Assembly (NCBI GenBank): GCA_028868855.1
Contig: JAGWTR010000004.1
Location: 239,547-303,546 of the forward strand
DNA length: 64,000 bases
Reading direction: 5' to 3'
Origin: Burkholderiales bacterium
GTDB taxonomy: Bacteria; Pseudomonadota; Gammaproteobacteria; Burkholderiales; Burkholderiaceae_C
Under the pieces are notes generated by a model that was not told the origin of the DNA, made no database searches, and worked only from the letters and a program-made list of their open reading frames with translations. Positions 1-64,000 of this stretch are shown here, in pieces. Within the stretch, counting starts at the first letter, position 1. Each line of letters starts with the position of its first letter. The translations under genes and the position numbers were made by a program.

Positions 1-91
1 GAGGGCGCAGATTCTGCAGCAGGCTGGCAATGCGATGGTCGCGCAAGCCAATCAGTTGCCGCAACAAGTGCTGAAACTATTGCAAGGTTGA
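1..91 (+). CDS. fliC: Flagellin C-terminus (partial, 5' end outside window)
   Basis: Frame reads ...AQILQQAGNAMVAQANQLPQQVLKLLQG*, a typical flagellin C-terminus, directly upstream of fliD. Confidence 0.85.
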   Translation, partial: RAQILQQAGNAMVAQANQLPQQVLKLLQG

Positions 92-196
92 TTAAAGTTC
101 TGGCGTCAAGTGCCGAAAGCTACAGTGTCCGGTCACGTCCGGGCACTGCCTTTTTCAGGCGGCATTCGCGCATGACCACCGTCGTAGGAGAGTCAC

Positions 197-1606
197 ATGA
201 CCACCAGCAACACCGCGTCCCTCAGCTCCCTGGGTATTGGCAGTGGCCTGGACGCCAACAGCATCGTGACGCAACTGGTGGCCCTGCAACGCCAACCAAT
301 CGCCAATCTCAAGACCCAAGTCAGCGCCATCCAGACAAAAGTGTCAGCGTATGGGCAGATACAGTCGGCCGTTGCGTCGCTCCAGACCGCCGCCCAGAAA
401 TTGACCAATCCGGCCACCTGGTCGGCCACAACGGCCGCCTCGTCTGACAGCACCTCGGTTTCAGCAAGCACCTCCGATGGCGCTGTTCCCGGCGCTTATA
501 GCGTTAACGTGCTCAGCTTGGCCGCACCACAGTCTGTGGTTAGCAAGACAACGCTAGCATCGTCGACCTCACTCGTGGGCGCAGGCACCTTGCACATCGA
601 ACTGGGCGCCTGGTCCGGCAGCGCCTTCACAGGCAAGTCAGGCGCCACGCCCGTCGACATCACCATCAGCGCGACCGACACCCTGGACGACGTTCGCAGC
701 AAAATCAACAGCAGCAACTCTGGCGTCACGGCGTCCATCATCACGGATGCCAGCGGCGCGCGTCTGGTCATGCAATCCAGCACCACCGGCGCCAGCAACG
801 GCTTTCGTACCACGGGCCTTTCCGCCCTGGCCTACGATCCGGGCACGGCAACCACAGGCACGACCCTGACTCAAGCAGCCGGGGATGCCAGCGCCACAGT
901 CAACGGCGTGGCGGTGACATCGGCCACGAACACCCTGAGCAACGTACTGAGCGGCATTTCCCTGACGCTGAACAAGGTCACGACCAGCCCTGTGGCAGTG
1001 ACGGTGGCCCAGGACAACACCTCGATCACCAAAGCCATCACCGATTTTGCGACGGCTTACTCCTCAATGTCCAACCTGCTGCTGGCGGACACAAAATACG
1101 ATGCTGGTTCAAAAACAGCAGGCCCCTTGCAGGGCGACAGCACTGCGGTCGGATTGCAAAGCCAGTTCCGATCGCTGGTTGGCAGCACCTCCAACGCCTC
1201 CAGCATGTATGGCACCCTGTCCTCCATCGGACTGGAAATCCAGGCCAGTGGGGCGCTCACGGTCAACACAGCAAAACTGACCGCAGCCCTTGGCAACCTG
1301 GGTGAAGTCAAGAAATTGTTCGCCAACAGCGACTCAGTCGACCCAAGCAAAAACGGCTTGGCAGTTCGCTTCAATACCGTGGCGAGCAATATGCTCGCCT
1401 TTGATGGCGCCATCACCACCCGGACCAGCGGCCTCAACACGTCGATTCAAAATAATCAAAAACAGCAAGATGTGCTCGATTCTCGTGCGGTGCTGTACGA
1501 AAAACTCTTGCGCGCGCAGTACTCGGCCCTTGACAAGCAAATGGCTGCGCTGACCAGCCAAGGCAATTACGTCACGCAACAAATCAATGCATTCAACAAA
1601 GGTTGA
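197..1606 (+). CDS. fliD: Flagellar hook-associated protein 2 (filament cap)
   Basis: N-term SLGIGSGLDANSIVTQLVALQRQPI and C-term coiled coil ...AQYSALDKQMAALTSQGNYVTQQINAFNKG; synteny fliC-fliD-fliS. Confidence 0.95.
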   Translation: MTTSNTASLSSLGIGSGLDANSIVTQLVALQRQPIANLKTQVSAIQTKVSAYGQIQSAVASLQTAAQKLTNPATWSATTAASSDSTSVSASTSDGAVPGAYSVNVLSLAAPQSVVSKTTLASSTSLVGAGTLHIELGAWSGSAFTGKSGATPVDITISATDTLDDVRSKINSSNSGVTASIITDASGARLVMQSSTTGASNGFRTTGLSALAYDPGTATTGTTLTQAAGDASATVNGVAVTSATNTLSNVLSGISLTLNKVTTSPVAVTVAQDNTSITKAITDFATAYSSMSNLLLADTKYDAGSKTAGPLQGDSTAVGLQSQFRSLVGSTSNASSMYGTLSSIGLEIQASGALTVNTAKLTAALGNLGEVKKLFANSDSVDPSKNGLAVRFNTVASNMLAFDGAITTRTSGLNTSIQNNQKQQDVLDSRAVLYEKLLRAQYSALDKQMAALTSQGNYVTQQINAFNKG

Positions 1607-1727
1607 TTGATCGCCTCAAGTCTGCCCTTTGAATGTCGAAAACGATGATGAGTGGGTGTTTCAGACGATCTGATCACCCGGTTCATCCGTTGTTGGATAG
1701 TTTTTTGGCAGGACTGGGGGCAATATC

Positions 1728-2906
1728 ATGGCTTCAATCTCATCCGTGGGACCAAGCAGTGGCCTTGATGTCAATTCAATCGTCACGGCGACGCAGGGCA
1801 CTGCCAGCAGGCCGCCGTTCGACCACCAACTGAGCGAGGCAGACGCCCACCAGGCGCAACTATCGTCCCTGGGGAAACTTCACAGCACGCTGTCCACTTT
1901 TCTGGACGCGGCTGACAAGCTGAGCCAGCCCCACGCATGGGCGGGCACTCACGCCACCTCCAGCGACCCTGCGACCGTCACGGCCCTCAGCCACAATGCC
2001 GCGGCCGCCAACTACAGCGTCGCAGTGCACAGCCTGGCCAGTGCCCAGACAAGCAGCACGGGCACGTATCCCGATGCGGACTCCAGCACTGGCGTGGGTA
2101 CCCTGCACATCGAAATTGGCGCCTGGAGCGCCTCGCAAGCCACCTTCACGAACAATCCCAACTGGCCCAAGTCGTCCATCGTGGTTGGCCCGCATGACAA
2201 CTCACTGGAGCGCATTCGCGACAAGATCAATGCAGCAGGCATGGGTGTGGTGGCCACCGTGATATCTGACGCCACCGGATCGCGCCTTGTGTTGCGCTCG
2301 ACCTCGACCGGCGCCGACAACGGTTTCAAGGTCTCGACCGATGCCGACCAACCCGACACCCAAACCCCCGACGCCAATCAGGCAGGGATGCGGATCGACA
2401 CCCAAGCCGCGACTGATGCCACCGGAACGGTCAATGGCGTCGCCATTCAGTCGTCGACCAACACCATCGACAAAGCCGTCGATGGCCTGACCTTTCAATT
2501 CAATAAGGTCTCGGATTCACCGGTCCACATTGCCGTGGCATCTGACACCGAGCACATCAAAAAAGCCATCCATGATTTTGCGCGGAGCTACAACACCCTG
2601 AATGCCATGGGCCAGCCCGCAGAGACCTCGACGGCCCTGCAACCATCGCCCTTGTCCAAGTCACTGGCTGAGATCGGACTGTCTTTCGGCGCAAATGGCG
2701 CGATGAATATTGACGACACGCGACTGGCTTCGGCCTTGAGCGAGCCCCCGGCTGGCATTGGTGCGCTCAGCAGCCTGGCGCAGCACTTTGGTCAATTGGT
2801 CAATCAGTTGGCCCGCGACGCGCAACCGAGCCCCCCAGGCGCCGACATGGGTGGCTACACCACGCGACAACTGTCGCAATACCGCACCTTGGAAAACAGC
2901 GGCTAA
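1728..2906 (+). CDS. Divergent second FliD-like protein (shorter paralogue)
   Basis: SSGLDVNSIV N-term, TLHIEIGAWS and GSRLVLRSTSTGADNGFKV match blocks of the upstream FliD; degenerate N-terminal coil and altered C-terminus. Confidence 0.75.
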   Translation: MASISSVGPSSGLDVNSIVTATQGTASRPPFDHQLSEADAHQAQLSSLGKLHSTLSTFLDAADKLSQPHAWAGTHATSSDPATVTALSHNAAAANYSVAVHSLASAQTSSTGTYPDADSSTGVGTLHIEIGAWSASQATFTNNPNWPKSSIVVGPHDNSLERIRDKINAAGMGVVATVISDATGSRLVLRSTSTGADNGFKVSTDADQPDTQTPDANQAGMRIDTQAATDATGTVNGVAIQSSTNTIDKAVDGLTFQFNKVSDSPVHIAVASDTEHIKKAIHDFARSYNTLNAMGQPAETSTALQPSPLSKSLAEIGLSFGANGAMNIDDTRLASALSEPPAGIGALSSLAQHFGQLVNQLARDAQPSPPGADMGGYTTRQLSQYRTLENSG

Positions 2907-3015
2907 TTCCCGCTCAATTCAGGCCATTGCCTGAACGTGCAAGGTTCAAGCTGGTGAAGGAAGTGCCGATAAAGATTTCAACGCTGATCGCAGCACTTTC
3001 CAAGAGTCCATCCAG

Positions 3016-3483
3016 ATGTACGCCACCATGACATCCTCCTCTGCCAGTGTCTACAGCCCGAAGAATTCGAGCAGCATGTACCGCCAGATCGGCATCGAAA
3101 CCGGCGTCGGCGGTGCCTCGCCACATCAGCTGGTGGGCCTGTTGCTCAACGGCGCACTCGAAGCCATCGCACAGGCACGCGGCGCCATTCAGTCCGGCCA
3201 GGTCGAGGTGAAATGCAAAGCCATCAGCAAGGCCGTTGGGATTGTGGACGAAGGCCTGAAAGCATGCCTCGACCTGAAGTCCGGCGGCACCCTGGCCGCC
3301 AACCTCAATGATCTGTATGGCTACGTGACCATGCGCCTGACCCATGCCAATTTGCATTCAGACGATCAAGCCCTGGAGGAATGCGCCAACCTCCTGTCGC
3401 CGCTGCGCGATGCCTGGGCCGCCATCGGCTCAGACGCTAATGAGCAAGAGCGCGCCACTTACCTCAAAGGGTTGAAAGCATGA
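3016..3483 (+). CDS. fliS: Flagellar secretion chaperone FliS
   Basis: Sequence MYRQIGIETGVGGASPHQLVGLLLNGALEAIAQARGAIQ... and position after fliD. Confidence 0.9.
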   Translation: MYATMTSSSASVYSPKNSSSMYRQIGIETGVGGASPHQLVGLLLNGALEAIAQARGAIQSGQVEVKCKAISKAVGIVDEGLKACLDLKSGGTLAANLNDLYGYVTMRLTHANLHSDDQALEECANLLSPLRDAWAAIGSDANEQERATYLKGLKA

Positions 3484-3830
3484 ATGCGCCAGAACTTTTA
3501 ATGACCGCCCGTGACGAAGACCTCAAAGCAGGAAGCCTCTTGAGCTACTACGAAGCCATCGAAACCGCCAGCCACGACATGCTGGAAGCCGCCCGCTCGG
3601 GTGATTGGGACACCGTCGTCCGCCTTGAAGGCGCTTGCGCCGTGCTGATCTCTCAGCTCAAGCATGCTGCCGACGACCACCCGCTGGGTCCTGACGAACT
3701 TGCGCTCAAGAGCCGCATCATGCAGCGCATCCTCGTCAACGATGCCGAAATACGTCACCTGGCCGAACCCTGGATCAATGACCTCAGCCGTATGATGGGC
3801 GGACATTCGGACCCCTCTCAAATGCACTGA
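3480..3830 (+). CDS. fliT: FliT-like flagellar protein
   Basis: Small helical protein overlapping the fliS stop (ATGA); synteny. Confidence 0.65.
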   Translation: MNAPELLMTARDEDLKAGSLLSYYEAIETASHDMLEAARSGDWDTVVRLEGACAVLISQLKHAADDHPLGPDELALKSRIMQRILVNDAEIRHLAEPWINDLSRMMGGHSDPSQMH

Positions 3831-4543
3831 TGGATGACTACAGAATCACCTCGGTCGTTGAAATCGAGGCGCTGCTCAAGCGCCTGCTTGATGCCAACAC
3901 CCTGATCACACTGAGCGCTCCCGGCGGGATCAGCTACACCACCATGCTGTGGTCGGTGGACTCCGCCCGGGGCATCGTGTGCTTCAGCGCCGAGACCTCC
4001 GATGCCCGCCTGCAAACGCTGATGGAAGCGTCCGAGGTGGTCGCCGTGGGTTACCTCGACAGCATCAAGGTGCAATTCGACCTGGAAGGTTTGGTGCGGG
4101 TCAACAATGGCAGGACCACGGCAATCAACGCCCAATTCCCACGCCTGCTGTATCGTTTTCAGCGCCGCTCCAGCTATCGGGTCAAACCGCTGTCGAGCAA
4201 TTTTCCCCAGATTCATTTTGCGCACCCGGCCCTGCCCGACATGCAAGTGTCTTTGAGGGTGCTGGACATCAGCTTGGGCGGCGTGGCGCTGTTCATTCCG
4301 CACACGATCCCCATGGTCGCCGCCGGCATCGAGATCAAGCGATGTTTCATCGACCTTGATTCGGACACCCGCCTGGAAGTGGGGCTGATCATTCACCATG
4401 TCAGCGTCATCAACCCGGAGTCCCAGGGCGCCCGCCTGGGCTGCGAACTGGTCGGTCTGGACGGGGCCACCGAACGCATTTTTCAGCGCTACATCGACCA
4501 GACCCAAAAGCGCCGCCTGGCCTTGTCCGCGGCGCAAGATTAA
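3830..4543 (+). CDS. ycgR: Flagellar brake protein YcgR (YcgR/PilZ domains)
   Basis: RRSSYRVKPL...LDISLGGVALFIP is the PilZ RxxxR...D-S-G-G pattern; flagellar context. Confidence 0.85.
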   Translation: MDDYRITSVVEIEALLKRLLDANTLITLSAPGGISYTTMLWSVDSARGIVCFSAETSDARLQTLMEASEVVAVGYLDSIKVQFDLEGLVRVNNGRTTAINAQFPRLLYRFQRRSSYRVKPLSSNFPQIHFAHPALPDMQVSLRVLDISLGGVALFIPHTIPMVAAGIEIKRCFIDLDSDTRLEVGLIIHHVSVINPESQGARLGCELVGLDGATERIFQRYIDQTQKRRLALSAAQD

Positions 4544-4588
4544 GCCCACCGAAGCGGGCGGCGCCTGCGGCGCTGATAGCATCGCGGC

Positions 4589-5566
4589 ATGACTGCTCCA
4601 ACCACCGTGCCTGGCACGCCCCCTTCGCCCTGGGTCATCGCCACCCGGGAAAGCCGACTGGCCCTGTGGCAAGCCGAACATGTTCGCGACCTGCTGCACA
4701 GCCGCTTCCAGCGCACCGTTTCCCTGTTAGGCATGACCACGCGCGGCGACCAGATCCTGGACCGCAGCCTGTCCAAGGTCGGCGGCAAAGGCCTGTTTGT
4801 CAAGGAACTCGAAGTGGCGCTGGCCGAAGGTCGGGCCGACCTGGCCGTGCATTCGCTCAAGGACCTCCCGATGGAGCTGCCCGAAGGCTTTGTACTGGCC
4901 TGCGTGATGGAACGGGAAGACCCCCGCGATGCCTTCGTGTCCAACGACTTCGCCACGCTGGACGCCCTGCCCCCCGGCGCGGTGGTGGGCACCTCCAGCC
5001 TGCGCCGCATGGTGCAACTGCGCGCCCTGCGCCCGGACTTGAAAATCGACCCCCTGCGCGGCAATCTGGACACCCGTCTGCGCAAGCTGGACGATGGCCA
5101 TTACGCCGCCATCATTTTGGCGGCTGCCGGGCTCAAACGCCTGGGGCTGGCGCACCGCATTCGCCAGATCATCGCAGCCGAGGTGATGCTGCCCGCCGCT
5201 GGGCAAGGCGCCCTGGGCCTGGAGATTCGCCAGGATCACCCCGACCTGGCACAGCCACTGGCCACCCTGACCCATGCCCCCACCTGGCTGGCCACCCTGG
5301 CGGAACGCGCGGTGTCACGGGCCCTGGGCGGCAGTTGCTCCATGCCCTTGGCCGCCTATGGGCACTGGACGATTGCCACGGGCACTGGCCCGACCACCTT
5401 GACCCTGCGCGCACTGCTGGGCCACCCCGAACACACCACCCTCGTGCACGCCCAGGCCCAGGGCGCCCCACAGACCCCCGACGAAGCCGAATCGATGGGC
5501 CTGGACGTGGCGCGCCAACTCCAGTCGGCCGCAGGCCCACAATGGCTGGCGGCGATTGCACCGTGA
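4589..5566 (+). CDS. hemC: Hydroxymethylbilane synthase
   Basis: [56 protein letters not shown] motifs. Confidence 0.97.
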
Positions 5567-5585
5567 CACACTCCTGCGCAACGTC

Positions 5586-6416
5586 ATGCGCCTGCTGATC
5601 ACCCGCCCAGAACCCCAGGCGTCCAGCTGGGTGAGCTCCTTGCACCAACAAGGGGTCGATGCGGCGGCCCTGCCCTTGATCGCCATCGATGGCCCGGCCG
5701 ACCCGCAACCCGTGCGCGCCCTCTGGCAGCACCTGAACGAAGCCCGCCTGCTGATGTTCGTCAGCCCCAGCGCAGCCGACTGGTTCTTTCGCCTGAAGCC
5801 CGCGAATCAAGGCGCGCAACAACACACTTGGCCCCCCAGCACCCTGGCCGCCGCCCCCGGTCCTGGCACGGCCCAGGCCTTGCTCAAGTTCGGGCAGGCA
5901 GCCGGCCTGCGCGTCGATCACATCCTGAGCCCAGGGGCCGATGCGGATCAATACGACTCCGAGACCCTATGGCCCCTGCTGCAACCGCTGGACTGGCAAA
6001 ACCAAACCGTGTGGATCATCAGCGGCGGCGATCGACAAGACGCGCGCGGACGCACCTGGCTGAGCGAGCAACTGCGCGCCCGAGGCGCCCAGGTCACGTC
6101 CCTGCTGACCTACCAACGTGCCCCCGCCCACTGGACTCCCACCCAGCAGACCACAGCCCAAACCGCCATCGCGCAGCCCGCCCAACATGCCTGGCTGTTC
6201 AGCAGCTCCGAAGCCATCGACCATCTCACCGGCCATCTGACCCCGGACCAGGCCTGGAACCAGTCCACCGCCCTGGCCACCCATCCCCGCATCGCGGAAC
6301 GGGCCCAGCAAGCCGGTTTTGGACGCATCATTGCCACACGCCCGACCATTGAGGCAGTGGCGAACGCACTACGCTCCCTCCAGTCCACCGCCCGCATCGA
6401 TACAATGAATTCGTGA
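5586..6416 (+). CDS. hemD: Uroporphyrinogen-III synthase
   Basis: MRLLITRPEPQASSW..., SPSAADWFF, GGDRQDARGRTWLSEQLRARGAQV; follows hemC. Confidence 0.9.
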   Translation: MRLLITRPEPQASSWVSSLHQQGVDAAALPLIAIDGPADPQPVRALWQHLNEARLLMFVSPSAADWFFRLKPANQGAQQHTWPPSTLAAAPGPGTAQALLKFGQAAGLRVDHILSPGADADQYDSETLWPLLQPLDWQNQTVWIISGGDRQDARGRTWLSEQLRARGAQVTSLLTYQRAPAHWTPTQQTTAQTAIAQPAQHAWLFSSSEAIDHLTGHLTPDQAWNQSTALATHPRIAERAQQAGFGRIIATRPTIEAVANALRSLQSTARIDTMNS

Positions 6417-7552
6417 CCGAAGAATCCACCGCCCTCCTCCCTTCAGACGAATCATCCAGCCCGCCAGCGAACTGGGTGCAATGGGCCGTGCTGGTGTTAA
6501 GCCTCGTCAGCGCCACAGGCCTCTGGCTCGCCTGGACTGCGCAGAAGAAAGTACAAAGTCTGGAACTGGAACTGGTGCGCCGCCAGCAGGACAGCCAGGG
6601 CCAAGCCGCCGAAGCCCGCTTGCTGGCCAAACAAGCTCAAGACATCTCGCGCGAAGCGGCCGCCCGCACTGCCTTGCTCGAATCTCGCCTGGCCGAAGTC
6701 ACCTTGCAGCGCAGCCAGGTTGAAGAACTTGTCAAATCGATGTCGGTCTCGCGCGACGAAAGCCTGGTCGCAGACATCGAAGGCGCCTTGCGCGCAGCCC
6801 TCCAGCAATCGGCCCTGACCGGCAGCGCCGAGCCACTGGTCAGTGCCCTTCAATCGGCGGACACGCGCATCAGCCGGGCCCACCAGCCGCGCCTGGACAG
6901 CGTGCGCCGCGCCGTGGCCAAGGACCTCGACCGCCTGCGCGCCACCCGCGTGGCCGACCTCTCCTCACTGACCATCCGGCTGGATGAAGGCATTCGCCTG
7001 GTGGATGAATTGGTGCTGATCAGCCAACCCGTCGATCAGGCTGGCCGCGCAGTGGCCCGCCCTGCCGCATCGGCGCTCATCGCGCCACCCACGCCAGCGA
7101 CGAAAGCCCGGCCCACCGCCCGAGCGGCCAGCCACCCCGCCAGTGCAGCCGATCCCACCGAAAAACCATCGCTCGGTGCCGAGTTGCTTGACTGGAGCCG
7201 CGGCACAGCCCACACTTTCTGGGACGAAGCCAAGGCCCTGGTGCGCATCACCCGCATTCGACAGCCCGAGGCCATCCTGATCGCCCCGGACCAGTCCTTC
7301 TTCCTGCGTGAAAACCTCAAACTGCGCCTGCTCAATGCCCGACTGGCGCTCCTGAGCCGCCAATCCGCGTCGGCCGTGGCGGACCTGAACTCGGCACAAG
7401 TGGCGTTGAGCAAGTACTTCGACCCACAGTCGCGCAAAACCCAACTGCTGCAGAGCCTACTGTCCGACGTCGCCGGGCAGAGCACGCAAATCACGGTGCC
7501 GCGCCCCGATGACACCATGACCGCTCTGGCCGCCGTGGCCAGCGGGCGTTAA
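6413..7552 (+). CDS. hemX: HemX-like uroporphyrinogen-III C-methyltransferase family membrane protein
   Basis: N-terminal TM plus coiled coil, synteny hemCDXY. Confidence 0.85.
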   Translation: MTEESTALLPSDESSSPPANWVQWAVLVLSLVSATGLWLAWTAQKKVQSLELELVRRQQDSQGQAAEARLLAKQAQDISREAAARTALLESRLAEVTLQRSQVEELVKSMSVSRDESLVADIEGALRAALQQSALTGSAEPLVSALQSADTRISRAHQPRLDSVRRAVAKDLDRLRATRVADLSSLTIRLDEGIRLVDELVLISQPVDQAGRAVARPAASALIAPPTPATKARPTARAASHPASAADPTEKPSLGAELLDWSRGTAHTFWDEAKALVRITRIRQPEAILIAPDQSFFLRENLKLRLLNARLALLSRQSASAVADLNSAQVALSKYFDPQSRKTQLLQSLLSDVAGQSTQITVPRPDDTMTALAAVASGR

Positions 7553-7574
7553 GCGCCAGGAACGGCCCACTGAC

Positions 7575-8828
7575 ATGCGCACCATCGTCTGGCTCTTGCT
7601 GTTGGCCGTGACCGCTGTGGTGGCCGCCACGGCCCTCGGCGGCAATGACGGGCTGGTCACCATCTACTGGCTGGGGTGGCGCACCGATGTGTCCCTCAAC
7701 CTCTTCATCATCAGCCTGGTGCTGATTTTCTTGGCAATCTATTCCACCGTGCGCGGGCTGGACGCCTTGCTGGGCCTGCCAAAACGCGCCAAGCGCTGGC
7801 GCACGATGCAGCGTGACCGCGCCGCCCAATCGGCGTTGCGCGAGGCCCAGGCGCTGTACCTGGCCGCACGCTACACGCGCGCCCACAAAGTGGCGCAGCG
7901 GGCCATTGCCATCCAGGCTGACACCCCTGACCTGGCCCTGGACGCCGAATTCACCGCGCTGGCGCACCTCATGTCGGCCGGCAGCCTGCACCGCCTGCAA
8001 AACCGCCAGCACCGTGACGAGCACCTGCAGCGCGCACTGGACCTGTCAAAACTGACCCGCCGGCCTCGCGCCACTGAAGAAGGTGCGCGCCTGATGGCGG
8101 CTGAATGCGCCATCGACGACCGAGATGCCACCCGCGCACTGCGCGACTTGGGCGACCTGCCCCCTGGGGTCGGCCGCCGCACCCAGGCCTTACGTCTGAA
8201 ATTGCAGGCGGCCCGCCTTGCGCGCCAGCCCCTTGAAGCGCTTAAAACAGCCCGTTTGCTGGCCAAACACCAGGGCTTCACCGGCGCCGCCGCCGAAGGC
8301 CTGCTGCGCACCTTGGCCAGTGAAACGCTCGAAACCGCGCGTGATGCCGAACAGTTGCGCAAGATCTGGCAGCAACTCGATGCCTCTGATCGGCGTGATC
8401 CGATCGTCGTCGCGCGCGGGGCCACCCGCATGGCTGCGCTGGGGGCGACTCAAGAGGCCCGCCAGTGGCTGGCGCCACAATGGGATCAAATCGCTCGCCT
8501 GCCACCCGATGCCTGCGATGCGCTGGGGCTCGCCCTGACACACAGCCTGCTGGGCCTGGAAGCCGAGTGGTTGCCCCGCCTGGACGCGGCCACTCCAGCA
8601 GCCTTGCGCAACCCAGGCCTGGCCTTGTCCGTGGGCTTGGCCCTGGCCGAGCGCCAGTTGTGGGGCAAAGCCCGCAGCCTGCTGCTGTCGGCCGCCAATG
8701 ACCTGCAACTGGACAGCAACCGCCGCCGCCGCGCCTGGACCCGCCTGGCCCAATTGGCCGAACAAGAAAACCGCGACGAAGAAGCCGCTCGCTTCTACCG
8801 CCTGGCCGCTCTGGCCGACACCAATTAA
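7575..8828 (+). CDS. hemY: HemY (heme biosynthesis-associated TPR membrane protein)
   Basis: MRTIVWLLLLAVTAVVAATALGGNDGLVTIYW...; TPR-like repeats; synteny. Confidence 0.9.
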   Translation: MRTIVWLLLLAVTAVVAATALGGNDGLVTIYWLGWRTDVSLNLFIISLVLIFLAIYSTVRGLDALLGLPKRAKRWRTMQRDRAAQSALREAQALYLAARYTRAHKVAQRAIAIQADTPDLALDAEFTALAHLMSAGSLHRLQNRQHRDEHLQRALDLSKLTRRPRATEEGARLMAAECAIDDRDATRALRDLGDLPPGVGRRTQALRLKLQAARLARQPLEALKTARLLAKHQGFTGAAAEGLLRTLASETLETARDAEQLRKIWQQLDASDRRDPIVVARGATRMAALGATQEARQWLAPQWDQIARLPPDACDALGLALTHSLLGLEAEWLPRLDAATPAALRNPGLALSVGLALAERQLWGKARSLLLSAANDLQLDSNRRRRAWTRLAQLAEQENRDEEAARFYRLAALADTN

Positions 8829-8890
8829 TCGGCACGCCCCAAGAAATCCCTTTACATGCCGTCAAAAATAATGCTATAGTGTTGGTCTTG

Positions 8891-8967
8891 GCGGCTGTAG
8901 CTCAGTTGGATAGAGTACTTGGCTACGAACCAAGGGGTCGTGGGTTCGAATCCTGCCAGCCGCACCA
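8891..8967 (+). tRNA. tRNA-Arg (anticodon ACG)
   Basis: Acceptor GCGGCTG/CAGCCGC, D-arm TAGCTCAGTTGGATAGAG, anticodon loop CTACGAA, T-arm GGGTTCGAATCC, encoded CCA. Confidence 0.97.
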
Positions 8968-9180
8968 GAAATGACAAGGGTCAGCACGTGAAAACGCGCT
9001 GACCCTTTTGTCATTTCCGCCCCCCACAGAGCGGCGCTGGGGGCCTCAAGCCTGGCAGGGTCGCCGCCCATCGGTCCTGAGCGTCCGTCCGTCGAACTGG
9101 GGCTTTTTCCTGCCAATTATTGCCAGGTCTACCAGAGGGGCGCTCCCTAGAATCAATCGCAACATCACCTGTGATTGATC

Positions 9181-9795
9181 ATGAAGACACAACACCAGCA
9201 TGGGTTCTCGATCATTGAAATAGCCGTCACGCTGGCCATGCTCGGCGTTTTGATGGCCACCGCGATGCCAAGTTTCGGCATCTGGATGGCCAACGCGCGC
9301 ATTCGCAGCACTGCCGAGGGCATTCACAGCGGCTTGCAAAAAGCGCGCAGCGAAGCAGTTCGGCGCAATACGAGTGTGCAGTTTTCCTTCGTGACCTTGA
9401 CCGACCCCAATGTGATGGACAACAGCTGCGCACTGAGCGCCACAGGAGGCAGCTGGGTGGTGAGCGTGAGCTCGCCAGCAGGCAAGTGCGGATCGGCTCC
9501 TTCCACCACCGTTTCGCCCATGGTGGTTGTCGCCAACCCGCTGGGCAGTGCGGGCAGCGACGTATCGGTCGCGGCCACGCAACGCGATGGCACCACCGCC
9601 GCCACGACCGTCACCTTCAATGCCCTCGGCCAAGTCAGCAACAGCACCGCCATTGGCAACATTTCCATCCAGCACTCAACCAATAGCGCGAACTACCGAC
9701 AACTCAATCTTGTGGTGTCCACCGGCGGACAGGTCATCGTGTGCGACCCGACCGTCACGGATACCAGTGACACCCGCCATTGCCCAGCGAGTTGA
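9181..9795 (+). CDS. fimT: GspH/FimT-type minor pilin
   Basis: Type IV prepilin N-terminus HGFSIIEIAVTLAMLGVLMATAMPSF. Confidence 0.85.
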   Translation: MKTQHQHGFSIIEIAVTLAMLGVLMATAMPSFGIWMANARIRSTAEGIHSGLQKARSEAVRRNTSVQFSFVTLTDPNVMDNSCALSATGGSWVVSVSSPAGKCGSAPSTTVSPMVVVANPLGSAGSDVSVAATQRDGTTAATTVTFNALGQVSNSTAIGNISIQHSTNSANYRQLNLVVSTGGQVIVCDPTVTDTSDTRHCPAS

Positions 9796-9798
9796 AAC

Positions 9799-10242
9799 AT
9801 GCATCGACCCATGCCAAAAACCCAATGCCACCGACTGCAGGCCTCCGCTCGCGGTTTCGTCCTCATCGAAGTGATGGTCAGTATCCTGCTGTTCACGGTG
9901 GGCGTTCTGGCTCTGGTGGGCTTGCAAGCCAACATGAGCCAGGCGCAAAGCGCGTCCAAAGTCAGAACCGATGCCTCGTACCTGGCCAAAGAACTGGTCG
10001 GCGTGATGTGGTCCGACGTGACGAATCTGTCCAGCTACGGAACGGCCAACTGCACGAGCTACGCACGCTGCAACGCCTGGCAGTCCAAGGTGGCCAATGC
10101 TCTGCCCAACGGCGTGGCAACGGTCACAGTCACCGCGCCCCCCGGGACCACCAAGGACGGAGACATCACCATCCAAATTCGATGGACCCTGCCGGACGGA
10201 CAAACGCACAACTTCACCACCGTGACCACCATCACGGGCTGA
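9799..10242 (+). CDS. pilV: Type IV pilus modification protein PilV
   Basis: Prepilin signal RGFVLIEVMVSILLFTVGVLALVGLQANM. Confidence 0.9.
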   Translation: MHRPMPKTQCHRLQASARGFVLIEVMVSILLFTVGVLALVGLQANMSQAQSASKVRTDASYLAKELVGVMWSDVTNLSSYGTANCTSYARCNAWQSKVANALPNGVATVTVTAPPGTTKDGDITIQIRWTLPDGQTHNFTTVTTITG

Positions 10243-10243
10243 C

Positions 10244-11377
10244 ATGAAATCACACCGCGTCACTTTATCTGCGAAACAAGTTGGCTTCACGCTCATCGAA
10301 TTGATGGTGGGCGTGGCGCTGGGCTTGTTGACCGTGGCCATCATCACGCAAGTGGTGGTTCTGTCAGAAGGTCAAAAACGCACAACGACCAATGGCGCCG
10401 ATGCCCAGGTCAACGGGGCACTGGCGCTCTATGCCATCCAGCAAGAAGCGCAAATGGCAGGCTACGGTGTGAGCGCGAATCCCACCTCCCTGGGTTGCGA
10501 TGTCCGATATCAATCCGCAGCTGGCGCGGGCAGCTTCACACTGGCGCCAGTTTTGATCGGACCCGGCACCAATGGCTCGGACACGATCACTTTCCTGCGC
10601 AGTTCAAAGAGTTCGTTTTCCGTGCCGATACGAGTGACTGAAAATCACCCTCAGGCCAACAGTAATTTTCTTGTGCAATCAGCCGTTGGGGTTGACCTGG
10701 GTGACCTGATGGTTGCGGTGCCACCAACCTACGACCCAAGCAACTGGTGCACCATTGTTCAGGTCAATCAAGACGCCACAAACACATTGACCAACACCAC
10801 CGTGCCGCACGTGGCCGACGCTGCGGGCTGGAACCCTGCCGCCGCCATTCTTCCGGCGACAGGTTACCCCGCCAGCAGCTACCTGATCAACCTGGGCGAT
10901 CTGGCCTTGCGTAAATTCGCGATAGACAGCGCCAGTCAGTCCCTGCAGAAATCCGAACTGTCGAAAGCCACCGGCACTTGGACCGTGGCGCAGAGCGTTC
11001 AACCGCAGATCGTTGTCCTCAAGGCCATGTATGGCAAGGACACCAATGGCGACGGCGTGGTCGATACGTACGATCAAGCCACACCCACCACCAACGCCGG
11101 ATGGACGCAGGTGCTTTCAGTTCGACTTCTGGTCGTGGCGCGCAGTGCTCAATTTGAAAGAGGAGTCGTTGCCTCTCCCAACGTCGACGCAGCCGCCAAA
11201 AGCGTGAAGTGGGACGTGGGCTCAACCGCCGTGACGATCACAGGCGCAACTGCTTGCAACACCAACAGCCAGTGCCTGTCCATCTCCTTGGCTTATCTGG
11301 GCGCCGATTGGGACCACTACCGATACAAGGTGTATGACACCGTGGTCCCCCTGCGCAATGTGTTGTGGAATTCTTGA
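10244..11377 (+). CDS. pilW: Minor pilin PilW
   Basis: VGFTLIELMVGVALGLLTVAIITQVVVLSEGQKRTT; contains DTNGDGVVDTYD. Confidence 0.9.
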   Translation: MKSHRVTLSAKQVGFTLIELMVGVALGLLTVAIITQVVVLSEGQKRTTTNGADAQVNGALALYAIQQEAQMAGYGVSANPTSLGCDVRYQSAAGAGSFTLAPVLIGPGTNGSDTITFLRSSKSSFSVPIRVTENHPQANSNFLVQSAVGVDLGDLMVAVPPTYDPSNWCTIVQVNQDATNTLTNTTVPHVADAAGWNPAAAILPATGYPASSYLINLGDLALRKFAIDSASQSLQKSELSKATGTWTVAQSVQPQIVVLKAMYGKDTNGDGVVDTYDQATPTTNAGWTQVLSVRLLVVARSAQFERGVVASPNVDAAAKSVKWDVGSTAVTITGATACNTNSQCLSISLAYLGADWDHYRYKVYDTVVPLRNVLWNS

Positions 11378-11388
11378 GGAAGCCCGCC

Positions 11389-12042
11389 ATGCGCCAATTT
11401 CAAAATGCACAAACTCCGCGCCGGTCGACTCAAGGCATTTCCTTGCTATTTGCACTCTTGTCGCTAGTGGCCTTATCGCTGGCGGCCCTGGCACTGGTTC
11501 GGTCGGTGGACACCAGTTCATTGGTTCTTGGCAACCTCGGATTCAAACAAGACGCCACCGCCGTGGCGGACCAGGCCACTCGGCAAGCCATCACCTGGTT
11601 GACCACTTCGGGCGCGGACCTTACCAATAATTCGGAAAATAACGGCTACTACGCCCAAGCCAACGATGACGTCGATGTGATCGCAACGTCCGGAGCCAAC
11701 AAGCTGCTGGTTAACTGGGATCTCGACAACTGTGCTTACGCCGCCGACATGGTGGGCGCCACCTGCAAGGTCCGGCCCCATGACCCCAAAACCATCAATG
11801 GCAGCTCCACCAACTACGTCATTTTTCGCCTATGCAGTGCCGTAGGCAACCCCAATGACACGGCCAACTCGTGCGCAAAGCCTTTGACCACGAGTTCAAG
11901 CACCGCGTCCAAAAAAGGCAAGCTCGATTATTCGGATTACGAACGCTTCACCACCGTCAACGGGGTCTATTACCGCATCGTCGTGCGCGTCATCGGCCCA
12001 CGAAAAACAACCAGCTTTGTTGAAACGATTGTCCACATCTGA
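11389..12042 (+). CDS. pilX: Minor pilin PilX
   Basis: QGISLLFALLSLVALSLAALALVRSVDTSSLVLGNLGFKQDA; between pilW and pilY1. Confidence 0.88.
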   Translation: MRQFQNAQTPRRSTQGISLLFALLSLVALSLAALALVRSVDTSSLVLGNLGFKQDATAVADQATRQAITWLTTSGADLTNNSENNGYYAQANDDVDVIATSGANKLLVNWDLDNCAYAADMVGATCKVRPHDPKTINGSSTNYVIFRLCSAVGNPNDTANSCAKPLTTSSSTASKKGKLDYSDYERFTTVNGVYYRIVVRVIGPRKTTSFVETIVHI

Positions 12043-15000
12043 ATGATGTTGAGCCTCACGGCACGGAAGGAAACAGTCATGCAATCCACCAGAAATCACA
12101 TTACCCCATCCACTGTCCTGGGGACGCTCCTGTCCGTTCTAATGGGCTGCATGATCATGAATCCGCTCGCACAAGCGGGCAGCACAGACATCTCCAACAC
12201 CCCACTGGCCAGCACCGCGGACATCACGGCCAAGCCCAATCTGATGTTCGTTCTGGATGGTTCAGGCAGCATGGCCTGGGCGTTCATGCCCGATGATGTC
12301 GGGCAAGACTTTTCCAATCCGAGCTCGAACCCAACCGACAGCATTGCGCTTGGGCGTTATGGCGGGCGATCCGCCCAATGCAACGGCCTAGCCTACAACC
12401 CCTCTTTCCCTTATGAGGGAAAATTACCGGTCAAGCCCGATGGTTCCCCATATCCACATGCGTCGTTCACCGCAGCACCCACCGACGGCTTCCAGGCGGG
12501 TGCCACCAATCCCAACAGCTTGACCGCCCCCATCACCATCGGCACTGGCGACCTGACCTTCAAGATTTCTGGCACACCGTTGGCCAGCAACACCACGGTG
12601 GGCAACCCGGTGGTCATTTACAGCTCCACGGACGACTCAAAGTGGATGATTGGCACCGTCAAGTCATGGAGCAGCCCCCTCGTGACGGTGACCATCACCG
12701 ATGCTGCTGGCGGCGGTGATCCAACCGCCACTACTTGGCGGATTGGCACCCGCACAGTCACCGACCTGACCAACAGCTATTACTACACCTACTCCGGCAC
12801 CAAAACTGCCTTGGGCTGGAAGTACACCACGGCCGGGCTGGACAGGACCAATGACGGCGGGTTTGCCAACGAGTGCCTCACCAGCACCAGCACAGCATCC
12901 AGCGTCTTCACCAAAGTGACGTTGACCAGTGCCTCGGCAGAAGCGCAACGCTATGCTGACTGGTATGCCTACTACCGTAAGCGCTTCCTGTTGATGCGCA
13001 CGGTTGCCGGCAAATCATTCAAGCTCATCGACGACAAGTTCCGCGTCGGCTTCACCACCATTGCGGACACCACCGCCACCCCGAGTTCCACGTTCCTGGA
13101 AGTCAACGCATTTGACGCCACACAAAAGGCCAGCTTCTATGCCAGCCTGTACAAAGCCGACCCGAATGGGTCGACCCCCTTGCGCGGGGCGCTGGCCAAA
13201 GTGGGGCGCTACTTTGCCAACAAGGCCCCTGGTCAGCAGCATGACCCGATGCAGTATGCGTGTCAGCGCAACTACACCATCCTGTCCACGGACGGCTACT
13301 GGAACACGGCGCTGGAAACGCCGACGTACGGCCCCTTAAAGCTGGACGGCACCACACCGGTCGGGCAACAAGATGCCTTGGAGCCCCGCGCCATGTATGA
13401 CGGGGCGACAGTCACCGTCAAAACAGATACGACCTGGACCACCACCAGCACGAAAGTCGATACGACCGTGACGCCCAACACCACGGTGTCCACTTCCAGT
13501 GTCACCACGAAAACCTTCACACCCGTCAATGGCTGGAACCGGAACAGCTATTCCCTCACGGGCTCGGCCAACACAAATACAAATCTTGCTCGCTGCTCGT
13601 CGGGGAGCTTCACTGGAGGCAAGTGCAAGATCACGGTGACCACCAGCGGCGCTCACGGATTTACGACGGGAGATTCAGTCACGATCGCCGGCGCCTCCAA
13701 TGGCTATAACGGCACCTTCTCCATCATCAGCACTGGCGCCAGCACGTTCACCTACACCCTGACCGGCTTAACTTCCCGCCCCAGCTCGGCCATGACGTTC
13801 GGCACCTCGGCGACGTCATGCAGAAATCTGATCACCCAGCCGCAGCATGGTGACGAATACACTGTGACCACCAGCACGGTCAAAGACACCACGACCACGA
13901 CATCCAGCACGACGGCCGTCAAGACCACCACGATCGTCACGCCGTGGACGAACAAAATCATCTCGACCAATGGCGTCGTCACCACGAACACAGGCGACGT
14001 TGCAGGAACACCCACCACCACGGCCCCCGTGGTGACATCTACAGCCACGGATCCGTCGACAACGTCACAGCAGACTACGCCTGGGACCAGTGCCAATGTG
14101 ATCAATTGGGCCAACAACGGCGCTGCCACGACAGGCGCCACCTGCGCCGTGTTGCCCAGTCCCAATCCGAGCAACCCGGTGGCAGCCCCCCTCGCCTCAA
14201 CGACCACTTATTCAGGAGCAGACCCTGCAGTCACCACGGGCCCCACGACAACCTCCAGCACACCCAGCACCACCACAGTGGGACCAACCGTGGTCTCCAC
14301 CCCCCCCGTCACGAACGTGACGACGACCAACGCTGGTGGTTCGTCCAACAGCCTGGCCGACGTGGCAGAGTATTACTACGTGACCGACTTGCGTACCCCT
14401 GCACTGGGCAACTGTACGGGAGCCCTCGGCTTTGATGTGTGTAACGACGAGGTGCCTCCGAGCGGACGCGACACCGCCGCCACCCAGCACATGACCACGT
14501 TCACGCTGGGCCTCGGGGTCAATGGCACGCTGGACTACAAAGCCAACTACCTGGACCCCAACCAGAAGACTGGGGCCTATTACGAGATACTCAACAACCT
14601 GAACGGCACCATGTGGCCCAACCCCAACCCCACCACGGAAGATGCCACCCACGTTGATGACTTGTGGCACGCCGCAGTAGATGGCCGCGGGCAGTATTGG
14701 GCCGCCAGTGACGCAGACGCCTTGTCGAAAGCCATCAGCACGGCCCTGTCATCCGTGATGGAGACCATTGGTGCCTCATCTTCGGCGGCGACCAGCTCAC
14801 TCAAGCCCGTCGCTGGTGAAGACAACCTGGTGTTCGTGGCCACCTTCAAGACCGTCGAGTGGTCGGGCGACCTGATTGCCTACACCCTGGATGCCAAGCT
14901 GGGCATCATCGATTTGAAAAACCCCGTTTGGAGTGCCAAGGATCAACTCGCTGGCGTCGGGGCTGGTACTCGCAAGATCTATTACGCGCAACCCAACGTG

Positions 15001-16749
15001 GCGACACCGGTGCGCCGAGACTTCAGCTACACCAACCTGACCGCCGATGGCTTTGGCTCGAACTTCGACAATCTGTGCACCCAGCCCGTGGTGGCCGGAC
15101 AGTGCGCAACCCTGAATACCAGCCTGCAAGCACTGGCCAATTCAGGAAGCAACCTGGTGGCTTACCTGCGTGGCGACGGCAGCCTGACCAATTACACCTA
15201 CGTCCCCGACCCTGGCCAACCAACGCAAACAGCCAAGGCCGCGATTTACCGGCCGCGAACCACAGCGTTGGGTGACATCATCAATGCATCGCCGGTGTAC
15301 CTGAGCAAGCCGCCATTTCACTATGCCGACACCGGATATGCCGCCTTCGTGACCAGCCAAGCAAACCGAGCAGCCGTGGTTTTTGCGGCGGCCAACGATG
15401 GCATGCTGCATGCCTTCGCCGCCAAAACCGTGACCGGTGGCGCGACAGGCGGCTCGGAACTCTGGGCTTACGTGCCCCGTGCCGTGATCCCCAACCTGTA
15501 CTTGCTGGCCGACACCAACTACAAGGATAAGCATCGGTACTATGTGGATGGCACGCCAACCATCGGGGACATCTATGTCAATGGTGCCTGGAAGACCATT
15601 CTGGTGGGCGGCCTGAACTCTGGTGGCAAGAGCTACTACGCCCTGGATGTCACCGACCCAACCAACCCCGTGCCCCTGTGGGAGTTCACGGACGCCAACC
15701 TCGGTCTGACCTACGGCAACCCCATCATCACCAAGCGCGCCGACGGCACATGGGTGGTGGTGTTCAGCTCCGGCTACAACAATACCAACGGTGACGGCAA
15801 CGGTCGCCTGTACATGGTCAATGCGTACACGGGGGTTGCACCGACAGGCTCACCCACCATCACCAGCATCCCCACGATGATTTCCTCCACCGTTCCGGCC
15901 GGCACCAGCGCCACGCCTAGCGGCTTGGGAAAAATCAACGCGTGGATTGAAGACAGCAGCGACAACACCGCCACACGGTTCTATGGTGGCGATCTGCTGG
16001 GCAATCTGTGGCGCTTTGACACCGACAACCTGCTCGCCCCCAAGGGAAAGGCCATGTTGCTGGCCACCTTCAAGACCAACGCCACAACACCGCAACCCAT
16101 CATGACTCGGCCCGAAACAGCCGTGGTGACCTACAACTCCGTTAGTTATCCAGTCATCATGGTGGGCACCGGTCAATACCTCGGCATCAGTGACATCGCC
16201 AACACCACGGTGCAATCGATCTACGCCGTGAAAGACACCTTGGCCGCGACAGGTCTGGGCGATGTGCGCGCAAGGACAGACATGGTGGTGCAGACCCTGA
16301 CAAATGCAGCCCCTGTTCCCGGCTCGACCGCTCAACGCACGGCCAGCACCAACGCCGTCGATTGGAGTAATGCCAGTGGCTGGCGCGTTGACCTACCATC
16401 ATCGGGCGAGCGCGTGGCCATCGACATGCAACTGCAGTACAACACCCTCGAAGTGATTTCCGCCATCCCCGGCACGAATGAGTGCAAACCCGCCGGTGGC
16501 TCGTCCTGGCTGTACAGCTTTGACATCGCCAAGGGCACTGCGCCGGTCAGTGCGGTCGGCGGCGTCTCAGGGACTTATCTGGGGGCATTCCTGGGGGTCG
16601 GTCTAACCTGGATTGAATTGGGTGACGGCACCTCGCGTTTGATCATCCCAGGGAGCGATGCATCCATGCATGTGGAAACCCCTCCGGCCTCCAATACGTC
16701 CGGGGCCCCCACAGCCCACCGCACCTCCTGGCGTGAACTGGTGAACTGA
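12043..16749 (+). CDS. pilY1: PilY1-type pilus tip/adhesin protein, with Thr-rich insert
   Basis: N-terminal vWA-like NLMFVLDGSGSMAW; C-terminal beta-propeller (VVFAAANDGMLHAFAAKT, GGLNSGGKSYYALDVTDP); pil synteny. Start may be 12043 or 12079. Confidence 0.93.
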   Translation: MMLSLTARKETVMQSTRNHITPSTVLGTLLSVLMGCMIMNPLAQAGSTDISNTPLASTADITAKPNLMFVLDGSGSMAWAFMPDDVGQDFSNPSSNPTDSIALGRYGGRSAQCNGLAYNPSFPYEGKLPVKPDGSPYPHASFTAAPTDGFQAGATNPNSLTAPITIGTGDLTFKISGTPLASNTTVGNPVVIYSSTDDSKWMIGTVKSWSSPLVTVTITDAAGGGDPTATTWRIGTRTVTDLTNSYYYTYSGTKTALGWKYTTAGLDRTNDGGFANECLTSTSTASSVFTKVTLTSASAEAQRYADWYAYYRKRFLLMRTVAGKSFKLIDDKFRVGFTTIADTTATPSSTFLEVNAFDATQKASFYASLYKADPNGSTPLRGALAKVGRYFANKAPGQQHDPMQYACQRNYTILSTDGYWNTALETPTYGPLKLDGTTPVGQQDALEPRAMYDGATVTVKTDTTWTTTSTKVDTTVTPNTTVSTSSVTTKTFTPVNGWNRNSYSLTGSANTNTNLARCSSGSFTGGKCKITVTTSGAHGFTTGDSVTIAGASNGYNGTFSIISTGASTFTYTLTGLTSRPSSAMTFGTSATSCRNLITQPQHGDEYTVTTSTVKDTTTTTSSTTAVKTTTIVTPWTNKIISTNGVVTTNTGDVAGTPTTTAPVVTSTATDPSTTSQQTTPGTSANVINWANNGAATTGATCAVLPSPNPSNPVAAPLASTTTYSGADPAVTTGPTTTSSTPSTTTVGPTVVSTPPVTNVTTTNAGGSSNSLADVAEYYYVTDLRTPALGNCTGALGFDVCNDEVPPSGRDTAATQHMTTFTLGLGVNGTLDYKANYLDPNQKTGAYYEILNNLNGTMWPNPNPTTEDATHVDDLWHAAVDGRGQYWAASDADALSKAISTALSSVMETIGASSSAATSSLKPVAGEDNLVFVATFKTVEWSGDLIAYTLDAKLGIIDLKNPVWSAKDQLAGVGAGTRKIYYAQPNVATPVRRDFSYTNLTADGFGSNFDNLCTQPVVAGQCATLNTSLQALANSGSNLVAYLRGDGSLTNYTYVPDPGQPTQTAKAAIYRPRTTALGDIINASPVYLSKPPFHYADTGYAAFVTSQANRAAVVFAAANDGMLHAFAAKTVTGGATGGSELWAYVPRAVIPNLYLLADTNYKDKHRYYVDGTPTIGDIYVNGAWKTILVGGLNSGGKSYYALDVTDPTNPVPLWEFTDANLGLTYGNPIITKRADGTWVVVFSSGYNNTNGDGNGRLYMVNAYTGVAPTGSPTITSIPTMISSTVPAGTSATPSGLGKINAWIEDSSDNTATRFYGGDLLGNLWRFDTDNLLAPKGKAMLLATFKTNATTPQPIMTRPETAVVTYNSVSYPVIMVGTGQYLGISDIANTTVQSIYAVKDTLAATGLGDVRARTDMVVQTLTNAAPVPGSTAQRTASTNAVDWSNASGWRVDLPSSGERVAIDMQLQYNTLEVISAIPGTNECKPAGGSSWLYSFDIAKGTAPVSAVGGVSGTYLGAFLGVGLTWIELGDGTSRLIIPGSDASMHVETPPASNTSGAPTAHRTSWRELVN

Positions 16750-16759
16750 GGCCGGTGGC

Positions 16760-17452
16760 ATGAAGCGACTGGGCGCCATTGTCTTCAACGTGGTGTTGAT
16801 TCACGCGGCGGGCTTGGTGTTGTTGAACCAGCCCCGGCCCAGCCCGGGCGCCGGACGAGCCCCTGCGGCCCAGGTGGTGCATTTGCACCTGGCCCAGGCG
16901 CCTCAGACGCCGCCACATGAACCGACGAATAGGCCGCAAGCTCCCTCCTCCACCGCCCACGCGCGGGCAGATACGCCCCCTCCAAACACCGAAGAAGTAA
17001 CGCCACAACATTCCGCCCCTTTGGCAGAACCCACCGTCCCACTCGTGGCGGCGGCCTTCACGCCCGCCGAGATTTCCGACCTCCTGGCCGGTCTCGACGC
17101 GAACACCGAGGCCACGCCCTCCACTGACGAATACATCCCCCGGCCCCGGTTGACCTCGCCGCCCAAGGCCACGTCCCCCGTGGCCGTCCCCTTTCCTGCG
17201 CAGTTCGACACCCAAGGCCGATTCACCACCGTGCTGGCGCTATTCATAGACGAGGCAGGTGTCGTGCGTCGCGTCAGGGTCGAAGGTCCTGCATTGCCTC
17301 AGCCCATGGAAGACGCCGCCACGCAAACCTTTTTGCAGACGCACTTCCAGCCCGGCGAAGTTCAAGGGCAAGTGGTGAAATCACTCGTGCGTGTTGAGGT
17401 GGTATTTGACAACACTCCCATCGAACCCGAGCACGTCGCGCGGTCGATGTGA
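16760..17452 (+). CDS. Proline-rich protein with TonB C-terminal-like domain
   Basis: N-terminal TM, Pro-rich linker, FTTVLALFIDEAGVVRRVRVEGP... Confidence 0.55.
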   Translation: MKRLGAIVFNVVLIHAAGLVLLNQPRPSPGAGRAPAAQVVHLHLAQAPQTPPHEPTNRPQAPSSTAHARADTPPPNTEEVTPQHSAPLAEPTVPLVAAAFTPAEISDLLAGLDANTEATPSTDEYIPRPRLTSPPKATSPVAVPFPAQFDTQGRFTTVLALFIDEAGVVRRVRVEGPALPQPMEDAATQTFLQTHFQPGEVQGQVVKSLVRVEVVFDNTPIEPEHVARSM

Positions 17453-17462
17453 GCGTGGGCCG

Positions 17463-18173
17463 TCAAGCCTGGGCCGCCTCCACCGCCTTCAATCGACGGC
17501 GCAGCCACCAGGCCAAGGTGCCAAGCAACACCACACCAACGGCCAACGCCATGTAAGTGCCCGCCCCCGGCGACCGCCACGCGGCGCTCAGTCGATCGAG
17601 GAACAAGGCCACCATGATCGTCCCCGGCAGCAAGCCGATGAACGTCCCCACCACGAAGTCTTGCAAGCGCACTCGCAAGGCCCCAGCGGTGATGTTGATG
17701 AGCAGGAACGGCGCCACCGGCAAGGCGCGCGTCAGGATGACGGCCCACAGGCCTTTGTGCCTGAGGCGTTCGGCCAGGGGCGACCCGCCAGCGTGACCCA
17801 AGCGGCGCAGCAGGGGCGGTCCACCGAGGCGTCCGATGCCGTAGGTCACCACCCCACCAATGAGCATGCCGCACAAGGAATAGGCCAAGCCTTGCCAGGG
17901 CCCGAACACCACCACCCCCACGGTGGCCATCACCCCCGACGGAATGGCCAAGGCCACCGCCACCACATAGGCGCCCAGCACCATCAAAGGGCCAAGCGGC
18001 CTGTCCAGCAACTCATGCCCCTGCCGGCTCAACACCCGGGGGTCCAGCCAGTGACTCATGGCGGGGCTGCGCCACATCAGGCCCAGCGCCACAAAAACCC
18101 CGAGAAACATCAAGACCGGAAGCCAGCGTACCCAATTGCGGTCGCGTGCCTCAGGTGACTCACTGACATGCAT
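17463..18173 (-). CDS. VTT/SNARE-associated (TVP38/DedA-type) membrane protein
   Basis: Multi-TM; FGPWQGLAYSLCGMLIGGVVTYGIGRLGG and ALPVAPFLLINITAGALRVRLQDFVVGTFIGLLPGT motifs. Confidence 0.85.
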   Translation of the reverse strand: MHVSESPEARDRNWVRWLPVLMFLGVFVALGLMWRSPAMSHWLDPRVLSRQGHELLDRPLGPLMVLGAYVVAVALAIPSGVMATVGVVVFGPWQGLAYSLCGMLIGGVVTYGIGRLGGPPLLRRLGHAGGSPLAERLRHKGLWAVILTRALPVAPFLLINITAGALRVRLQDFVVGTFIGLLPGTIMVALFLDRLSAAWRSPGAGTYMALAVGVVLLGTLAWWLRRRLKAVEAAQA

Positions 18174-18318
18174 AGTCCACACCTGGTCGCGCCGACCGTG
18201 GCCCGTCCAACGAGCGGCATGCGCATCTTGACGCAAATCAACTCGCCTGGCTGCAGGTGCTTTCCTGAATGCCCCCCCTATTCGCGGAAGGTTCTGCGCA
18301 TTGGGCACAATCGCAGCC

Positions 18319-18894
18319 ATGAGCAAAGCGTTCACCAAGGAATCCGACAGCGAGGACGACGACGACCTCGCCCTGCCCCCACTGCCGGCGGGCGGCAAGA
18401 ACTACATCACGCCTGCGGGCTATCAGCGCCTGCGTGACGAGCTGTTCAACCTGATCGATGTCGAGCGACCCAAAATCGTCGAGATCGTCCACTGGGCCGC
18501 CTCCAACGGCGACCGCTCCGAAAACGGCGACTACATCTACGGCAAGAAACGCCTGCGCGAGATCGACCGCCGCATCCGTTTCCTGACCAAACGCCTGGAC
18601 ATTGCCGAAGTGGCCGATCCCGCCCTGCACCATGGCAACGACCAGATCTTCTTTGGCGCCACCATCACCTACGTCAACCAGGACGAGGTCGAGCGCACCG
18701 TCACCATCAAGGGCATCGACGAGGTCGACAGTCTGCAAGGCGAGGTCAGCTGGGTCTCGCCCATTGCGCGCGCCTTGCTCAAAGCGCGTGAGGGTGATGA
18801 AGTCCAGCTGATGACACCTGGAGGCCTGGAACGCGTTGAAGTGCTGTTGGTGCGCTACCCGGCGCCCGTCACGGACAAACCCGATTCGCCTTGA
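18319..18894 (+). CDS. greB: Transcription elongation factor GreB
   Basis: YITPAGYQRLRDEL...WAASNGDRSENGDYIYGKKRLREIDRRIRFLTKRL. Confidence 0.96.
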   Translation: MSKAFTKESDSEDDDDLALPPLPAGGKNYITPAGYQRLRDELFNLIDVERPKIVEIVHWAASNGDRSENGDYIYGKKRLREIDRRIRFLTKRLDIAEVADPALHHGNDQIFFGATITYVNQDEVERTVTIKGIDEVDSLQGEVSWVSPIARALLKAREGDEVQLMTPGGLERVEVLLVRYPAPVTDKPDSP

Positions 18895-21079
18895 GCACCA
18901 CCGGGCAGCGTTTAAGAACACGCAACACCTCGTTGAGGTGATCCACATCGCGAACGGCCAGCATGAGCTTGAGTTCGGCGGTTTCGCCCAGACGCTCATC
19001 ACCCATTTCGATGTGGGTGATGTCGGTTTCAGCGCTGCTGATCGAGGCCGCGATCTGGGCCAGCACGCCCTTGCCATTGGCCACCAGCACAGCGATGGCC
19101 GTCTCGAACGGCCGCGTCGGCTCATCCGACCAACTCACGTCGATCCAGCGTTCGCTGTCGCGCTCGAACAATCGCTTGCCCACCCCGCACAACTGCGTGT
19201 GCACCACCAGTCCCTCGCCACGGCCCAGGTAACCGGCGATCGGATCACCCGGAACTGGTCGACAGCAAGGGGCAAGCTGCACGGTCGCGCCTTCACTGCC
19301 GTCAATCACCACGCCGCCCTGGGTCGGTGAATCCTCGGTCGTGAATCGACCCAGCGTCAAGCTCAAGGCATCGGGGCGCTGACCCGACTCAGCCATGAGC
19401 TGGGCCATGCGCTTGGCCACCATGGTGCTGATCTTGCGGCCCAATCCGATGTCGATGAGCAAATCGTTTCTGCTGCGATTGCCCCCCCATCGAATCAAGG
19501 CTTGCCACAAAACGCCGCTGGGCCCGTCGCTGGTTTCATCGCCCGAAGGCATCGCCAGCCCTTCACTGCGCAAGGATTGCGACAGCAGCTTGTCACCCAG
19601 TTCCAGCGACTCTTCTGACTCCATGTTCTTGAGGTAATGGCGAATCTTGGAGCGCGCCTTGCCGGTGCTCACGAAGTTGAGCCACCCCGGATTAGGACGC
19701 GCACTGGGGGCCGTGATGATCTCGACCACATCGCCGCTGTGCAACTCGGTGCGCAGTGGAGCGGCCTCCCCATTGATCCTGACGGCCACGCAGTGATCGC
19801 CGACATCGCTATGAATCGCGTAGGCAAAATCCACCGACGTGGCCCCGCGTGGCAGCGCCAGGATTCGCGATTTGGGCGTGAACACATACACCGATTCGGG
19901 GAACAAGTCGATCTTGAGGTGTTCCAGAAATTCCGCGGAATCGCGTGTTTCGTGCTGGATATCCATGAGCGACTGCAACCACACGGCCGCCTGTCGCGGC
20001 GAAGCCTCCGGCCCCTGGCCGTCCTGGATCTTGTACATCCAGTGCGCGGCAATGCCTTTTTCAGCCACCGCGTGCATCGCTTGCGAGCGCAGCTGAAACT
20101 CCACCGCCGTTCCCACCGGGTTGACCAGCGTTGTGTGCAAGGACTGATAGCCATTGGCCTTGGGGATCGCGATGTAGTCCTTGAACCGCCCTGGCAGCGG
20201 TTTGTAGAGCTGGTGCAGCACACCCAGCCCACGGTAACAATCCAGCAGTTCACGCGCCACGATGCGAAAACCGAAGATGTCGCTGACCTGGGCAAAGCTC
20301 AGGTTCTTTTCGATCATCTTGTGATAAATCGAGAAAATGGTTTTCTCGCGACCGAAAACCTCCACGGTCATGTCCGCTTCCTTGAAGCCCTGCTCCACCT
20401 CGCGCTGAATGCGATCCACCAGATCGCGACGGTTTCCCCGGGTCTTCTTGACCGCCTTGGCCAGCACCGAGTAACGCCACGGGTTGATGTACTTGAACGA
20501 CAACTCCTGCAACTCGCGGTAGGTCTGATTCAAGCCCAGGCGGTGCGCGATCGGCACATAGATGTCGAGCGTTTCTCGGGCGATGCGGGTGCGCTTGTGC
20601 AGCACCATCGCCTCCATCGTGCGCATGTTGTGCAGCCGGTCGGCCAGCTTGATCAGGATGACGCGCACATCGCGCGCCATGGCCAGCAGCATTTTTCGGA
20701 AAGACTCGGCTTGCGACTCTTCCTTGGTCGAAAACTGCAATTTATCCAGTTTGGTCAGCCCGTCGACCAGCTCGGCCGTGGGAGCCCCAAAGCGCTCGAT
20801 CAGCTCAATCTTGGTGACGCCGCAGTCCTCCATGGAGTCGTGCATGAGCGCAGCCATGATGGCCTGGGCATCCAGCTTCCAGTCGGCACACAAGCCGGCC
20901 ACCGCGATGGGGTGGGTGATGTAGGGCTCACCACTGGCACGGAACTGCCCCAGATGCGCTTCATCGGCAAAGCGATAGGCTTCGCGCACCCGACGGGTGT
21001 CGGCCTCGTCAAGGTAATCGAGTTTGTGGGTCAGCACCGCAAAAGAAGCGGCGGCGGCGTCAATGATGGCCTGGGTCAT
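18869..21079 (-). CDS. spoT: Bifunctional (p)ppGpp synthetase/hydrolase (RelA/SpoT)
   Basis: HD hydrolase, RelA/SpoT synthetase, TGS and ACT domains; rpoZ/gmk synteny. Confidence 0.96.
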   Translation of the reverse strand: MTQAIIDAAAASFAVLTHKLDYLDEADTRRVREAYRFADEAHLGQFRASGEPYITHPIAVAGLCADWKLDAQAIMAALMHDSMEDCGVTKIELIERFGAPTAELVDGLTKLDKLQFSTKEESQAESFRKMLLAMARDVRVILIKLADRLHNMRTMEAMVLHKRTRIARETLDIYVPIAHRLGLNQTYRELQELSFKYINPWRYSVLAKAVKKTRGNRRDLVDRIQREVEQGFKEADMTVEVFGREKTIFSIYHKMIEKNLSFAQVSDIFGFRIVARELLDCYRGLGVLHQLYKPLPGRFKDYIAIPKANGYQSLHTTLVNPVGTAVEFQLRSQAMHAVAEKGIAAHWMYKIQDGQGPEASPRQAAVWLQSLMDIQHETRDSAEFLEHLKIDLFPESVYVFTPKSRILALPRGATSVDFAYAIHSDVGDHCVAVRINGEAAPLRTELHSGDVVEIITAPSARPNPGWLNFVSTGKARSKIRHYLKNMESEESLELGDKLLSQSLRSEGLAMPSGDETSDGPSGVLWQALIRWGGNRSRNDLLIDIGLGRKISTMVAKRMAQLMAESGQRPDALSLTLGRFTTEDSPTQGGVVIDGSEGATVQLAPCCRPVPGDPIAGYLGRGEGLVVHTQLCGVGKRLFERDSERWIDVSWSDEPTRPFETAIAVLVANGKGVLAQIAASISSAETDITHIEMGDERLGETAELKLMLAVRDVDHLNEVLRVLKRCPVVLKANRVCP

Positions 21080-21192
21080 ACGAACTACTTTAGCGCGGAA
21101 CCAAACGACCAGCAGCCAGAAATGTCAATGGCTGAAATAGCAAACGGCCCGCCAAGGCGAGCCGTCAGGGGGCTGACGCGGCAAGCGTCAGA

Positions 21193-21399
21193 TCAGGTGG
21201 TCGGAACCTTGCGCAGCATTTCAATGCCGATCTGGCCCGCGGCGATTTCACGCAGGGCGGTCACGCCGGGCTTGTTGCGCGATTCAATCTTGGGCGTGTG
21301 ACCCTGGCTCAACATGCGGGCACGGTAGGTAGCAGCCAGCACCAGTTGGAAGCGGTTGGGGATCTTTTGCAGGCAGTCTTCTACGGTGATGCGGGCCAT
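21193..21399 (-). CDS. rpoZ: RNA polymerase omega subunit
   Basis: [30 protein letters not shown]. Confidence 0.96.
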
Positions 21400-21433
21400 G
21401 ATGGAACCTTCAAAATACGGACAGAACGCGAAT

Positions 21434-22054
21434 TCAGACCAGATTGAGCGCACGAAACACAAGGGACTTGTTACGGCGCTGAGCTGCGTATTTTAACCGC
21501 TGCGCGTGAACAATGGCTTTTAAATCGAACAAAGCCGTCTCAAACAGGGCATTAACGACCACATAGTCGAAAAATTGCGCCTGGGCGACCTCCTCGCGAG
21601 CATTCTTCATGCGCACCTCGATCACATCGGGTGAGTCTTCGCCCCGACGGTGCAGGCGCTGCAGCAGTTCGTCGTAGCTGGGCGGCAGGATGAAAATCAG
21701 CACCGCATTGGGGAAGATCTTCTTGATCTGCAAGGCGCCCTGCCAATCGATCTCCAACACCACGTCCTCGCCGCCCTTGATGCGCTCTTCGATCGCATGA
21801 CGCGAGGTGCCATACAGGTTGCCATGCACCTCGGCCCACTCGAAGAAGTCGCCACGCTCAATCATCTGGCGGAATTTTGGCTCGTCAATGAACAGGTATT
21901 CACGACCCTCCTGCTCCTGGCCACGCGGCCCCCGGGTGGTGTGCGAAATCGACACCACCAGTCGTGAATCCAGCTCCAGCAATGCCTTGACCAAGCTGGA
22001 TTTGCCTGTGCCGCTGGGGGCCGACACCACGAAAAGATTGCCCGGGTAGTCCAT
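21434..22054 (-). CDS. gmk: Guanylate kinase
   Basis: [24 protein letters not shown]-loop; [22 protein letters not shown]. Confidence 0.95.
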
Positions 22055-22177
22055 CACATCACCTCCGGCCACAGCCTTATTCAATACCTTATCGGCACTC
22101 ATTCAATGTTTTGAACCTGAACGTCGAGATGGACGCCAAGCTGTTGATTTTTAATGGATTTCAGGATCATCGGCTTC

Positions 22178-22200
22178 ATTTACCCCACGATTTACCCCAC
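22178..22200. repeat. Tandem direct repeat ATTTACCCCAC-g-ATTTACCCCAC
   Basis: Two exact 11-bp copies, 12-bp period, at the core/island transition. Confidence 0.85.
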
Positions 22201-22606
22201 AAAAAACTTGGGCTGTCCTGGGACCTCAAGCGACGCAAAGAAAGCGGTTTCGCCTTAGCGCACGACCGTTTGAAGTCTAGCATTCGGGGCATCCGCATCA
22301 AGGACGGGCCGTGGCTGTGGCGCGTTCAGGTCTCCGTCTCCGGCATCCATCGCCCAACACTCACCCCGCCTTGCGCGCCACCCAATATGTCGCCCCCCCT
22401 TGCGCCATACCTGTGTTCGTGAGGCTCGTCCGCTCCAAGTGGAAGCGGTCACCAGGACGACATGTCTGCGTACGTCCCAGCGGCAGGCACAACACGGCCC
22501 TTGGGGACTCGGCTCACTCATGCACCGTTGCTGGAGCAAGGAATCGCCAATAATTTGGCTTTTCTCATGCAAAAACGATTAAATAACTACTCTTTACGTC
22601 GTGAAG

Positions 22607-22623
22607 TGCACTTACAAAGTGCA
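22607..22623. promoter_or_regulatory. Perfect inverted repeat TGCACTT-ACA-AAGTGCA upstream of the HipB-like gene (candidate operator)
   Basis: 7-bp perfect arms, 3-bp spacer, ~45 bp upstream of the start. Confidence 0.55.
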
Positions 22624-22668
22624 AATAAACCAGCCACTGGCAAGCAATAACGCTAAAATAATGGCGCC

Positions 22669-23361
22669 ATGGCCAAAAAAATCGCTCCCTTGCTCCCGTC
22701 CACTGAGGAACTGCTGCGCCAGTTCGGTGAACGGCTACGCCTCGCACGGCAGCGACGGCGCCTGTCGGCCAAACAAGTGGCCGAACGTGCAGGCATGTCA
22801 CCGATGACCCTGCGCAGCCTGGAGCGCGGCGGGTCAGGCGTGACGATGGGGGCCTACCTGTCCGTCATGCAAGTGCTGGGCATCGAGAACGATCTTGGTC
22901 AACTGGGCAAAGCAGACCCACAGGGACGCGAATTGCAAGATGCGCGCTTGCCTGCCGCCAGCAAGAGAACCGCAAGCCTTGCGCCAACCACACTTGAAAA
23001 CCCCTCATCGACGAACCTCTCGAAGCCAATCGTTGATTCGGTTGCCCAACTGCACCTGCTGATAGAGAAATCTCCTCAGGAGCAACTGCGCCAGGTGTTG
23101 GCTTCGCTGCCAAGAGAGCAGTTACGCAAAGCGCTCGAAGCACTGCCTGAAGCGCAGGTGCGCAAGGCCATTGACGCCATGCCATCAGAGCAATTGAAGG
23201 CGGCCCTGAATCAACTGGAAGCACCAAGCAAGGCCATCAAGAAGCTATTGAGGCCCACAGAAAACGAGCAGAGCTGGCGGGAGCAGAGCGGCTTCTCCGA
23301 CTCCGAAACGCTTGCTGGATTGATCCGACCTCTGGACCCCCTGTCATCGAGGCGACGCTGA
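22669..23361 (+). CDS. HipB-like XRE antitoxin with C-terminal repeat extension
   Basis: [36 protein letters not shown]; adjacent hipA. Confidence 0.8.
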
Positions 23362-23364
23362 CCC

Positions 23365-24633
23365 ATGGCCACCATCGCCGTTTATGCCGACTGGGATGGG
23401 CTGACCGCTCCACTTCGTCTGGGCGTGCTGCATGCCCAACGCGGCGCTGGCCGTGAACTCTTCGAGTTCGCATTCGACACGGCCGCACTGGCGCACCCAG
23501 ACGTACAGGACTTACAGCTTGATCCTAGACTCGGCCTCTTTGAGGGCCGACAGCATCCCCCCCAAGGTCATGAAACCTTTGGCGCTTTCTCCGATGCCAG
23601 TCCTGATCGCTGGGGCCGACTGCTCATGCGCCGCCGACTGGAACGCGAACAGCGCGCGGGGCGAGTCGCCAAGACAGTTCGGCTGCACGAATCGGACTAC
23701 CTGCTCGGTGTGCACGATGCCTTCCGTGTCGGCGCGCTGCGCTTGAGGCTGGATGATGCGGGCGACTTCCTTGACAACCGGCATGGGGTGGCCGCCCCGC
23801 CGTTTGTCCAACTGCGAGAGCTGGAAGCGGCCAGCCTGGCGCTCGAACGCGATGACAACAACATGGCGGCTGCGGGCGACGATTGGCTGCGCATGCTGAT
23901 TGCGCCGGGTGGTTCACTTGGCGGTGCGCGACCCAAGGCCAGTGTGGCCGACCCAAATGGCCACTTGTGGATTGCCAAGTTCCCCAGCGTGCGAGACGAA
24001 CATGACGTGGGCGCGTGGGAAATGGTCGTGCACACGCTGGCGCGCGCCTGTCAATTGCGGGTACCTGACAGCCTGGCACGCCGTTTCGCGAATCCGCACC
24101 ACACCTTCCTGGTGAAGCGCTTCGACCGCACAGCAGGTGGCAGGCGGCTGCACTTCGCGTCTGCGATGACGCTCACCGGCCATCAGGATGGTGATGACGG
24201 ATCAACGGGCGTCAGCTACCTGGAAATCGCCCGCGTACTGATCAACCATGGTGCGCAGACTGATGCTGATTTGCAAGAACTGTGGTCGCGCATCGTGTTC
24301 AACCTCCTGGTCTCCAACACGGACGATCACCTGCGCAACCACGGCTTCATCCTGATGCCCGGCAAAGGTTGGCGCTTGTCCGAGGCCTACGACATGAATC
24401 CCGTGCCTGGGTCATCTGGCCTGAAGCTCAACATCAGCGAGGCAGACAACGCGATGGACCTCGACCTGGCTCGCTCCGTGGCGCACTACTTCCGCGTCGA
24501 TACCGAGACCGCCGACGCGATCATCGAGCGCAGCCAGGCGGTCGTGAGGCAGTGGCCAACAATTGCCGACCGCTTGAGCTTACCCGTCCGAGAGCAAGAG
24601 CGCATGGCATCAGCCTTCGGCCTCGCGCAATAG
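23365..24633 (+). CDS. hipA: HipA-like Ser/Thr kinase toxin
   Basis: GGSLGGARPKASV, LWIAKFPS, VKRFDR, NLLVSNTDDHLRNHGFI, YDMNPV motifs. Confidence 0.92.
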   Translation: MATIAVYADWDGLTAPLRLGVLHAQRGAGRELFEFAFDTAALAHPDVQDLQLDPRLGLFEGRQHPPQGHETFGAFSDASPDRWGRLLMRRRLEREQRAGRVAKTVRLHESDYLLGVHDAFRVGALRLRLDDAGDFLDNRHGVAAPPFVQLRELEAASLALERDDNNMAAAGDDWLRMLIAPGGSLGGARPKASVADPNGHLWIAKFPSVRDEHDVGAWEMVVHTLARACQLRVPDSLARRFANPHHTFLVKRFDRTAGGRRLHFASAMTLTGHQDGDDGSTGVSYLEIARVLINHGAQTDADLQELWSRIVFNLLVSNTDDHLRNHGFILMPGKGWRLSEAYDMNPVPGSSGLKLNISEADNAMDLDLARSVAHYFRVDTETADAIIERSQAVVRQWPTIADRLSLPVREQERMASAFGLAQ

Positions 24634-24658
24634 AAGTCCGAGAGAAGGACCGCGTTGC

Positions 24659-25531
24659 TCACCCTTGCCTCGACAGCTCGTACCGTGCTGATGCAATCGT
24701 GCCGCGCCAGTAAGGTTTGCGCCCTTGCGGCGTCAGCCACGCGGCCTCTGCCGTCAATGGCAGGCGCATGCCATCAAGGTCCTGGTAGTCAGACATTCGG
24801 CCTTCCCACGGCATCATGACTTGCTTGCCGCCCACCATGGCTGCACGTGCATCGGCGCGCACCGACTCGATCACACCGCCTGAGCCGAAGGTAAAGCGCA
24901 TCGTCATGCTGATGTCACCGTCCACCATCGTGGCGTCGGCTGACACCTCATTGACTGCCACCCACTTCACCCCCTGGCTCGGCAGCAGGGCTGTGGGATA
25001 CCAGACGGCCTCCATCATGTAGCGCATCAACTCACCGCGAGCAATCTCGCCCGTGCCATGTTGATCTGCCAGCGAAAACAGTCCCAGCGCCGCAGCATGC
25101 AAGGTGCCCACGCCCCCCGCAAAGGCGTCGTGGACGAGGATGGTGACGCCCGGCACCAGCACCATGCGGGCGGTCCAGACAAAACCAGGCCCATGGGTCA
25201 CAACGCGTTGCTCTGACGTGAAGGGAATCCACCGTTCGCGGCTTGCCAGTGCGGTCACATTGAAGGTACCCGTGTGTTGAAAGGTCGCTGCCGCGACGAT
25301 GGCTTGACCATCCTTGAGTACGGCCCGGAGATACCTTTGCACAGGCGCCGGCAGTCCATCAAGCTCTCGGACGTCAAAGCGTTCGGCGACATGGGGAACG
25401 CGCGCTGCCTCCAACTGAGCCAGCAAGGCCTGCGTGGCCGAAGCCCAACGAAGCCGCCCATATGAGGCAAGCCCCAACCAGGCGATGGCGACAACCCCCA
25501 GCATCAGTGCCACGCAGATCTGCAGCGTCAT
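24659..25531 (-). CDS. Conserved hypothetical membrane-anchored protein (DUF6544/DUF6920-like)
   Basis: N-terminal TM; LDGLPAPVQRYLRAVL; WIPFTSEQRV. Confidence 0.55.
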   Translation of the reverse strand: MTLQICVALMLGVVAIAWLGLASYGRLRWASATQALLAQLEAARVPHVAERFDVRELDGLPAPVQRYLRAVLKDGQAIVAAATFQHTGTFNVTALASRERWIPFTSEQRVVTHGPGFVWTARMVLVPGVTILVHDAFAGGVGTLHAAALGLFSLADQHGTGEIARGELMRYMMEAVWYPTALLPSQGVKWVAVNEVSADATMVDGDISMTMRFTFGSGGVIESVRADARAAMVGGKQVMMPWEGRMSDYQDLDGMRLPLTAEAAWLTPQGRKPYWRGTIASARYELSRQG

Positions 25532-25562
25532 GTCCCAAGCTTTCCCATGCGCTACGCCGACT

Positions 25563-26720
25563 TCAAACGAGCACCGACTGCACAGGTCGTCGCATCGACA
25601 TCGGCATTTTGGGCCCACGCCCAAAGCGCACGACCAGATCCGGCCTTTGGCTGCCAAGGCCAAGCGCCGATGCGAGCTGGGGCCGGATCGAACCAACTTC
25701 GACGGGCTGATTCACGAAGGCGTTACGCAAACCCAGGGCGGTAGCTTGCAAGGCAAAGCGCTCGTAGCAGCGTCCCGACTCAATCCAATAGGCCTTGTCG
25801 CTGGACTCAGAGACAAACACGGCGATGCCAGCCGAGTTGCGGATCTGCCGCGCGTAACGATCATTCTCGGACTTGGGCGTGTAGAACAGGCTCATGGCGG
25901 GGCTTGCCAACCAGCGCGGCATGGTCGGATTGCCCGTCGTGGCTGCGAACAAGCCGTCACCAGTCATTTGCGCCTCGTTGGCGCTGAACCGGATCCATTC
26001 CTTCAGTTCGGCGACAAAGGCGGGATTGTCCATCTGCGCGGTATTGCCCGCGACCACGTACGCCAGCACCTTTTCCATGGCTGCGCGTTCGGTCAACAGC
26101 ATCACGCGCACACCGTTGCCCATCCCTGCTCGCTCAAGAAGCCGAAGTTCGTCGTTTGAAATGGGCTGGCCGTCATAGTCACCTCGGGTGCATTGACGCT
26201 CAGCGATGGCTTGGAACATAGGCGTGACAGAGGCCCGCGTGGATTCCAGGCTCACAGTGATGTCACCTTTGCCCCCAGCATCAAAGCTGGCGTTGGCCTG
26301 CATGCCAGCGGCCAACGCAGCGTGCGCCAGGTTCTCGGTGGCGCAGCCAAGTGAGACGTAGAGATGGTGATCATCTGGGTCGACGACGGGGCAACGCCGA
26401 GACAGGTCGGGGGCGATCACGATGGCCCGATCCTGCAGGTGGAAGGTCCAGCATTGGGTGTTGTGGCTGGATGGCGCGAGGGTCGCGTACCTCACCAGCT
26501 CACGCATCACATGCGTGTGGTCACTGTCGGCGCCAGTAAGCGGGCGTCGCAGGGCTTGTGCGGCCTCTTGCTCATCCGCACTGGATGAACACGCGACCAG
26601 CGCTGGCGAAAGCATGCCGCAGGCAGCGGCACTCAGGATGACTTGTCGGCGCAGCAACATCGTGGCTTTCGTGGGTGGTTTTTGCAGCCGCAATTGGCAC
26701 GGTGCATCAACCAGAGTCAT
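25563..26720 (-). CDS. Acg/nitroreductase-like FMN-binding oxidoreductase with twin-Arg-like/lipoprotein signal
   Basis: LLRRQVILSAAACGM signal; ATLAPSSHNTQCWTFHLQD and RQIRNSAGIAVFVS; FALQATALGLRNAFVNQPVE. Confidence 0.75.
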   Translation of the reverse strand: MTLVDAPCQLRLQKPPTKATMLLRRQVILSAAACGMLSPALVACSSSADEQEAAQALRRPLTGADSDHTHVMRELVRYATLAPSSHNTQCWTFHLQDRAIVIAPDLSRRCPVVDPDDHHLYVSLGCATENLAHAALAAGMQANASFDAGGKGDITVSLESTRASVTPMFQAIAERQCTRGDYDGQPISNDELRLLERAGMGNGVRVMLLTERAAMEKVLAYVVAGNTAQMDNPAFVAELKEWIRFSANEAQMTGDGLFAATTGNPTMPRWLASPAMSLFYTPKSENDRYARQIRNSAGIAVFVSESSDKAYWIESGRCYERFALQATALGLRNAFVNQPVEVGSIRPQLASALGLGSQRPDLVVRFGRGPKMPMSMRRPVQSVLV

Positions 26721-26738
26721 GAGGTGAAGTAGAAACGG

Positions 26739-26966
26739 CTATGCCATGCGCAAAGATGGCTTGTCCATGTCACGCTTGCGAAAGGCTTCCAGCACATTGC
26801 GGATCGCGAAGATGTGCAGGAACTTGGTGTTGTGCGCGCCCAGTGCAAGTGCCACCCGCTCGTGCTCGTAGAGCAACTCCATGTCACAGACCGGCACATG
26901 GCACTGCGCAGCCAGTGAGGCCACGATCTGCTTCTGATCGGGCTGCGTATCGTTCGGTGCCGACAT
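26739..26966 (-). CDS. Small DUF3562-like protein
   Basis: IVASLAAQCHVPVCDMELLYEHERVALALGAHNTKFLHIFAIRNVLEAF. Confidence 0.55.
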   Translation of the reverse strand: MSAPNDTQPDQKQIVASLAAQCHVPVCDMELLYEHERVALALGAHNTKFLHIFAIRNVLEAFRKRDMDKPSLRMA

Positions 26967-27388
26967 GGAACATTCCTAAAGTCACCTGTCCAACTAGGCA
27001 CCGTAGCATCTGCGTACCCCAATCAATGTGCGCCAGGTCGCATAGCTGGTCAAAATTCAATCGGAACTGGACACCCAAGGAACAATGTCGAGCTAAAAGC
27101 GCACCAATGTATGGTGCGGGGTGTGCCTCCGTTGAGCTATCCACGCCCGCCACGCCGGGCGTGTCTGTCGACATCACACTGAACTCGGCCAACAAGGGAA
27201 ACATGACTCCATGGTGGTGGATACCGCGCCATTCATCATCGGCTCAATTTTGGGGCGTAGCACGTCCAACTTGATGGCCAAATGTTGCTGTTGGAGACAC
27301 TTCAATACCCCTACACTTTGATCCATCTGGATCAATCTCAGTCCCCATTTCAGTACATTCAGGACTCCGACCACAGGAAGTAGCAACA

Positions 27389-27616
27389 ATGAACATCCAG
27401 CAGCGCGGACGGACCACGGTAAAGGCAACAACCAGTGAGGTCCTTCCGAAGTTGGGTCTCGCTTACTTTGTTGATGAAAACGGCAGGACATGGGCGGTCA
27501 GCCGCCAGAACACAGGTGTAGCGTTTGATGACTTGGAGCCTGGGAAGGCTGTACACATCACCGTAGCGCACTACCCAAAGTTCTCATTGGTTGAGCACTG
27601 CGTAACACTGAATTGA
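27389..27616 (+). CDS. Small hypothetical protein
   Basis: Plausible 75-aa ORF with low-complexity-free sequence; no recognised family. Confidence 0.4.
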   Translation: MNIQQRGRTTVKATTSEVLPKLGLAYFVDENGRTWAVSRQNTGVAFDDLEPGKAVHITVAHYPKFSLVEHCVTLN

Positions 27617-27972
27617 CGGCCAGTCATATGCGGCATCGACCGTGCACACGGCGTCCGCCATACGCACGCACAAGCGCGCTACGCCCTGTTGAGCAACTGG
27701 AAGGCACCGATGACGGTAAAGCTACCTCCAAGCCATCCAGCCCCGAACAAAAGGCCATCGGCAGGCAATTCAGGCTGACCATCTCACGCGAGCTGGGGCA
27801 GGAGAGGAATCAAAGAATGGTTTGGCCTGAATGATCCGGTGCTAAGAAGCGCTGCCCGGCATGCCGTTATGACGCGATATTGCCAGGCTCGAAGGCGTGC
27901 TTGACCGACTACCCGACGAAGGCACCATCTATAGAATCAGCCATCGTCGTTGAGGAAGGTTAGACGCTGAGC

Positions 27973-29193
27973 ATGGTCACAAAAGCAAGAGCACCGGCCA
28001 CCGTGTGGGCGTTCCGCGCCCGCTTCCGCCGAGCAGCTTTCGGCTGGGCAGGATCCAAACTCGCGATCAGCCGAATTGATGAGGCCTTGGCAGAAATCCG
28101 TGCCGTCGCTCGCCACGATCAAACAGCCGCTGCCGAAGGTGCCGTGCTGTTGCTGGAAAAAATCTCACCGGCACTGTGCCAGGTCGACAGTTCATCGGGC
28201 GCACTGGGCAACGCCACCAACTCGGCTGTGCAGGCGCTGGTGCCGTTCATCGCCGGCGCCCAGGTGGCCGATGCGGTACGTGTGAAGTGGCTGGAGAGGT
28301 TGTTCGGCGCCATACAAGACGACGATCCGCCATACATCGAATCGCTGGGAGACCACTGGGGTGAGCTGTGCGGCTCCATTGAACTCGCGTCGCGGTGGGC
28401 TGACGACCTTGTTCCCTTGTTGACGCGTGCCCAAGCGGAGCGCAAGCGCGGCGTCTTCGCATGGGTTTCCGGGTCGAGCGTGTGCTACAGCGCCTTGTTC
28501 AAGGCCGGGCGTCACGACGAATTGCTCGCCCTGCTTGAAGGCGATAGAGACCCGATCTGGCCCTACCGTGTCTGGGGCGGACGCGTTCTTTTGGCGCGTG
28601 GTCAGGTTGATGAAGCCATTGCCTACATGGCGGGGCGTGGGAGCCAGGACGCACCCCAAGCATCTCTTGCCGAGTTTGCCGAAGACGCCCTGCTCAAAGC
28701 GGGCCGACGCACCGAGGCCTACGAGCGATACGCCATCGGCGCCAACCAGGCCAATTCGAAGCTGGCAACCTATCGGGCCATCGCCAAGAAGTACCCGGAG
28801 ATCGCCCCTGACCAGTTGCTGAGGGACCTCATTCAATCAATGCCAGGCGACGAAGGTAAGTGGTTCGCCACAGCCAAGTCGCTCAAGCGTTTTGAGCTGG
28901 CCACGGCACTGGCGTGGCGCTCACCATGTGACCCCAAGACGCTGACACGGGCCGCGCGCGACCATCTGTCCAGCCAACCCACATTCGCCGCCGAAGTTGC
29001 ATTAGCGGCATTGCATTGGGTATCCATGGGGCACGGCTACGACCTCACGGCCATGGATGCACGTGAGGCCTATCGGTTTGCCCTGGATGCGGCACAGAAC
29101 GTTGACCATAGCCTGCAGATCGAGAGCCGGTTGAAGCAAATGCTGTCCGAGGAGCGCCCGATGACGCAGTGGCTGATGCGTGCATTGGGCTGA
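27973..29193 (+). CDS. Hypothetical helical-repeat (TPR-like) protein
   Basis: 406-aa ORF, Ala/Leu-rich helical repeats (ALFKAGRHDELLALLEGD, DALLKAGRRTEAYERYAIG). Confidence 0.6.
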   Translation: MVTKARAPATVWAFRARFRRAAFGWAGSKLAISRIDEALAEIRAVARHDQTAAAEGAVLLLEKISPALCQVDSSSGALGNATNSAVQALVPFIAGAQVADAVRVKWLERLFGAIQDDDPPYIESLGDHWGELCGSIELASRWADDLVPLLTRAQAERKRGVFAWVSGSSVCYSALFKAGRHDELLALLEGDRDPIWPYRVWGGRVLLARGQVDEAIAYMAGRGSQDAPQASLAEFAEDALLKAGRRTEAYERYAIGANQANSKLATYRAIAKKYPEIAPDQLLRDLIQSMPGDEGKWFATAKSLKRFELATALAWRSPCDPKTLTRAARDHLSSQPTFAAEVALAALHWVSMGHGYDLTAMDAREAYRFALDAAQNVDHSLQIESRLKQMLSEERPMTQWLMRALG

Positions 29194-29211
29194 CAGAGCA
29201 GGTCGCGAGCC

Positions 29212-29490
29212 CTATTCACTCAGCGATGGGACGAACAAGTCATTCGTCATGGCACCGCTGGCATCCTCGGCACCGCCCTGACCCAGACCGATCGCCCCAG
29301 GTGCCCCTGCCGCAACAAACTGCCCGCTTTGAACCAACAACCCATCGTAGGCCAGCACCCTCAAACGATTGATCCGCTTCGTTCCCTTCGGAAACCGGAT
29401 CAGATCGTCATAAAGCCTGGGGTGATCCGCACGGGTTAGCTCAAACACCAAACGGATCGGCTCACCCGGTACTTTGGGATCGACGATCAT
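29212..29490 (-). CDS. Small partner protein of ParM/StbA-like ATPase
   Basis: Overlaps the end of the parM-like gene on the same strand; RLVFELTRADHPRLYDDLIRFPKGTKRINRLRVLAYDG. Confidence 0.6.
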   Translation of the reverse strand: MIVDPKVPGEPIRLVFELTRADHPRLYDDLIRFPKGTKRINRLRVLAYDGLLVQSGQFVAAGAPGAIGLGQGGAEDASGAMTNDLFVPSLSE

Positions 29491-30530
29491 TCAGCACCTC
29501 CCGCCTCGGCCCCATCCTGGTCCGACCGCGATGCCTGCATGACAGTGCGCGCATAGTTCTGCCCGGCAAGCTGGAACCCTCTGACATTGGCGAACATCGG
29601 CTCCTTCACTTCATGGATCTTGTGCATGGGGAAGGCTGCCTTGACCGCCTTTCGGAACAGGAACGCCCCTCCCCCGACCAGGATGATGTTTTGCAGGCTG
29701 TGCGGTGATTCGAGCCAGCCCCTCATGGTCGATACAGCCTGCGCAGCCACGGATTCGGCCATGGGCAAATGGCGGCTCATGTCGTAGGCCTTTTGGTAGA
29801 TCACCGGTGACTTGCCGGTGCGCAATGCCCGGTCAATGACGTCGTAATCGTCGTATGGCGTGCCAATACTGTTCGAGATCTCACGCGCGAGCAATCGAAA
29901 CACATCCGACATGCCTCGGTTGATGGAGTGGCTTTGCTTTTGCACCATGCGCATCCCCCTGGCCACGATCCAGTCGAAAGTTCTTGACCCCGGATCGATG
30001 ATCAGGCTTTGCTCATTGCCGATGGTGCTCATTCTTTTGTGCTCTGAGGCGTAGTGGACCAAGGCGCCCTGGGGCTGCGCCACGGCAAGTGCCTTGCCGA
30101 CCGTCACGGTGCGTCCGCCACCCACATCGTGACTGCCCACCATGAGCTTTTCCAGTGCGGCCTTCTTGCCTGCGAAGTGTGAGACGGGCAAGCCAACGAC
30201 GAGCAGATCGATGTGACGCAGCTTCATCATGCTCAAGGCCCCGCGCAGCAATGCCAGGTACTCCGGAGACTCTGTGTAGTCATCGTGCAGTTGCTTGGCC
30301 CGGAAGGTGTCTGCCGCAAGGCCCACATCGGGGCCGACCTCATAAAAAAGCGGCCCCACACGAATGCATGCGGTTTTGCGACGCTCGGTCCCGGGCCATG
30401 TGGTCGAAGCGTCACTGCTGGGGTATGCGATGGATGGGAAGCTGGCACAGCGGAAGTCCGTGCCATTTACTGCCGTGACGAACTTGGTGTTGCCTGACCC
30501 AACATCCACCGCTCTGACGATCAATTCCAT
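29487..30530 (-). CDS. ParM/StbA-like actin-family plasmid segregation protein
   Basis: VRAVDVGSGNTKFV (phosphate 1), SLIIDPGSRTFDWIVARG (phosphate 2), IILVGGGAFLF (adenosine) motifs. Confidence 0.88.
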   Translation of the reverse strand: MELIVRAVDVGSGNTKFVTAVNGTDFRCASFPSIAYPSSDASTTWPGTERRKTACIRVGPLFYEVGPDVGLAADTFRAKQLHDDYTESPEYLALLRGALSMMKLRHIDLLVVGLPVSHFAGKKAALEKLMVGSHDVGGGRTVTVGKALAVAQPQGALVHYASEHKRMSTIGNEQSLIIDPGSRTFDWIVARGMRMVQKQSHSINRGMSDVFRLLAREISNSIGTPYDDYDVIDRALRTGKSPVIYQKAYDMSRHLPMAESVAAQAVSTMRGWLESPHSLQNIILVGGGAFLFRKAVKAAFPMHKIHEVKEPMFANVRGFQLAGQNYARTVMQASRSDQDGAEAGGAE

Positions 30531-31045
30531 GATGAGACTCCAAACAGGGTTTCACAGGTGATCAGCATCGACAGGCCGATGTGATCTCGCCACGCAGAAT
30601 CCCCGCTCAAATGACTCGATTTCGTCATCGGCCCCAACACGGTGTCAGTCAACTTGCGCTGTACCGACACTGCATTGATGCTGAAGGTCGCCGAGGTGTG
30701 ATTGGGGACTTGCATGTATCACCACGTTCTCACTCGAATGACACTCGTCAACCCCAAACGGCCAGCCGCCTTAACCCGCTGCCATCCCACCAGCGACACG
30801 GCAAGCACACCTCATCCGGAACCAGAGGCAGGCCAATCTGCTGTCAAGCCCCCATGCCGATTGGCTCTTCGGCCCTATCAGTAAATAAGCACGGCTCAAG
30901 GGCATGTTGCGCGCCCCAAGTTCGCCACGCGCAATCCTCCAGCAATGCGGGCCATTGCGGCGTCGCTCCTTGACCGAATGGCCCCCGCCGAGTCCACTAC
31001 AGATTCCCGAGAGCCGTCCTGGCTCTGCTCCTGATGGAGCAAAAG

Positions 31046-31754
31046 GCGTCGCAGTCGTTACCTGCCCTCCAAGCTCTGGTCCTTGAACCGGAATTCGCCA
31101 TCGCCCCTGAGGTGATGGCCCTGAGGTCTTATCCGGAGTGCACGCAGTGCATGCACCGATGGCCTTTGCCAACTCCCTGAGTTGGGCGTTCCTGAAACGC
31201 GCCACGGTCTTCGAGCACGCAGTCGGCACCCGATGCCGAACCGCTGTTCCCGCCATCCCTTGAGCACGCGCCTCGGCGCACCGCACGGTTGTGTTTGCCT
31301 CTTTAGGCTCCCCGTGCGACCTCGCTCATGAACTCGGCACCGCCCTGGACTTTCGGTCAGGGGTGGACCCATGCGAGTGGATGGCGCTCCGAATCCAGAA
31401 CTGATCCACCACAGACGCGAGAGGCCAGACCTCCGCGCCGATGCCGTCCAAGCCCCAGAGGCAAGTCGGCATCACCAACCCCACGGCTGCAGAAATGCAC
31501 GACTGGGACGGATCACCCGTTTCGTTTTTAAGAAAGACCGAGTTGGACGGTGTCGATGCACCAACGCGGGCACACCGACCGACAAACCTTTGGGTAGGCG
31601 CCGCACCTGTCGTGGTCGCGTGCGGCGCTGAATGCTTGACCACGAGCCGATGGGGCGACGGAATCCGCGCCATCGGCGATCTCCAAGGGATTCCACCTTC
31701 ACTCACGACCAACCCGCTGTTCGGGCGGCGGGCCCTTGACCATGGGCACACATC
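31046..31754 (+). ncRNA. Candidate structured leader of the integrase gene (radC-motif-like box plus hairpins)
   Basis: Box GGCGTCGCAGTCGTTACCTGCC at 31046-31067, GCCATC...GATGGC hairpin, strong GCGCCGCAC...GTGCGGCGC hairpin at 31598-31628. Confidence 0.4.
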
Positions 31755-32948
31755 ATGTCTGACTCATCCACCCCTCGATCAACAACGCCCAGACCATCAG
31801 GGCGCCGGGTTCAGGAAGCATCCAGCCCTGGGCGCTCAAGCCAGCACCAACCCGCACGCCGTCAAAGCTGGGCGGGCAAGTCACCCCAGGACATCCTGGC
31901 CCACTACCCCACGGGCAAGACGCCACCGCTCAAGGTGCTGGAAGTGTTGATCGAACTGTTCAACGCCCTGCACACCTCGATGGCCAAGACCGTCTCACAC
32001 AAGACACGGCAAGAGCGCGCCCAGTTCTTGCGCCGATTCTTTCGGGACTTGAAGACAAAGGCCGGGTTCAAGACGGTGCCTGACCCGCGCAACCTGGGGC
32101 AAAAGCACATCCGGGCCATGGTGCAGGTCTGGCAGCAGGAGCACCTGGCCCCGGCGACGATCCAGACCTACCTGAGCTTTCTGCGCGGGCTGGCCATGTG
32201 GATGGGCAAACATGGCTTCGTGCGATCACCAGACCATTACGGCTTGAGCGTTGACGAATACCAGCGCCATGAGTACGCCAGCCGGGACAAAGGTTGGTCG
32301 GCAAATGGGGTGGACATCGACGCCGTGATCGCCCAGGTCTGTGACCACGACCGCTTTGTGGGGGCCTCGTTGCGGCTGATCCGCACCATGGGACTGCGGC
32401 GCAAGGAATCGGTGCTGTTTCGGCCATTTGAGAGCATCGTGCCCTTCGAGTCCACGGGCCTGCCGCCCGAGGACAAGTCGGCAGATCGGTACGCGAGGAT
32501 CAAGGGCAAGGGAGGCCGGGTGCGCCACATCCCTCTGGACAGCCCGGAGCGCCTTGCCGCCGTGGCATTCGCGCAGGGCGTGGTCAGCAGCCAGGATGCG
32601 CACATGGGCAACCCTGCCCATGACCTGCGCCAGAACCTCAGGCACTTTGACTACGTGTTGACCAAGTTCGGCATCACCGTGCGCGAGCTAGGGGTGACCG
32701 CCCATGGCCTGCGCCATGAAGTGCTGATCGACCACTATGAATCCTTGACAGGAACCTCGCCCCCCATACGTGGAGGGAAGATGGTGACGCCGGAACTTGA
32801 CCGTCAGGCCAGGCAATCGGTATCCAAATTGGCGGGGCATGCGCGGATACGCGCTTCGGGGGCTTATTTAGGTCAGTCGGTTGCCATGCGTGGCAAGTCG
32901 GCCGTAAGTGGGCCCGCTGCAGATACCCGTGCGGCGGATGCTGCATAG
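31755..32948 (+). CDS. Tyrosine recombinase / phage integrase-like protein
   Basis: SAM-like N-domain; IRTMGLRRKESVLFRP (Arg box), VTAHGLRHEVLIDHYE (HxxR), LAGHARIRASGAYLG. Confidence 0.85.
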   Translation: MSDSSTPRSTTPRPSGRRVQEASSPGRSSQHQPARRQSWAGKSPQDILAHYPTGKTPPLKVLEVLIELFNALHTSMAKTVSHKTRQERAQFLRRFFRDLKTKAGFKTVPDPRNLGQKHIRAMVQVWQQEHLAPATIQTYLSFLRGLAMWMGKHGFVRSPDHYGLSVDEYQRHEYASRDKGWSANGVDIDAVIAQVCDHDRFVGASLRLIRTMGLRRKESVLFRPFESIVPFESTGLPPEDKSADRYARIKGKGGRVRHIPLDSPERLAAVAFAQGVVSSQDAHMGNPAHDLRQNLRHFDYVLTKFGITVRELGVTAHGLRHEVLIDHYESLTGTSPPIRGGKMVTPELDRQARQSVSKLAGHARIRASGAYLGQSVAMRGKSAVSGPAADTRAADAA

Positions 32949-33019
32949 ATCGCGACCAGGGATGGGGTGAGCGCCTGGTGTGGCGATCTTCCTCCCCTGA
33001 CTGGCTGCCAGATTGCCGC

Positions 33020-33232
33020 CTACAGGATTGAATCCGAGTCGCGCACACTCAACTGTTCGCACTGCTGTCGCGCAACTTCAACGGCGGCCTTCAATCCCGT
33101 CAAATGTGCGAGATCGCCTTGCCCACCCGCTGCCAGCCGATTGGTCTCGTGCAGGAGTTCAGCGATTGCAGCCTTCCATTTCGCCAAAAGCGCCCGAAGC
33201 TCCTTACTTGGAACGTTGCCATTACTTTTCAT
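33020..33232 (-). CDS. Small hypothetical protein
   Basis: 70-aa ORF with plausible helical composition (KSNGNVPSKELRALLAKWKAAIAELLHETNRLA). Confidence 0.45.
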   Translation of the reverse strand: MKSNGNVPSKELRALLAKWKAAIAELLHETNRLAAGGQGDLAHLTGLKAAVEVARQQCEQLSVRDSDSIL

Positions 33233-33401
33233 CGCGCGATGATCTCAGAGGCCGCACCATAACTCAGTGCGCTGGACCGCATAAGGGACTTCGGCCACAC
33301 ATTGACATGGCGAGGCCACTTCAGAGCAGGCGCTGCGACCGACGCCAACGGCGCAGAGCCCTTGTCTGCGCCGGTTTGGTGGAAAAAAAGCTCTGTGAGC
33401 G

Positions 33402-35453
33402 TCAGGCCGCTGACTCCGCGAGTTCATCGGCCTCAGACTGGGAGTCTTTCAGGCTGGCCGTCCCAACTTCGCCTGTTGTAGCAACCGAGGCAGCTTGGCC
33501 CCTCAAGCATGGAGGCAACCAACCGGAGCCCGCTAAGGCCAACTCAGCGGCCACCACGGCGGCATCCTTCTTCATACCGGCCAGCGGTGCTGCCGCGTTG
33601 ATGTCCACCGCCTCGGTGACCACGTCCACCACGCGGCTCTTGGGCACATGGTTCAAATAGGAAGGGCCGGTGGCAGTCCACCAGCGGCGCATGTCCAGGC
33701 CCAAGGCCTGTGCCAGTACATCGGTGCGTTGGCTGGCTGACTCCACGCCCTGAATGCCGGTGACTGAGCAGGCCACCACCACGGTCAGCAGTTGGAGCAC
33801 TGTGGCTTGGTCTTGCGCCAGCAACCACGGGAACACGGCATCCAGGTCTTGCGGCAACTTCTGCGCCCAGGCGCTGCGCTCAGCCTCCATGCGCAGCCAT
33901 GCCGGGCTGGCTTCGATGTCATCGGCTGCGGATTGCAGCGCAGGCTGGCTGTCCGTGACCGAGACATCCAGCACCTGAGGCTGCTGGTGGTAGCGGTAGT
34001 CTCGGCTCAGGAACAGCTTCTGGGCCAACTGAGCCGTGAGCGCGACCAGGGCCACGTCCGGGCGCGCAATCAATTCGGCCTGCACGGCGGCGACACGGTG
34101 TGCCGTCAGGCGGCGCATCAGCTTGTCGGAGTGAACCGGGCGAACCTTGGCCAGTGGGCCGGACAGCATGTCCCCTTGTGCACCGCCCTCGCCTGCCTGC
34201 CCTGCGCCCTGTGTCAGGACATGGGCCACGGCACTGCGGTCCTCCGGGCGGATCAGGCCGCATTTCACCGTGGCCGCGCCGTTGTCCCCCACGTGGACCA
34301 CGCACCCGGCCTGCTCCATCAGATCGGCAGGCCACACGCTCAATTCGTCGTCGATGGCCTTGAGCCGCAGTTGCAAGGCTGCTTGCTCGCTTTCAAGTTC
34401 CTGGTATGCCGCGCCGGCATCCTGGTCTGCGTCATCGCCGTCCATGTCGTCCAGCACCTCCAGGCGTTGTTGCACAGCCTGCATCGCAGCTTTCAGGTCC
34501 GCCAGCGCAGTGGCCTCTTGCTCGGTGGGTTCGCGCCGCACTTTGCGCAACTCGGTGTGGCCGGTGTACTCGTCACGGTCATAGCGCACCCGCACGTCCA
34601 CCCACTTCCAGCCTTCGGCACGCACCTGCTTGGCCTTCTTGTTGAGTTTCTCCACGGCCAGACGTTCCAGCAACGGCGCATCCAGCAGGTAAGCCTTCTT
34701 GTCGTCGTCGCTGAACAGGTCACGGCGTGTGGCCCCACCGGCCTTCTCGTATGCCTTGAGCGTCACGTACTTCGCCACCGGGTCACGGTCGGACTCGATG
34801 TCGCCCTGCGTCAGCAATTGCCGCAGGTAGTCGGGACGGCGGTTCCATTGCGGCAAGCCAGCCCAGGCCTGTTCCTGCTTCTCGTGGTCATCGACCGACG
34901 CCAGCACCATCAGGCATTCCAGGCTGATGTCATCCGCCCTGAACTCGTCCATCAGCTTGGGCGACACGCTCGCCAGCTTCATGCGGCGCTTGACCACCAG
35001 GGGCGTGACCCCAAAGGCCGCAGCAACCGTCTCGACAGACTTGCCCTCGCCCAACAGGCGCGAGAAAGCCAGGTACTCGTCGGCGGCGTGCATGGGCACG
35101 TGAAAGATGTTCTCTGAGAGGCTGGCCATCAGCGCCTTGTCGGCGGGCACGATGAGGATGGGCACGGGGTAGTTGTCGGGGATGTCGCCGTTGCTCATCA
35201 GCAGGTTCAACGACTCCAGGCGACGGCCACCGGCGCACACTTCAAACAGGCCGCGTGGACCCTTGGTGACGATCAGGTTCTGCAACACGCCGCAGTCCAG
35301 TATGGACGCGGCCAACTCGGCGATGCTCATCTTGCTGGTGCTGCCGCCTGCGCGCACCTGATGGTCTGCCGACAACACCAGCTTGCTCAAGGGCGCTGTG
35401 GTACGGGGGGATGCAGCAATCACGGCATCGATCTCTGCCTTGGTGAATTTCAT
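33402..35453 (-). CDS. Large ParB/Spo0J-family partition protein
   Basis: ILDCGVLQNLIVTKGPRGLFEVCAGGRRLESL, SLSENIFHVPMHAADEYLAFSRL, HTH VETVAAAFGVTPLVVKRRMKLASVSPKLMDEFRADDISLECLMVLA. Confidence 0.92.
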   Translation of the reverse strand: MKFTKAEIDAVIAASPRTTAPLSKLVLSADHQVRAGGSTSKMSIAELAASILDCGVLQNLIVTKGPRGLFEVCAGGRRLESLNLLMSNGDIPDNYPVPILIVPADKALMASLSENIFHVPMHAADEYLAFSRLLGEGKSVETVAAAFGVTPLVVKRRMKLASVSPKLMDEFRADDISLECLMVLASVDDHEKQEQAWAGLPQWNRRPDYLRQLLTQGDIESDRDPVAKYVTLKAYEKAGGATRRDLFSDDDKKAYLLDAPLLERLAVEKLNKKAKQVRAEGWKWVDVRVRYDRDEYTGHTELRKVRREPTEQEATALADLKAAMQAVQQRLEVLDDMDGDDADQDAGAAYQELESEQAALQLRLKAIDDELSVWPADLMEQAGCVVHVGDNGAATVKCGLIRPEDRSAVAHVLTQGAGQAGEGGAQGDMLSGPLAKVRPVHSDKLMRRLTAHRVAAVQAELIARPDVALVALTAQLAQKLFLSRDYRYHQQPQVLDVSVTDSQPALQSAADDIEASPAWLRMEAERSAWAQKLPQDLDAVFPWLLAQDQATVLQLLTVVVACSVTGIQGVESASQRTDVLAQALGLDMRRWWTATGPSYLNHVPKSRVVDVVTEAVDINAAAPLAGMKKDAAVVAAELALAGSGWLPPCLRGQAASVATTGEVGTASLKDSQSEADELAESAA

Positions 35454-35753
35454 GAGGGGCTCCTGCACGGTTGAGGGACATGCCTTGCGCGTGTCCATGC
35501 ATTCAGAATCTCATCCGTCTCTCTGAAATCAAGGTCGTGAACTTGCACCTCTACGGCCCCCACCAAGCATCGCCCCAAACCCTCAAGCCCCCTCCCCCAT
35601 CAATCCACAAAGGACTTTGGGCCGCAGCCCTGGCTTGAAGCGCTGTACCATTTCCACTGTTTTGGTCTGCTTGCCACGCGCGCAGATCACCCTCCCTTGA
35701 TCGGTCAGGACACGCTGTAAGTACGCGCCGATATTCACCGACGAGGTCTTTCG

Positions 35754-38700
35754 TTGAACGCATCGGCTTCCACTCCGCTTTCTGTCCTGCGCTTCTGGCG
35801 TGATCTGGAAGTCTTCAACATCCCGACCGCACCATCGGCCAAGGACAGCAGCGACCAGGTCAAGATCGTCACGCTCAGACGCGGCGATGTCCTGCCTTGG
35901 CAACACCCTCACTTTCAGCCAACACAAGAGCATGGCTACGTCCATGTCGTCTATGTGGGCGTGGCCGACACGGAGCACCTCTCCCGGTTGATGCTTCAGT
36001 CGGTGTTCCCCGAGGAAGACCTCAGTGAGCGCGAACGCCAGCGCGCAGCCGGAAACGGCTGGCTTGCCGCCTTCGTCGCCAACGAAGATGGCCACCCCAA
36101 GCTCGACAGCTACCTGCCTGCCAGCTTTGCCCACGGGGTCGATGCCCTGTGGCATTCGGAGCCCCTGGAGAACATCAACGCCCGACTGGCACGTGCCACG
36201 GATGAGTTCGGTCAACGACGCCACCACCTGCGGCCCGTCGCCACTGACGCGCAGCAAACGCCGCCCACTGGCCAGCCCGACACCCCACCAGCGCCAAGCC
36301 CCTTGACCTGGAGCGATCTGGACGAAGAGTTGCGCACCGTGTGCAAGCTGCTGGGCCCAGGGGCCGATGCGGCAAGCCTGGACTGGCGTGTGGTGGTTCG
36401 GGTGTCACGGGTCAAGCGCCGCTTCCTCGATGACAGCCTCAACGCCGCCATCGACTACCTGAACTCCTTCTACCTGGATGACCTCAACCGCCTGATTACA
36501 CAGGCGGGCAAGAGCAAGCCCTTTGGCAAAGCCCTGAGCACCTTTCTGAGCTCGCCCATTGCGCCTGAACAGCGCATCGACATCCTGAACGACCACGCGG
36601 CCATGGGTGAATTGGTGAGCGTAGCCCGCTTGCCCAGCGCACGTTGGCCAGCCTCACCAGAGGCCCCACTGGTGCTGGCTCAGCAAGCTGCGGTGGCCCA
36701 GGTGCTGAGCACCGTGGGACGCGATGGCGGCACATTGGGTATCAACGGCCCACCGGGCACGGGCAAGACCACTTTGCTGTGCGATGTGATCGCCGAGGTG
36801 GTCACCGAGCGCGCGCGCAAGATCGCCTCGCTCAGCCGCCCCATCGAGCTGTTCGAAGACAGCGTGAGCGTGGCGGGCAAAAACTTCTTCCCGCTCAAGG
36901 CCAAGGTGGTGGGCGGCTCGTCCATCGTTGTGACCAGCACCAACAACAACGCGGTCAAGAACATCACGCAGGAGCTGCCTGCCCGAGAGAAGGTGCATAG
37001 CGACTTTGCCTCGGCCACCTACTTTGACGAGGTGATCCGAGAGGTGTTCGCGGCCCAGAAGGTGGTGGACGACGACAAGCAGCCCATCGACTGCTGGGGC
37101 CTGGTGGCCGCCGCGTTGGGCAATGCAGGCAACCGCCGCTCTTTCGCCCGGGGATTTTTTCGGGACGAAGCGCGTCAGGCACCCAACACCGAAACGTCAT
37201 CGCCTGGCAATGCACAAGAAGACGATGCCCCAGGTGCGGCCGCTCAAGCCAGCACGCCTGCGCCCGCCGATCCGTTGCCACCGTCGATCAAACAACTGCT
37301 GGAAGCGGCCAGCAACGACTACACACGCTATCAGGGCGAATGGCATGCGGCCAAGAAGTCCTTCCTGGCGCTGCTGGGTGACTTCGATGCCCGCCGTGGC
37401 GTCTTGCTTCAGGCTGAAAAGGCGGCTCAGCGGATCGATGCCTGCCAGCAGCGGGTCAATGCCCAGCGTGATGCAGCGCAGGCCCAGGCGCAAGCAATCG
37501 ACCAAGCCAGCCGCCACCTCGCGCAGCTTCAGGACAACAAGGCCATCCAGCACGCCTTGGTCGATTCCCGCCGGGCCACGCTCGACCAGGCACGTTCGCA
37601 TTGCCTGCCCAACCTATGGGACAAACTGTGCGCTTTGTTTGGGCAGGACACCGAACGCATGAAGGCATTGCGCGCCACGCTGGTCGAGCCCACGCGGGCC
37701 TTGGCGCAAGCCGCCGAAGCGCTGGCCCAACTGGCGCAGGATGGCGCCATGGCCGAAGCACGGCTGGAGCAACAGCGCGAGGCGCACCGCGCCCAGGTCT
37801 TGACACTGCAGGGTTCCGAGCGCGAATTGCAAGGCCACCAACGTGCGCTGAAAGCCGGACAAGACACCGGGGCACGGCACTTCCCCGATGCCAGCTTCTG
37901 GCAACTGCCCGCCGATCAGCGCCATCGCGCGTCGGTGACGGTCAGCCCCGCGCTGGACGCACTGCGGGCCCGCATCTTCCTGCAAGCCATGGAGCTGCAC
38001 CGACTGACGGTGTTGGCCAACGCAGGCAAGTTCATCGGCAACCTGCGCGCCGTCAACGGCATGCTCACCGGTTCGCTGAAAGACAAACTGCCCCTGGAGC
38101 AGCGCCCTCTGTTGTGGGACGTCTTCTTCTTCATCGTGCCAGTGGTTTCGACCACCCTCGCGTCCTTCGACCGCCTGTTCGCTGGCATGGGCCAGGACAG
38201 CTTGGGATGGCTGCTGATCGATGAGGCTGGGCAAGCCACCCCGCAATCTGCAGCCGGTGCCATCTGGCGCAGTCAGCGAGCGGTGCTTGTGGGCGACCCC
38301 TTGCAGATCGAACCCGTGTTCACCGTGCCCTTGATGCTGGTCGAAGAGTTCCGCCGCCGCCACGCCGTGGACCCCATGTGGTCGCCCAATGACGAGTCGG
38401 TCCAGACCCTGGCCGACCGTGTTACCCGTCATGGCTCCTGGGTCGCATCCCAAGTCACCAGCGGCGCCGTCGATGCGGAGAAGGCTCAGCCCATCTGGAC
38501 AGGGATGCCCTTGCGCACGCACCGCCGCTGCGACGATCCCATGTTCAACGTGGCCAACCGCATTGCCTACGCTGAACAGATGGTGCATGGCCGTGTGGAC
38601 GATCTGGGCCAGCCTGAAAAAACGAAGTTCACCTGCGTGCTCGGTGACAGCGTCTGGCTGGACGTGCGCGCCATCCGCGCCAACCATCCGGTCATCGAAG

Positions 38701-39158
38701 ACGAACTCCATGTCCTGGTGAACTGCCTGCGCCAGCTTCAACAGCAACCAGCATTCACACCTGCCAGGAAGGCCGGGGGCAAGGACAAGGCCGCCAAGGT
38801 GTTCGTGATCTCGCCGTTTCGCAAGGTCAAGAACGCCTGCATCAAGCGGATCAAGGATGCAGGGTTGGGCCATATCGAGTGCGGAACCGTGCACACCTTC
38901 CAGGGCAAGGAAGCAGAAATCGTGTTCCTGGTGCTGGGCACGGCCCCAGGGCAGGCCGGGTCAGGCGCGCGTGCCTGGGCTTCGGGCAAGCCCAACCTGC
39001 TGAATGTGGCCATCACGCGGGCCAAGCATCGCCTGTATGTAATCGGGGACGTAGAGCAATGGGGTGGGCTGAATCATTTCAGCGAGTTGAACCAAGACCT
39101 ACCCATGATCAAAACGATGCACATGGGTAAGACGGCACAACCCGCCCCAATGCACTGA
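35754..39158 (+). CDS. Upf1-like superfamily I helicase / AAA ATPase
   Basis: Walker A GINGPPGTGKTTLL, Walker B LLIDEAGQATPQS, GTVHTFQGKEAEIVFLVLG, NVAITRAKHRLYVIGD; long coiled-coil insert. Confidence 0.9.
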   Translation: MNASASTPLSVLRFWRDLEVFNIPTAPSAKDSSDQVKIVTLRRGDVLPWQHPHFQPTQEHGYVHVVYVGVADTEHLSRLMLQSVFPEEDLSERERQRAAGNGWLAAFVANEDGHPKLDSYLPASFAHGVDALWHSEPLENINARLARATDEFGQRRHHLRPVATDAQQTPPTGQPDTPPAPSPLTWSDLDEELRTVCKLLGPGADAASLDWRVVVRVSRVKRRFLDDSLNAAIDYLNSFYLDDLNRLITQAGKSKPFGKALSTFLSSPIAPEQRIDILNDHAAMGELVSVARLPSARWPASPEAPLVLAQQAAVAQVLSTVGRDGGTLGINGPPGTGKTTLLCDVIAEVVTERARKIASLSRPIELFEDSVSVAGKNFFPLKAKVVGGSSIVVTSTNNNAVKNITQELPAREKVHSDFASATYFDEVIREVFAAQKVVDDDKQPIDCWGLVAAALGNAGNRRSFARGFFRDEARQAPNTETSSPGNAQEDDAPGAAAQASTPAPADPLPPSIKQLLEAASNDYTRYQGEWHAAKKSFLALLGDFDARRGVLLQAEKAAQRIDACQQRVNAQRDAAQAQAQAIDQASRHLAQLQDNKAIQHALVDSRRATLDQARSHCLPNLWDKLCALFGQDTERMKALRATLVEPTRALAQAAEALAQLAQDGAMAEARLEQQREAHRAQVLTLQGSERELQGHQRALKAGQDTGARHFPDASFWQLPADQRHRASVTVSPALDALRARIFLQAMELHRLTVLANAGKFIGNLRAVNGMLTGSLKDKLPLEQRPLLWDVFFFIVPVVSTTLASFDRLFAGMGQDSLGWLLIDEAGQATPQSAAGAIWRSQRAVLVGDPLQIEPVFTVPLMLVEEFRRRHAVDPMWSPNDESVQTLADRVTRHGSWVASQVTSGAVDAEKAQPIWTGMPLRTHRRCDDPMFNVANRIAYAEQMVHGRVDDLGQPEKTKFTCVLGDSVWLDVRAIRANHPVIEDELHVLVNCLRQLQQQPAFTPARKAGGKDKAAKVFVISPFRKVKNACIKRIKDAGLGHIECGTVHTFQGKEAEIVFLVLGTAPGQAGSGARAWASGKPNLLNVAITRAKHRLYVIGDVEQWGGLNHFSELNQDLPMIKTMHMGKTAQPAPMH

Positions 39159-39272
39159 ACTGCAGGGCCAAGAGTTGTCCACAAAAGCTGGGGATAACTT
39201 TGTGCGTCGATCAGGCCTGCGCCCGAGCGATCCGATTGAGTTTTCGGGGCGCTTAATTTTGGGGCAGTGGAT

Positions 39273-39470
39273 GGCCAAGCCCTCGGGCGTGAACTGGGCA
39301 GCCAATCGCAAAGGGCTCTCCACCGTGCCTTTGTAGTAACCGAAGTCGTGGTTGTTGAAGTACTTCACGATGCCATTTCCGGGCAAGCCTGCTACAGCTG
39401 GGCGATCTTGTCATTGTGCTCATCGGTGAATTCGCCATGCTTCTCTCCCAGGGTCTTGCCACAACAACTA
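39273..39470 (-). pseudogene. hsdM fragment (paralogous to the hsdM at 50752-53157)
   Basis: KYFNNHDFGYYKGTVESPLRLAAQFTPEGLA matches FHNRDFGYYKVTVERPLRLAAQFTPERMA of the intact hsdM; frame broken around it. Confidence 0.8.
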
Positions 39471-39838
39471 CACCAGGCCATGCCAGCCATCAAGCGGCCT
39501 AGCGTTCAAGGAGTTGAAGAGCCTCAGCCTATGGCACACACTTCTTGGGCCAGCCATTGCGTCAGGCGCGCATGGACACAGCCGCCTCCAGTTCGGAGGA
39601 CATCAGCTTACGGCACAGCTTGCACATGGCTTCACGAACCTTTTGCGGGCCAAGCCAAGCCAGGCCAACGCCCCGCCATGTCAGCCGCAAGGCGCCCGAG
39701 CGAGATCAACGGCCCGCGTGTAGATGCCCAAGCCAAGTCCAGGGCACCCGCCGATCCATGTGCTTAAATTGCGTAAATTCTCAGCGTCAGGCGTACCCGC
39801 CATCCGGTGTGGAAGCAGGAGCTGAATAAGGAGGAGTT

Positions 39839-40831
39839 GTGGGGGAGACCATCAACATCGGTGAGATCGCGGCCAAGCTTTCGAGAGACATCTTCCGACA
39901 CTTTCTTTGGGAAACGCATCCGAAGACTGACGACAACTTCGAGTGCACGAATGACAAGCACTTGGGCGACGGCGGCAAGCCGAAAGCCACGCATCCTGGC
40001 GATGTCGTATTCATGTACGGCGACCCGTACCTTGGCAAAGTCGTCTATCTCCACACTGACCTAAAAAGCTACGCCGCAGATTCCATTAATGCGACACGAC
40101 TGCGAGGCGCTTTTAAGTCTCTGTGCATGACCATTGATTGCGCGCGATGCTCAGGCTCTTGGCGAACCAAGTATTCAGTCGATGAATCCGAGGCCCATGA
40201 GGTTCGAGGGCTGCTTTTCGTTCATAACCACGACAATGGGTACGACAAGCCGTTCTACGAAGCTATTGACAAAGTTGATCTCCAAGCGCTGCCAGTAGCG
40301 CCGAGTACCCAGTTACATTTTCTTGGCCCACAAGATATACAGCGCCTATACAGCATAGCGAATGACATTCTTAGACTAAAGGGCGACGGTGAATTACCAA
40401 AAGACTACACGTTCTACTACCCTGACTTGGTGATGTCTCGGCGTCAAGGTGATGTTTGGGCGCAGCCCGCAACTGTAGAGACACTTACGGCGCCATACAT
40501 CATTATCAAACACCATGCGACCGATGAACGAAGCGCTGGCTATGTCATTTATTACAATGCACCAGCATCGTGTCCAGAAGAGTTTGAGTACTTCCTAGAT
40601 AGTCTGTCTAGGTTTCAGATGCTGGAATCAGGGGAGCGAATTCTTTTGCGCGTGACCCATCCTGATGCCCCAAATGACCTTAAATCCATCTTCCTGATGG
40701 CACGGAAAAAATACGTGAAAGCCTGGGGTTTCGATCCAGCCCGTGAATCGATACTCAGCCAAATACAAGTCGAAAGAATAACAAGCGTGACCAGCACGTA
40801 CAACCCGGGAGATATGGGGTGGCGGGAATGA
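39839..40831 (+). CDS. Hypothetical protein with PD-(D/E)XK-nuclease-like motif (cassette gene 1)
   Basis: GTG start after strong SD AAGGAGG; HPGDVVFMYGDPYLGKVVYLHTDLKSY fits PD-x(n)-DxK. Confidence 0.75.
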   Translation: MGETINIGEIAAKLSRDIFRHFLWETHPKTDDNFECTNDKHLGDGGKPKATHPGDVVFMYGDPYLGKVVYLHTDLKSYAADSINATRLRGAFKSLCMTIDCARCSGSWRTKYSVDESEAHEVRGLLFVHNHDNGYDKPFYEAIDKVDLQALPVAPSTQLHFLGPQDIQRLYSIANDILRLKGDGELPKDYTFYYPDLVMSRRQGDVWAQPATVETLTAPYIIIKHHATDERSAGYVIYYNAPASCPEEFEYFLDSLSRFQMLESGERILLRVTHPDAPNDLKSIFLMARKKYVKAWGFDPARESILSQIQVERITSVTSTYNPGDMGWRE

Positions 40832-41928
40832 AAAAACGATCACATGGCCCGTCGCTCTATTACGCGAGTGACAAAAATGTCTTTGACGCATTGAATCAAC
40901 ACAAGGTGGACACGCCAACGGTGGTTCGACTTTTTCAGCGCCGCAACATCGTGGTCAGCAAAAAGACCGCTCGGGAAGACTTGGCAAAGTATTTTTCAAC
41001 GCTGACGCACGACTACTACGACCACAAGGAAATTGCCGCTCGACTTGGCGTCGCGGCACGGCGAGAGCGCACCACTTCTATGGACGTCTCCGGTGTCAAC
41101 GACACCGACGAACTACAGGGCGTTGTCGATAGGGTCAAGAAAGAGATGGAAGCCAGCGGGGACATCGTACAGGTGACGCGCGAAGGTGACAATCTGAGCA
41201 TTCGGGTGCAGTACTCCGAGGTGGACTACAAACGCAGTGAATTCGCGCAAGTTCAGGTTCGCGATGGGACGATCGAATTCGTCAAGTCTGGGACTGGCTA
41301 TGTGGTCCGCAATACGCAAAACGACTATCTGAATGGTGTAAGAGAGACGCTGTTATCCAAGGTCGAAGAATCATCCACAGCCCCTTTGACAAAAATCGTC
41401 GTTTCGCTGTTTGACATTCCGTCGACAAAGTTGCGATCCAAGTTCTTCCATGAGTTGGCGAGTTCTATGCCTGGTTACGTCAGGCGCGATGTCACAGACG
41501 TATATGTGTTCAAGGCAAAACCAGAGCCAGGCAATTCCGATAGCGAAGAGACGGATGAGAGCACGGGCACCCATGTCGAACGCGTTTTCCTCCGCGGCAG
41601 CGGGGTGAGTCGCTCGGAAATATTAAACGATCTGCTGGACGAGGAAAACTACTACATCATTAAGATGGGATGGACTGTCACCGAAACTATGGGAGCAGGC
41701 AATGTATTTGATATTGAAGCCGGGTTTTCAGACTCCAAGGACTGCACAGGCTTCTCGTTCATTCTAAGCGGGGTGTTTCCTTTGGAGGAGGGAACGCTAT
41801 CCAAGCGTCGCCGCCCACCTCACAAGCACGAGATAGACACAATATCGCGCATTATTGAAACAAAGGCTCGGGACCTTGTATCAACGTTGCGTACAGAGTA
41901 CGCAAGTGAAAGCACTGGAGGCGTGTGA
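40828..41928 (+). CDS. Hypothetical protein (cassette gene 2)
   Basis: ATGA overlap with gene 1; 366 aa; N-terminal helical/HTH-like region KVDTPTVVRLFQRRNIVVSKKTAREDLAKYFSTL. Confidence 0.8.
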   Translation: MKKRSHGPSLYYASDKNVFDALNQHKVDTPTVVRLFQRRNIVVSKKTAREDLAKYFSTLTHDYYDHKEIAARLGVAARRERTTSMDVSGVNDTDELQGVVDRVKKEMEASGDIVQVTREGDNLSIRVQYSEVDYKRSEFAQVQVRDGTIEFVKSGTGYVVRNTQNDYLNGVRETLLSKVEESSTAPLTKIVVSLFDIPSTKLRSKFFHELASSMPGYVRRDVTDVYVFKAKPEPGNSDSEETDESTGTHVERVFLRGSGVSRSEILNDLLDEENYYIIKMGWTVTETMGAGNVFDIEAGFSDSKDCTGFSFILSGVFPLEEGTLSKRRRPPHKHEIDTISRIIETKARDLVSTLRTEYASESTGGV

Positions 41929-42608
41929 TGCTAACCAGATATCGGTGGTTTCGAATTCAACTCCCCTATGGCGCTCAGGATGCATCTGAACTGGTTGCAA
42001 AGTGCGCATTTGATTCGACATCGGCTTTTGGTTTTGCCCCCATTTCAACCGGTGGCATAGGTGCCAGCTTTCGTTTTTTCTGGCGCACGCGTATTGTCGT
42101 AACCAGGCTGGAGGCTGATGGCTCACCGGCATATGAGCAAATTGACAGCGTTAGCTTTACAGACTTTTCGTTGGTCACCCAAGACAAAATAATATTTTTA
42201 CGCATTGAGAACCCAGGTAGAAATATCCGAGACTTACTCAATGCGCTTGAAACGCTCGCAGGCTTGGGTTTTACTGCACAGCCAATCACGTTTGATCGGG
42301 GTAGGCCATCGACTGTGTTCAACGCCGTCGATTCATCCAAGCTTGTGGGCTTAAAAGTCGTTGGCGCGGTGATAGCGGATGACTTGGTTGCTCGAATGGA
42401 GTTCGCATCCAAGCAAGGCATGGTTGTCGAGGATATGACGGTTCTTGCGGGCCTGCGTTACAAGGTTGAGTTGGCGGTATTCGAGGTTGTGCTGAGTGGC
42501 CTAAGAGGTCAAGTAGCGTTTGCGGCAAACGGCACCGTCAAGATCAGTGGGCAATTGGCACCAAAACTAATAAGCCTCATTGAACAAGACTTACCCACTC
42601 TCGTATAG
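41928..42608 (+). CDS. Hypothetical protein (cassette gene 3)
   Basis: ATG overlaps the gene 2 stop codon by 1 nt; coherent 226-aa ORF, same strand. Confidence 0.75.
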   Translation: MLTRYRWFRIQLPYGAQDASELVAKCAFDSTSAFGFAPISTGGIGASFRFFWRTRIVVTRLEADGSPAYEQIDSVSFTDFSLVTQDKIIFLRIENPGRNIRDLLNALETLAGLGFTAQPITFDRGRPSTVFNAVDSSKLVGLKVVGAVIADDLVARMEFASKQGMVVEDMTVLAGLRYKVELAVFEVVLSGLRGQVAFAANGTVKISGQLAPKLISLIEQDLPTLV

Positions 42609-42773
42609 CCCTCGTCAGCCGCCACAACCTTGTGCCAGTCAGCCTCACATCGCACAAACGTGGCCACTGCCACCATGAGCGCGTTAGATACGCCGTGGCC
42701 GTGGTTGGGCAGGCCTTCGTGCATCAAGCAAGAAAGCAATCTCATGGCGCCTTGTTTATGAGCGATCCATGCG

Positions 42774-43258
42774 TTACATCGCAGGCCGGTCCATCCAGCC
42801 CCCACTGGAAATCAGCCGGGAGATGCTGGCGTCAAATGCGCGCTTGAAATCCGGGTCAGAGGCGTACTGTTTGTACAAGTCCAGTTCCCGCCTGCGCTCC
42901 ATGCTGATGGCCTGCTGGATGATCTTCTCCAGGGCCAACTGCCTGTTCTGTGCATCGGGGTTGTCTTCAACCTGGGCACGGTAATCAACGTGCGCCACCA
43001 CATGCTTGGCGATGTTGATGAACTTCACCCGCTGCTCTTCAGGCGTTGCTTCCCAGCCTGCAAAGTGGCGCTCGTTGAAGGTGCGCACAATGTCTTCCAA
43101 CGGATCCTTATCGCCCTCCCCCATGTGCGCACCGCGCAGATTGGGGTTTGCTGGCTCTTGTTCAGCCTCGGATTCATCCAGGCCGATCTTGACCTCCAGA
43201 CGGGAGCGCTCCAGGCCGTAGGTCGACAGGTCCACGCTGTTGAGCAACTCGTCCAGCT
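42774..43258 (-). pseudogene. hsdR: hsdR 3' fragment (Type I restriction subunit C-terminus), separated from 5' part by IS21 element
   Basis: LDELLNSVDLSTYGLERSRLEVKIGL...IISKHVVAHV-type HsdR C-terminal sequence; joins in frame to ...KDPDQDKL if the IS is removed. Confidence 0.9.
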
Positions 43259-43325
43259 CCCCGATGGCCACCTCAAATTCCCCCACCTGTGGCCACCCCA
43301 AATTCCCCCAGGCAGAACGCTCGGA

Positions 43326-44090
43326 TTATGCTGGATCTGAGTTGATGGCCAAGCGCGCTGCTGCCTCCTTGAGGCGGTAGCTCTTGCCCTCAAATTCCAG
43401 CATGGCGCAGCGGTGCATGAGGCGGTCCAGGATGGTGGTGGCCATGGTGGCATCCCCGAGGTATCGGCTCCAGTCCTGCACGATGCGGTTGGAGGTGATG
43501 ACGATGGATCGGCGCAGCTTGTAGCGCTGGTGCACGAGGGCCTGCAGCAGCTCGGCGGCGTGCTCGCTGATGCGCCGCGCCAGGAACAGGTCATCGAGCA
43601 CCAGCAAGTCGGCGCCCACCCAGCCCTTGAGCAAGCGTGCACGCTCGTCGGCATCTGCCAGGCTGTAGCGGGCGAACTCGCTGTCGGCCTCGACGTAGCT
43701 CACGTCATAGCCCTGCAGGGTGGCCTGGTAGGCCACGGCCTTGGCGATGTGGCTCTTGCCGGTGCCGGGCTTGCCCACGATCAAGGCGTTGGCGCCCTCG
43801 CTGAGGAATTTCAAGGTGTGCAGCTCGAAGCAGGCTGCACGCGGCAGCTTGGGGTTGAAGCGCCAGTCGAAGTCGGCAAGTACAGGCCTTTCATCAAGAC
43901 CAGAGAGCTTGAAGCGGCGCGCCATCAGGCGGCTGTTGCGTCGGTCGAGTTCGTCTTGCAGCAATGCTGCCAGGGTGTCCATGAAGGGCTCCTGCGCGGC
44001 CTGGGCCTGCATCACACGGGTTTGCAAGGTCTCGGCCATGCCTGACAGGCGCAGCTTGCGCAGGGTGATTTCGATGTCATGCGTGTTCAT
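43326..44090 (-). CDS. istB: IS21-family ATPase helper protein IstB
   Basis: IVGKPGTGKSHIAKAVAYQA Walker A; LLVLDDLFLARR Walker B. Confidence 0.96.
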   Translation of the reverse strand: MNTHDIEITLRKLRLSGMAETLQTRVMQAQAAQEPFMDTLAALLQDELDRRNSRLMARRFKLSGLDERPVLADFDWRFNPKLPRAACFELHTLKFLSEGANALIVGKPGTGKSHIAKAVAYQATLQGYDVSYVEADSEFARYSLADADERARLLKGWVGADLLVLDDLFLARRISEHAAELLQALVHQRYKLRRSIVITSNRIVQDWSRYLGDATMATTILDRLMHRCAMLEFEGKSYRLKEAAARLAINSDPA

Positions 44091-45703
44091 GCGAAGAGGT
44101 CTCCTTGGGGTGTGGATTCGGTCGTGGTGCTAGCAGAGGCAAGAGCGAACAGATCGCCATATTCCTGCGGACTGCGAATGAGGTCGTGGGCTTGCGTGGG
44201 CTGCGCCGCCCGCTGGGCTGCGGGGTCTGCGCTGTCCATGCGGCGCAGTGCGTCAGCCACCAACCGCTCGGTGATGGCCTTGACGTGGCTGTAGCTGTAC
44301 AAACCGTCATCGAGGGCCTGGGCGCAGGCCGCATTGACCATCTGGCGCGGATAGCGATCGGCCAAGTGCACGATGCCCCACAGCTTGCGCTGGCCCACGC
44401 GCCCCTCAATGGCAAACAGCAATTGGCACAAGCGGGCCGCATCCACACCGATGTCATCGGCTTGGCGCAAGATAGCCCGCGTCTCGCGCGAGGGGTTGAA
44501 GACGCGCTCTTCATTGGGCAGCACCACGGTGCCGGGCCGCTCAGCCTTGGTGTGCGTGCGCAGCAGTGCCTGGGTCTGCAGGTCACGGATCTCCAGGCGA
44601 CGCTCGAAGATGCGCACCAGCACTTGCGCGCCAATAGGCGCAGGGCGTGCCGCATAACTGCAGTGGGCCACGCGCACGCAGCCGTCATCGCACACGGTGC
44701 GCTGCTCGTCGCTAAAGTACAGCATGGGCAGTACCGACAAGGGCTGCAGGTGGGCACGTTCTTCCTCGAACATGGCCTGCACCTGGCGGCGCTCAGAACC
44801 ATGGATGCGCGAGGCTGCCCACTTGGTCTCCCAGTGCTCCAGGTAGGCATTTTGTTCTTCGATGGTCTCGAAGCGCTTGCCCTTGAGTGCGGTGGCCTGG
44901 GTATGGCCAATGGCATTCTCGACGCTGCCCTTGCGGTTGGGGTCACGCACTCTTGCCGGATCAGCTACGACCTCGTAGTGCGCCAGGGTGGCGGCGTACA
45001 CGGTGTTGAGTTGGGGCTCGTACAGGTCGGGCTTGAGCACGCCCTCCTTGAGGTTGTCGAGCACCACATAGCGGCATGAGCCGCCGAAGTAGCGCCAGGC
45101 CTGTTCATGCAGTTCAGCCCAGACCTGCTGACCAGACTTCCACACCACGCGCCGGAAGCTGCGCCGCGAGTAACGCAGCGTGGCAACGAACAGGCGGGGC
45201 TTGCGATAGCGATCGCTGCCGGGCACGCGGGTGGGCGCGCCCTCGCCATAGTCGACCTGCATCTCCTCTCCGGGCAGGAAGCTCAGGCGGTCGAACTGCT
45301 CTGGCTCGCGCACGCGGATGCGGGCCACGAAGCGCTTGACGGAGTTGTAGCGGCCCGCAAAGCCGTGCGCATCGACCAGCTCCTGGTAAATGGCCATGGC
45401 GTTGCGCCCAAGCTTGAGTTGCGCCTCGATGAAGGCCCGGTGTGGCTCGCACAGGGAGGTTGTGCTGGCGCTTGCACCCAGTGTTGATGCCGGTGGCCGG
45501 GGTGGGGTAGTTTGATCCGCAGCAGGTGCAACAGGGTCGGTGGCCACCCCGGGGGAATTTGACCGCTCGGCCTGCCAGCGTTTGTCGTAGCTTCTGACCG
45601 TCTTGCGGTCAATGCCGGTGATGCGAGCAATCTCGCGTTGGCTCGTCTTGCGCTCCAGCAGCGTGTAGACGGTTGCCCTTTGGTTGGGTTTCAAAACATT
45701 CAC
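44087..45703 (-). CDS. istA: IS21-family transposase IstA
   Basis: HTH TSQREIARITGIDRKTVRSY; rve core EEMQVDYGEGAPT...; YVVLDNLKEGVLKPDLYEPQLN. Confidence 0.96.
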   Translation of the reverse strand: MNVLKPNQRATVYTLLERKTSQREIARITGIDRKTVRSYDKRWQAERSNSPGVATDPVAPAADQTTPPRPPASTLGASASTTSLCEPHRAFIEAQLKLGRNAMAIYQELVDAHGFAGRYNSVKRFVARIRVREPEQFDRLSFLPGEEMQVDYGEGAPTRVPGSDRYRKPRLFVATLRYSRRSFRRVVWKSGQQVWAELHEQAWRYFGGSCRYVVLDNLKEGVLKPDLYEPQLNTVYAATLAHYEVVADPARVRDPNRKGSVENAIGHTQATALKGKRFETIEEQNAYLEHWETKWAASRIHGSERRQVQAMFEEERAHLQPLSVLPMLYFSDEQRTVCDDGCVRVAHCSYAARPAPIGAQVLVRIFERRLEIRDLQTQALLRTHTKAERPGTVVLPNEERVFNPSRETRAILRQADDIGVDAARLCQLLFAIEGRVGQRKLWGIVHLADRYPRQMVNAACAQALDDGLYSYSHVKAITERLVADALRRMDSADPAAQRAAQPTQAHDLIRSPQEYGDLFALASASTTTESTPQGDLFA

Positions 45704-45847
45704 TCCTTGGCCTTCCCTCGGGGAAGGCCGGATGTCAATGTCCTGCCGCAGGTGCCAGCAACGCCAGCGTTTACTCCCTGACCCCGATCAACTCAGGTGG
45801 GGGAGTTTGAGGTGGCCATAAGTGGGGGAGTTTGGGTGGCCGCCAGG

Positions 45848-48328
45848 GTCCAGCTTGTCCTGATCTGGGTCTTTGACCTTCAGCTTGGGGATGAGGAACT
45901 TCAAGAACCAGTGCAGCATCTCCCAGTTCACGTTGTTGAACGGCAAGATGGCCGCCACCTGGGCATAGATCTTGACGAACTGCTTGGCCTTGATCTTGAA
46001 GTCGATGCGCTTTTCATCGTCAAGATCGGCATCAAACCGTGCCACCACTGCGTCGATGATCGGCGCCAGTTCCTCTGCCTGTGCGCTGGCGAAGAACTTC
46101 TCGTTGAAGCTCTTCACCTCGCTCCAATCGAAGATGCCAAAGGCATCCAGCGCATCCTTCAGGTCATGCAGCACGTTCACGTCGGTGGGCTCGCTCAGCG
46201 ACGTGGCGGTGTAGAACGGATCGAAGGCGGCCTTGATGTCGTCCACCGAGTTATAGAAGTCCAGCACAAAGGTATCGCGCTTGTCGAGCTTCCAGTTGCA
46301 GCGATTGAGGCGAGACAGCGCCTGAACCGCCAGCACGCCCTGCAGCTTCTTGTCCACGTACATGGTGTGCAACATGGGTTCGTCAAAGCCGGTCAGGTAC
46401 TTGTTGGCCACCACCAGGATCTTGAAGTCATCCTTTTCGAACTCGTCCGGCAGGTCACGCACGGCGATGCCGTTGATGCTGTCTTCGGTGTACTTGACGC
46501 CGTCCACCGTCTTCTCGCCAGAGAACGCCACCAGCGCCTTGAACGGCGCATTGGCTTCCTGCAAGGCGGTGCGGATGGCGAAGAAGTAGCGAATGGCGCA
46601 CTCGATGTTGCGGGTGACCACCATGGCTTTGGCCTTGCCCTTGAGCTTCTTGGCCTGCCACACACTGCTCATGAAGTGATCGACCATGATGCGGGCCTTC
46701 ACTTCGATGGTCTTGGGGCTGGCCTCCACAAAAGCCTTGAGTTTCTTGTGGGCCTTGGCGGTGTCGAACAGCGGGTTGCCTTCGACTGACTTCTGCACCT
46801 CGTAGTAGCTCTTGTACGTGGTGTACTTCTCCAGCACATCGAGGATGAATTTCTCCTCGATGGCCTGCTTCATCGAATACAGGTGAAAGGGGTAGAACTT
46901 GCCGTCTGCGCCTTGGCGGCCAAACTTTTCCAGCGTGGCAGGCTTGGGCGTGGCCGTGAACGCGAAGTAACTGGCGTTCTTGCTCATCTTGCGGCCCGCC
47001 ATGGCAGCCAGGATCTTGTCCTGGATGTCCTCGGGCGCTTCGGCGTCTTCGCCGCCAATGGCCTCGTTCAGACTGTCGGCGCTGGTGCCCGATTGAGATG
47101 AGTGGGCCTCGTCAATGATCACCGCAAAGCGTCGGTCCGTCAGGGCGTCCATGCCTTCAACGATGCGGGGGAACTTCTGCACCGTGGTGATGATGACCTT
47201 CTTGCCCGCCTCCAGGTTGTACTTCAGCTCCTGCCCGCTCTCGCAGTGGGCAACGATGTTCTTGGTTTCGGAGAACAGCTTGATGTTGTCCTTCAGCTGG
47301 GTGTCGAGCACGCGACGGTCTGTCACCACGACCACAGAATCAAACACGTTGGCCGTGCCTGCCTGGTTGTACAACTCCACCAACTGATAAGCCAGCCAGG
47401 TGATGGAGTTGGACTTGCCCGAGCCCGCCGAGTGCTGGATCAGGTAGCTCAGGCCCACGCCGTTCTGCTGGGCGTCGGCCAAGATGCGGCGCACCACATC
47501 CAGCTGCTGGTAACGGGGGAAGTACAGCGCCTTGCGCTCCTTGCCCGTCTTCTTGTCCTTCTCAACCGTGAACTTGGCGAACTGCTCAATGATGTTGCTC
47601 AGGCTGCGGCGCGCCAGGATCTCTTCCCACAGGTACGCTGTTTTATAGCCGTTCGGGTTGACCGGGTTGCCCTTGCCGTGGTCCACGCCCTTGTTGAATG
47701 GCAGGAAGTTGCTGTCCTTGCCCGCCAGGCGGGTGCACATGTAGACCTCGTCAGGGTCTGCGGCCAGATGCACCAGGCAACGTCCGAACTCGAAGATCGG
47801 CTCATTGGGATCGCGCAGGTTGTACTGCTTGTAGATGGCGTTCCAGACCGTTTGCCCGGTCCAGGGGTTCTTGAGCTCAATGGTGGCGATGGCCAGGCCA
47901 TTGACGAACAGCACCATGTCGATGGACTTGAGGCTGTCGGTCTCGCTGTAGTGCACCTGCCGGGTGACGCTGAACACATTGGCTTCGTAGCGGGCCAGCA
48001 CCTCGGGGTTGAGCTGGTTGTAGGGCTGGCGGTAGAGCAGATCGAAGTGGGCGTCATCCACATCGAGCCCCTTCTTGAGCACGGCCAGCACGCTGTCCTT
48101 TTTGATCTTCTTGCTGAGCCGCTCCAGCACCAGGCGCTGCCAGTTGGGGCGGTCTTTGAGCTTGGCCACCTCCTGGGGTTGGGTGGATTCCAGAAAATCC
48201 CAGAACAGCTGGCGATCGACCGCAAAGGTCCGGTCAAAGTCAGCCGGGTTACCAACGCGATAGCCATCCTTGACCAAGGCTGTTTCAATGTGCGTTTCAA
48301 GCGCGGCTTCGTTGGTTTGACTGACCAT
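45848..48328 (-). pseudogene. hsdR: hsdR 5' part (Type I restriction endonuclease subunit R), interrupted by IS21
   Basis: SAGSGKSNSITWLAYQL Walker A, VIIDEAHSSQSG DEAH box, TIELKNPWTGQT nuclease motif, YFAFTATPKPATLEKFG. Confidence 0.95.
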
Positions 48329-48335
48329 GGTTCCC

Positions 48336-49634
48336 TTAGACCCTTATTTTTCCGGAGACCACATCCGCAACCAGAACGGCCTTCCACTCACGAAGTGAAT
48401 TTATCTGATTTTGGGTGGTATCCCGGCTGCTATCCATGGCGCGCAGCTGAATCCGCAAATTGGCCAACGCAGCACGCTGATCTTCCAATGGCGGGACAAC
48501 TACTGGGACCTTGGCCAACTCGCCACAGGTGATCGCACCTTTGGTGCTGCCTTGCCCTGATGATTCATCCCGCAGCACTTGGTAGATTCCGGTCAAGTAA
48601 AACAACAGGAATTCAGGATCGACTGCTGGATCAGTGACCGTGACGTAAGCAAGGTGCTGATTGATGGCGGTATCAATTCTGGTAATGGCCGCCATGCCAC
48701 GCGTTTTGCCCTCTCCGGTTATGGCCACCACGAGTGACCCTGCCGGGACTATTGGCAGATGACACTCACGTATCGCTCTTGCTGTAACGAACTGGTCAGC
48801 CTCAAGCACCTCAAAATCGTTGGCCTTTGAGCTGTTCAACCATGGCATGCGTCCACCCTGCCAATAGCCGCTAACCGAGCGATTTGGCGTGGACCCGTTG
48901 CCAATCTTGGATACGAACCCTAGGCGCTTTAACCTGAAGTGAGATGGAATACGCCCGAGCCACGCAATGCCACTATCTCGCCAAGTCGTGTTTGCATTGA
49001 GGGTCGATTGCGTTGCCTTTGAGATGAGGGCGAGCCTTTGCTCCATCAGCAACTCCAGCAATCTCTCTTTTTTGGCAATGGCCGCATCGACTTCAGCGGT
49101 CTTTTGATCAAGAAAAGCAACGATACGATCCTGCTCCTCGCGTGGTGGCACCACCGTCGACAACTGCTTGAACTCTTGCCAGTACAACCGCTTGCGAAAA
49201 TCCGTGATGCCCTTGGAGGCCCGGTTCATTTCGCCGATGAGCCAGTCCGTGCGGTACAGGTACTCAAAGTAGGCAGGGTTCAACGCGTCGGTCGGCGCGG
49301 CCACCACGTATGCAGGGCTGACCAAGCCATCCGTGCGAACCGCCCCAATGGCACCTTGCCAGGCTCGCATCATGTTGTACGCAACGTCTCCGGGGCGAAC
49401 GCGTTTGTAGCTGGTGCGATCGGCCATGCGCGTTCTGGTGCGGGCGTTCTCTTCTTCGTTCTGCTCGTCGTCTGAAACACCCGTGTGCAGGGAAACTGAC
49501 AGCACCGGTAGGCCATCCTCGCCAGCTTCTTGGCGCTCCCTGAAGAGGGCACGATTGGCCACGACCTGCCAGTGAGATGGCACATCCGCCAACCAATCCA
49601 GGCTGCTGGGCTTGTACTGTTCGTACCGCCGCAT
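48336..49634 (-). CDS. hsdS: Type I restriction-modification specificity subunit
   Basis: Two target-recognition half-repeats: SSLDWLADVPSHWQVV and DSGIAWLGRIPSHFRLKRL; VVPPREEQDRIVAFLDQKTAEVDAAI. Confidence 0.94.
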   Translation of the reverse strand: MRRYEQYKPSSLDWLADVPSHWQVVANRALFRERQEAGEDGLPVLSVSLHTGVSDDEQNEEENARTRTRMADRTSYKRVRPGDVAYNMMRAWQGAIGAVRTDGLVSPAYVVAAPTDALNPAYFEYLYRTDWLIGEMNRASKGITDFRKRLYWQEFKQLSTVVPPREEQDRIVAFLDQKTAEVDAAIAKKERLLELLMEQRLALISKATQSTLNANTTWRDSGIAWLGRIPSHFRLKRLGFVSKIGNGSTPNRSVSGYWQGGRMPWLNSSKANDFEVLEADQFVTARAIRECHLPIVPAGSLVVAITGEGKTRGMAAITRIDTAINQHLAYVTVTDPAVDPEFLLFYLTGIYQVLRDESSGQGSTKGAITCGELAKVPVVVPPLEDQRAALANLRIQLRAMDSSRDTTQNQINSLREWKAVLVADVVSGKIRV

Positions 49635-50755
49635 CACTTGCCCGCCTTCTTGCTGGCCGCAGGCTGGCTGCCATCTTGACCACTCGCCACGGCGCTCTCG
49701 GCCGCCCACTCCTGCAAGCGCTGCTGCAGCTCGTCTTTGCTGGGCAGGTACAACTGGTATTCCGAGGCGTGCACATTGGCGTCCTGGGGCAGCGTGATCT
49801 CCACCAGCGCGTCGTTCTTCTTCTTGCACAGGATGATGCCGACGGTCTTGTGCTCGTCGTCGCGCTTCACGAAGCGGTCAAAGTAGTTCACATACATCTG
49901 CATCTGCCCCAGGTTCTGGTGGGTCAGCTTGCCGAGCTTGAGGTCGATCAGCACATAGCAACGCAGCAGGCGGTTGTAGAACACCAGGTCCACGAAGAAG
50001 TGTTCTTCTTCAAAGGTGAAGCGCTTTTGCCGGGCCTCGAACAAGAAACCCTTGCCCAGCTCCAGCAGGAAGTGCTCGATCTTGTTGATGATGGCCGCTT
50101 CCAGGTCGGATTCTGAATAGCTGCTGCGCTCTTCCAGGCCCAGGAACTCCAGCACATAGGGCGTCTTGATGAGGTCCTTGGGCGCTTGAATCAGGTCGCC
50201 TTCTGCGGCCAGTTGGCCGATGGCCTGTGGATCGCGGCTCAGTGCCAGGCGTTCAAACAAGCCACTGTCGAACTGGCGGCGCATCTGCGCCAGCGTCCAG
50301 GTGCCACGGGCCGCCTCGATCTCGTAGAAGCGGCGCTCGTCGGCATTGCGCAAACCTGTCAGGAACACATAGTGCGACCACGACAGCTCAGCCAGAAACC
50401 CCAAGGGGCTCGATTCGTCAGACGCCGTCTGACGAATTTCGGGCTTGCGCTCCGCGTAGGCCTGGTAGAACAGACGGCAGTTCTTGAGGTTCGTTGCCGA
50501 GAAGCCGCGCCCAAAGCGGGCGGTCAATTCAGAGGCCAGTCCGTCCAGCAGGCTCTGACCATAACCCGCCCGGTCTTGCCCGCCCTGCAGCGCCTGCACA
50601 ATCTCGCGCCCGATGAGCCAGTAGGCCAGCACCATCTCGCTGTTGACCGTGCGCGCGACGCGCTGGCGCGCATCTTCCAGGATGGTGACGACACGGCCCA
50701 GCAACTCGCCAGGCAAGGCCGCTGCCTGGGGCGCCACAACCTTGCGCGGGCTCAT
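49634..50755 (-). CDS. YhcG/DUF1016-family PD-(D/E)XK nuclease
   Basis: VLAYWLIGREIVQ, GFSATNLKNCRLFYQAY, FVDLVFYNRLLRCYVLIDLKLGKLTHQNLGQMQMYVNYFD. Confidence 0.93.
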   Translation of the reverse strand: MSPRKVVAPQAAALPGELLGRVVTILEDARQRVARTVNSEMVLAYWLIGREIVQALQGGQDRAGYGQSLLDGLASELTARFGRGFSATNLKNCRLFYQAYAERKPEIRQTASDESSPLGFLAELSWSHYVFLTGLRNADERRFYEIEAARGTWTLAQMRRQFDSGLFERLALSRDPQAIGQLAAEGDLIQAPKDLIKTPYVLEFLGLEERSSYSESDLEAAIINKIEHFLLELGKGFLFEARQKRFTFEEEHFFVDLVFYNRLLRCYVLIDLKLGKLTHQNLGQMQMYVNYFDRFVKRDDEHKTVGIILCKKKNDALVEITLPQDANVHASEYQLYLPSKDELQQRLQEWAAESAVASGQDGSQPAASKKAGK

Positions 50756-53157
50756 GCCCCTGCCCCCACAAAAGCCACCAAGGCCTTGAGCAGGCCATCC
50801 GTCTCGGCCTCCAGGGCCAGGATTTCCTGGGTCACCGCTTCCAGGCTGCGCAACGGCTTGTGCTGGTAGAAGTATTTGTTGAAGCTGATTTCATAGCCGA
50901 TGACAGTCTTGTCCAGCGCGATCCAGGCCTCGTCGACATGAGGGCGCACTTCCTTGATGAAGTAATCGTGGATGACGCCAGAGGCGGGCAGGCTGGCGTC
51001 CAGTGAGAGCGGCACGTTTTCGGTGTCGCGCAACTCGCTGTCAGGTTCGTACTCGATGTACTCGCCCGCCTTGGCCGCTTTCTTGCCGCCCTTGGTTTCA
51101 GCGGCGGCCTGCACCTCTGCTGGCCAATAGCCATGGTCGGCCAGCTTGTCGGCCGTGGTTTTCAGTTCGGCCAACAAGTCCTTGAGCTTGGCTGCGTTGA
51201 GCTGGTGTCGCTTCTTGATCACCTTGGCTGCGCGCGGGTCTCGCCAGCTCACGGCGTTCAGGATCTGCTTGCGCTCGTTCGCAGCAAGCTTGAGGCCCAA
51301 GGCCTTGATGGCATCGTCCACCAGGGCTTCGAACACATTGAAATCAAGGTGCTCTGCACTGCCGATCACCCCTGCCAATTGCTGAGCGGCCTGCATGATG
51401 GACCGCTGCGCCAGCCAGGTGGTCTCAGACAACAGCTCTTTGCGGCTCTTGGGCGAAAGGGTGATTTCTTCGCGCTCAAGGTGGTTCTCAATGGCCTCGG
51501 CATGGGCCTGCAGGCCGGTATAGACCTCTTCGCCATACTTGCCGTGCACCCATTCCATGATCTCCTGCATGCCCGGCGTGTAGCGCAAGGTGGCCATGCG
51601 CTCGGGTGTGAACTGGGCCGCCAATCGCAATGGGCGCTCCACCGTGACTTTGTAATAGCCGAAGTCACGGTTGTGGAAGACCTTCGAGATGCCATCCGCA
51701 GGCATGGTCAGGTACAGCTGGGTGATCTGCTCAATGTGCTCGTCGGTGAACTCGCAGTTCTTCTCACCCAGGTTCTTGCGCAGTTTCTGGAACAAGTTGG
51801 AGGCGTCGATCAACTGCACCTTGCCCTGGCGCTTGGCAGGCTTGTTGTTCGTGAGCAGCCACACGTAGGTGGTGATGCCGGTGTTGTAGAACAGGTTGTT
51901 GGGCAGCTGGATGATGGCTTCGAGGTAATCGTGCTCGATCAGGTGGCGGCGGATGTTGCTCTCGCCACTGCCTGCATCACCTGTGAACAGGGCCGAGCCG
52001 TTGTGGACCGATGCAATGCGCGAGCCGGCAAACCGCACAGGGCTGTCGGCACGGCGCTTCATCTTGTCCACCATCTCCATCAGAAACAGCAACTGCCCAT
52101 CTGAGGAGCGAGGGATGGCCGGGTAAAAATCAAAGCGCTCGCCCGTGTAGTCGGACAGGTTGACCTGGAAGCGGTGGTCAATGACTTCCTTGCCTTCAAC
52201 AATGCTCTTCTGGTCGCTCTTCCATGACTTGCCGTAGGGCGGGTTCGTCAACATGAAGTCGAAGCGCTTGCCAGAGAAATCGTTGGTGGCCAGCGTGGAG
52301 CCAAAGCGGATGTTCTCGGGGTCGTTGCCCTTGATCATCATGTCGGACTTGCAGATGGCATAGGTCTCGGGGTTGACCTCCTTGCCGTACAAGAAGACGC
52401 CCACCTTGGCCTTGATCTCGCCTTCAGGGTCGGTCACGAAGTCCTGGGACTCGGTCAACATGCCACCGCTACCGCAAGCGGGGTCGTAAATGGTCAGCGG
52501 GTTGGGAAGCTGATCCTTGACGGGGATGAACACCAGGTTCGTCATCAGCTTGATGACCTCACGCGGCGTGAAGTGTTCACCGGCCTCTTCGTTGTTCTCT
52601 TCGTTGAACTTGCGGATCAACTCTTCGAACACGTAGCCCATGCCCAGGTTGGACAAGCCAGGCTGTGTGCGGCCATCCGGGCCCTTGCGGTCATCTGGGC
52701 TGAGGTTGATTTCTTCGGAGACGAATTTTTCGATGACGTCGTGGAGCACGTCGGACTGCGCCATCTTGCGGATCTGGTTGCGCAGGTCGAACTTATCGAC
52801 GATTTCCTTCACGTTGTCCGAAAACCCGTCGAGATAGTTCTTGAGGTTGGCTTCCAGTTGCGTGGGGTTGCCCAGCAGGCTCTTGAGCGTGAATTTAGAG
52901 GTGTTGTAGAAGACGTAGCCAGACGCATCGCGCAGGCCATGCGGATCCAAATCAGCCATGGCCGCGTCTTCTTGCTGGAACCGCACTTCTTCGAGCACAC
53001 CAGCCTTACTCGGCTCCAGCAAGCAGTCCAGGCGGCGCAGAACGAACATGGGCAGGATCACGTCACGGTATTTGCCCCGTACAAAAACGTCGCGCAAGCA
53101 GTCATCTGCAATGGACCAGATGAACGAGACGATCTTGTTATGTGCTGCGTGATCCAT
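50752..53157 (-). CDS. hsdM: Type I restriction-modification methyltransferase subunit
   Basis: GEHFTPREVIKLMTNLV, YDPACGSGGML, DFMLTNPPYGKSWK. Confidence 0.95.
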   Translation of the reverse strand: MDHAAHNKIVSFIWSIADDCLRDVFVRGKYRDVILPMFVLRRLDCLLEPSKAGVLEEVRFQQEDAAMADLDPHGLRDASGYVFYNTSKFTLKSLLGNPTQLEANLKNYLDGFSDNVKEIVDKFDLRNQIRKMAQSDVLHDVIEKFVSEEINLSPDDRKGPDGRTQPGLSNLGMGYVFEELIRKFNEENNEEAGEHFTPREVIKLMTNLVFIPVKDQLPNPLTIYDPACGSGGMLTESQDFVTDPEGEIKAKVGVFLYGKEVNPETYAICKSDMMIKGNDPENIRFGSTLATNDFSGKRFDFMLTNPPYGKSWKSDQKSIVEGKEVIDHRFQVNLSDYTGERFDFYPAIPRSSDGQLLFLMEMVDKMKRRADSPVRFAGSRIASVHNGSALFTGDAGSGESNIRRHLIEHDYLEAIIQLPNNLFYNTGITTYVWLLTNNKPAKRQGKVQLIDASNLFQKLRKNLGEKNCEFTDEHIEQITQLYLTMPADGISKVFHNRDFGYYKVTVERPLRLAAQFTPERMATLRYTPGMQEIMEWVHGKYGEEVYTGLQAHAEAIENHLEREEITLSPKSRKELLSETTWLAQRSIMQAAQQLAGVIGSAEHLDFNVFEALVDDAIKALGLKLAANERKQILNAVSWRDPRAAKVIKKRHQLNAAKLKDLLAELKTTADKLADHGYWPAEVQAAAETKGGKKAAKAGEYIEYEPDSELRDTENVPLSLDASLPASGVIHDYFIKEVRPHVDEAWIALDKTVIGYEISFNKYFYQHKPLRSLEAVTQEILALEAETDGLLKALVAFVGAGA

Positions 53158-53333
53158 AAATACCTGGGAAATCGGGGGAAATCGCGATGGGCATGATTTT
53201 CCACCGAGCCAAGGCTCGATTGGATCACTGAATGTCTGGGGCATGCGCGATACAGCAACGGCCAACTGCTCGGAATCGCTGGGCGTGAGACCCAGAGACT
53301 TGACACTGTATAAATCCACATGGAAAATGTGAT

Positions 53334-53355
53334 AAAACACTACCTGTAGTGTTTT
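53334..53355. promoter_or_regulatory. 22-bp palindrome AAAACACTAC-CT-GTAGTGTTTT between divergent hsdM and capV
   Basis: 10-bp perfect arms in the 243-bp divergent intergenic region. Confidence 0.6.
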
Positions 53356-53400
53356 TTACCCCACCCAGACACTAAATAGCGCCTGCCACAAGTACACCTC

Positions 53401-54432
53401 ATGTCAGCACCTGCCCCCTGTTCAGCGTCACAGCCAGATCAAAACAAGGTATTCCAAGTCCTTGCACTTTCAGGCGGCGGCTACAGAGGCCTGTACACCG
53501 CAAAAGTGCTTGCAGACATCGAGCAGGAGCTCCAGTGGCCCATCGCAACCAAGTTCGATCTGATCACAGGCACCTCGATTGGCGGGATCTTGGCGCTGGC
53601 CCTCGCATTGGAAATCCGGGCGCAAACGATGGTTGACCTCTTCGTCAAGCACGGCGAGGAGATCTTCAAAAAGCGCTGGTCTTTTCTGGGAATGGTGCGC
53701 GCACCCTATTCGCCCGCATCGCTCAAGGCGCAACTTGAGGCCCCCGAAGTCTTCGGCGACCGACTCCTGGGCGCTTGCCTTCACCCCGTGATGGTCCCCT
53801 CCATCAACTACACAACGGGTGAGCCTGTTGTCTTCAAGACGGGGCATCACCCCACGTTCAAACGAGACCACAAACATCGCCTGGTGGACATCGGGCTTGC
53901 GACCAGTGCTGCGCCGGCCTACTTTCCGCGTCATGTGTTCAATGGGGGGCAGTATGTCGATGGTGGGTTGTTCGCGAACTCACCGGGACTGCTCGCGCTC
54001 CATGAATCGCAGCATTTCTTCGGTAGAGATATCAAGCACATCCGCATGCTGAGCATCGGGACGATGTCGTCGAAGTTCACCGTTGACCCTCGGCACAACC
54101 GGCAAGGTGGCGCCTACGACTGGGGTGGCTGGAACCCCAGCAACATGCCCAAGAGGCTCTTTGGGTTGTCCATCTCCGCACAAGAGGTTCTGACTGACAA
54201 GGTGCTGGAGCACCGTCTGGAAAACCGATACCTGCGCATCGATGACGACCTGTTCGATGAACGTGCCCGAGCGGTCGCGCTCGACAAGGCCGATGCCCAC
54301 GCACGTGAGGTGCTGCTCGGCGCCGCCATTGAGCGCTCGAAACGATGCATCAGTGACCCACGCCTCTTGGCTTTCTTGGAACACTCGCCACCCAAGTCAG
54401 TCTTCTTTCACGGCGAACACGCATCTCCTTGA
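53401..54432 (+). CDS. capV: Patatin-like phospholipase CBASS effector (CapV)
   Basis: VLALSGGGYRGLYTAKVL oxyanion motif, GTSIGGILAL (GxSxG), DGGLFANSPG catalytic Asp; adjacent CD-NTase. Confidence 0.93.
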   Translation: MSAPAPCSASQPDQNKVFQVLALSGGGYRGLYTAKVLADIEQELQWPIATKFDLITGTSIGGILALALALEIRAQTMVDLFVKHGEEIFKKRWSFLGMVRAPYSPASLKAQLEAPEVFGDRLLGACLHPVMVPSINYTTGEPVVFKTGHHPTFKRDHKHRLVDIGLATSAAPAYFPRHVFNGGQYVDGGLFANSPGLLALHESQHFFGRDIKHIRMLSIGTMSSKFTVDPRHNRQGGAYDWGGWNPSNMPKRLFGLSISAQEVLTDKVLEHRLENRYLRIDDDLFDERARAVALDKADAHAREVLLGAAIERSKRCISDPRLLAFLEHSPPKSVFFHGEHASP

Positions 54433-54444
54433 CCGGGGTCTCTC

Positions 54445-55617
54445 ATGCTGAAACTCAATCGACTGCTGTTCGCCACTTCCGAGACCGATGTCTTCATCGA
54501 CCGCCTCGCCCCCACCCCACATCAACGGGAAACCTTGGTTCAGGCCAAGAACGACATTCGGGATCATCTGCGGCCACGCATACGAGCGGCGACAGTGGCC
54601 GTGCTCGGCATGGACAAGGCAGTCGACCCCAAATTCCGCACCCAAGGCTCCTGGTCGTACAGGACCTGCATCCAGCCGGCATGGCAGCCACCCCAGGAAA
54701 TGGATTGGGACTTCGGTGTGTACTTACCGGTCACCGTGTGGGAAGACAATGGCCCGCCACACAAGATGGCGAAGCTCTACTTCACGCTGGTGGAGAGACT
54801 ACTGGCGGACCTTTGCACGGACAAGGGTTGGGAACTGATCAAAGGCAAGGACACCTGCATCAGGATCCAGATCAACAACTGGGCGCACATCGATATCCCT
54901 TTGTACGCTGCGCCTGAGGAAGAGTTCGCGACGATCCTGGAAAAGTCCTTCTCCGCTCAGTTGACGCTTGACTCGGCGCGAGGCGCCCTGGTTGAGAATG
55001 CGGCGTTCGGCGAGATCGCAGAACAAGAGTGGGCCGACCTGGATCACATCGTGATGGCAACACGGTCTGGCGAATGGAAATCATCAGACCCTGAAGCTGT
55101 CTCGAAGTGGTTCCTTGACCGTGTGAAGGAACATACCGATCAGCTGCGCCGGGTGTGTTGCTACCTCAAGGCTTGGCGTGACCTGCATTGGAAAGCTGGC
55201 GATGGGCCCACGTCCGTTTGCATCATGGTGGCCGTCGCACAGAAGTTCGAAGCGATCCGTGGCCGTGACGATCTGGCCTTGGAGGCTGCGTCCAGGACCC
55301 TCGCCAACGCTTTGCGCGGAGATATCCGTGCGCCAGGCATTGACGAAGGCAAGGAAGACTTCAACAAGCGCTTGAATCCGGCGCAACGGGAAGAGGCTTC
55401 AGCCATGGCCAGCACCCTGGCGCAGCAAATTCAGGCTGCGCGACTGAAGCCCATGCACACGCCGGGTGATGCCATCGACATCATCCAAAGCCAACTTGGA
55501 TTGCGCATCCCAATGCGGACCGATCTGGTCGAGCCAGACAGCGGCAATGATGCGGTGAGAAGCGTGCCTGCTCGTGAGGTCAGCCGCCCGATCGTCAGAG
55601 CCACTACGGCTGGCTGA
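54445..55617 (+). CDS. DncV-like CD-NTase (cyclic dinucleotide synthase)
   Basis: QGSWSYRTCIQPAWQPPQEMDWDFGVYLP (GS...DxD) and third Asp in NNWAHIDIPLYAAP; CBASS context. Confidence 0.93.
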   Translation: MLKLNRLLFATSETDVFIDRLAPTPHQRETLVQAKNDIRDHLRPRIRAATVAVLGMDKAVDPKFRTQGSWSYRTCIQPAWQPPQEMDWDFGVYLPVTVWEDNGPPHKMAKLYFTLVERLLADLCTDKGWELIKGKDTCIRIQINNWAHIDIPLYAAPEEEFATILEKSFSAQLTLDSARGALVENAAFGEIAEQEWADLDHIVMATRSGEWKSSDPEAVSKWFLDRVKEHTDQLRRVCCYLKAWRDLHWKAGDGPTSVCIMVAVAQKFEAIRGRDDLALEAASRTLANALRGDIRAPGIDEGKEDFNKRLNPAQREEASAMASTLAQQIQAARLKPMHTPGDAIDIIQSQLGLRIPMRTDLVEPDSGNDAVRSVPAREVSRPIVRATTAG

Positions 55618-57332
55618 TGACCCCGAGTGATGCGCAGCTGACCGACGCCCTGCGGTTGCTTCGCATGCGTGGCTTTGAGCCTGCAGGCAACCGTGCCGGC
55701 ACGCGTTCTTTTGAGGGCGATTTGACTTGCCGTGGTGGCAATGTGAGCGTTCGGCTGAGCATCACGGACTGGGACTTTCTGCGTTATCCATCGATCATCG
55801 TGCTCGATGGCACTGACGGCTTCCCTCCCCTCGTTCCGCACCTGACTGCAGAAGGATGGCTTTGCTACTTTGCAGCAGGATCAGTTGTCCTTGATCGCTA
55901 CAACCCAGCTGAAGCACTCGCTCAGTGTCTTGACCAGGCCAAGCTGGTCCTTGAACAAATCCGCTTTGATGCGGACTATCGCAGGGGCGACATCCAAGAC
56001 GAATTCATGGTGCATTGGCTCAATGGCCAATCGACGGCCATCTGGGATGTGCTCATTGGCACCGTCGCACTCGGTGCCACCTGTACCAACTACTGGCTCG
56101 TCGACATCAACGGTGTGCCGACCGCATTGATCGCAGATTCCGAAAAGGAAGTTGCGGCCTTCGCTGGAGCACTCGGTGCTGCAGCCCCCGAAAAAACAAC
56201 CTGCCCTTGCTGGCTGTTCCAAACCGATGAGCTTCCTGTTGTGCCGGATGTCATGCCATCGACCGTGAAAGAGTTATTCGCCTGGTTGAAGGCGTGGGAC
56301 AAGGGCATCTCGAACGGCGTTCAGCGTATCCTGGAGAAGGAGCCCCGATACCTCGAATACAAGCAAGCGACCTTTGCCGTGAAAACGCCCATCGGCTGGC
56401 TCGGATTCGGCTTCGATCTCGACCAAGTCCAACGGCTGGGCGCCATCAAGAAGCCGCGGCTCTACAAACAGCACCTCCACGGCAAAGGCGGCACACGCGG
56501 CATCATGCGATTGTCCATTTCGGAGTTCGGGCCTGCGTTCGTCCACAGTCGAAACTTGACTTTCAAGGACCTCAGCGGCCGGCAGATCAAGGTTGTGGGA
56601 TGCGGTGCGATTGGCTCCTATGTCGCTCTATCTCTGGTTCGACTTGGCGCTGGAGCCAATGGTGGAAAGTTGACGTTGATCGACCCCGACAAACTCAAAC
56701 CGGAGAACATCGGAAGGCATGTGTTGGGCTATCCGGCACTGTTCAAATCCAAGGCGACCGCCTTGCGTGATGAACTTGTTCGCCAGTTCCCTTTCTCCAC
56801 CATTGACGCGTGTCCGACTGACGTCCGTGGCGTTCCTGCCTTGTTCTCCGCCGATTTGGTGATCGATGCCACTGGCGAAGAGTCCGTGAGCGAGTTTCTC
56901 AATGCCCGCAGAATCGCCGAGGCGACGAAAACACCTTTGTTGCACGCGTGGATCAAAGGGAATGGGCAGACTGTTCAGACGCTTTGGGTTCAAGGCAGCA
57001 AAGGGGGATGCTTCCGGTGCCTGCGGTTGGCAGATCACAAGAACTACAGAGAAGAAAGATTCAAGGTCCTTAAAGAGGACCCCGTGCGCAGACTCATCGG
57101 GTGCACCGGCTTTACGCCATATGGTGTTGCGGCGCCGATGCATGCCGCGACATTGGCCACTGAAACCATCCTTGACTGGTTGCAGCGCGATAGCCCAAGC
57201 CCCCGGTTTCGCACCCGCTCAGTTGCGAGCGCCGACGTGTTCGAAGTCAAGAACCAGGATCTCACCCGCCTGGCCGCCTGCCCAGCGTGCGGTACCAATG
57301 ATGTTGCGATCCCAGCCGTACGGCAGCACTGA
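55617..57332 (+). CDS. cap2: Cap2 (E2-E1 fusion ubiquitin-transferase-like CBASS protein)
   Basis: E2-like AEGWLCYFA; ThiF/E1 IKVVGCGAIGSYVALSLVRLGAG; KGGCFRCLRL. Confidence 0.92.
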   Translation: MTPSDAQLTDALRLLRMRGFEPAGNRAGTRSFEGDLTCRGGNVSVRLSITDWDFLRYPSIIVLDGTDGFPPLVPHLTAEGWLCYFAAGSVVLDRYNPAEALAQCLDQAKLVLEQIRFDADYRRGDIQDEFMVHWLNGQSTAIWDVLIGTVALGATCTNYWLVDINGVPTALIADSEKEVAAFAGALGAAAPEKTTCPCWLFQTDELPVVPDVMPSTVKELFAWLKAWDKGISNGVQRILEKEPRYLEYKQATFAVKTPIGWLGFGFDLDQVQRLGAIKKPRLYKQHLHGKGGTRGIMRLSISEFGPAFVHSRNLTFKDLSGRQIKVVGCGAIGSYVALSLVRLGAGANGGKLTLIDPDKLKPENIGRHVLGYPALFKSKATALRDELVRQFPFSTIDACPTDVRGVPALFSADLVIDATGEESVSEFLNARRIAEATKTPLLHAWIKGNGQTVQTLWVQGSKGGCFRCLRLADHKNYREERFKVLKEDPVRRLIGCTGFTPYGVAAPMHAATLATETILDWLQRDSPSPRFRTRSVASADVFEVKNQDLTRLAACPACGTNDVAIPAVRQH

Positions 57333-57765
57333 GGCACGGGTTCTCATTGAGCCCAAAGTTCTCGCTCGTCTGTCCATCTACAAGCAACTGCGACCCCGAG
57401 ACCCTGAGTCGGGTGGAATTCTCTTGGGATACCGTCGAGGAGAGCACCTGCATGTTGTTGACGCCACCGAGCCCCATCCACACGATCGCCGGAGCCGCTT
57501 TGGATTCCACCGTAAGGAGTCGTACCACCAGTCCATGGCTGTCAGGAAATGGACTGAAAGCGGCCAGAAGATGGACTACCTCGGGGAGTGGCATACGCAT
57601 CCAGAGCACCTGCCAACGCCTTCATCAACTGACATCAGAAGCTGGCTGGACATCACCGACAACAAGACCAATCCCATGGTGTTTCTAATCATCGGTATCT
57701 CCAATGTCTGGGTGGGTGTCGGGCTTGGTAGCGGCCACAGATCAACCGACTTGCTGGTGCCATGA
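57301..57765 (+). CDS. cap3: Cap3 (JAB/JAMM isopeptidase)
   Basis: JAMM motif EWHTHPEHLPTPSSTD (HxHx7SxxD); overlaps the cap2 3' end. Confidence 0.92.
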   Translation: MLRSQPYGSTEARVLIEPKVLARLSIYKQLRPRDPESGGILLGYRRGEHLHVVDATEPHPHDRRSRFGFHRKESYHQSMAVRKWTESGQKMDYLGEWHTHPEHLPTPSSTDIRSWLDITDNKTNPMVFLIIGISNVWVGVGLGSGHRSTDLLVP

Positions 57766-57960
57766 GCGCATGCATGCGTGGACCATGCCACCGTCAATCG
57801 ACGGGATTTGGGGAGCTTCTTCGCATGGATAACACGCCGTGAGGCTCAAGTCATGTTGATTTGGCACCATCTCTCCAGCAGACTGAAAGGGCTACCTGTG
57901 GACATCGCGTTCACGAAGCCTTCAATGGAGATTTCGGTCTCCCTGAAGTCCAGCCATGCT

Positions 57961-58190
57961 GGCGTCGCAGTCGTGACCTGCCTTGTTGAAGCTGAACCTC
58001 GGTTCAGCTAGGCCATGTCAATGGCCTTGTGCCTCGTTCAGCCCTCATGCTGAACACCGTGTCATCGGCGCACCTCACCGTGCCGCCGCCGAGCCGCTTC
58101 AACCGCCAAGGCTGAAGCATCCCAAGTTGGGGAACCACCATGTTCCCCATCGGGACGAGGCGTTCCCCTTCACACCCTGAAGGAGAACGT
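57961..58190 (+). ncRNA. Candidate structured leader RNA (radC-motif-like) upstream of a small ORF
   Basis: Box GGCGTCGCAGTCGTGACCTGCC, hairpins AGCTGAAC-CTCG-GTTCAGCT, GGCCAT-GTCA-ATGGCC, GTTCAGC-CCTCAT-GCTGAAC, then GGGGAAC...GTTCCCC before SD GAAGGAG. Confidence 0.55.
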
Positions 58191-58191
58191 C

Positions 58192-58368
58192 ATGAACGCA
58201 TGCCCTCATGCGACAAGGGAAACGCGCGCCATTTGCGTGCTGTTGGGTGGCTCCGGGCTTGCCCGCGAGCCTGTGATCCGTCCTGCAGTGCTACCCGCAT
58301 TGCTGAAGCCTGCGCTGCCTGTCTCGCGACAGGTCGAACAGGTCATGGCTTACCGTGCTGCCGCCTGA
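58192..58368 (+). CDS. Small ORF (58 aa), hypothetical
   Basis: ATG 6-8 nt after GAAGGAGAAC; reads MNACPHATRETRAICVLLGGSGLAREPVIRPAVLPALLKPALPVSRQVEQVMAYRAAA. Confidence 0.45.
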   Translation: MNACPHATRETRAICVLLGGSGLAREPVIRPAVLPALLKPALPVSRQVEQVMAYRAAA

Positions 58369-58610
58369 ACCACTTGACTGTGGTCCAGCATCAGCACATT
58401 GACACCGTGGCGATTGACCTCGCCCGCAGTTCGGGTCGAACACGATGCGAAGCGCAGACCTCACACGTCTCGCCCAACTCTTGTTCACCCGCGTTCGCAT
58501 CCCATTGAAGCTGAGCCCGATTGATCGGGAGCCCTCGACTTCATGGGATGTGAACCGTCTTTCATGTGCCTCGGCCATTCGGCTGTGCTGCACTTCCACG
58601 CAACCCTTTG

Positions 58611-58648
58611 GGGAGTCCACCTTCTCCCCGCTGGGATAGGTGTGCCCT
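58611..58648 (+). ncRNA. Leader hairpin CACC-ttc-TCCC-cgct-GGGA-ta-GGTG upstream of 58671 gene
   Basis: Same nested TCCC/GGGA architecture as the other leaders in this run. Confidence 0.4.
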
Positions 58649-58670
58649 CCTCCTTTCTGGAGTTCACACC

Positions 58671-59177
58671 ATGAATCATGAAGCGTCTCGCGTTCGCCCC
58701 AAACGCTCCTGTGTCGAGATTGAGGAGTCTCGCGCCTGGATGGGCTTTTACCGCCGTGTGGCTCATGACCCCATCATGGCCGCCGAAGTCATGGCCCAGT
58801 TGGAAGCTGATCCGCTGATGAAGCGTAACCACCTGGCCCTGTACCTGTGCTGCAAGCAATCCTTGCGGACGCACAAAGCCACAGCCGCGCGCAACAGGCG
58901 CATCGGTCAGTTCGTGCGTTGGCTGTTCCATGGCGCCTTTGTTGCGCCAGCTTTGGCACTTCGCCACATGCTGCGCCAAGGCGGCGACATCGCCGTTGAA
59001 TGCCTGCCACCCACGGCTAACGAACCGGCAGCAACCCAAGTCAAGCGCCTGAAGAAAGCGCCGGAGTTTGCCCAGGCTCAATCGTCTTTTGAAGGCCAGC
59101 CTCCTGTGTCCACGGACGCGCCAGCCGCCACGTCGGGAGAGCCGTCAAAGCCCAATGCTGTGTCTCAAACAGCCTGA
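58671..59177 (+). CDS. Plasmid/ICE-type hypothetical protein
   Basis: ATG preceded by CTGGAG; coherent 168-aa ORF. Confidence 0.6.
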   Translation: MNHEASRVRPKRSCVEIEESRAWMGFYRRVAHDPIMAAEVMAQLEADPLMKRNHLALYLCCKQSLRTHKATAARNRRIGQFVRWLFHGAFVAPALALRHMLRQGGDIAVECLPPTANEPAATQVKRLKKAPEFAQAQSSFEGQPPVSTDAPAATSGEPSKPNAVSQTA

Positions 59178-59179
59178 TT

Positions 59180-59326
59180 CCCCGCACGTCAAGACCACCG
59201 CGTCTTGACCGTGCCGGGGCCAGCGCCCTGGCCCTGCCCAGATCGACCCACGCGCCTGCCCATCTGCTGGTGGTGCATGCCGCGTCCTCCCCCATTTCGC
59301 CCGCATCTGCCCGAGTGGCAGTGCGG
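59180..59326 (+). ncRNA. Candidate structured leader with three strong hairpins
   Basis: CCCCGCACGTCAAGAC-CACCGC-GTCTTGACCGTGCCGGGG (59180-59219), GGCCAG-CGCC-CTGGCC (59218-59233), CCGCATCTGCC-CGAGT-GGCAGTGCGG (59301-59326). Confidence 0.5.
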
Positions 59327-59349
59327 CACACCCACGGAAGGAATTTCCC

Positions 59350-59580
59350 ATGACCACTGCAACCGACGCCTTGTGCGCCATCGAGAAGCGTGCCCACCGG
59401 GCCATCGTGCAGGAACTGCGCTTGCTGATCAAGGAAGTGCAGGCCCTTCAGCCTGGCCTGGCAGGTGATGACAGCGCACATGCCCATGCACTGCTGCTGA
59501 AACTGGAGCACCTGCGACAAAGCCAAGTGGTGGACAGCGTCTGCGATCAGCCCCCCATCCGGTTGGCCGCGCAAGGCTGA
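59350..59580 (+). CDS. Small hypothetical protein (76 aa)
   Basis: Starts after GGAAGGAATTTCCC; MTTATDALCAIEKRAHRAIVQELRLLIKEVQAL. Confidence 0.6.
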   Translation: MTTATDALCAIEKRAHRAIVQELRLLIKEVQALQPGLAGDDSAHAHALLLKLEHLRQSQVVDSVCDQPPIRLAAQG

Positions 59581-59605
59581 TACCGACCTGATAGCGAAAC
59601 AACAC

Positions 59606-59646
59606 GCCTGCGGGGCCACGGCCCGAGCGGCGGTGCGTCCCCAGGC
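59606..59646 (+). ncRNA. Candidate leader hairpin GCCTGCGGGG...CCCCAGGC
   Basis: Long imperfect hairpin with inner CCACGGCC...GGCGGTG just before SD/ATG at 59666. Confidence 0.4.
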
Positions 59647-59665
59647 TTTCACACAAGGAATCCTC

Positions 59666-60337
59666 ATGACCACCGTCACACTCAACTTGGCGCAAAAGCT
59701 CTATGTCATCACAGAGCGATCAGGCCACAGTTGCTTTGGCTTTGACAATGCTCGCGATCATGCCAACCAGATCGCACAGCAACTCGACCAAAGCCACCTG
59801 GCCTTTGCGCCAGGCGACTACGCCACGCTGGCGGGCTATCAGAAATACCTGACGGCCACAGCCGCATGGGGCCGCTCCCCACGGAGCCAACGCACCTACT
59901 TTGCGCCCGGGACCGATTCCAAAGCGGCCAAGGTGCTGGAGTCCTATCGCCGAACTGGCGAAAAGATCCGTCTGATACTTGGCGATCTCGCCACGGGTGA
60001 ACCGTGGCTTGATGAGCATGGCGTGGTCGGCCGCATTGGCCGATCTGGCGGCATGCTCAAAATCCCCCTGCTGGTCGAGCCTGGCGAGTCAGGTGGCGGC
60101 GCCATCTTGACTGACTGCATCCTGTGCCTGGTGGACTGGCAGACCGGCAACACACCGTATCGGCATCCAGCCTATCGAGAGGCCAACTTGAGCCTGTCGC
60201 CCAATGAATGCCCTGACCTGCCATGGGCCGTGAGGCGAGGCAGCGATTCCATCGCTTGTTTCGCGGACATCGGCAAGGCCGCTGCCTACCTGGCCTTCAT
60301 GCGCGGCGCCACCATCGAGCCACGTGTCTTTGCTTGA
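59666..60337 (+). CDS. Plasmid/ICE-type hypothetical protein
   Basis: Coherent 223-aa ORF MTTVTLNLAQKLYVITERSGHSCFGFDNARDHANQI. Confidence 0.65.
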   Translation: MTTVTLNLAQKLYVITERSGHSCFGFDNARDHANQIAQQLDQSHLAFAPGDYATLAGYQKYLTATAAWGRSPRSQRTYFAPGTDSKAAKVLESYRRTGEKIRLILGDLATGEPWLDEHGVVGRIGRSGGMLKIPLLVEPGESGGGAILTDCILCLVDWQTGNTPYRHPAYREANLSLSPNECPDLPWAVRRGSDSIACFADIGKAAAYLAFMRGATIEPRVFA

Positions 60338-60363
60338 TGAACCGCCAGGCGGCGTGCTTCATG

Positions 60364-60612
60364 CTACGCCGCTGAACGGCATTGCTGGTACTCCCGGTCG
60401 ATCAGCCAATGCAGAAACTGGGTGTCCCTGGAGACGCCCCAATAGTGCGCCTTGCATTGCGCGATGTAGGCATCCAGGTTAGCCAGCGTGCGAATGCCGA
60501 CTGGCTCCAGATCGGTGATCAGCTTGAAGCGCTCAGTCTCTCGCCGAGTGAGCCGGATGTGGGGGCCAAAACGGATCATGGTCGTGCTCGTTGCATGGGT
60601 TCGAGTCGCCAT
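60364..60612 (-). CDS. Small hypothetical protein
   Basis: ORF TTMIRFGPHIRLTRRETERFKLITDLEPVGIRTLANLDAYIAQCKAHYWG...; start uncertain (60612 or later). Confidence 0.5.
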   Translation of the reverse strand: MATRTHATSTTMIRFGPHIRLTRRETERFKLITDLEPVGIRTLANLDAYIAQCKAHYWGVSRDTQFLHWLIDREYQQCRSAA

Positions 60613-60846
60613 CTTGGCGAAATTTCAGGCCCGTGTCACGGCTTTGGCCACCCACTGAAACAAGATTTTTGTACTGAACTTCAGGTGATATTCAGTTATC
60701 ACCCAGGCGTGCACTCAACAATGACCCGGTTCCATGGGGCCTTGTCCATGGCATGCAGCGATCAAGGCTTGAACGCTTCTGATCATCACGACACACTGCC
60801 CACCGCTACATGCATTCCATCGCGGAATGCGCTCCGACCTTGAGTC

Positions 60847-60966
60847 GGCGTCGCAGTCGTCACCTGCCTCATTGACCGTGCTGGCCTCGCGTCAGCACAT
60901 CCCGAGCGGGAACATCCATCCCCTCGGGACTGGACGTTCCCGCTTTTCCTTTTTGTGAAGGAGAAA
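60847..60966 (+). ncRNA. Candidate radC-motif leader RNA immediately upstream of radC
   Basis: Box GGCGTCGCAGTCGTCACCTGCC, hairpin GTGCTG...CAGCAC (60878-60898), GCGGGAAC...GTTCCCGC hairpin (60906-60943) plus T-rich tract, then SD GAAGGAG and radC. Confidence 0.6.
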
Positions 60967-60969
60967 TCC

Positions 60970-61551
60970 GTGAATGTCACCCACTTGTCCAGTGCCGAAC
61001 TGGTCAGCGAGTTACTCGCCGCACCTGTTCGCCAAGCTCCCCTCCCTTTGCCCTGCGCCTGCGATGCAGCAGCGACATACCAGGCCGTTGAGCACGCTCC
61101 CCCTGAGCTGGCCCACAAACTCAGCATCGCACGTGAGCTGCTGCTGCGAGACATGCGCGCCAAAATGCTGGATGGACCGGTCATGGCGTCACCCAAGGTT
61201 GTCAAGGACTGGTTGTGCATGTACTGCGCCGGTTTGGAGCACGAGGTGTTCCTGGTGCTGTACCTTGACGCCCAGCATGTTCTGATCGAGGCCGAAGAGA
61301 TGTTCCGGGGAACATTGACCCAAACGTCTGTTTACCCTCGTGAGGTCGTCAAAAGCGCGCTGGCCCACAACGCGGCATCCGTTTTGTTGGCCCATAACCA
61401 CCCGAGCGGCCAGTTGTCACCCAGCAGGGCCGACGAGCTCTTGACCCAGACGCTGAAATCCTCTTTGATGATGGTGGACGTGCGCGTGCTCGACCACTTC
61501 ATCGTGGGAGGCGACCGCGTCCTGTCTTTTGCGGAACAGGGTTTGCTGTGA
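60970..61551 (+). CDS. radC: RadC/JAB-domain (MPN) protein
   Basis: MASPKVVKDWLCMYCAGLEHEVFLVLYLDAQHVLIEAEEMFRGTLTQTSVYPREVVKSAL, LLAHNHPSGQLSPSRADELLT, VLDHFIVG. Confidence 0.94.
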   Translation: MNVTHLSSAELVSELLAAPVRQAPLPLPCACDAAATYQAVEHAPPELAHKLSIARELLLRDMRAKMLDGPVMASPKVVKDWLCMYCAGLEHEVFLVLYLDAQHVLIEAEEMFRGTLTQTSVYPREVVKSALAHNAASVLLAHNHPSGQLSPSRADELLTQTLKSSLMMVDVRVLDHFIVGGDRVLSFAEQGLL

Positions 61552-61611
61552 AACTGCCAGCCACCCTAGCCCGCATGGCACAGCCTCATTCTTGCCAAGA
61601 AGGAGTACGCC

Positions 61612-61917
61612 TTGGATAAGACCATCGTGACCAGGCTCTTGGAACTGGTTGAGCCTCTCGCCGCCCTGTCGATCAGCCACTTGACGGCGACCACACGCCA
61701 GAAGCTGGCCAATGACGATTTGTCGGTCAACGTGTACCCGAACGACTATGGAGGTTTCGTCTACGTGGGAGCCCCGCCCTACACGGTGCCCGCTGAGAGC
61801 GACATGGCCATGATCTTCGAAGCGGCCAGATTGGCTGGCATCGTCTGGCTCAAGTTCGACAGCGATGCAGCCATCGTGGACGGGCTGCCGATTTTCGAAG
61901 AGACCGATCCCCTTTGA
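61612..61917 (+). CDS. Small hypothetical protein (plasmid-type)
   Basis: TTG start after AAGGAG; 101-aa coherent ORF. Confidence 0.6.
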   Translation: MDKTIVTRLLELVEPLAALSISHLTATTRQKLANDDLSVNVYPNDYGGFVYVGAPPYTVPAESDMAMIFEAARLAGIVWLKFDSDAAIVDGLPIFEETDPL

Positions 61918-61938
61918 CCCCCACCGGGCGTCGCGCCC

Positions 61939-64000
61939 TCAGGCCGACGCCCATTTTTTTGCGCCATCTACAGTCACCCCGCGATCGCGCATCGCATCCA
62001 GGTCGATCACGGCGTCGGCCATGGCGGTCAACTCCGGCATTTGCGACACAAAAAACTCCCGCTGGTAGCCGCCCACGCGCAGCACCTCGCGCTTCATGGC
62101 CATGAACATGCGTTTGCGCTCGGGGTCCAGCGCCCCATCGGCTTCGTCAGAAAACAAGGCGTCGTAGCGCCGACCGGCATGCTGCGCGAGGTACAGCGCC
62201 ACCGCCCGCGTCAGGCACTCGTTGACCCACACGCGCTCCCCTCCGCTCATCAGCCCCAGGCTCTTGCTGTCCCCCGACTCGCCGTCATGCACGACGATGT
62301 CAAAGCCCTCGCGTTGCTCTCCCTTGCCTGTCTCCACCAGCGTGAGGATGGACACGGTGAAGCGTGGGCCATAACAGGCCAGCAGCAAGTCATTGGCCAA
62401 GCCAGACAAAGCCGGGCCTGCATCGTCAATGGCCAGGGCGATCAGGCCATCGTTGCTCATGCATCGGGCAAACAGGTTCCAACTTCCCAAGCTGTCCTCC
62501 GCTCGGGCCATGCGGGACTGCACCTGCACACGCCGATCAGCCAGGGCTCGCACCTGGGCCATCAATTCGATCCTGGACTGGGCATCGCGTTCGGCGGCCA
62601 AGTGCGCTTGGTCTGCGGTGGACAAGGCCAGGCACGCTTGCGCCTCAGCCTGGGCGGCAGCGGCCAGCAACTGATGGTCAAAGGGCGTTGGCAAGCCGTG
62701 AAGCACCGCATCCAGGCGATTGAGCGCCTCCCGGAAATGCTGCGCCTGTTGCACCAGGGCCTGCGCGATCCGCTGGCGTGTGGCCTCGATCTGTTGGCGC
62801 TCGGCCTGCTCTTCGGTCGTCTCGTTGCCTTGGGTCCGGCCAAGCTCTGCCATCAATGAGGACAGTTCAAGCTCAAGGGTCTGCAAGGCGGCGCGGGCTT
62901 GGCTGATCTGGCCCGCCCTGGTCGCCAGCAGCGACAAGCGGGACACCCTTGTTCGAGCCATATCGACCAAGCGTTCGGCCCGGGCCAGCGCTTGCGGCGC
63001 CTGGGCCAGTTCTTCGTACCGATGGCGGATCAGGGACAGTTCCTGTTCGGCCAGGGCCTTGTCCTGTGCCAGGCGACCTATCTGGCCTTGTGCGCTGGGC
63101 ATCAGGGTCTGGGCTTCATGCGCATCCCCCAGCAGCTTGCATTGCCCTTGCATATCGGTGCCTGCACAAGGCACCTCACCGACCAGGCCAAAGCGGTGCG
63201 CCAACTCCTGGGCCTTCAAAGCCGCCCTGCCTGCCTCCAGTTCGATGCTGGCTAGCTTCTGCACTAGCAGTCGTTCCGTGGCCTGTGCATCCCTCATCGC
63301 CTGCACCTGCTGTCGGCACACAACGATCTCCTGTTGCCTGGCACTCAGCACCAGTTCAGCCAGAGGCAGGCGATGTGCCGCACGCTGGACAGCGCCAGCC
63401 TCTTCGAGCACGTTCAGGCACTGGCGACGTGACTGCATGACCGTGCTCTGCCGAGACTGCGCATGCGTGCGCCGACTGTTGATGCGTTGCGCCAAGCGCT
63501 CCAGGCCCTGCAAGGCATCCTGCTCTTGAGCCTTGAGCCCCTCGATGGCTCGCGTGCCGGCAGCGATCAACGCCTTGCGCTCCTCAAGCAACTGCGCACG
63601 ACGCGCCTCGGTGCTCTGTGACTGATCCCGTTGGGCCTGCAAGCGGGCATGCCCAACCCGATGCTCATCCAATGCCTGCTGCGCTTCTTGTCGCTCAATC
63701 AAGGTCTGCGCAACTCGGTCGGATGCACCTTGCAAGCGATGCAGTCCCGCATCCAGGCGAGCATGCTCCGCATCTAGGCCGGCCAACTCCTGCCTGATGG
63801 ACGACAGCCCGGCCTTGATCAGTTTGGCGGTGTCATTGGCCTTTTGCCCCAACGCTCGGATTTCTTCCTGGCCGAGCAAGTCGGACAGCAGGCTCTTGAT
63901 CTCGGCATTGCGGTAGGTGCTGAGTTGGCGCTTGCCCTGCGCTGAGAACGCGGAGGTGAAGAAGGTATCAGCGCTGCCACAAATGGATTCCACACAGCGG
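61939..64000 (-). CDS. SbcC/SMC-like ATPase, C-terminal two-thirds (5' end outside window)
   Basis: FFTSAFSAQGKRQLSTYRNAEIKSLLSDLLG, long coiled coil with central CAGTDMQGQCKLLGDA zinc-hook-like CxxxxxxxC, signature LGLMSGGERVWVNECLTRAVALYLAQ, Walker B ALFSDEADGALDPE. Confidence 0.85.
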   Translation of the reverse strand, partial: RCVESICGSADTFFTSAFSAQGKRQLSTYRNAEIKSLLSDLLGQEEIRALGQKANDTAKLIKAGLSSIRQELAGLDAEHARLDAGLHRLQGASDRVAQTLIERQEAQQALDEHRVGHARLQAQRDQSQSTEARRAQLLEERKALIAAGTRAIEGLKAQEQDALQGLERLAQRINSRRTHAQSRQSTVMQSRRQCLNVLEEAGAVQRAAHRLPLAELVLSARQQEIVVCRQQVQAMRDAQATERLLVQKLASIELEAGRAALKAQELAHRFGLVGEVPCAGTDMQGQCKLLGDAHEAQTLMPSAQGQIGRLAQDKALAEQELSLIRHRYEELAQAPQALARAERLVDMARTRVSRLSLLATRAGQISQARAALQTLELELSSLMAELGRTQGNETTEEQAERQQIEATRQRIAQALVQQAQHFREALNRLDAVLHGLPTPFDHQLLAAAAQAEAQACLALSTADQAHLAAERDAQSRIELMAQVRALADRRVQVQSRMARAEDSLGSWNLFARCMSNDGLIALAIDDAGPALSGLANDLLLACYGPRFTVSILTLVETGKGEQREGFDIVVHDGESGDSKSLGLMSGGERVWVNECLTRAVALYLAQHAGRRYDALFSDEADGALDPERKRMFMAMKREVLRVGGYQREFFVSQMPELTAMADAVIDLDAMRDRGVTVDGAKKWASA

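What the first reader, a model, noticed from the sequence alone, without database searches (positions are those of the whole stretch)
39839..42608. Uncharacterised, tightly coupled three-gene cassette with a PD-(D/E)XK-like first gene inside a defence island
Seen directly: three same-strand ORFs (330, 366 and 226 aa) with an excellent SD (AAGGAGG) before a GTG start, then ATGA and 1-nt overlaps, which predicts one translationally coupled operon. The sequence is visibly more AT-rich than its neighbours. Gene 1 contains HPGDVVFMYGDPYLGKVVYLHTDLKSY, which fits the PD-x(n)-(D/E)XK nuclease signature. I recognise no family for genes 2 and 3. The cassette sits between an Upf1-like helicase/hsdM remnant and Type I R-M plus CBASS, the usual company of anti-phage systems. 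Function is inference; I cannot exclude that it matches a recently catalogued defence family such as other nuclease-plus-partner systems.
Basis: partly seen in the sequence, partly recalled or inferred. Interest (0 to 1): 0.85.

Follow-up and report, generated by a model that had tools for sequence, protein, structure and literature searches.

The report
Rst_3HP anti-phage cassette, divergent member
The three genes are a diverged copy of Rst_3HP, a bacterial virus-defence system already shown to block phage P1; structure prediction adds that its first protein looks like a nuclease and its unexplained third protein folds like the DNA-encircling protein RdgC.

Summary
The three ORFs are real, lie exactly where stated and are tightly coupled. 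They are not an uncharacterised system. Genes 1 and 2 match PADLOC Hp1 (E 6e-79) and Hp2 (E 1e-42). Gene 3 falls below PADLOC's Hp3 model, but it is Hp3 by PHROG family (E 1e-11), by profile-profile comparison (E 7.5e-18) and by position. This is Rst_3HP, found at the P2-prophage hotspot and shown by Rousset et al. (2022) to protect E. coli against phage P1. A homologous phage operon is already labelled Rst_3HP Hp1/Hp2/Hp3 in its public record. All 95 related loci with enough downstream sequence keep the three genes in order. Two findings go beyond the labels. Hp1 and Hp2 are distant relatives of the GapS4a/GapS4b pair. Hp3 has a confident model (pLDDT 93) matching E. coli RdgC and human CENP-L, a DNA-clamp fold also seen in the lambda exclusion protein RexA. 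Most likely mechanism (inferred): Hp3 and Hp2 recognise phage DNA and direct or gate the Hp1 nuclease.

The parts
39828..39834 (+). Shine-Dalgarno AAGGAGG, 4 bases before the GTG start of gene 1
   Evidence: Read from the sequence; the same leader AAGGAGGAGTT precedes the GTG in relatives L001, L011, L014
39839..40831 (+). Gene 1, Hp1 of Rst_3HP, PD-(D/E)XK-like nuclease (D55, D74-L-K76)
   Evidence: PADLOC PDLC03004 E 6e-79; phrog_7059 E 5e-103; invariant motif in 43 relatives; AlphaFold2 pLDDT 88 with alpha-beta-beta-beta-alpha-beta core
40828..41928 (+). Gene 2, Hp2 of Rst_3HP, distant relative of the GapS4b partner
   Evidence: PADLOC PDLC03005 E 1e-42; phrog_6531 E 1e-89; Hp2 profile against the GapS4a neighbour, E 1e-9 and hhalign prob 86
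41928..42608 (+). Gene 3, diverged Hp3 of Rst_3HP, RdgC-like predicted fold
   Evidence: phrog_5850 E 1e-11, also hit by 42 of 43 aligned third-gene proteins; profile-profile against distant Hp3, E 7.5e-18; AlphaFold2 pLDDT 92.8; Foldseek to RdgC 2owl E 1.3e-6, prob 1.00

Best explanation
The cassette is a chromosomal, diverged member of the known anti-phage system Rst_3HP (Hp1-Hp2-Hp3). Most likely it works as a DNA-surveillance nuclease. Hp1 is a PD-(D/E)XK nuclease effector (inferred from invariant motif and predicted fold, about 0.85). Hp3 is an RdgC/RexA/CENP-L-fold protein that contacts or encircles DNA (predicted fold shown here; DNA binding inferred, about 0.6). Hp2 is the obligate partner shared with GAPS4 and links recognition to the nuclease (inferred, about 0.45). 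On infection the complex recognises phage DNA or a phage replication or recombination intermediate, and Hp1 cleaves nucleic acid. Whether it cuts only phage DNA or also kills the cell is open. Shown: identity, three-gene linkage, motif conservation, predicted folds. Not shown: any activity in this organism. The confidence given is for the identity and the nuclease-effector reading; the full mechanism is nearer 0.4.
For: PADLOC Hp1 and Hp2 hits. Hp3 by phrog_5850 and profile-profile comparison; PADLOC's own Hp3 model PDLC03006 hits 34 of 43 members of the same alignment. Homologous Vibrio phage operon annotated Rst_3HP__Hp1/Hp2/Hp3. E. coli and Klebsiella homologues sit between portal gene Q and the replication endonuclease of P2-like prophages, the site from which Rousset et al. 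cloned a three-gene system protecting against P1 (PMC9122126). DefenseFinder lists Rst_3HP as mostly prophage-borne (PMC9090908). Order Hp1-Hp2-Hp3 in 95 of 95 loci with room. Invariant H52 P53 D55 and D74 L75 K76. Hp1 core topology, and its more probable PDB matches are PD-(D/E)XK enzymes: HamA of Hachiman, MspJI, EndoMS/NucS, Cap4, Can2. NCBI names the E. coli homologue a PD-(D/E)XK nuclease domain protein. RdgC fold of Hp3, with precedent in the phage-exclusion protein RexA (PMC11077077).
Against: PADLOC's Hp3 model does not hit gene 3 at E below 1, so standard tools may call the locus incomplete. Overall identity to the phage-borne homologues is low: about 42% for Hp1, 29% for Hp2, 17% for Hp3. 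Hp1's fold matches do not reach E 0.001. The RdgC match is structural only, with no sequence-level signal and TM about 0.55. No gene carries a sensor domain identifiable by sequence. The P1 result comes from a homologue, not from this copy.
Confidence: 0.85

Rival explanations
1. A new, uncharacterised defence system merely resembling known ones.
For: Gene 3 escapes PADLOC's Hp3 model and Pfam, and the closest copies form their own, mostly betaproteobacterial branch.
Against: Full-length Hp1 and Hp2 hits, Hp3 by PHROG and profile-profile, same order everywhere, and a named homologous operon.
Confidence: 0.04
2. A three-gene GAPS4 system: the GapS4a/GapS4b nuclease pair does the work and gene 3 is an accessory.
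For: GapS4a profile hits Hp1 weakly (E 2e-7; 21 of 43 relatives, best 2e-14). The neighbour of a true GapS4a gene matches the Hp2 profile (E 1e-9), and no Hp3 is found there.
Against: Gene 1 scores 30 bits against a curated cut-off of 270. Hp3 is never missing in 95 loci with room, which argues against an optional accessory. GapS4a aligns Ser-Val-Lys near where Hp1 has Asp-Leu-Lys (read by eye).
Confidence: 0.1
3. A toxin-antitoxin-like module: Hp1 is a general nuclease toxin held in check by Hp2 and/or Hp3 and released on infection, giving abortive infection.
For: Tight translational coupling and a nuclease-like first gene; many defence nucleases act this way (general knowledge).
Against: No known antitoxin fold or family for Hp2 or Hp3. 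The RdgC fold points to DNA contact.
Confidence: 0.25
4. Hp3 is a RecA/recombination regulator like RdgC or RexA that interferes with phage DNA circularisation or recombination, and Hp1/Hp2 only assist.
For: RdgC-like model. RdgC restrains RecA and RexA is a phage-exclusion protein (PMC11077077).
Against: The catalytic motif is invariant in Hp1, which implies that nuclease activity matters. RexA's exclusion did not strictly need DNA binding (PMC11077077).
Confidence: 0.1

Closest known systems
Rst_3HP (Rousset et al. 2022; PADLOC PDLC03004/03005/03006, DefenseFinder Rst_3HP)
   Same: Same three families, same order, same tight operon; homologues protect E. coli against P1.
   Different: Chromosomal defence island instead of a P2-like prophage. 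About 42/29/17% identical to the Klebsiella phage copy. Hp3 has diverged beyond PADLOC's model.
GAPS4 (GapS4a + GapS4b)
   Same: First gene distantly homologous to GapS4a; second gene matches the GapS4b-position protein.
   Different: Far below the GapS4a cut-off; carries Asp-Leu-Lys; has a third, RdgC-like gene that was not found at the one GapS4a locus examined.
RdgC (E. coli, PDB 2owl), CENP-L, and lambda RexA
   Same: Hp3's predicted fold matches RdgC and CENP-L (Foldseek prob 1.00); RexA is reported to share the RdgC fold and acts in phage exclusion.
   Different: No sequence similarity detected; Hp3 is shorter (226 aa against about 300); RexA works with the membrane protein RexB, not with a nuclease.
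HamA (Hachiman), MspJI, EndoMS/NucS, Cap4
   Same: PD-(D/E)XK nucleases that head the more probable PDB matches of the Hp1 model.
   Different: Matches are weak (E above 0.01), so only the common core is shared; none has Hp2 or Hp3 partners.

Membership tests
Rst_3HP | Gene 1 homologous to Hp1 | tested here: met
   PDLC03004 E 6.2e-79, residues 2-327 on profile 3-329 of 333
Rst_3HP | Gene 2 homologous to Hp2 | tested here: met
   PDLC03005 E 1.3e-42, residues 10-350 on profile 5-344 of 359
Rst_3HP | Gene 3 homologous to Hp3 | tested here: met
   phrog_5850 E 1.2e-11, a family also hit by distant Hp3s; profile-profile E 7.5e-18, prob 99. PADLOC's own Hp3 HMM does not reach this copy although it hits 34 of 43 relatives: a limit of that model.
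Rst_3HP | Three adjacent genes in the order Hp1-Hp2-Hp3 on one strand | tested here: met
   95 of 95 relatives with room
Rst_3HP | Protection against phage (P1 for the original) | not testable with these tools
   Reported for a homologue (PMC9122126)
PD-(D/E)XK nuclease superfamily (gene 1) | Conserved D ... (D/E)xK catalytic motif | tested here: met
   D55, D74, K76 invariant in 43 of 43
PD-(D/E)XK nuclease superfamily (gene 1) | alpha-beta-beta-beta-alpha-beta core fold | tested here: inconclusive
   Element order and motif placement fit at pLDDT 88; best-probability PDB matches are PD-(D/E)XK enzymes, but no E below 0.001
GAPS4 | Gene 1 above the curated GapS4a cut-off (270 bits) | tested here: not met
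   30.3 bits
GAPS4 | GapS4b-type second gene | tested here: inconclusive
   Distant homology only, Hp2 profile E 1e-9, hhalign prob 86
RdgC (gene 3) | RdgC fold | tested here: met
   Foldseek E 1.3e-6, prob 1.00, TM 0.55 on a pLDDT 92.8 model
RdgC (gene 3) | RdgC sequence family (Pfam PF04381) | tested here: not met
   No Pfam hit; no signal against the genome's own RdgC. So it is RdgC-like in fold, not an RdgC.
RdgC (gene 3) | Ring-shaped dimer around DNA | not testable with these tools
   Monomer prediction only

The most novel reading that the evidence does not exclude
Rst_3HP is a clamp-guided nuclease: a GapS4-type nuclease pair (Hp1-Hp2) that has gained an RdgC/RexA/CENP-L-fold DNA clamp (Hp3) to recognise phage DNA or its recombination intermediates. 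This would be a new sensing principle shared with lambda Rex exclusion.
Probability: 0.35. Interest if true: 0.6.

Novelty: new member of a known kind. Interest (0 to 1): 0.35.

Why it matters
The cassette itself is a further copy of a catalogued system. It shows that PADLOC's Hp3 model misses a mostly betaproteobacterial branch, so the system is probably under-counted. The useful new lead is mechanistic: Rst_3HP had 'no clear predicted domain', and here it gets a nuclease, a link to GAPS4 and an RdgC-like DNA-clamp fold. That makes a concrete, testable model for a system whose mechanism I did not find described.

Tried and rejected
Pfam, NCBIfam and PDB sequence searches gave no useful family for genes 2 and 3; scattered low hits (Spore_GerAC_N, DUF4518, Schlafen AlbA_2) were treated as chance. 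I tested whether Hp2 and Hp3 are related to each other: no. I looked for sequence-level RdgC homology: none. DNA-level search in E. coli genomes with the window cassette found nothing, although the phage-type copy is in 18 of 5,426 E. coli genomes. Literature searches for GAPS4 returned no relevant paper, and none listed linked RdgC to Rst_3HP. A SAP/helix-extension-helix reading of the Hp2 N-terminus was considered by eye only and is not claimed.

Full report
OBSERVATION. The three ORFs are exactly as described: 39839-40831 (330 aa, GTG), 40828-41928 (366 aa) and 41928-42608 (226 aa), with ATGA and 1-nt overlaps and AAGGAGG four bases before the GTG. The leader and the GTG start recur in close relatives. 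GC of the genes is 0.50-0.52 against 0.605 for the window (profile). Codon-position counts against four relatives show purifying selection on all three genes. The defence surroundings are confirmed by PADLOC: an MkoC-like helicase, Type I M, S and R subunits, a DUF1016-type PDC-S02 protein, and CBASS phospholipase, cyclase and E1-E2.

IDENTITY. Gene 1 is Hp1 (E 6e-79) and gene 2 is Hp2 (E 1e-42) in PADLOC. PADLOC's accessions 03004, 03005 and 03006 are Hp1, Hp2 and Hp3. Gene 3 itself is not reached by the Hp3 model, but it matches phrog_5850 (E 1e-11). That family also takes 42 of the 43 aligned third-gene proteins, 34 of which are PADLOC Hp3. A profile built only from close relatives of gene 3 aligns with a profile built only from distant Hp3 proteins over 213 columns (prob 99, E 7.5e-18), and it finds the third ORF in most distant loci. 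A homologous operon in Vibrio phage 1F53_PE003 is annotated Rst_3HP__Hp1/Hp2/Hp3 in its record.

WHAT IS KNOWN OF IT. Rousset et al. [quoted passage not shown] DefenseFinder (PMC9090908) lists Rst_3HP as mostly prophage-borne and cites Rousset for its systems. The name '3HP' is not in the Rousset main text; the link rests on the DefenseFinder citation and on the matching hotspot position of the homologues. E. coli and Klebsiella homologues lie at that site. The phage-type copy is in 18 of 5,426 complete E. coli genomes.

DISTRIBUTION. Relatives at 63-88% identity occur mostly in Betaproteobacteria (Brachymonas, Achromobacter, Oryzisolibacter, Pseudogulbenkiania, Paraburkholderia, Curvibacter and others). 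More distant ones lie in plasmids, Caudoviricetes and filamentous Pseudomonas phages. Hp1 was found in 1 of 369 genomes across the class, 7 of 399 in the order and 9 of 301 in the family, own genome included. In all 95 loci with at least 2 kb downstream of Hp1, Hp2 and Hp3 follow in order. The Hp1 set was chosen by Hp1 similarity only, so the linkage is not built in, though the Hp2 and Hp3 profiles used for detection include some of these loci, and many of the 95 are near-duplicates.

GENE 1. The residues H52-P53-x-D55 and D74-L75-K76-S77 are invariant in 43 non-redundant relatives. The AlphaFold2 model (pLDDT 88, pTM 0.88) places D55 on one strand and D74/K76 on the next, in the order helix-strand-strand-strand-helix-strand, as expected for PD-(D/E)XK enzymes. 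Foldseek gives no match below E 0.001, but the more probable matches are PD-(D/E)XK nucleases: HamA of Hachiman, MspJI, EndoMS, Cap4, Can2. NCBI's pipeline already names the E. coli homologue a PD-(D/E)XK nuclease domain protein.

GENE 2. There is no known domain. The Hp2 profile matches the gene beside a true GapS4a (E 1e-9 in a seven-protein search; hhalign prob 86), while the mismatched comparisons gave nothing. Gene 1 is likewise a distant GapS4a relative but far below its cut-off. The Hp3 profile found nothing at that GapS4a locus. This rests on a single GapS4a locus.

GENE 3. The AlphaFold2 model is confident (pLDDT 92.8). Its best PDB matches are both chains of E. coli RdgC (E 1.3e-6 and 1.1e-5, prob 1.00, TM about 0.55) and human CENP-L (E 1.6e-4, prob 1.00); the named viral matches are mostly RdgC proteins. 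A depositor independently annotated the third gene of Pseudomonas phage 54-4 as RdgC-like. No sequence-level similarity to RdgC was found, and the genome has its own true RdgC elsewhere. [quoted passage not shown] A DNA-contacting fold in a phage-exclusion system therefore has a precedent.

MECHANISM. Best reading: Hp3 (DNA clamp) and Hp2 (GapS4b-like partner) recognise phage DNA or an intermediate of its replication or recombination and direct or license the Hp1 nuclease. Hp1 being a nuclease is well supported by inference. The roles of Hp2 and Hp3, the trigger, and restriction versus abortive infection are open. Main rivals: an abortive-infection toxin module (0.25), a GAPS4-like pair with an accessory gene (0.1), and a recombination-blocking Hp3 (0.1).

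VERDICT. A known system and a new, diverged member; ordinary as a discovery, but with a useful mechanistic lead in the RdgC-like third gene and the GAPS4 link.

Noticed in passing
window 43264-45819, minus strand: An IS21-like element (istB 43326-44090, istA 44087-45703, 26-nt inverted ends at 43264-43289 and 45794-45819) appears to interrupt hsdR: the main ORF (45788-48328) ends inside the element and a tail ORF that reads like an HsdR C-terminus lies at 42774-43301. The Type I enzyme is probably inactive.
   Followed up: partly
window 39099-39386, minus strand: A short remnant resembling a C-terminal stretch of HsdM (compare FGYYKVTVERPLRLAAQFTPE in the intact hsdM at 50752-53340) lies just left of the cassette, as if the cassette had entered a partly duplicated R-M locus.
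   Followed up: no
window 35754-39158, plus strand: Large Upf1-like helicase ORF (1134 aa) with PADLOC MkoC/MkoA similarity (E 3.5e-64), without an evident partner among the neighbours tested.
   Followed up: partly
window 53401-57765, plus strand: CBASS operon: phospholipase effector, nucleotide cyclase, E1-E2 protein, and a following ORF that reads like a JAB peptidase.
   Followed up: partly
L018 and L020 (Pseudomonas phages 99-2 and 54-4): Rst_3HP homologues sit in filamentous (Tubulavirales) phage genomes of only about 13 kb, an unusually large defence cargo for such phages.
   Followed up: no
L010 and L012 (Curvibacter lanceolatus): Hp1 is split at residue 149 between the ends of two scaffolds, possibly an assembly break at an insertion.
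   Followed up: no
L121 (GapS4a locus of genome G052): GapS4a has Ser-Val-Lys near where Hp1 has Asp-Leu-Lys; the second acidic residue may differ between GAPS4 and Rst_3HP.
   Followed up: no
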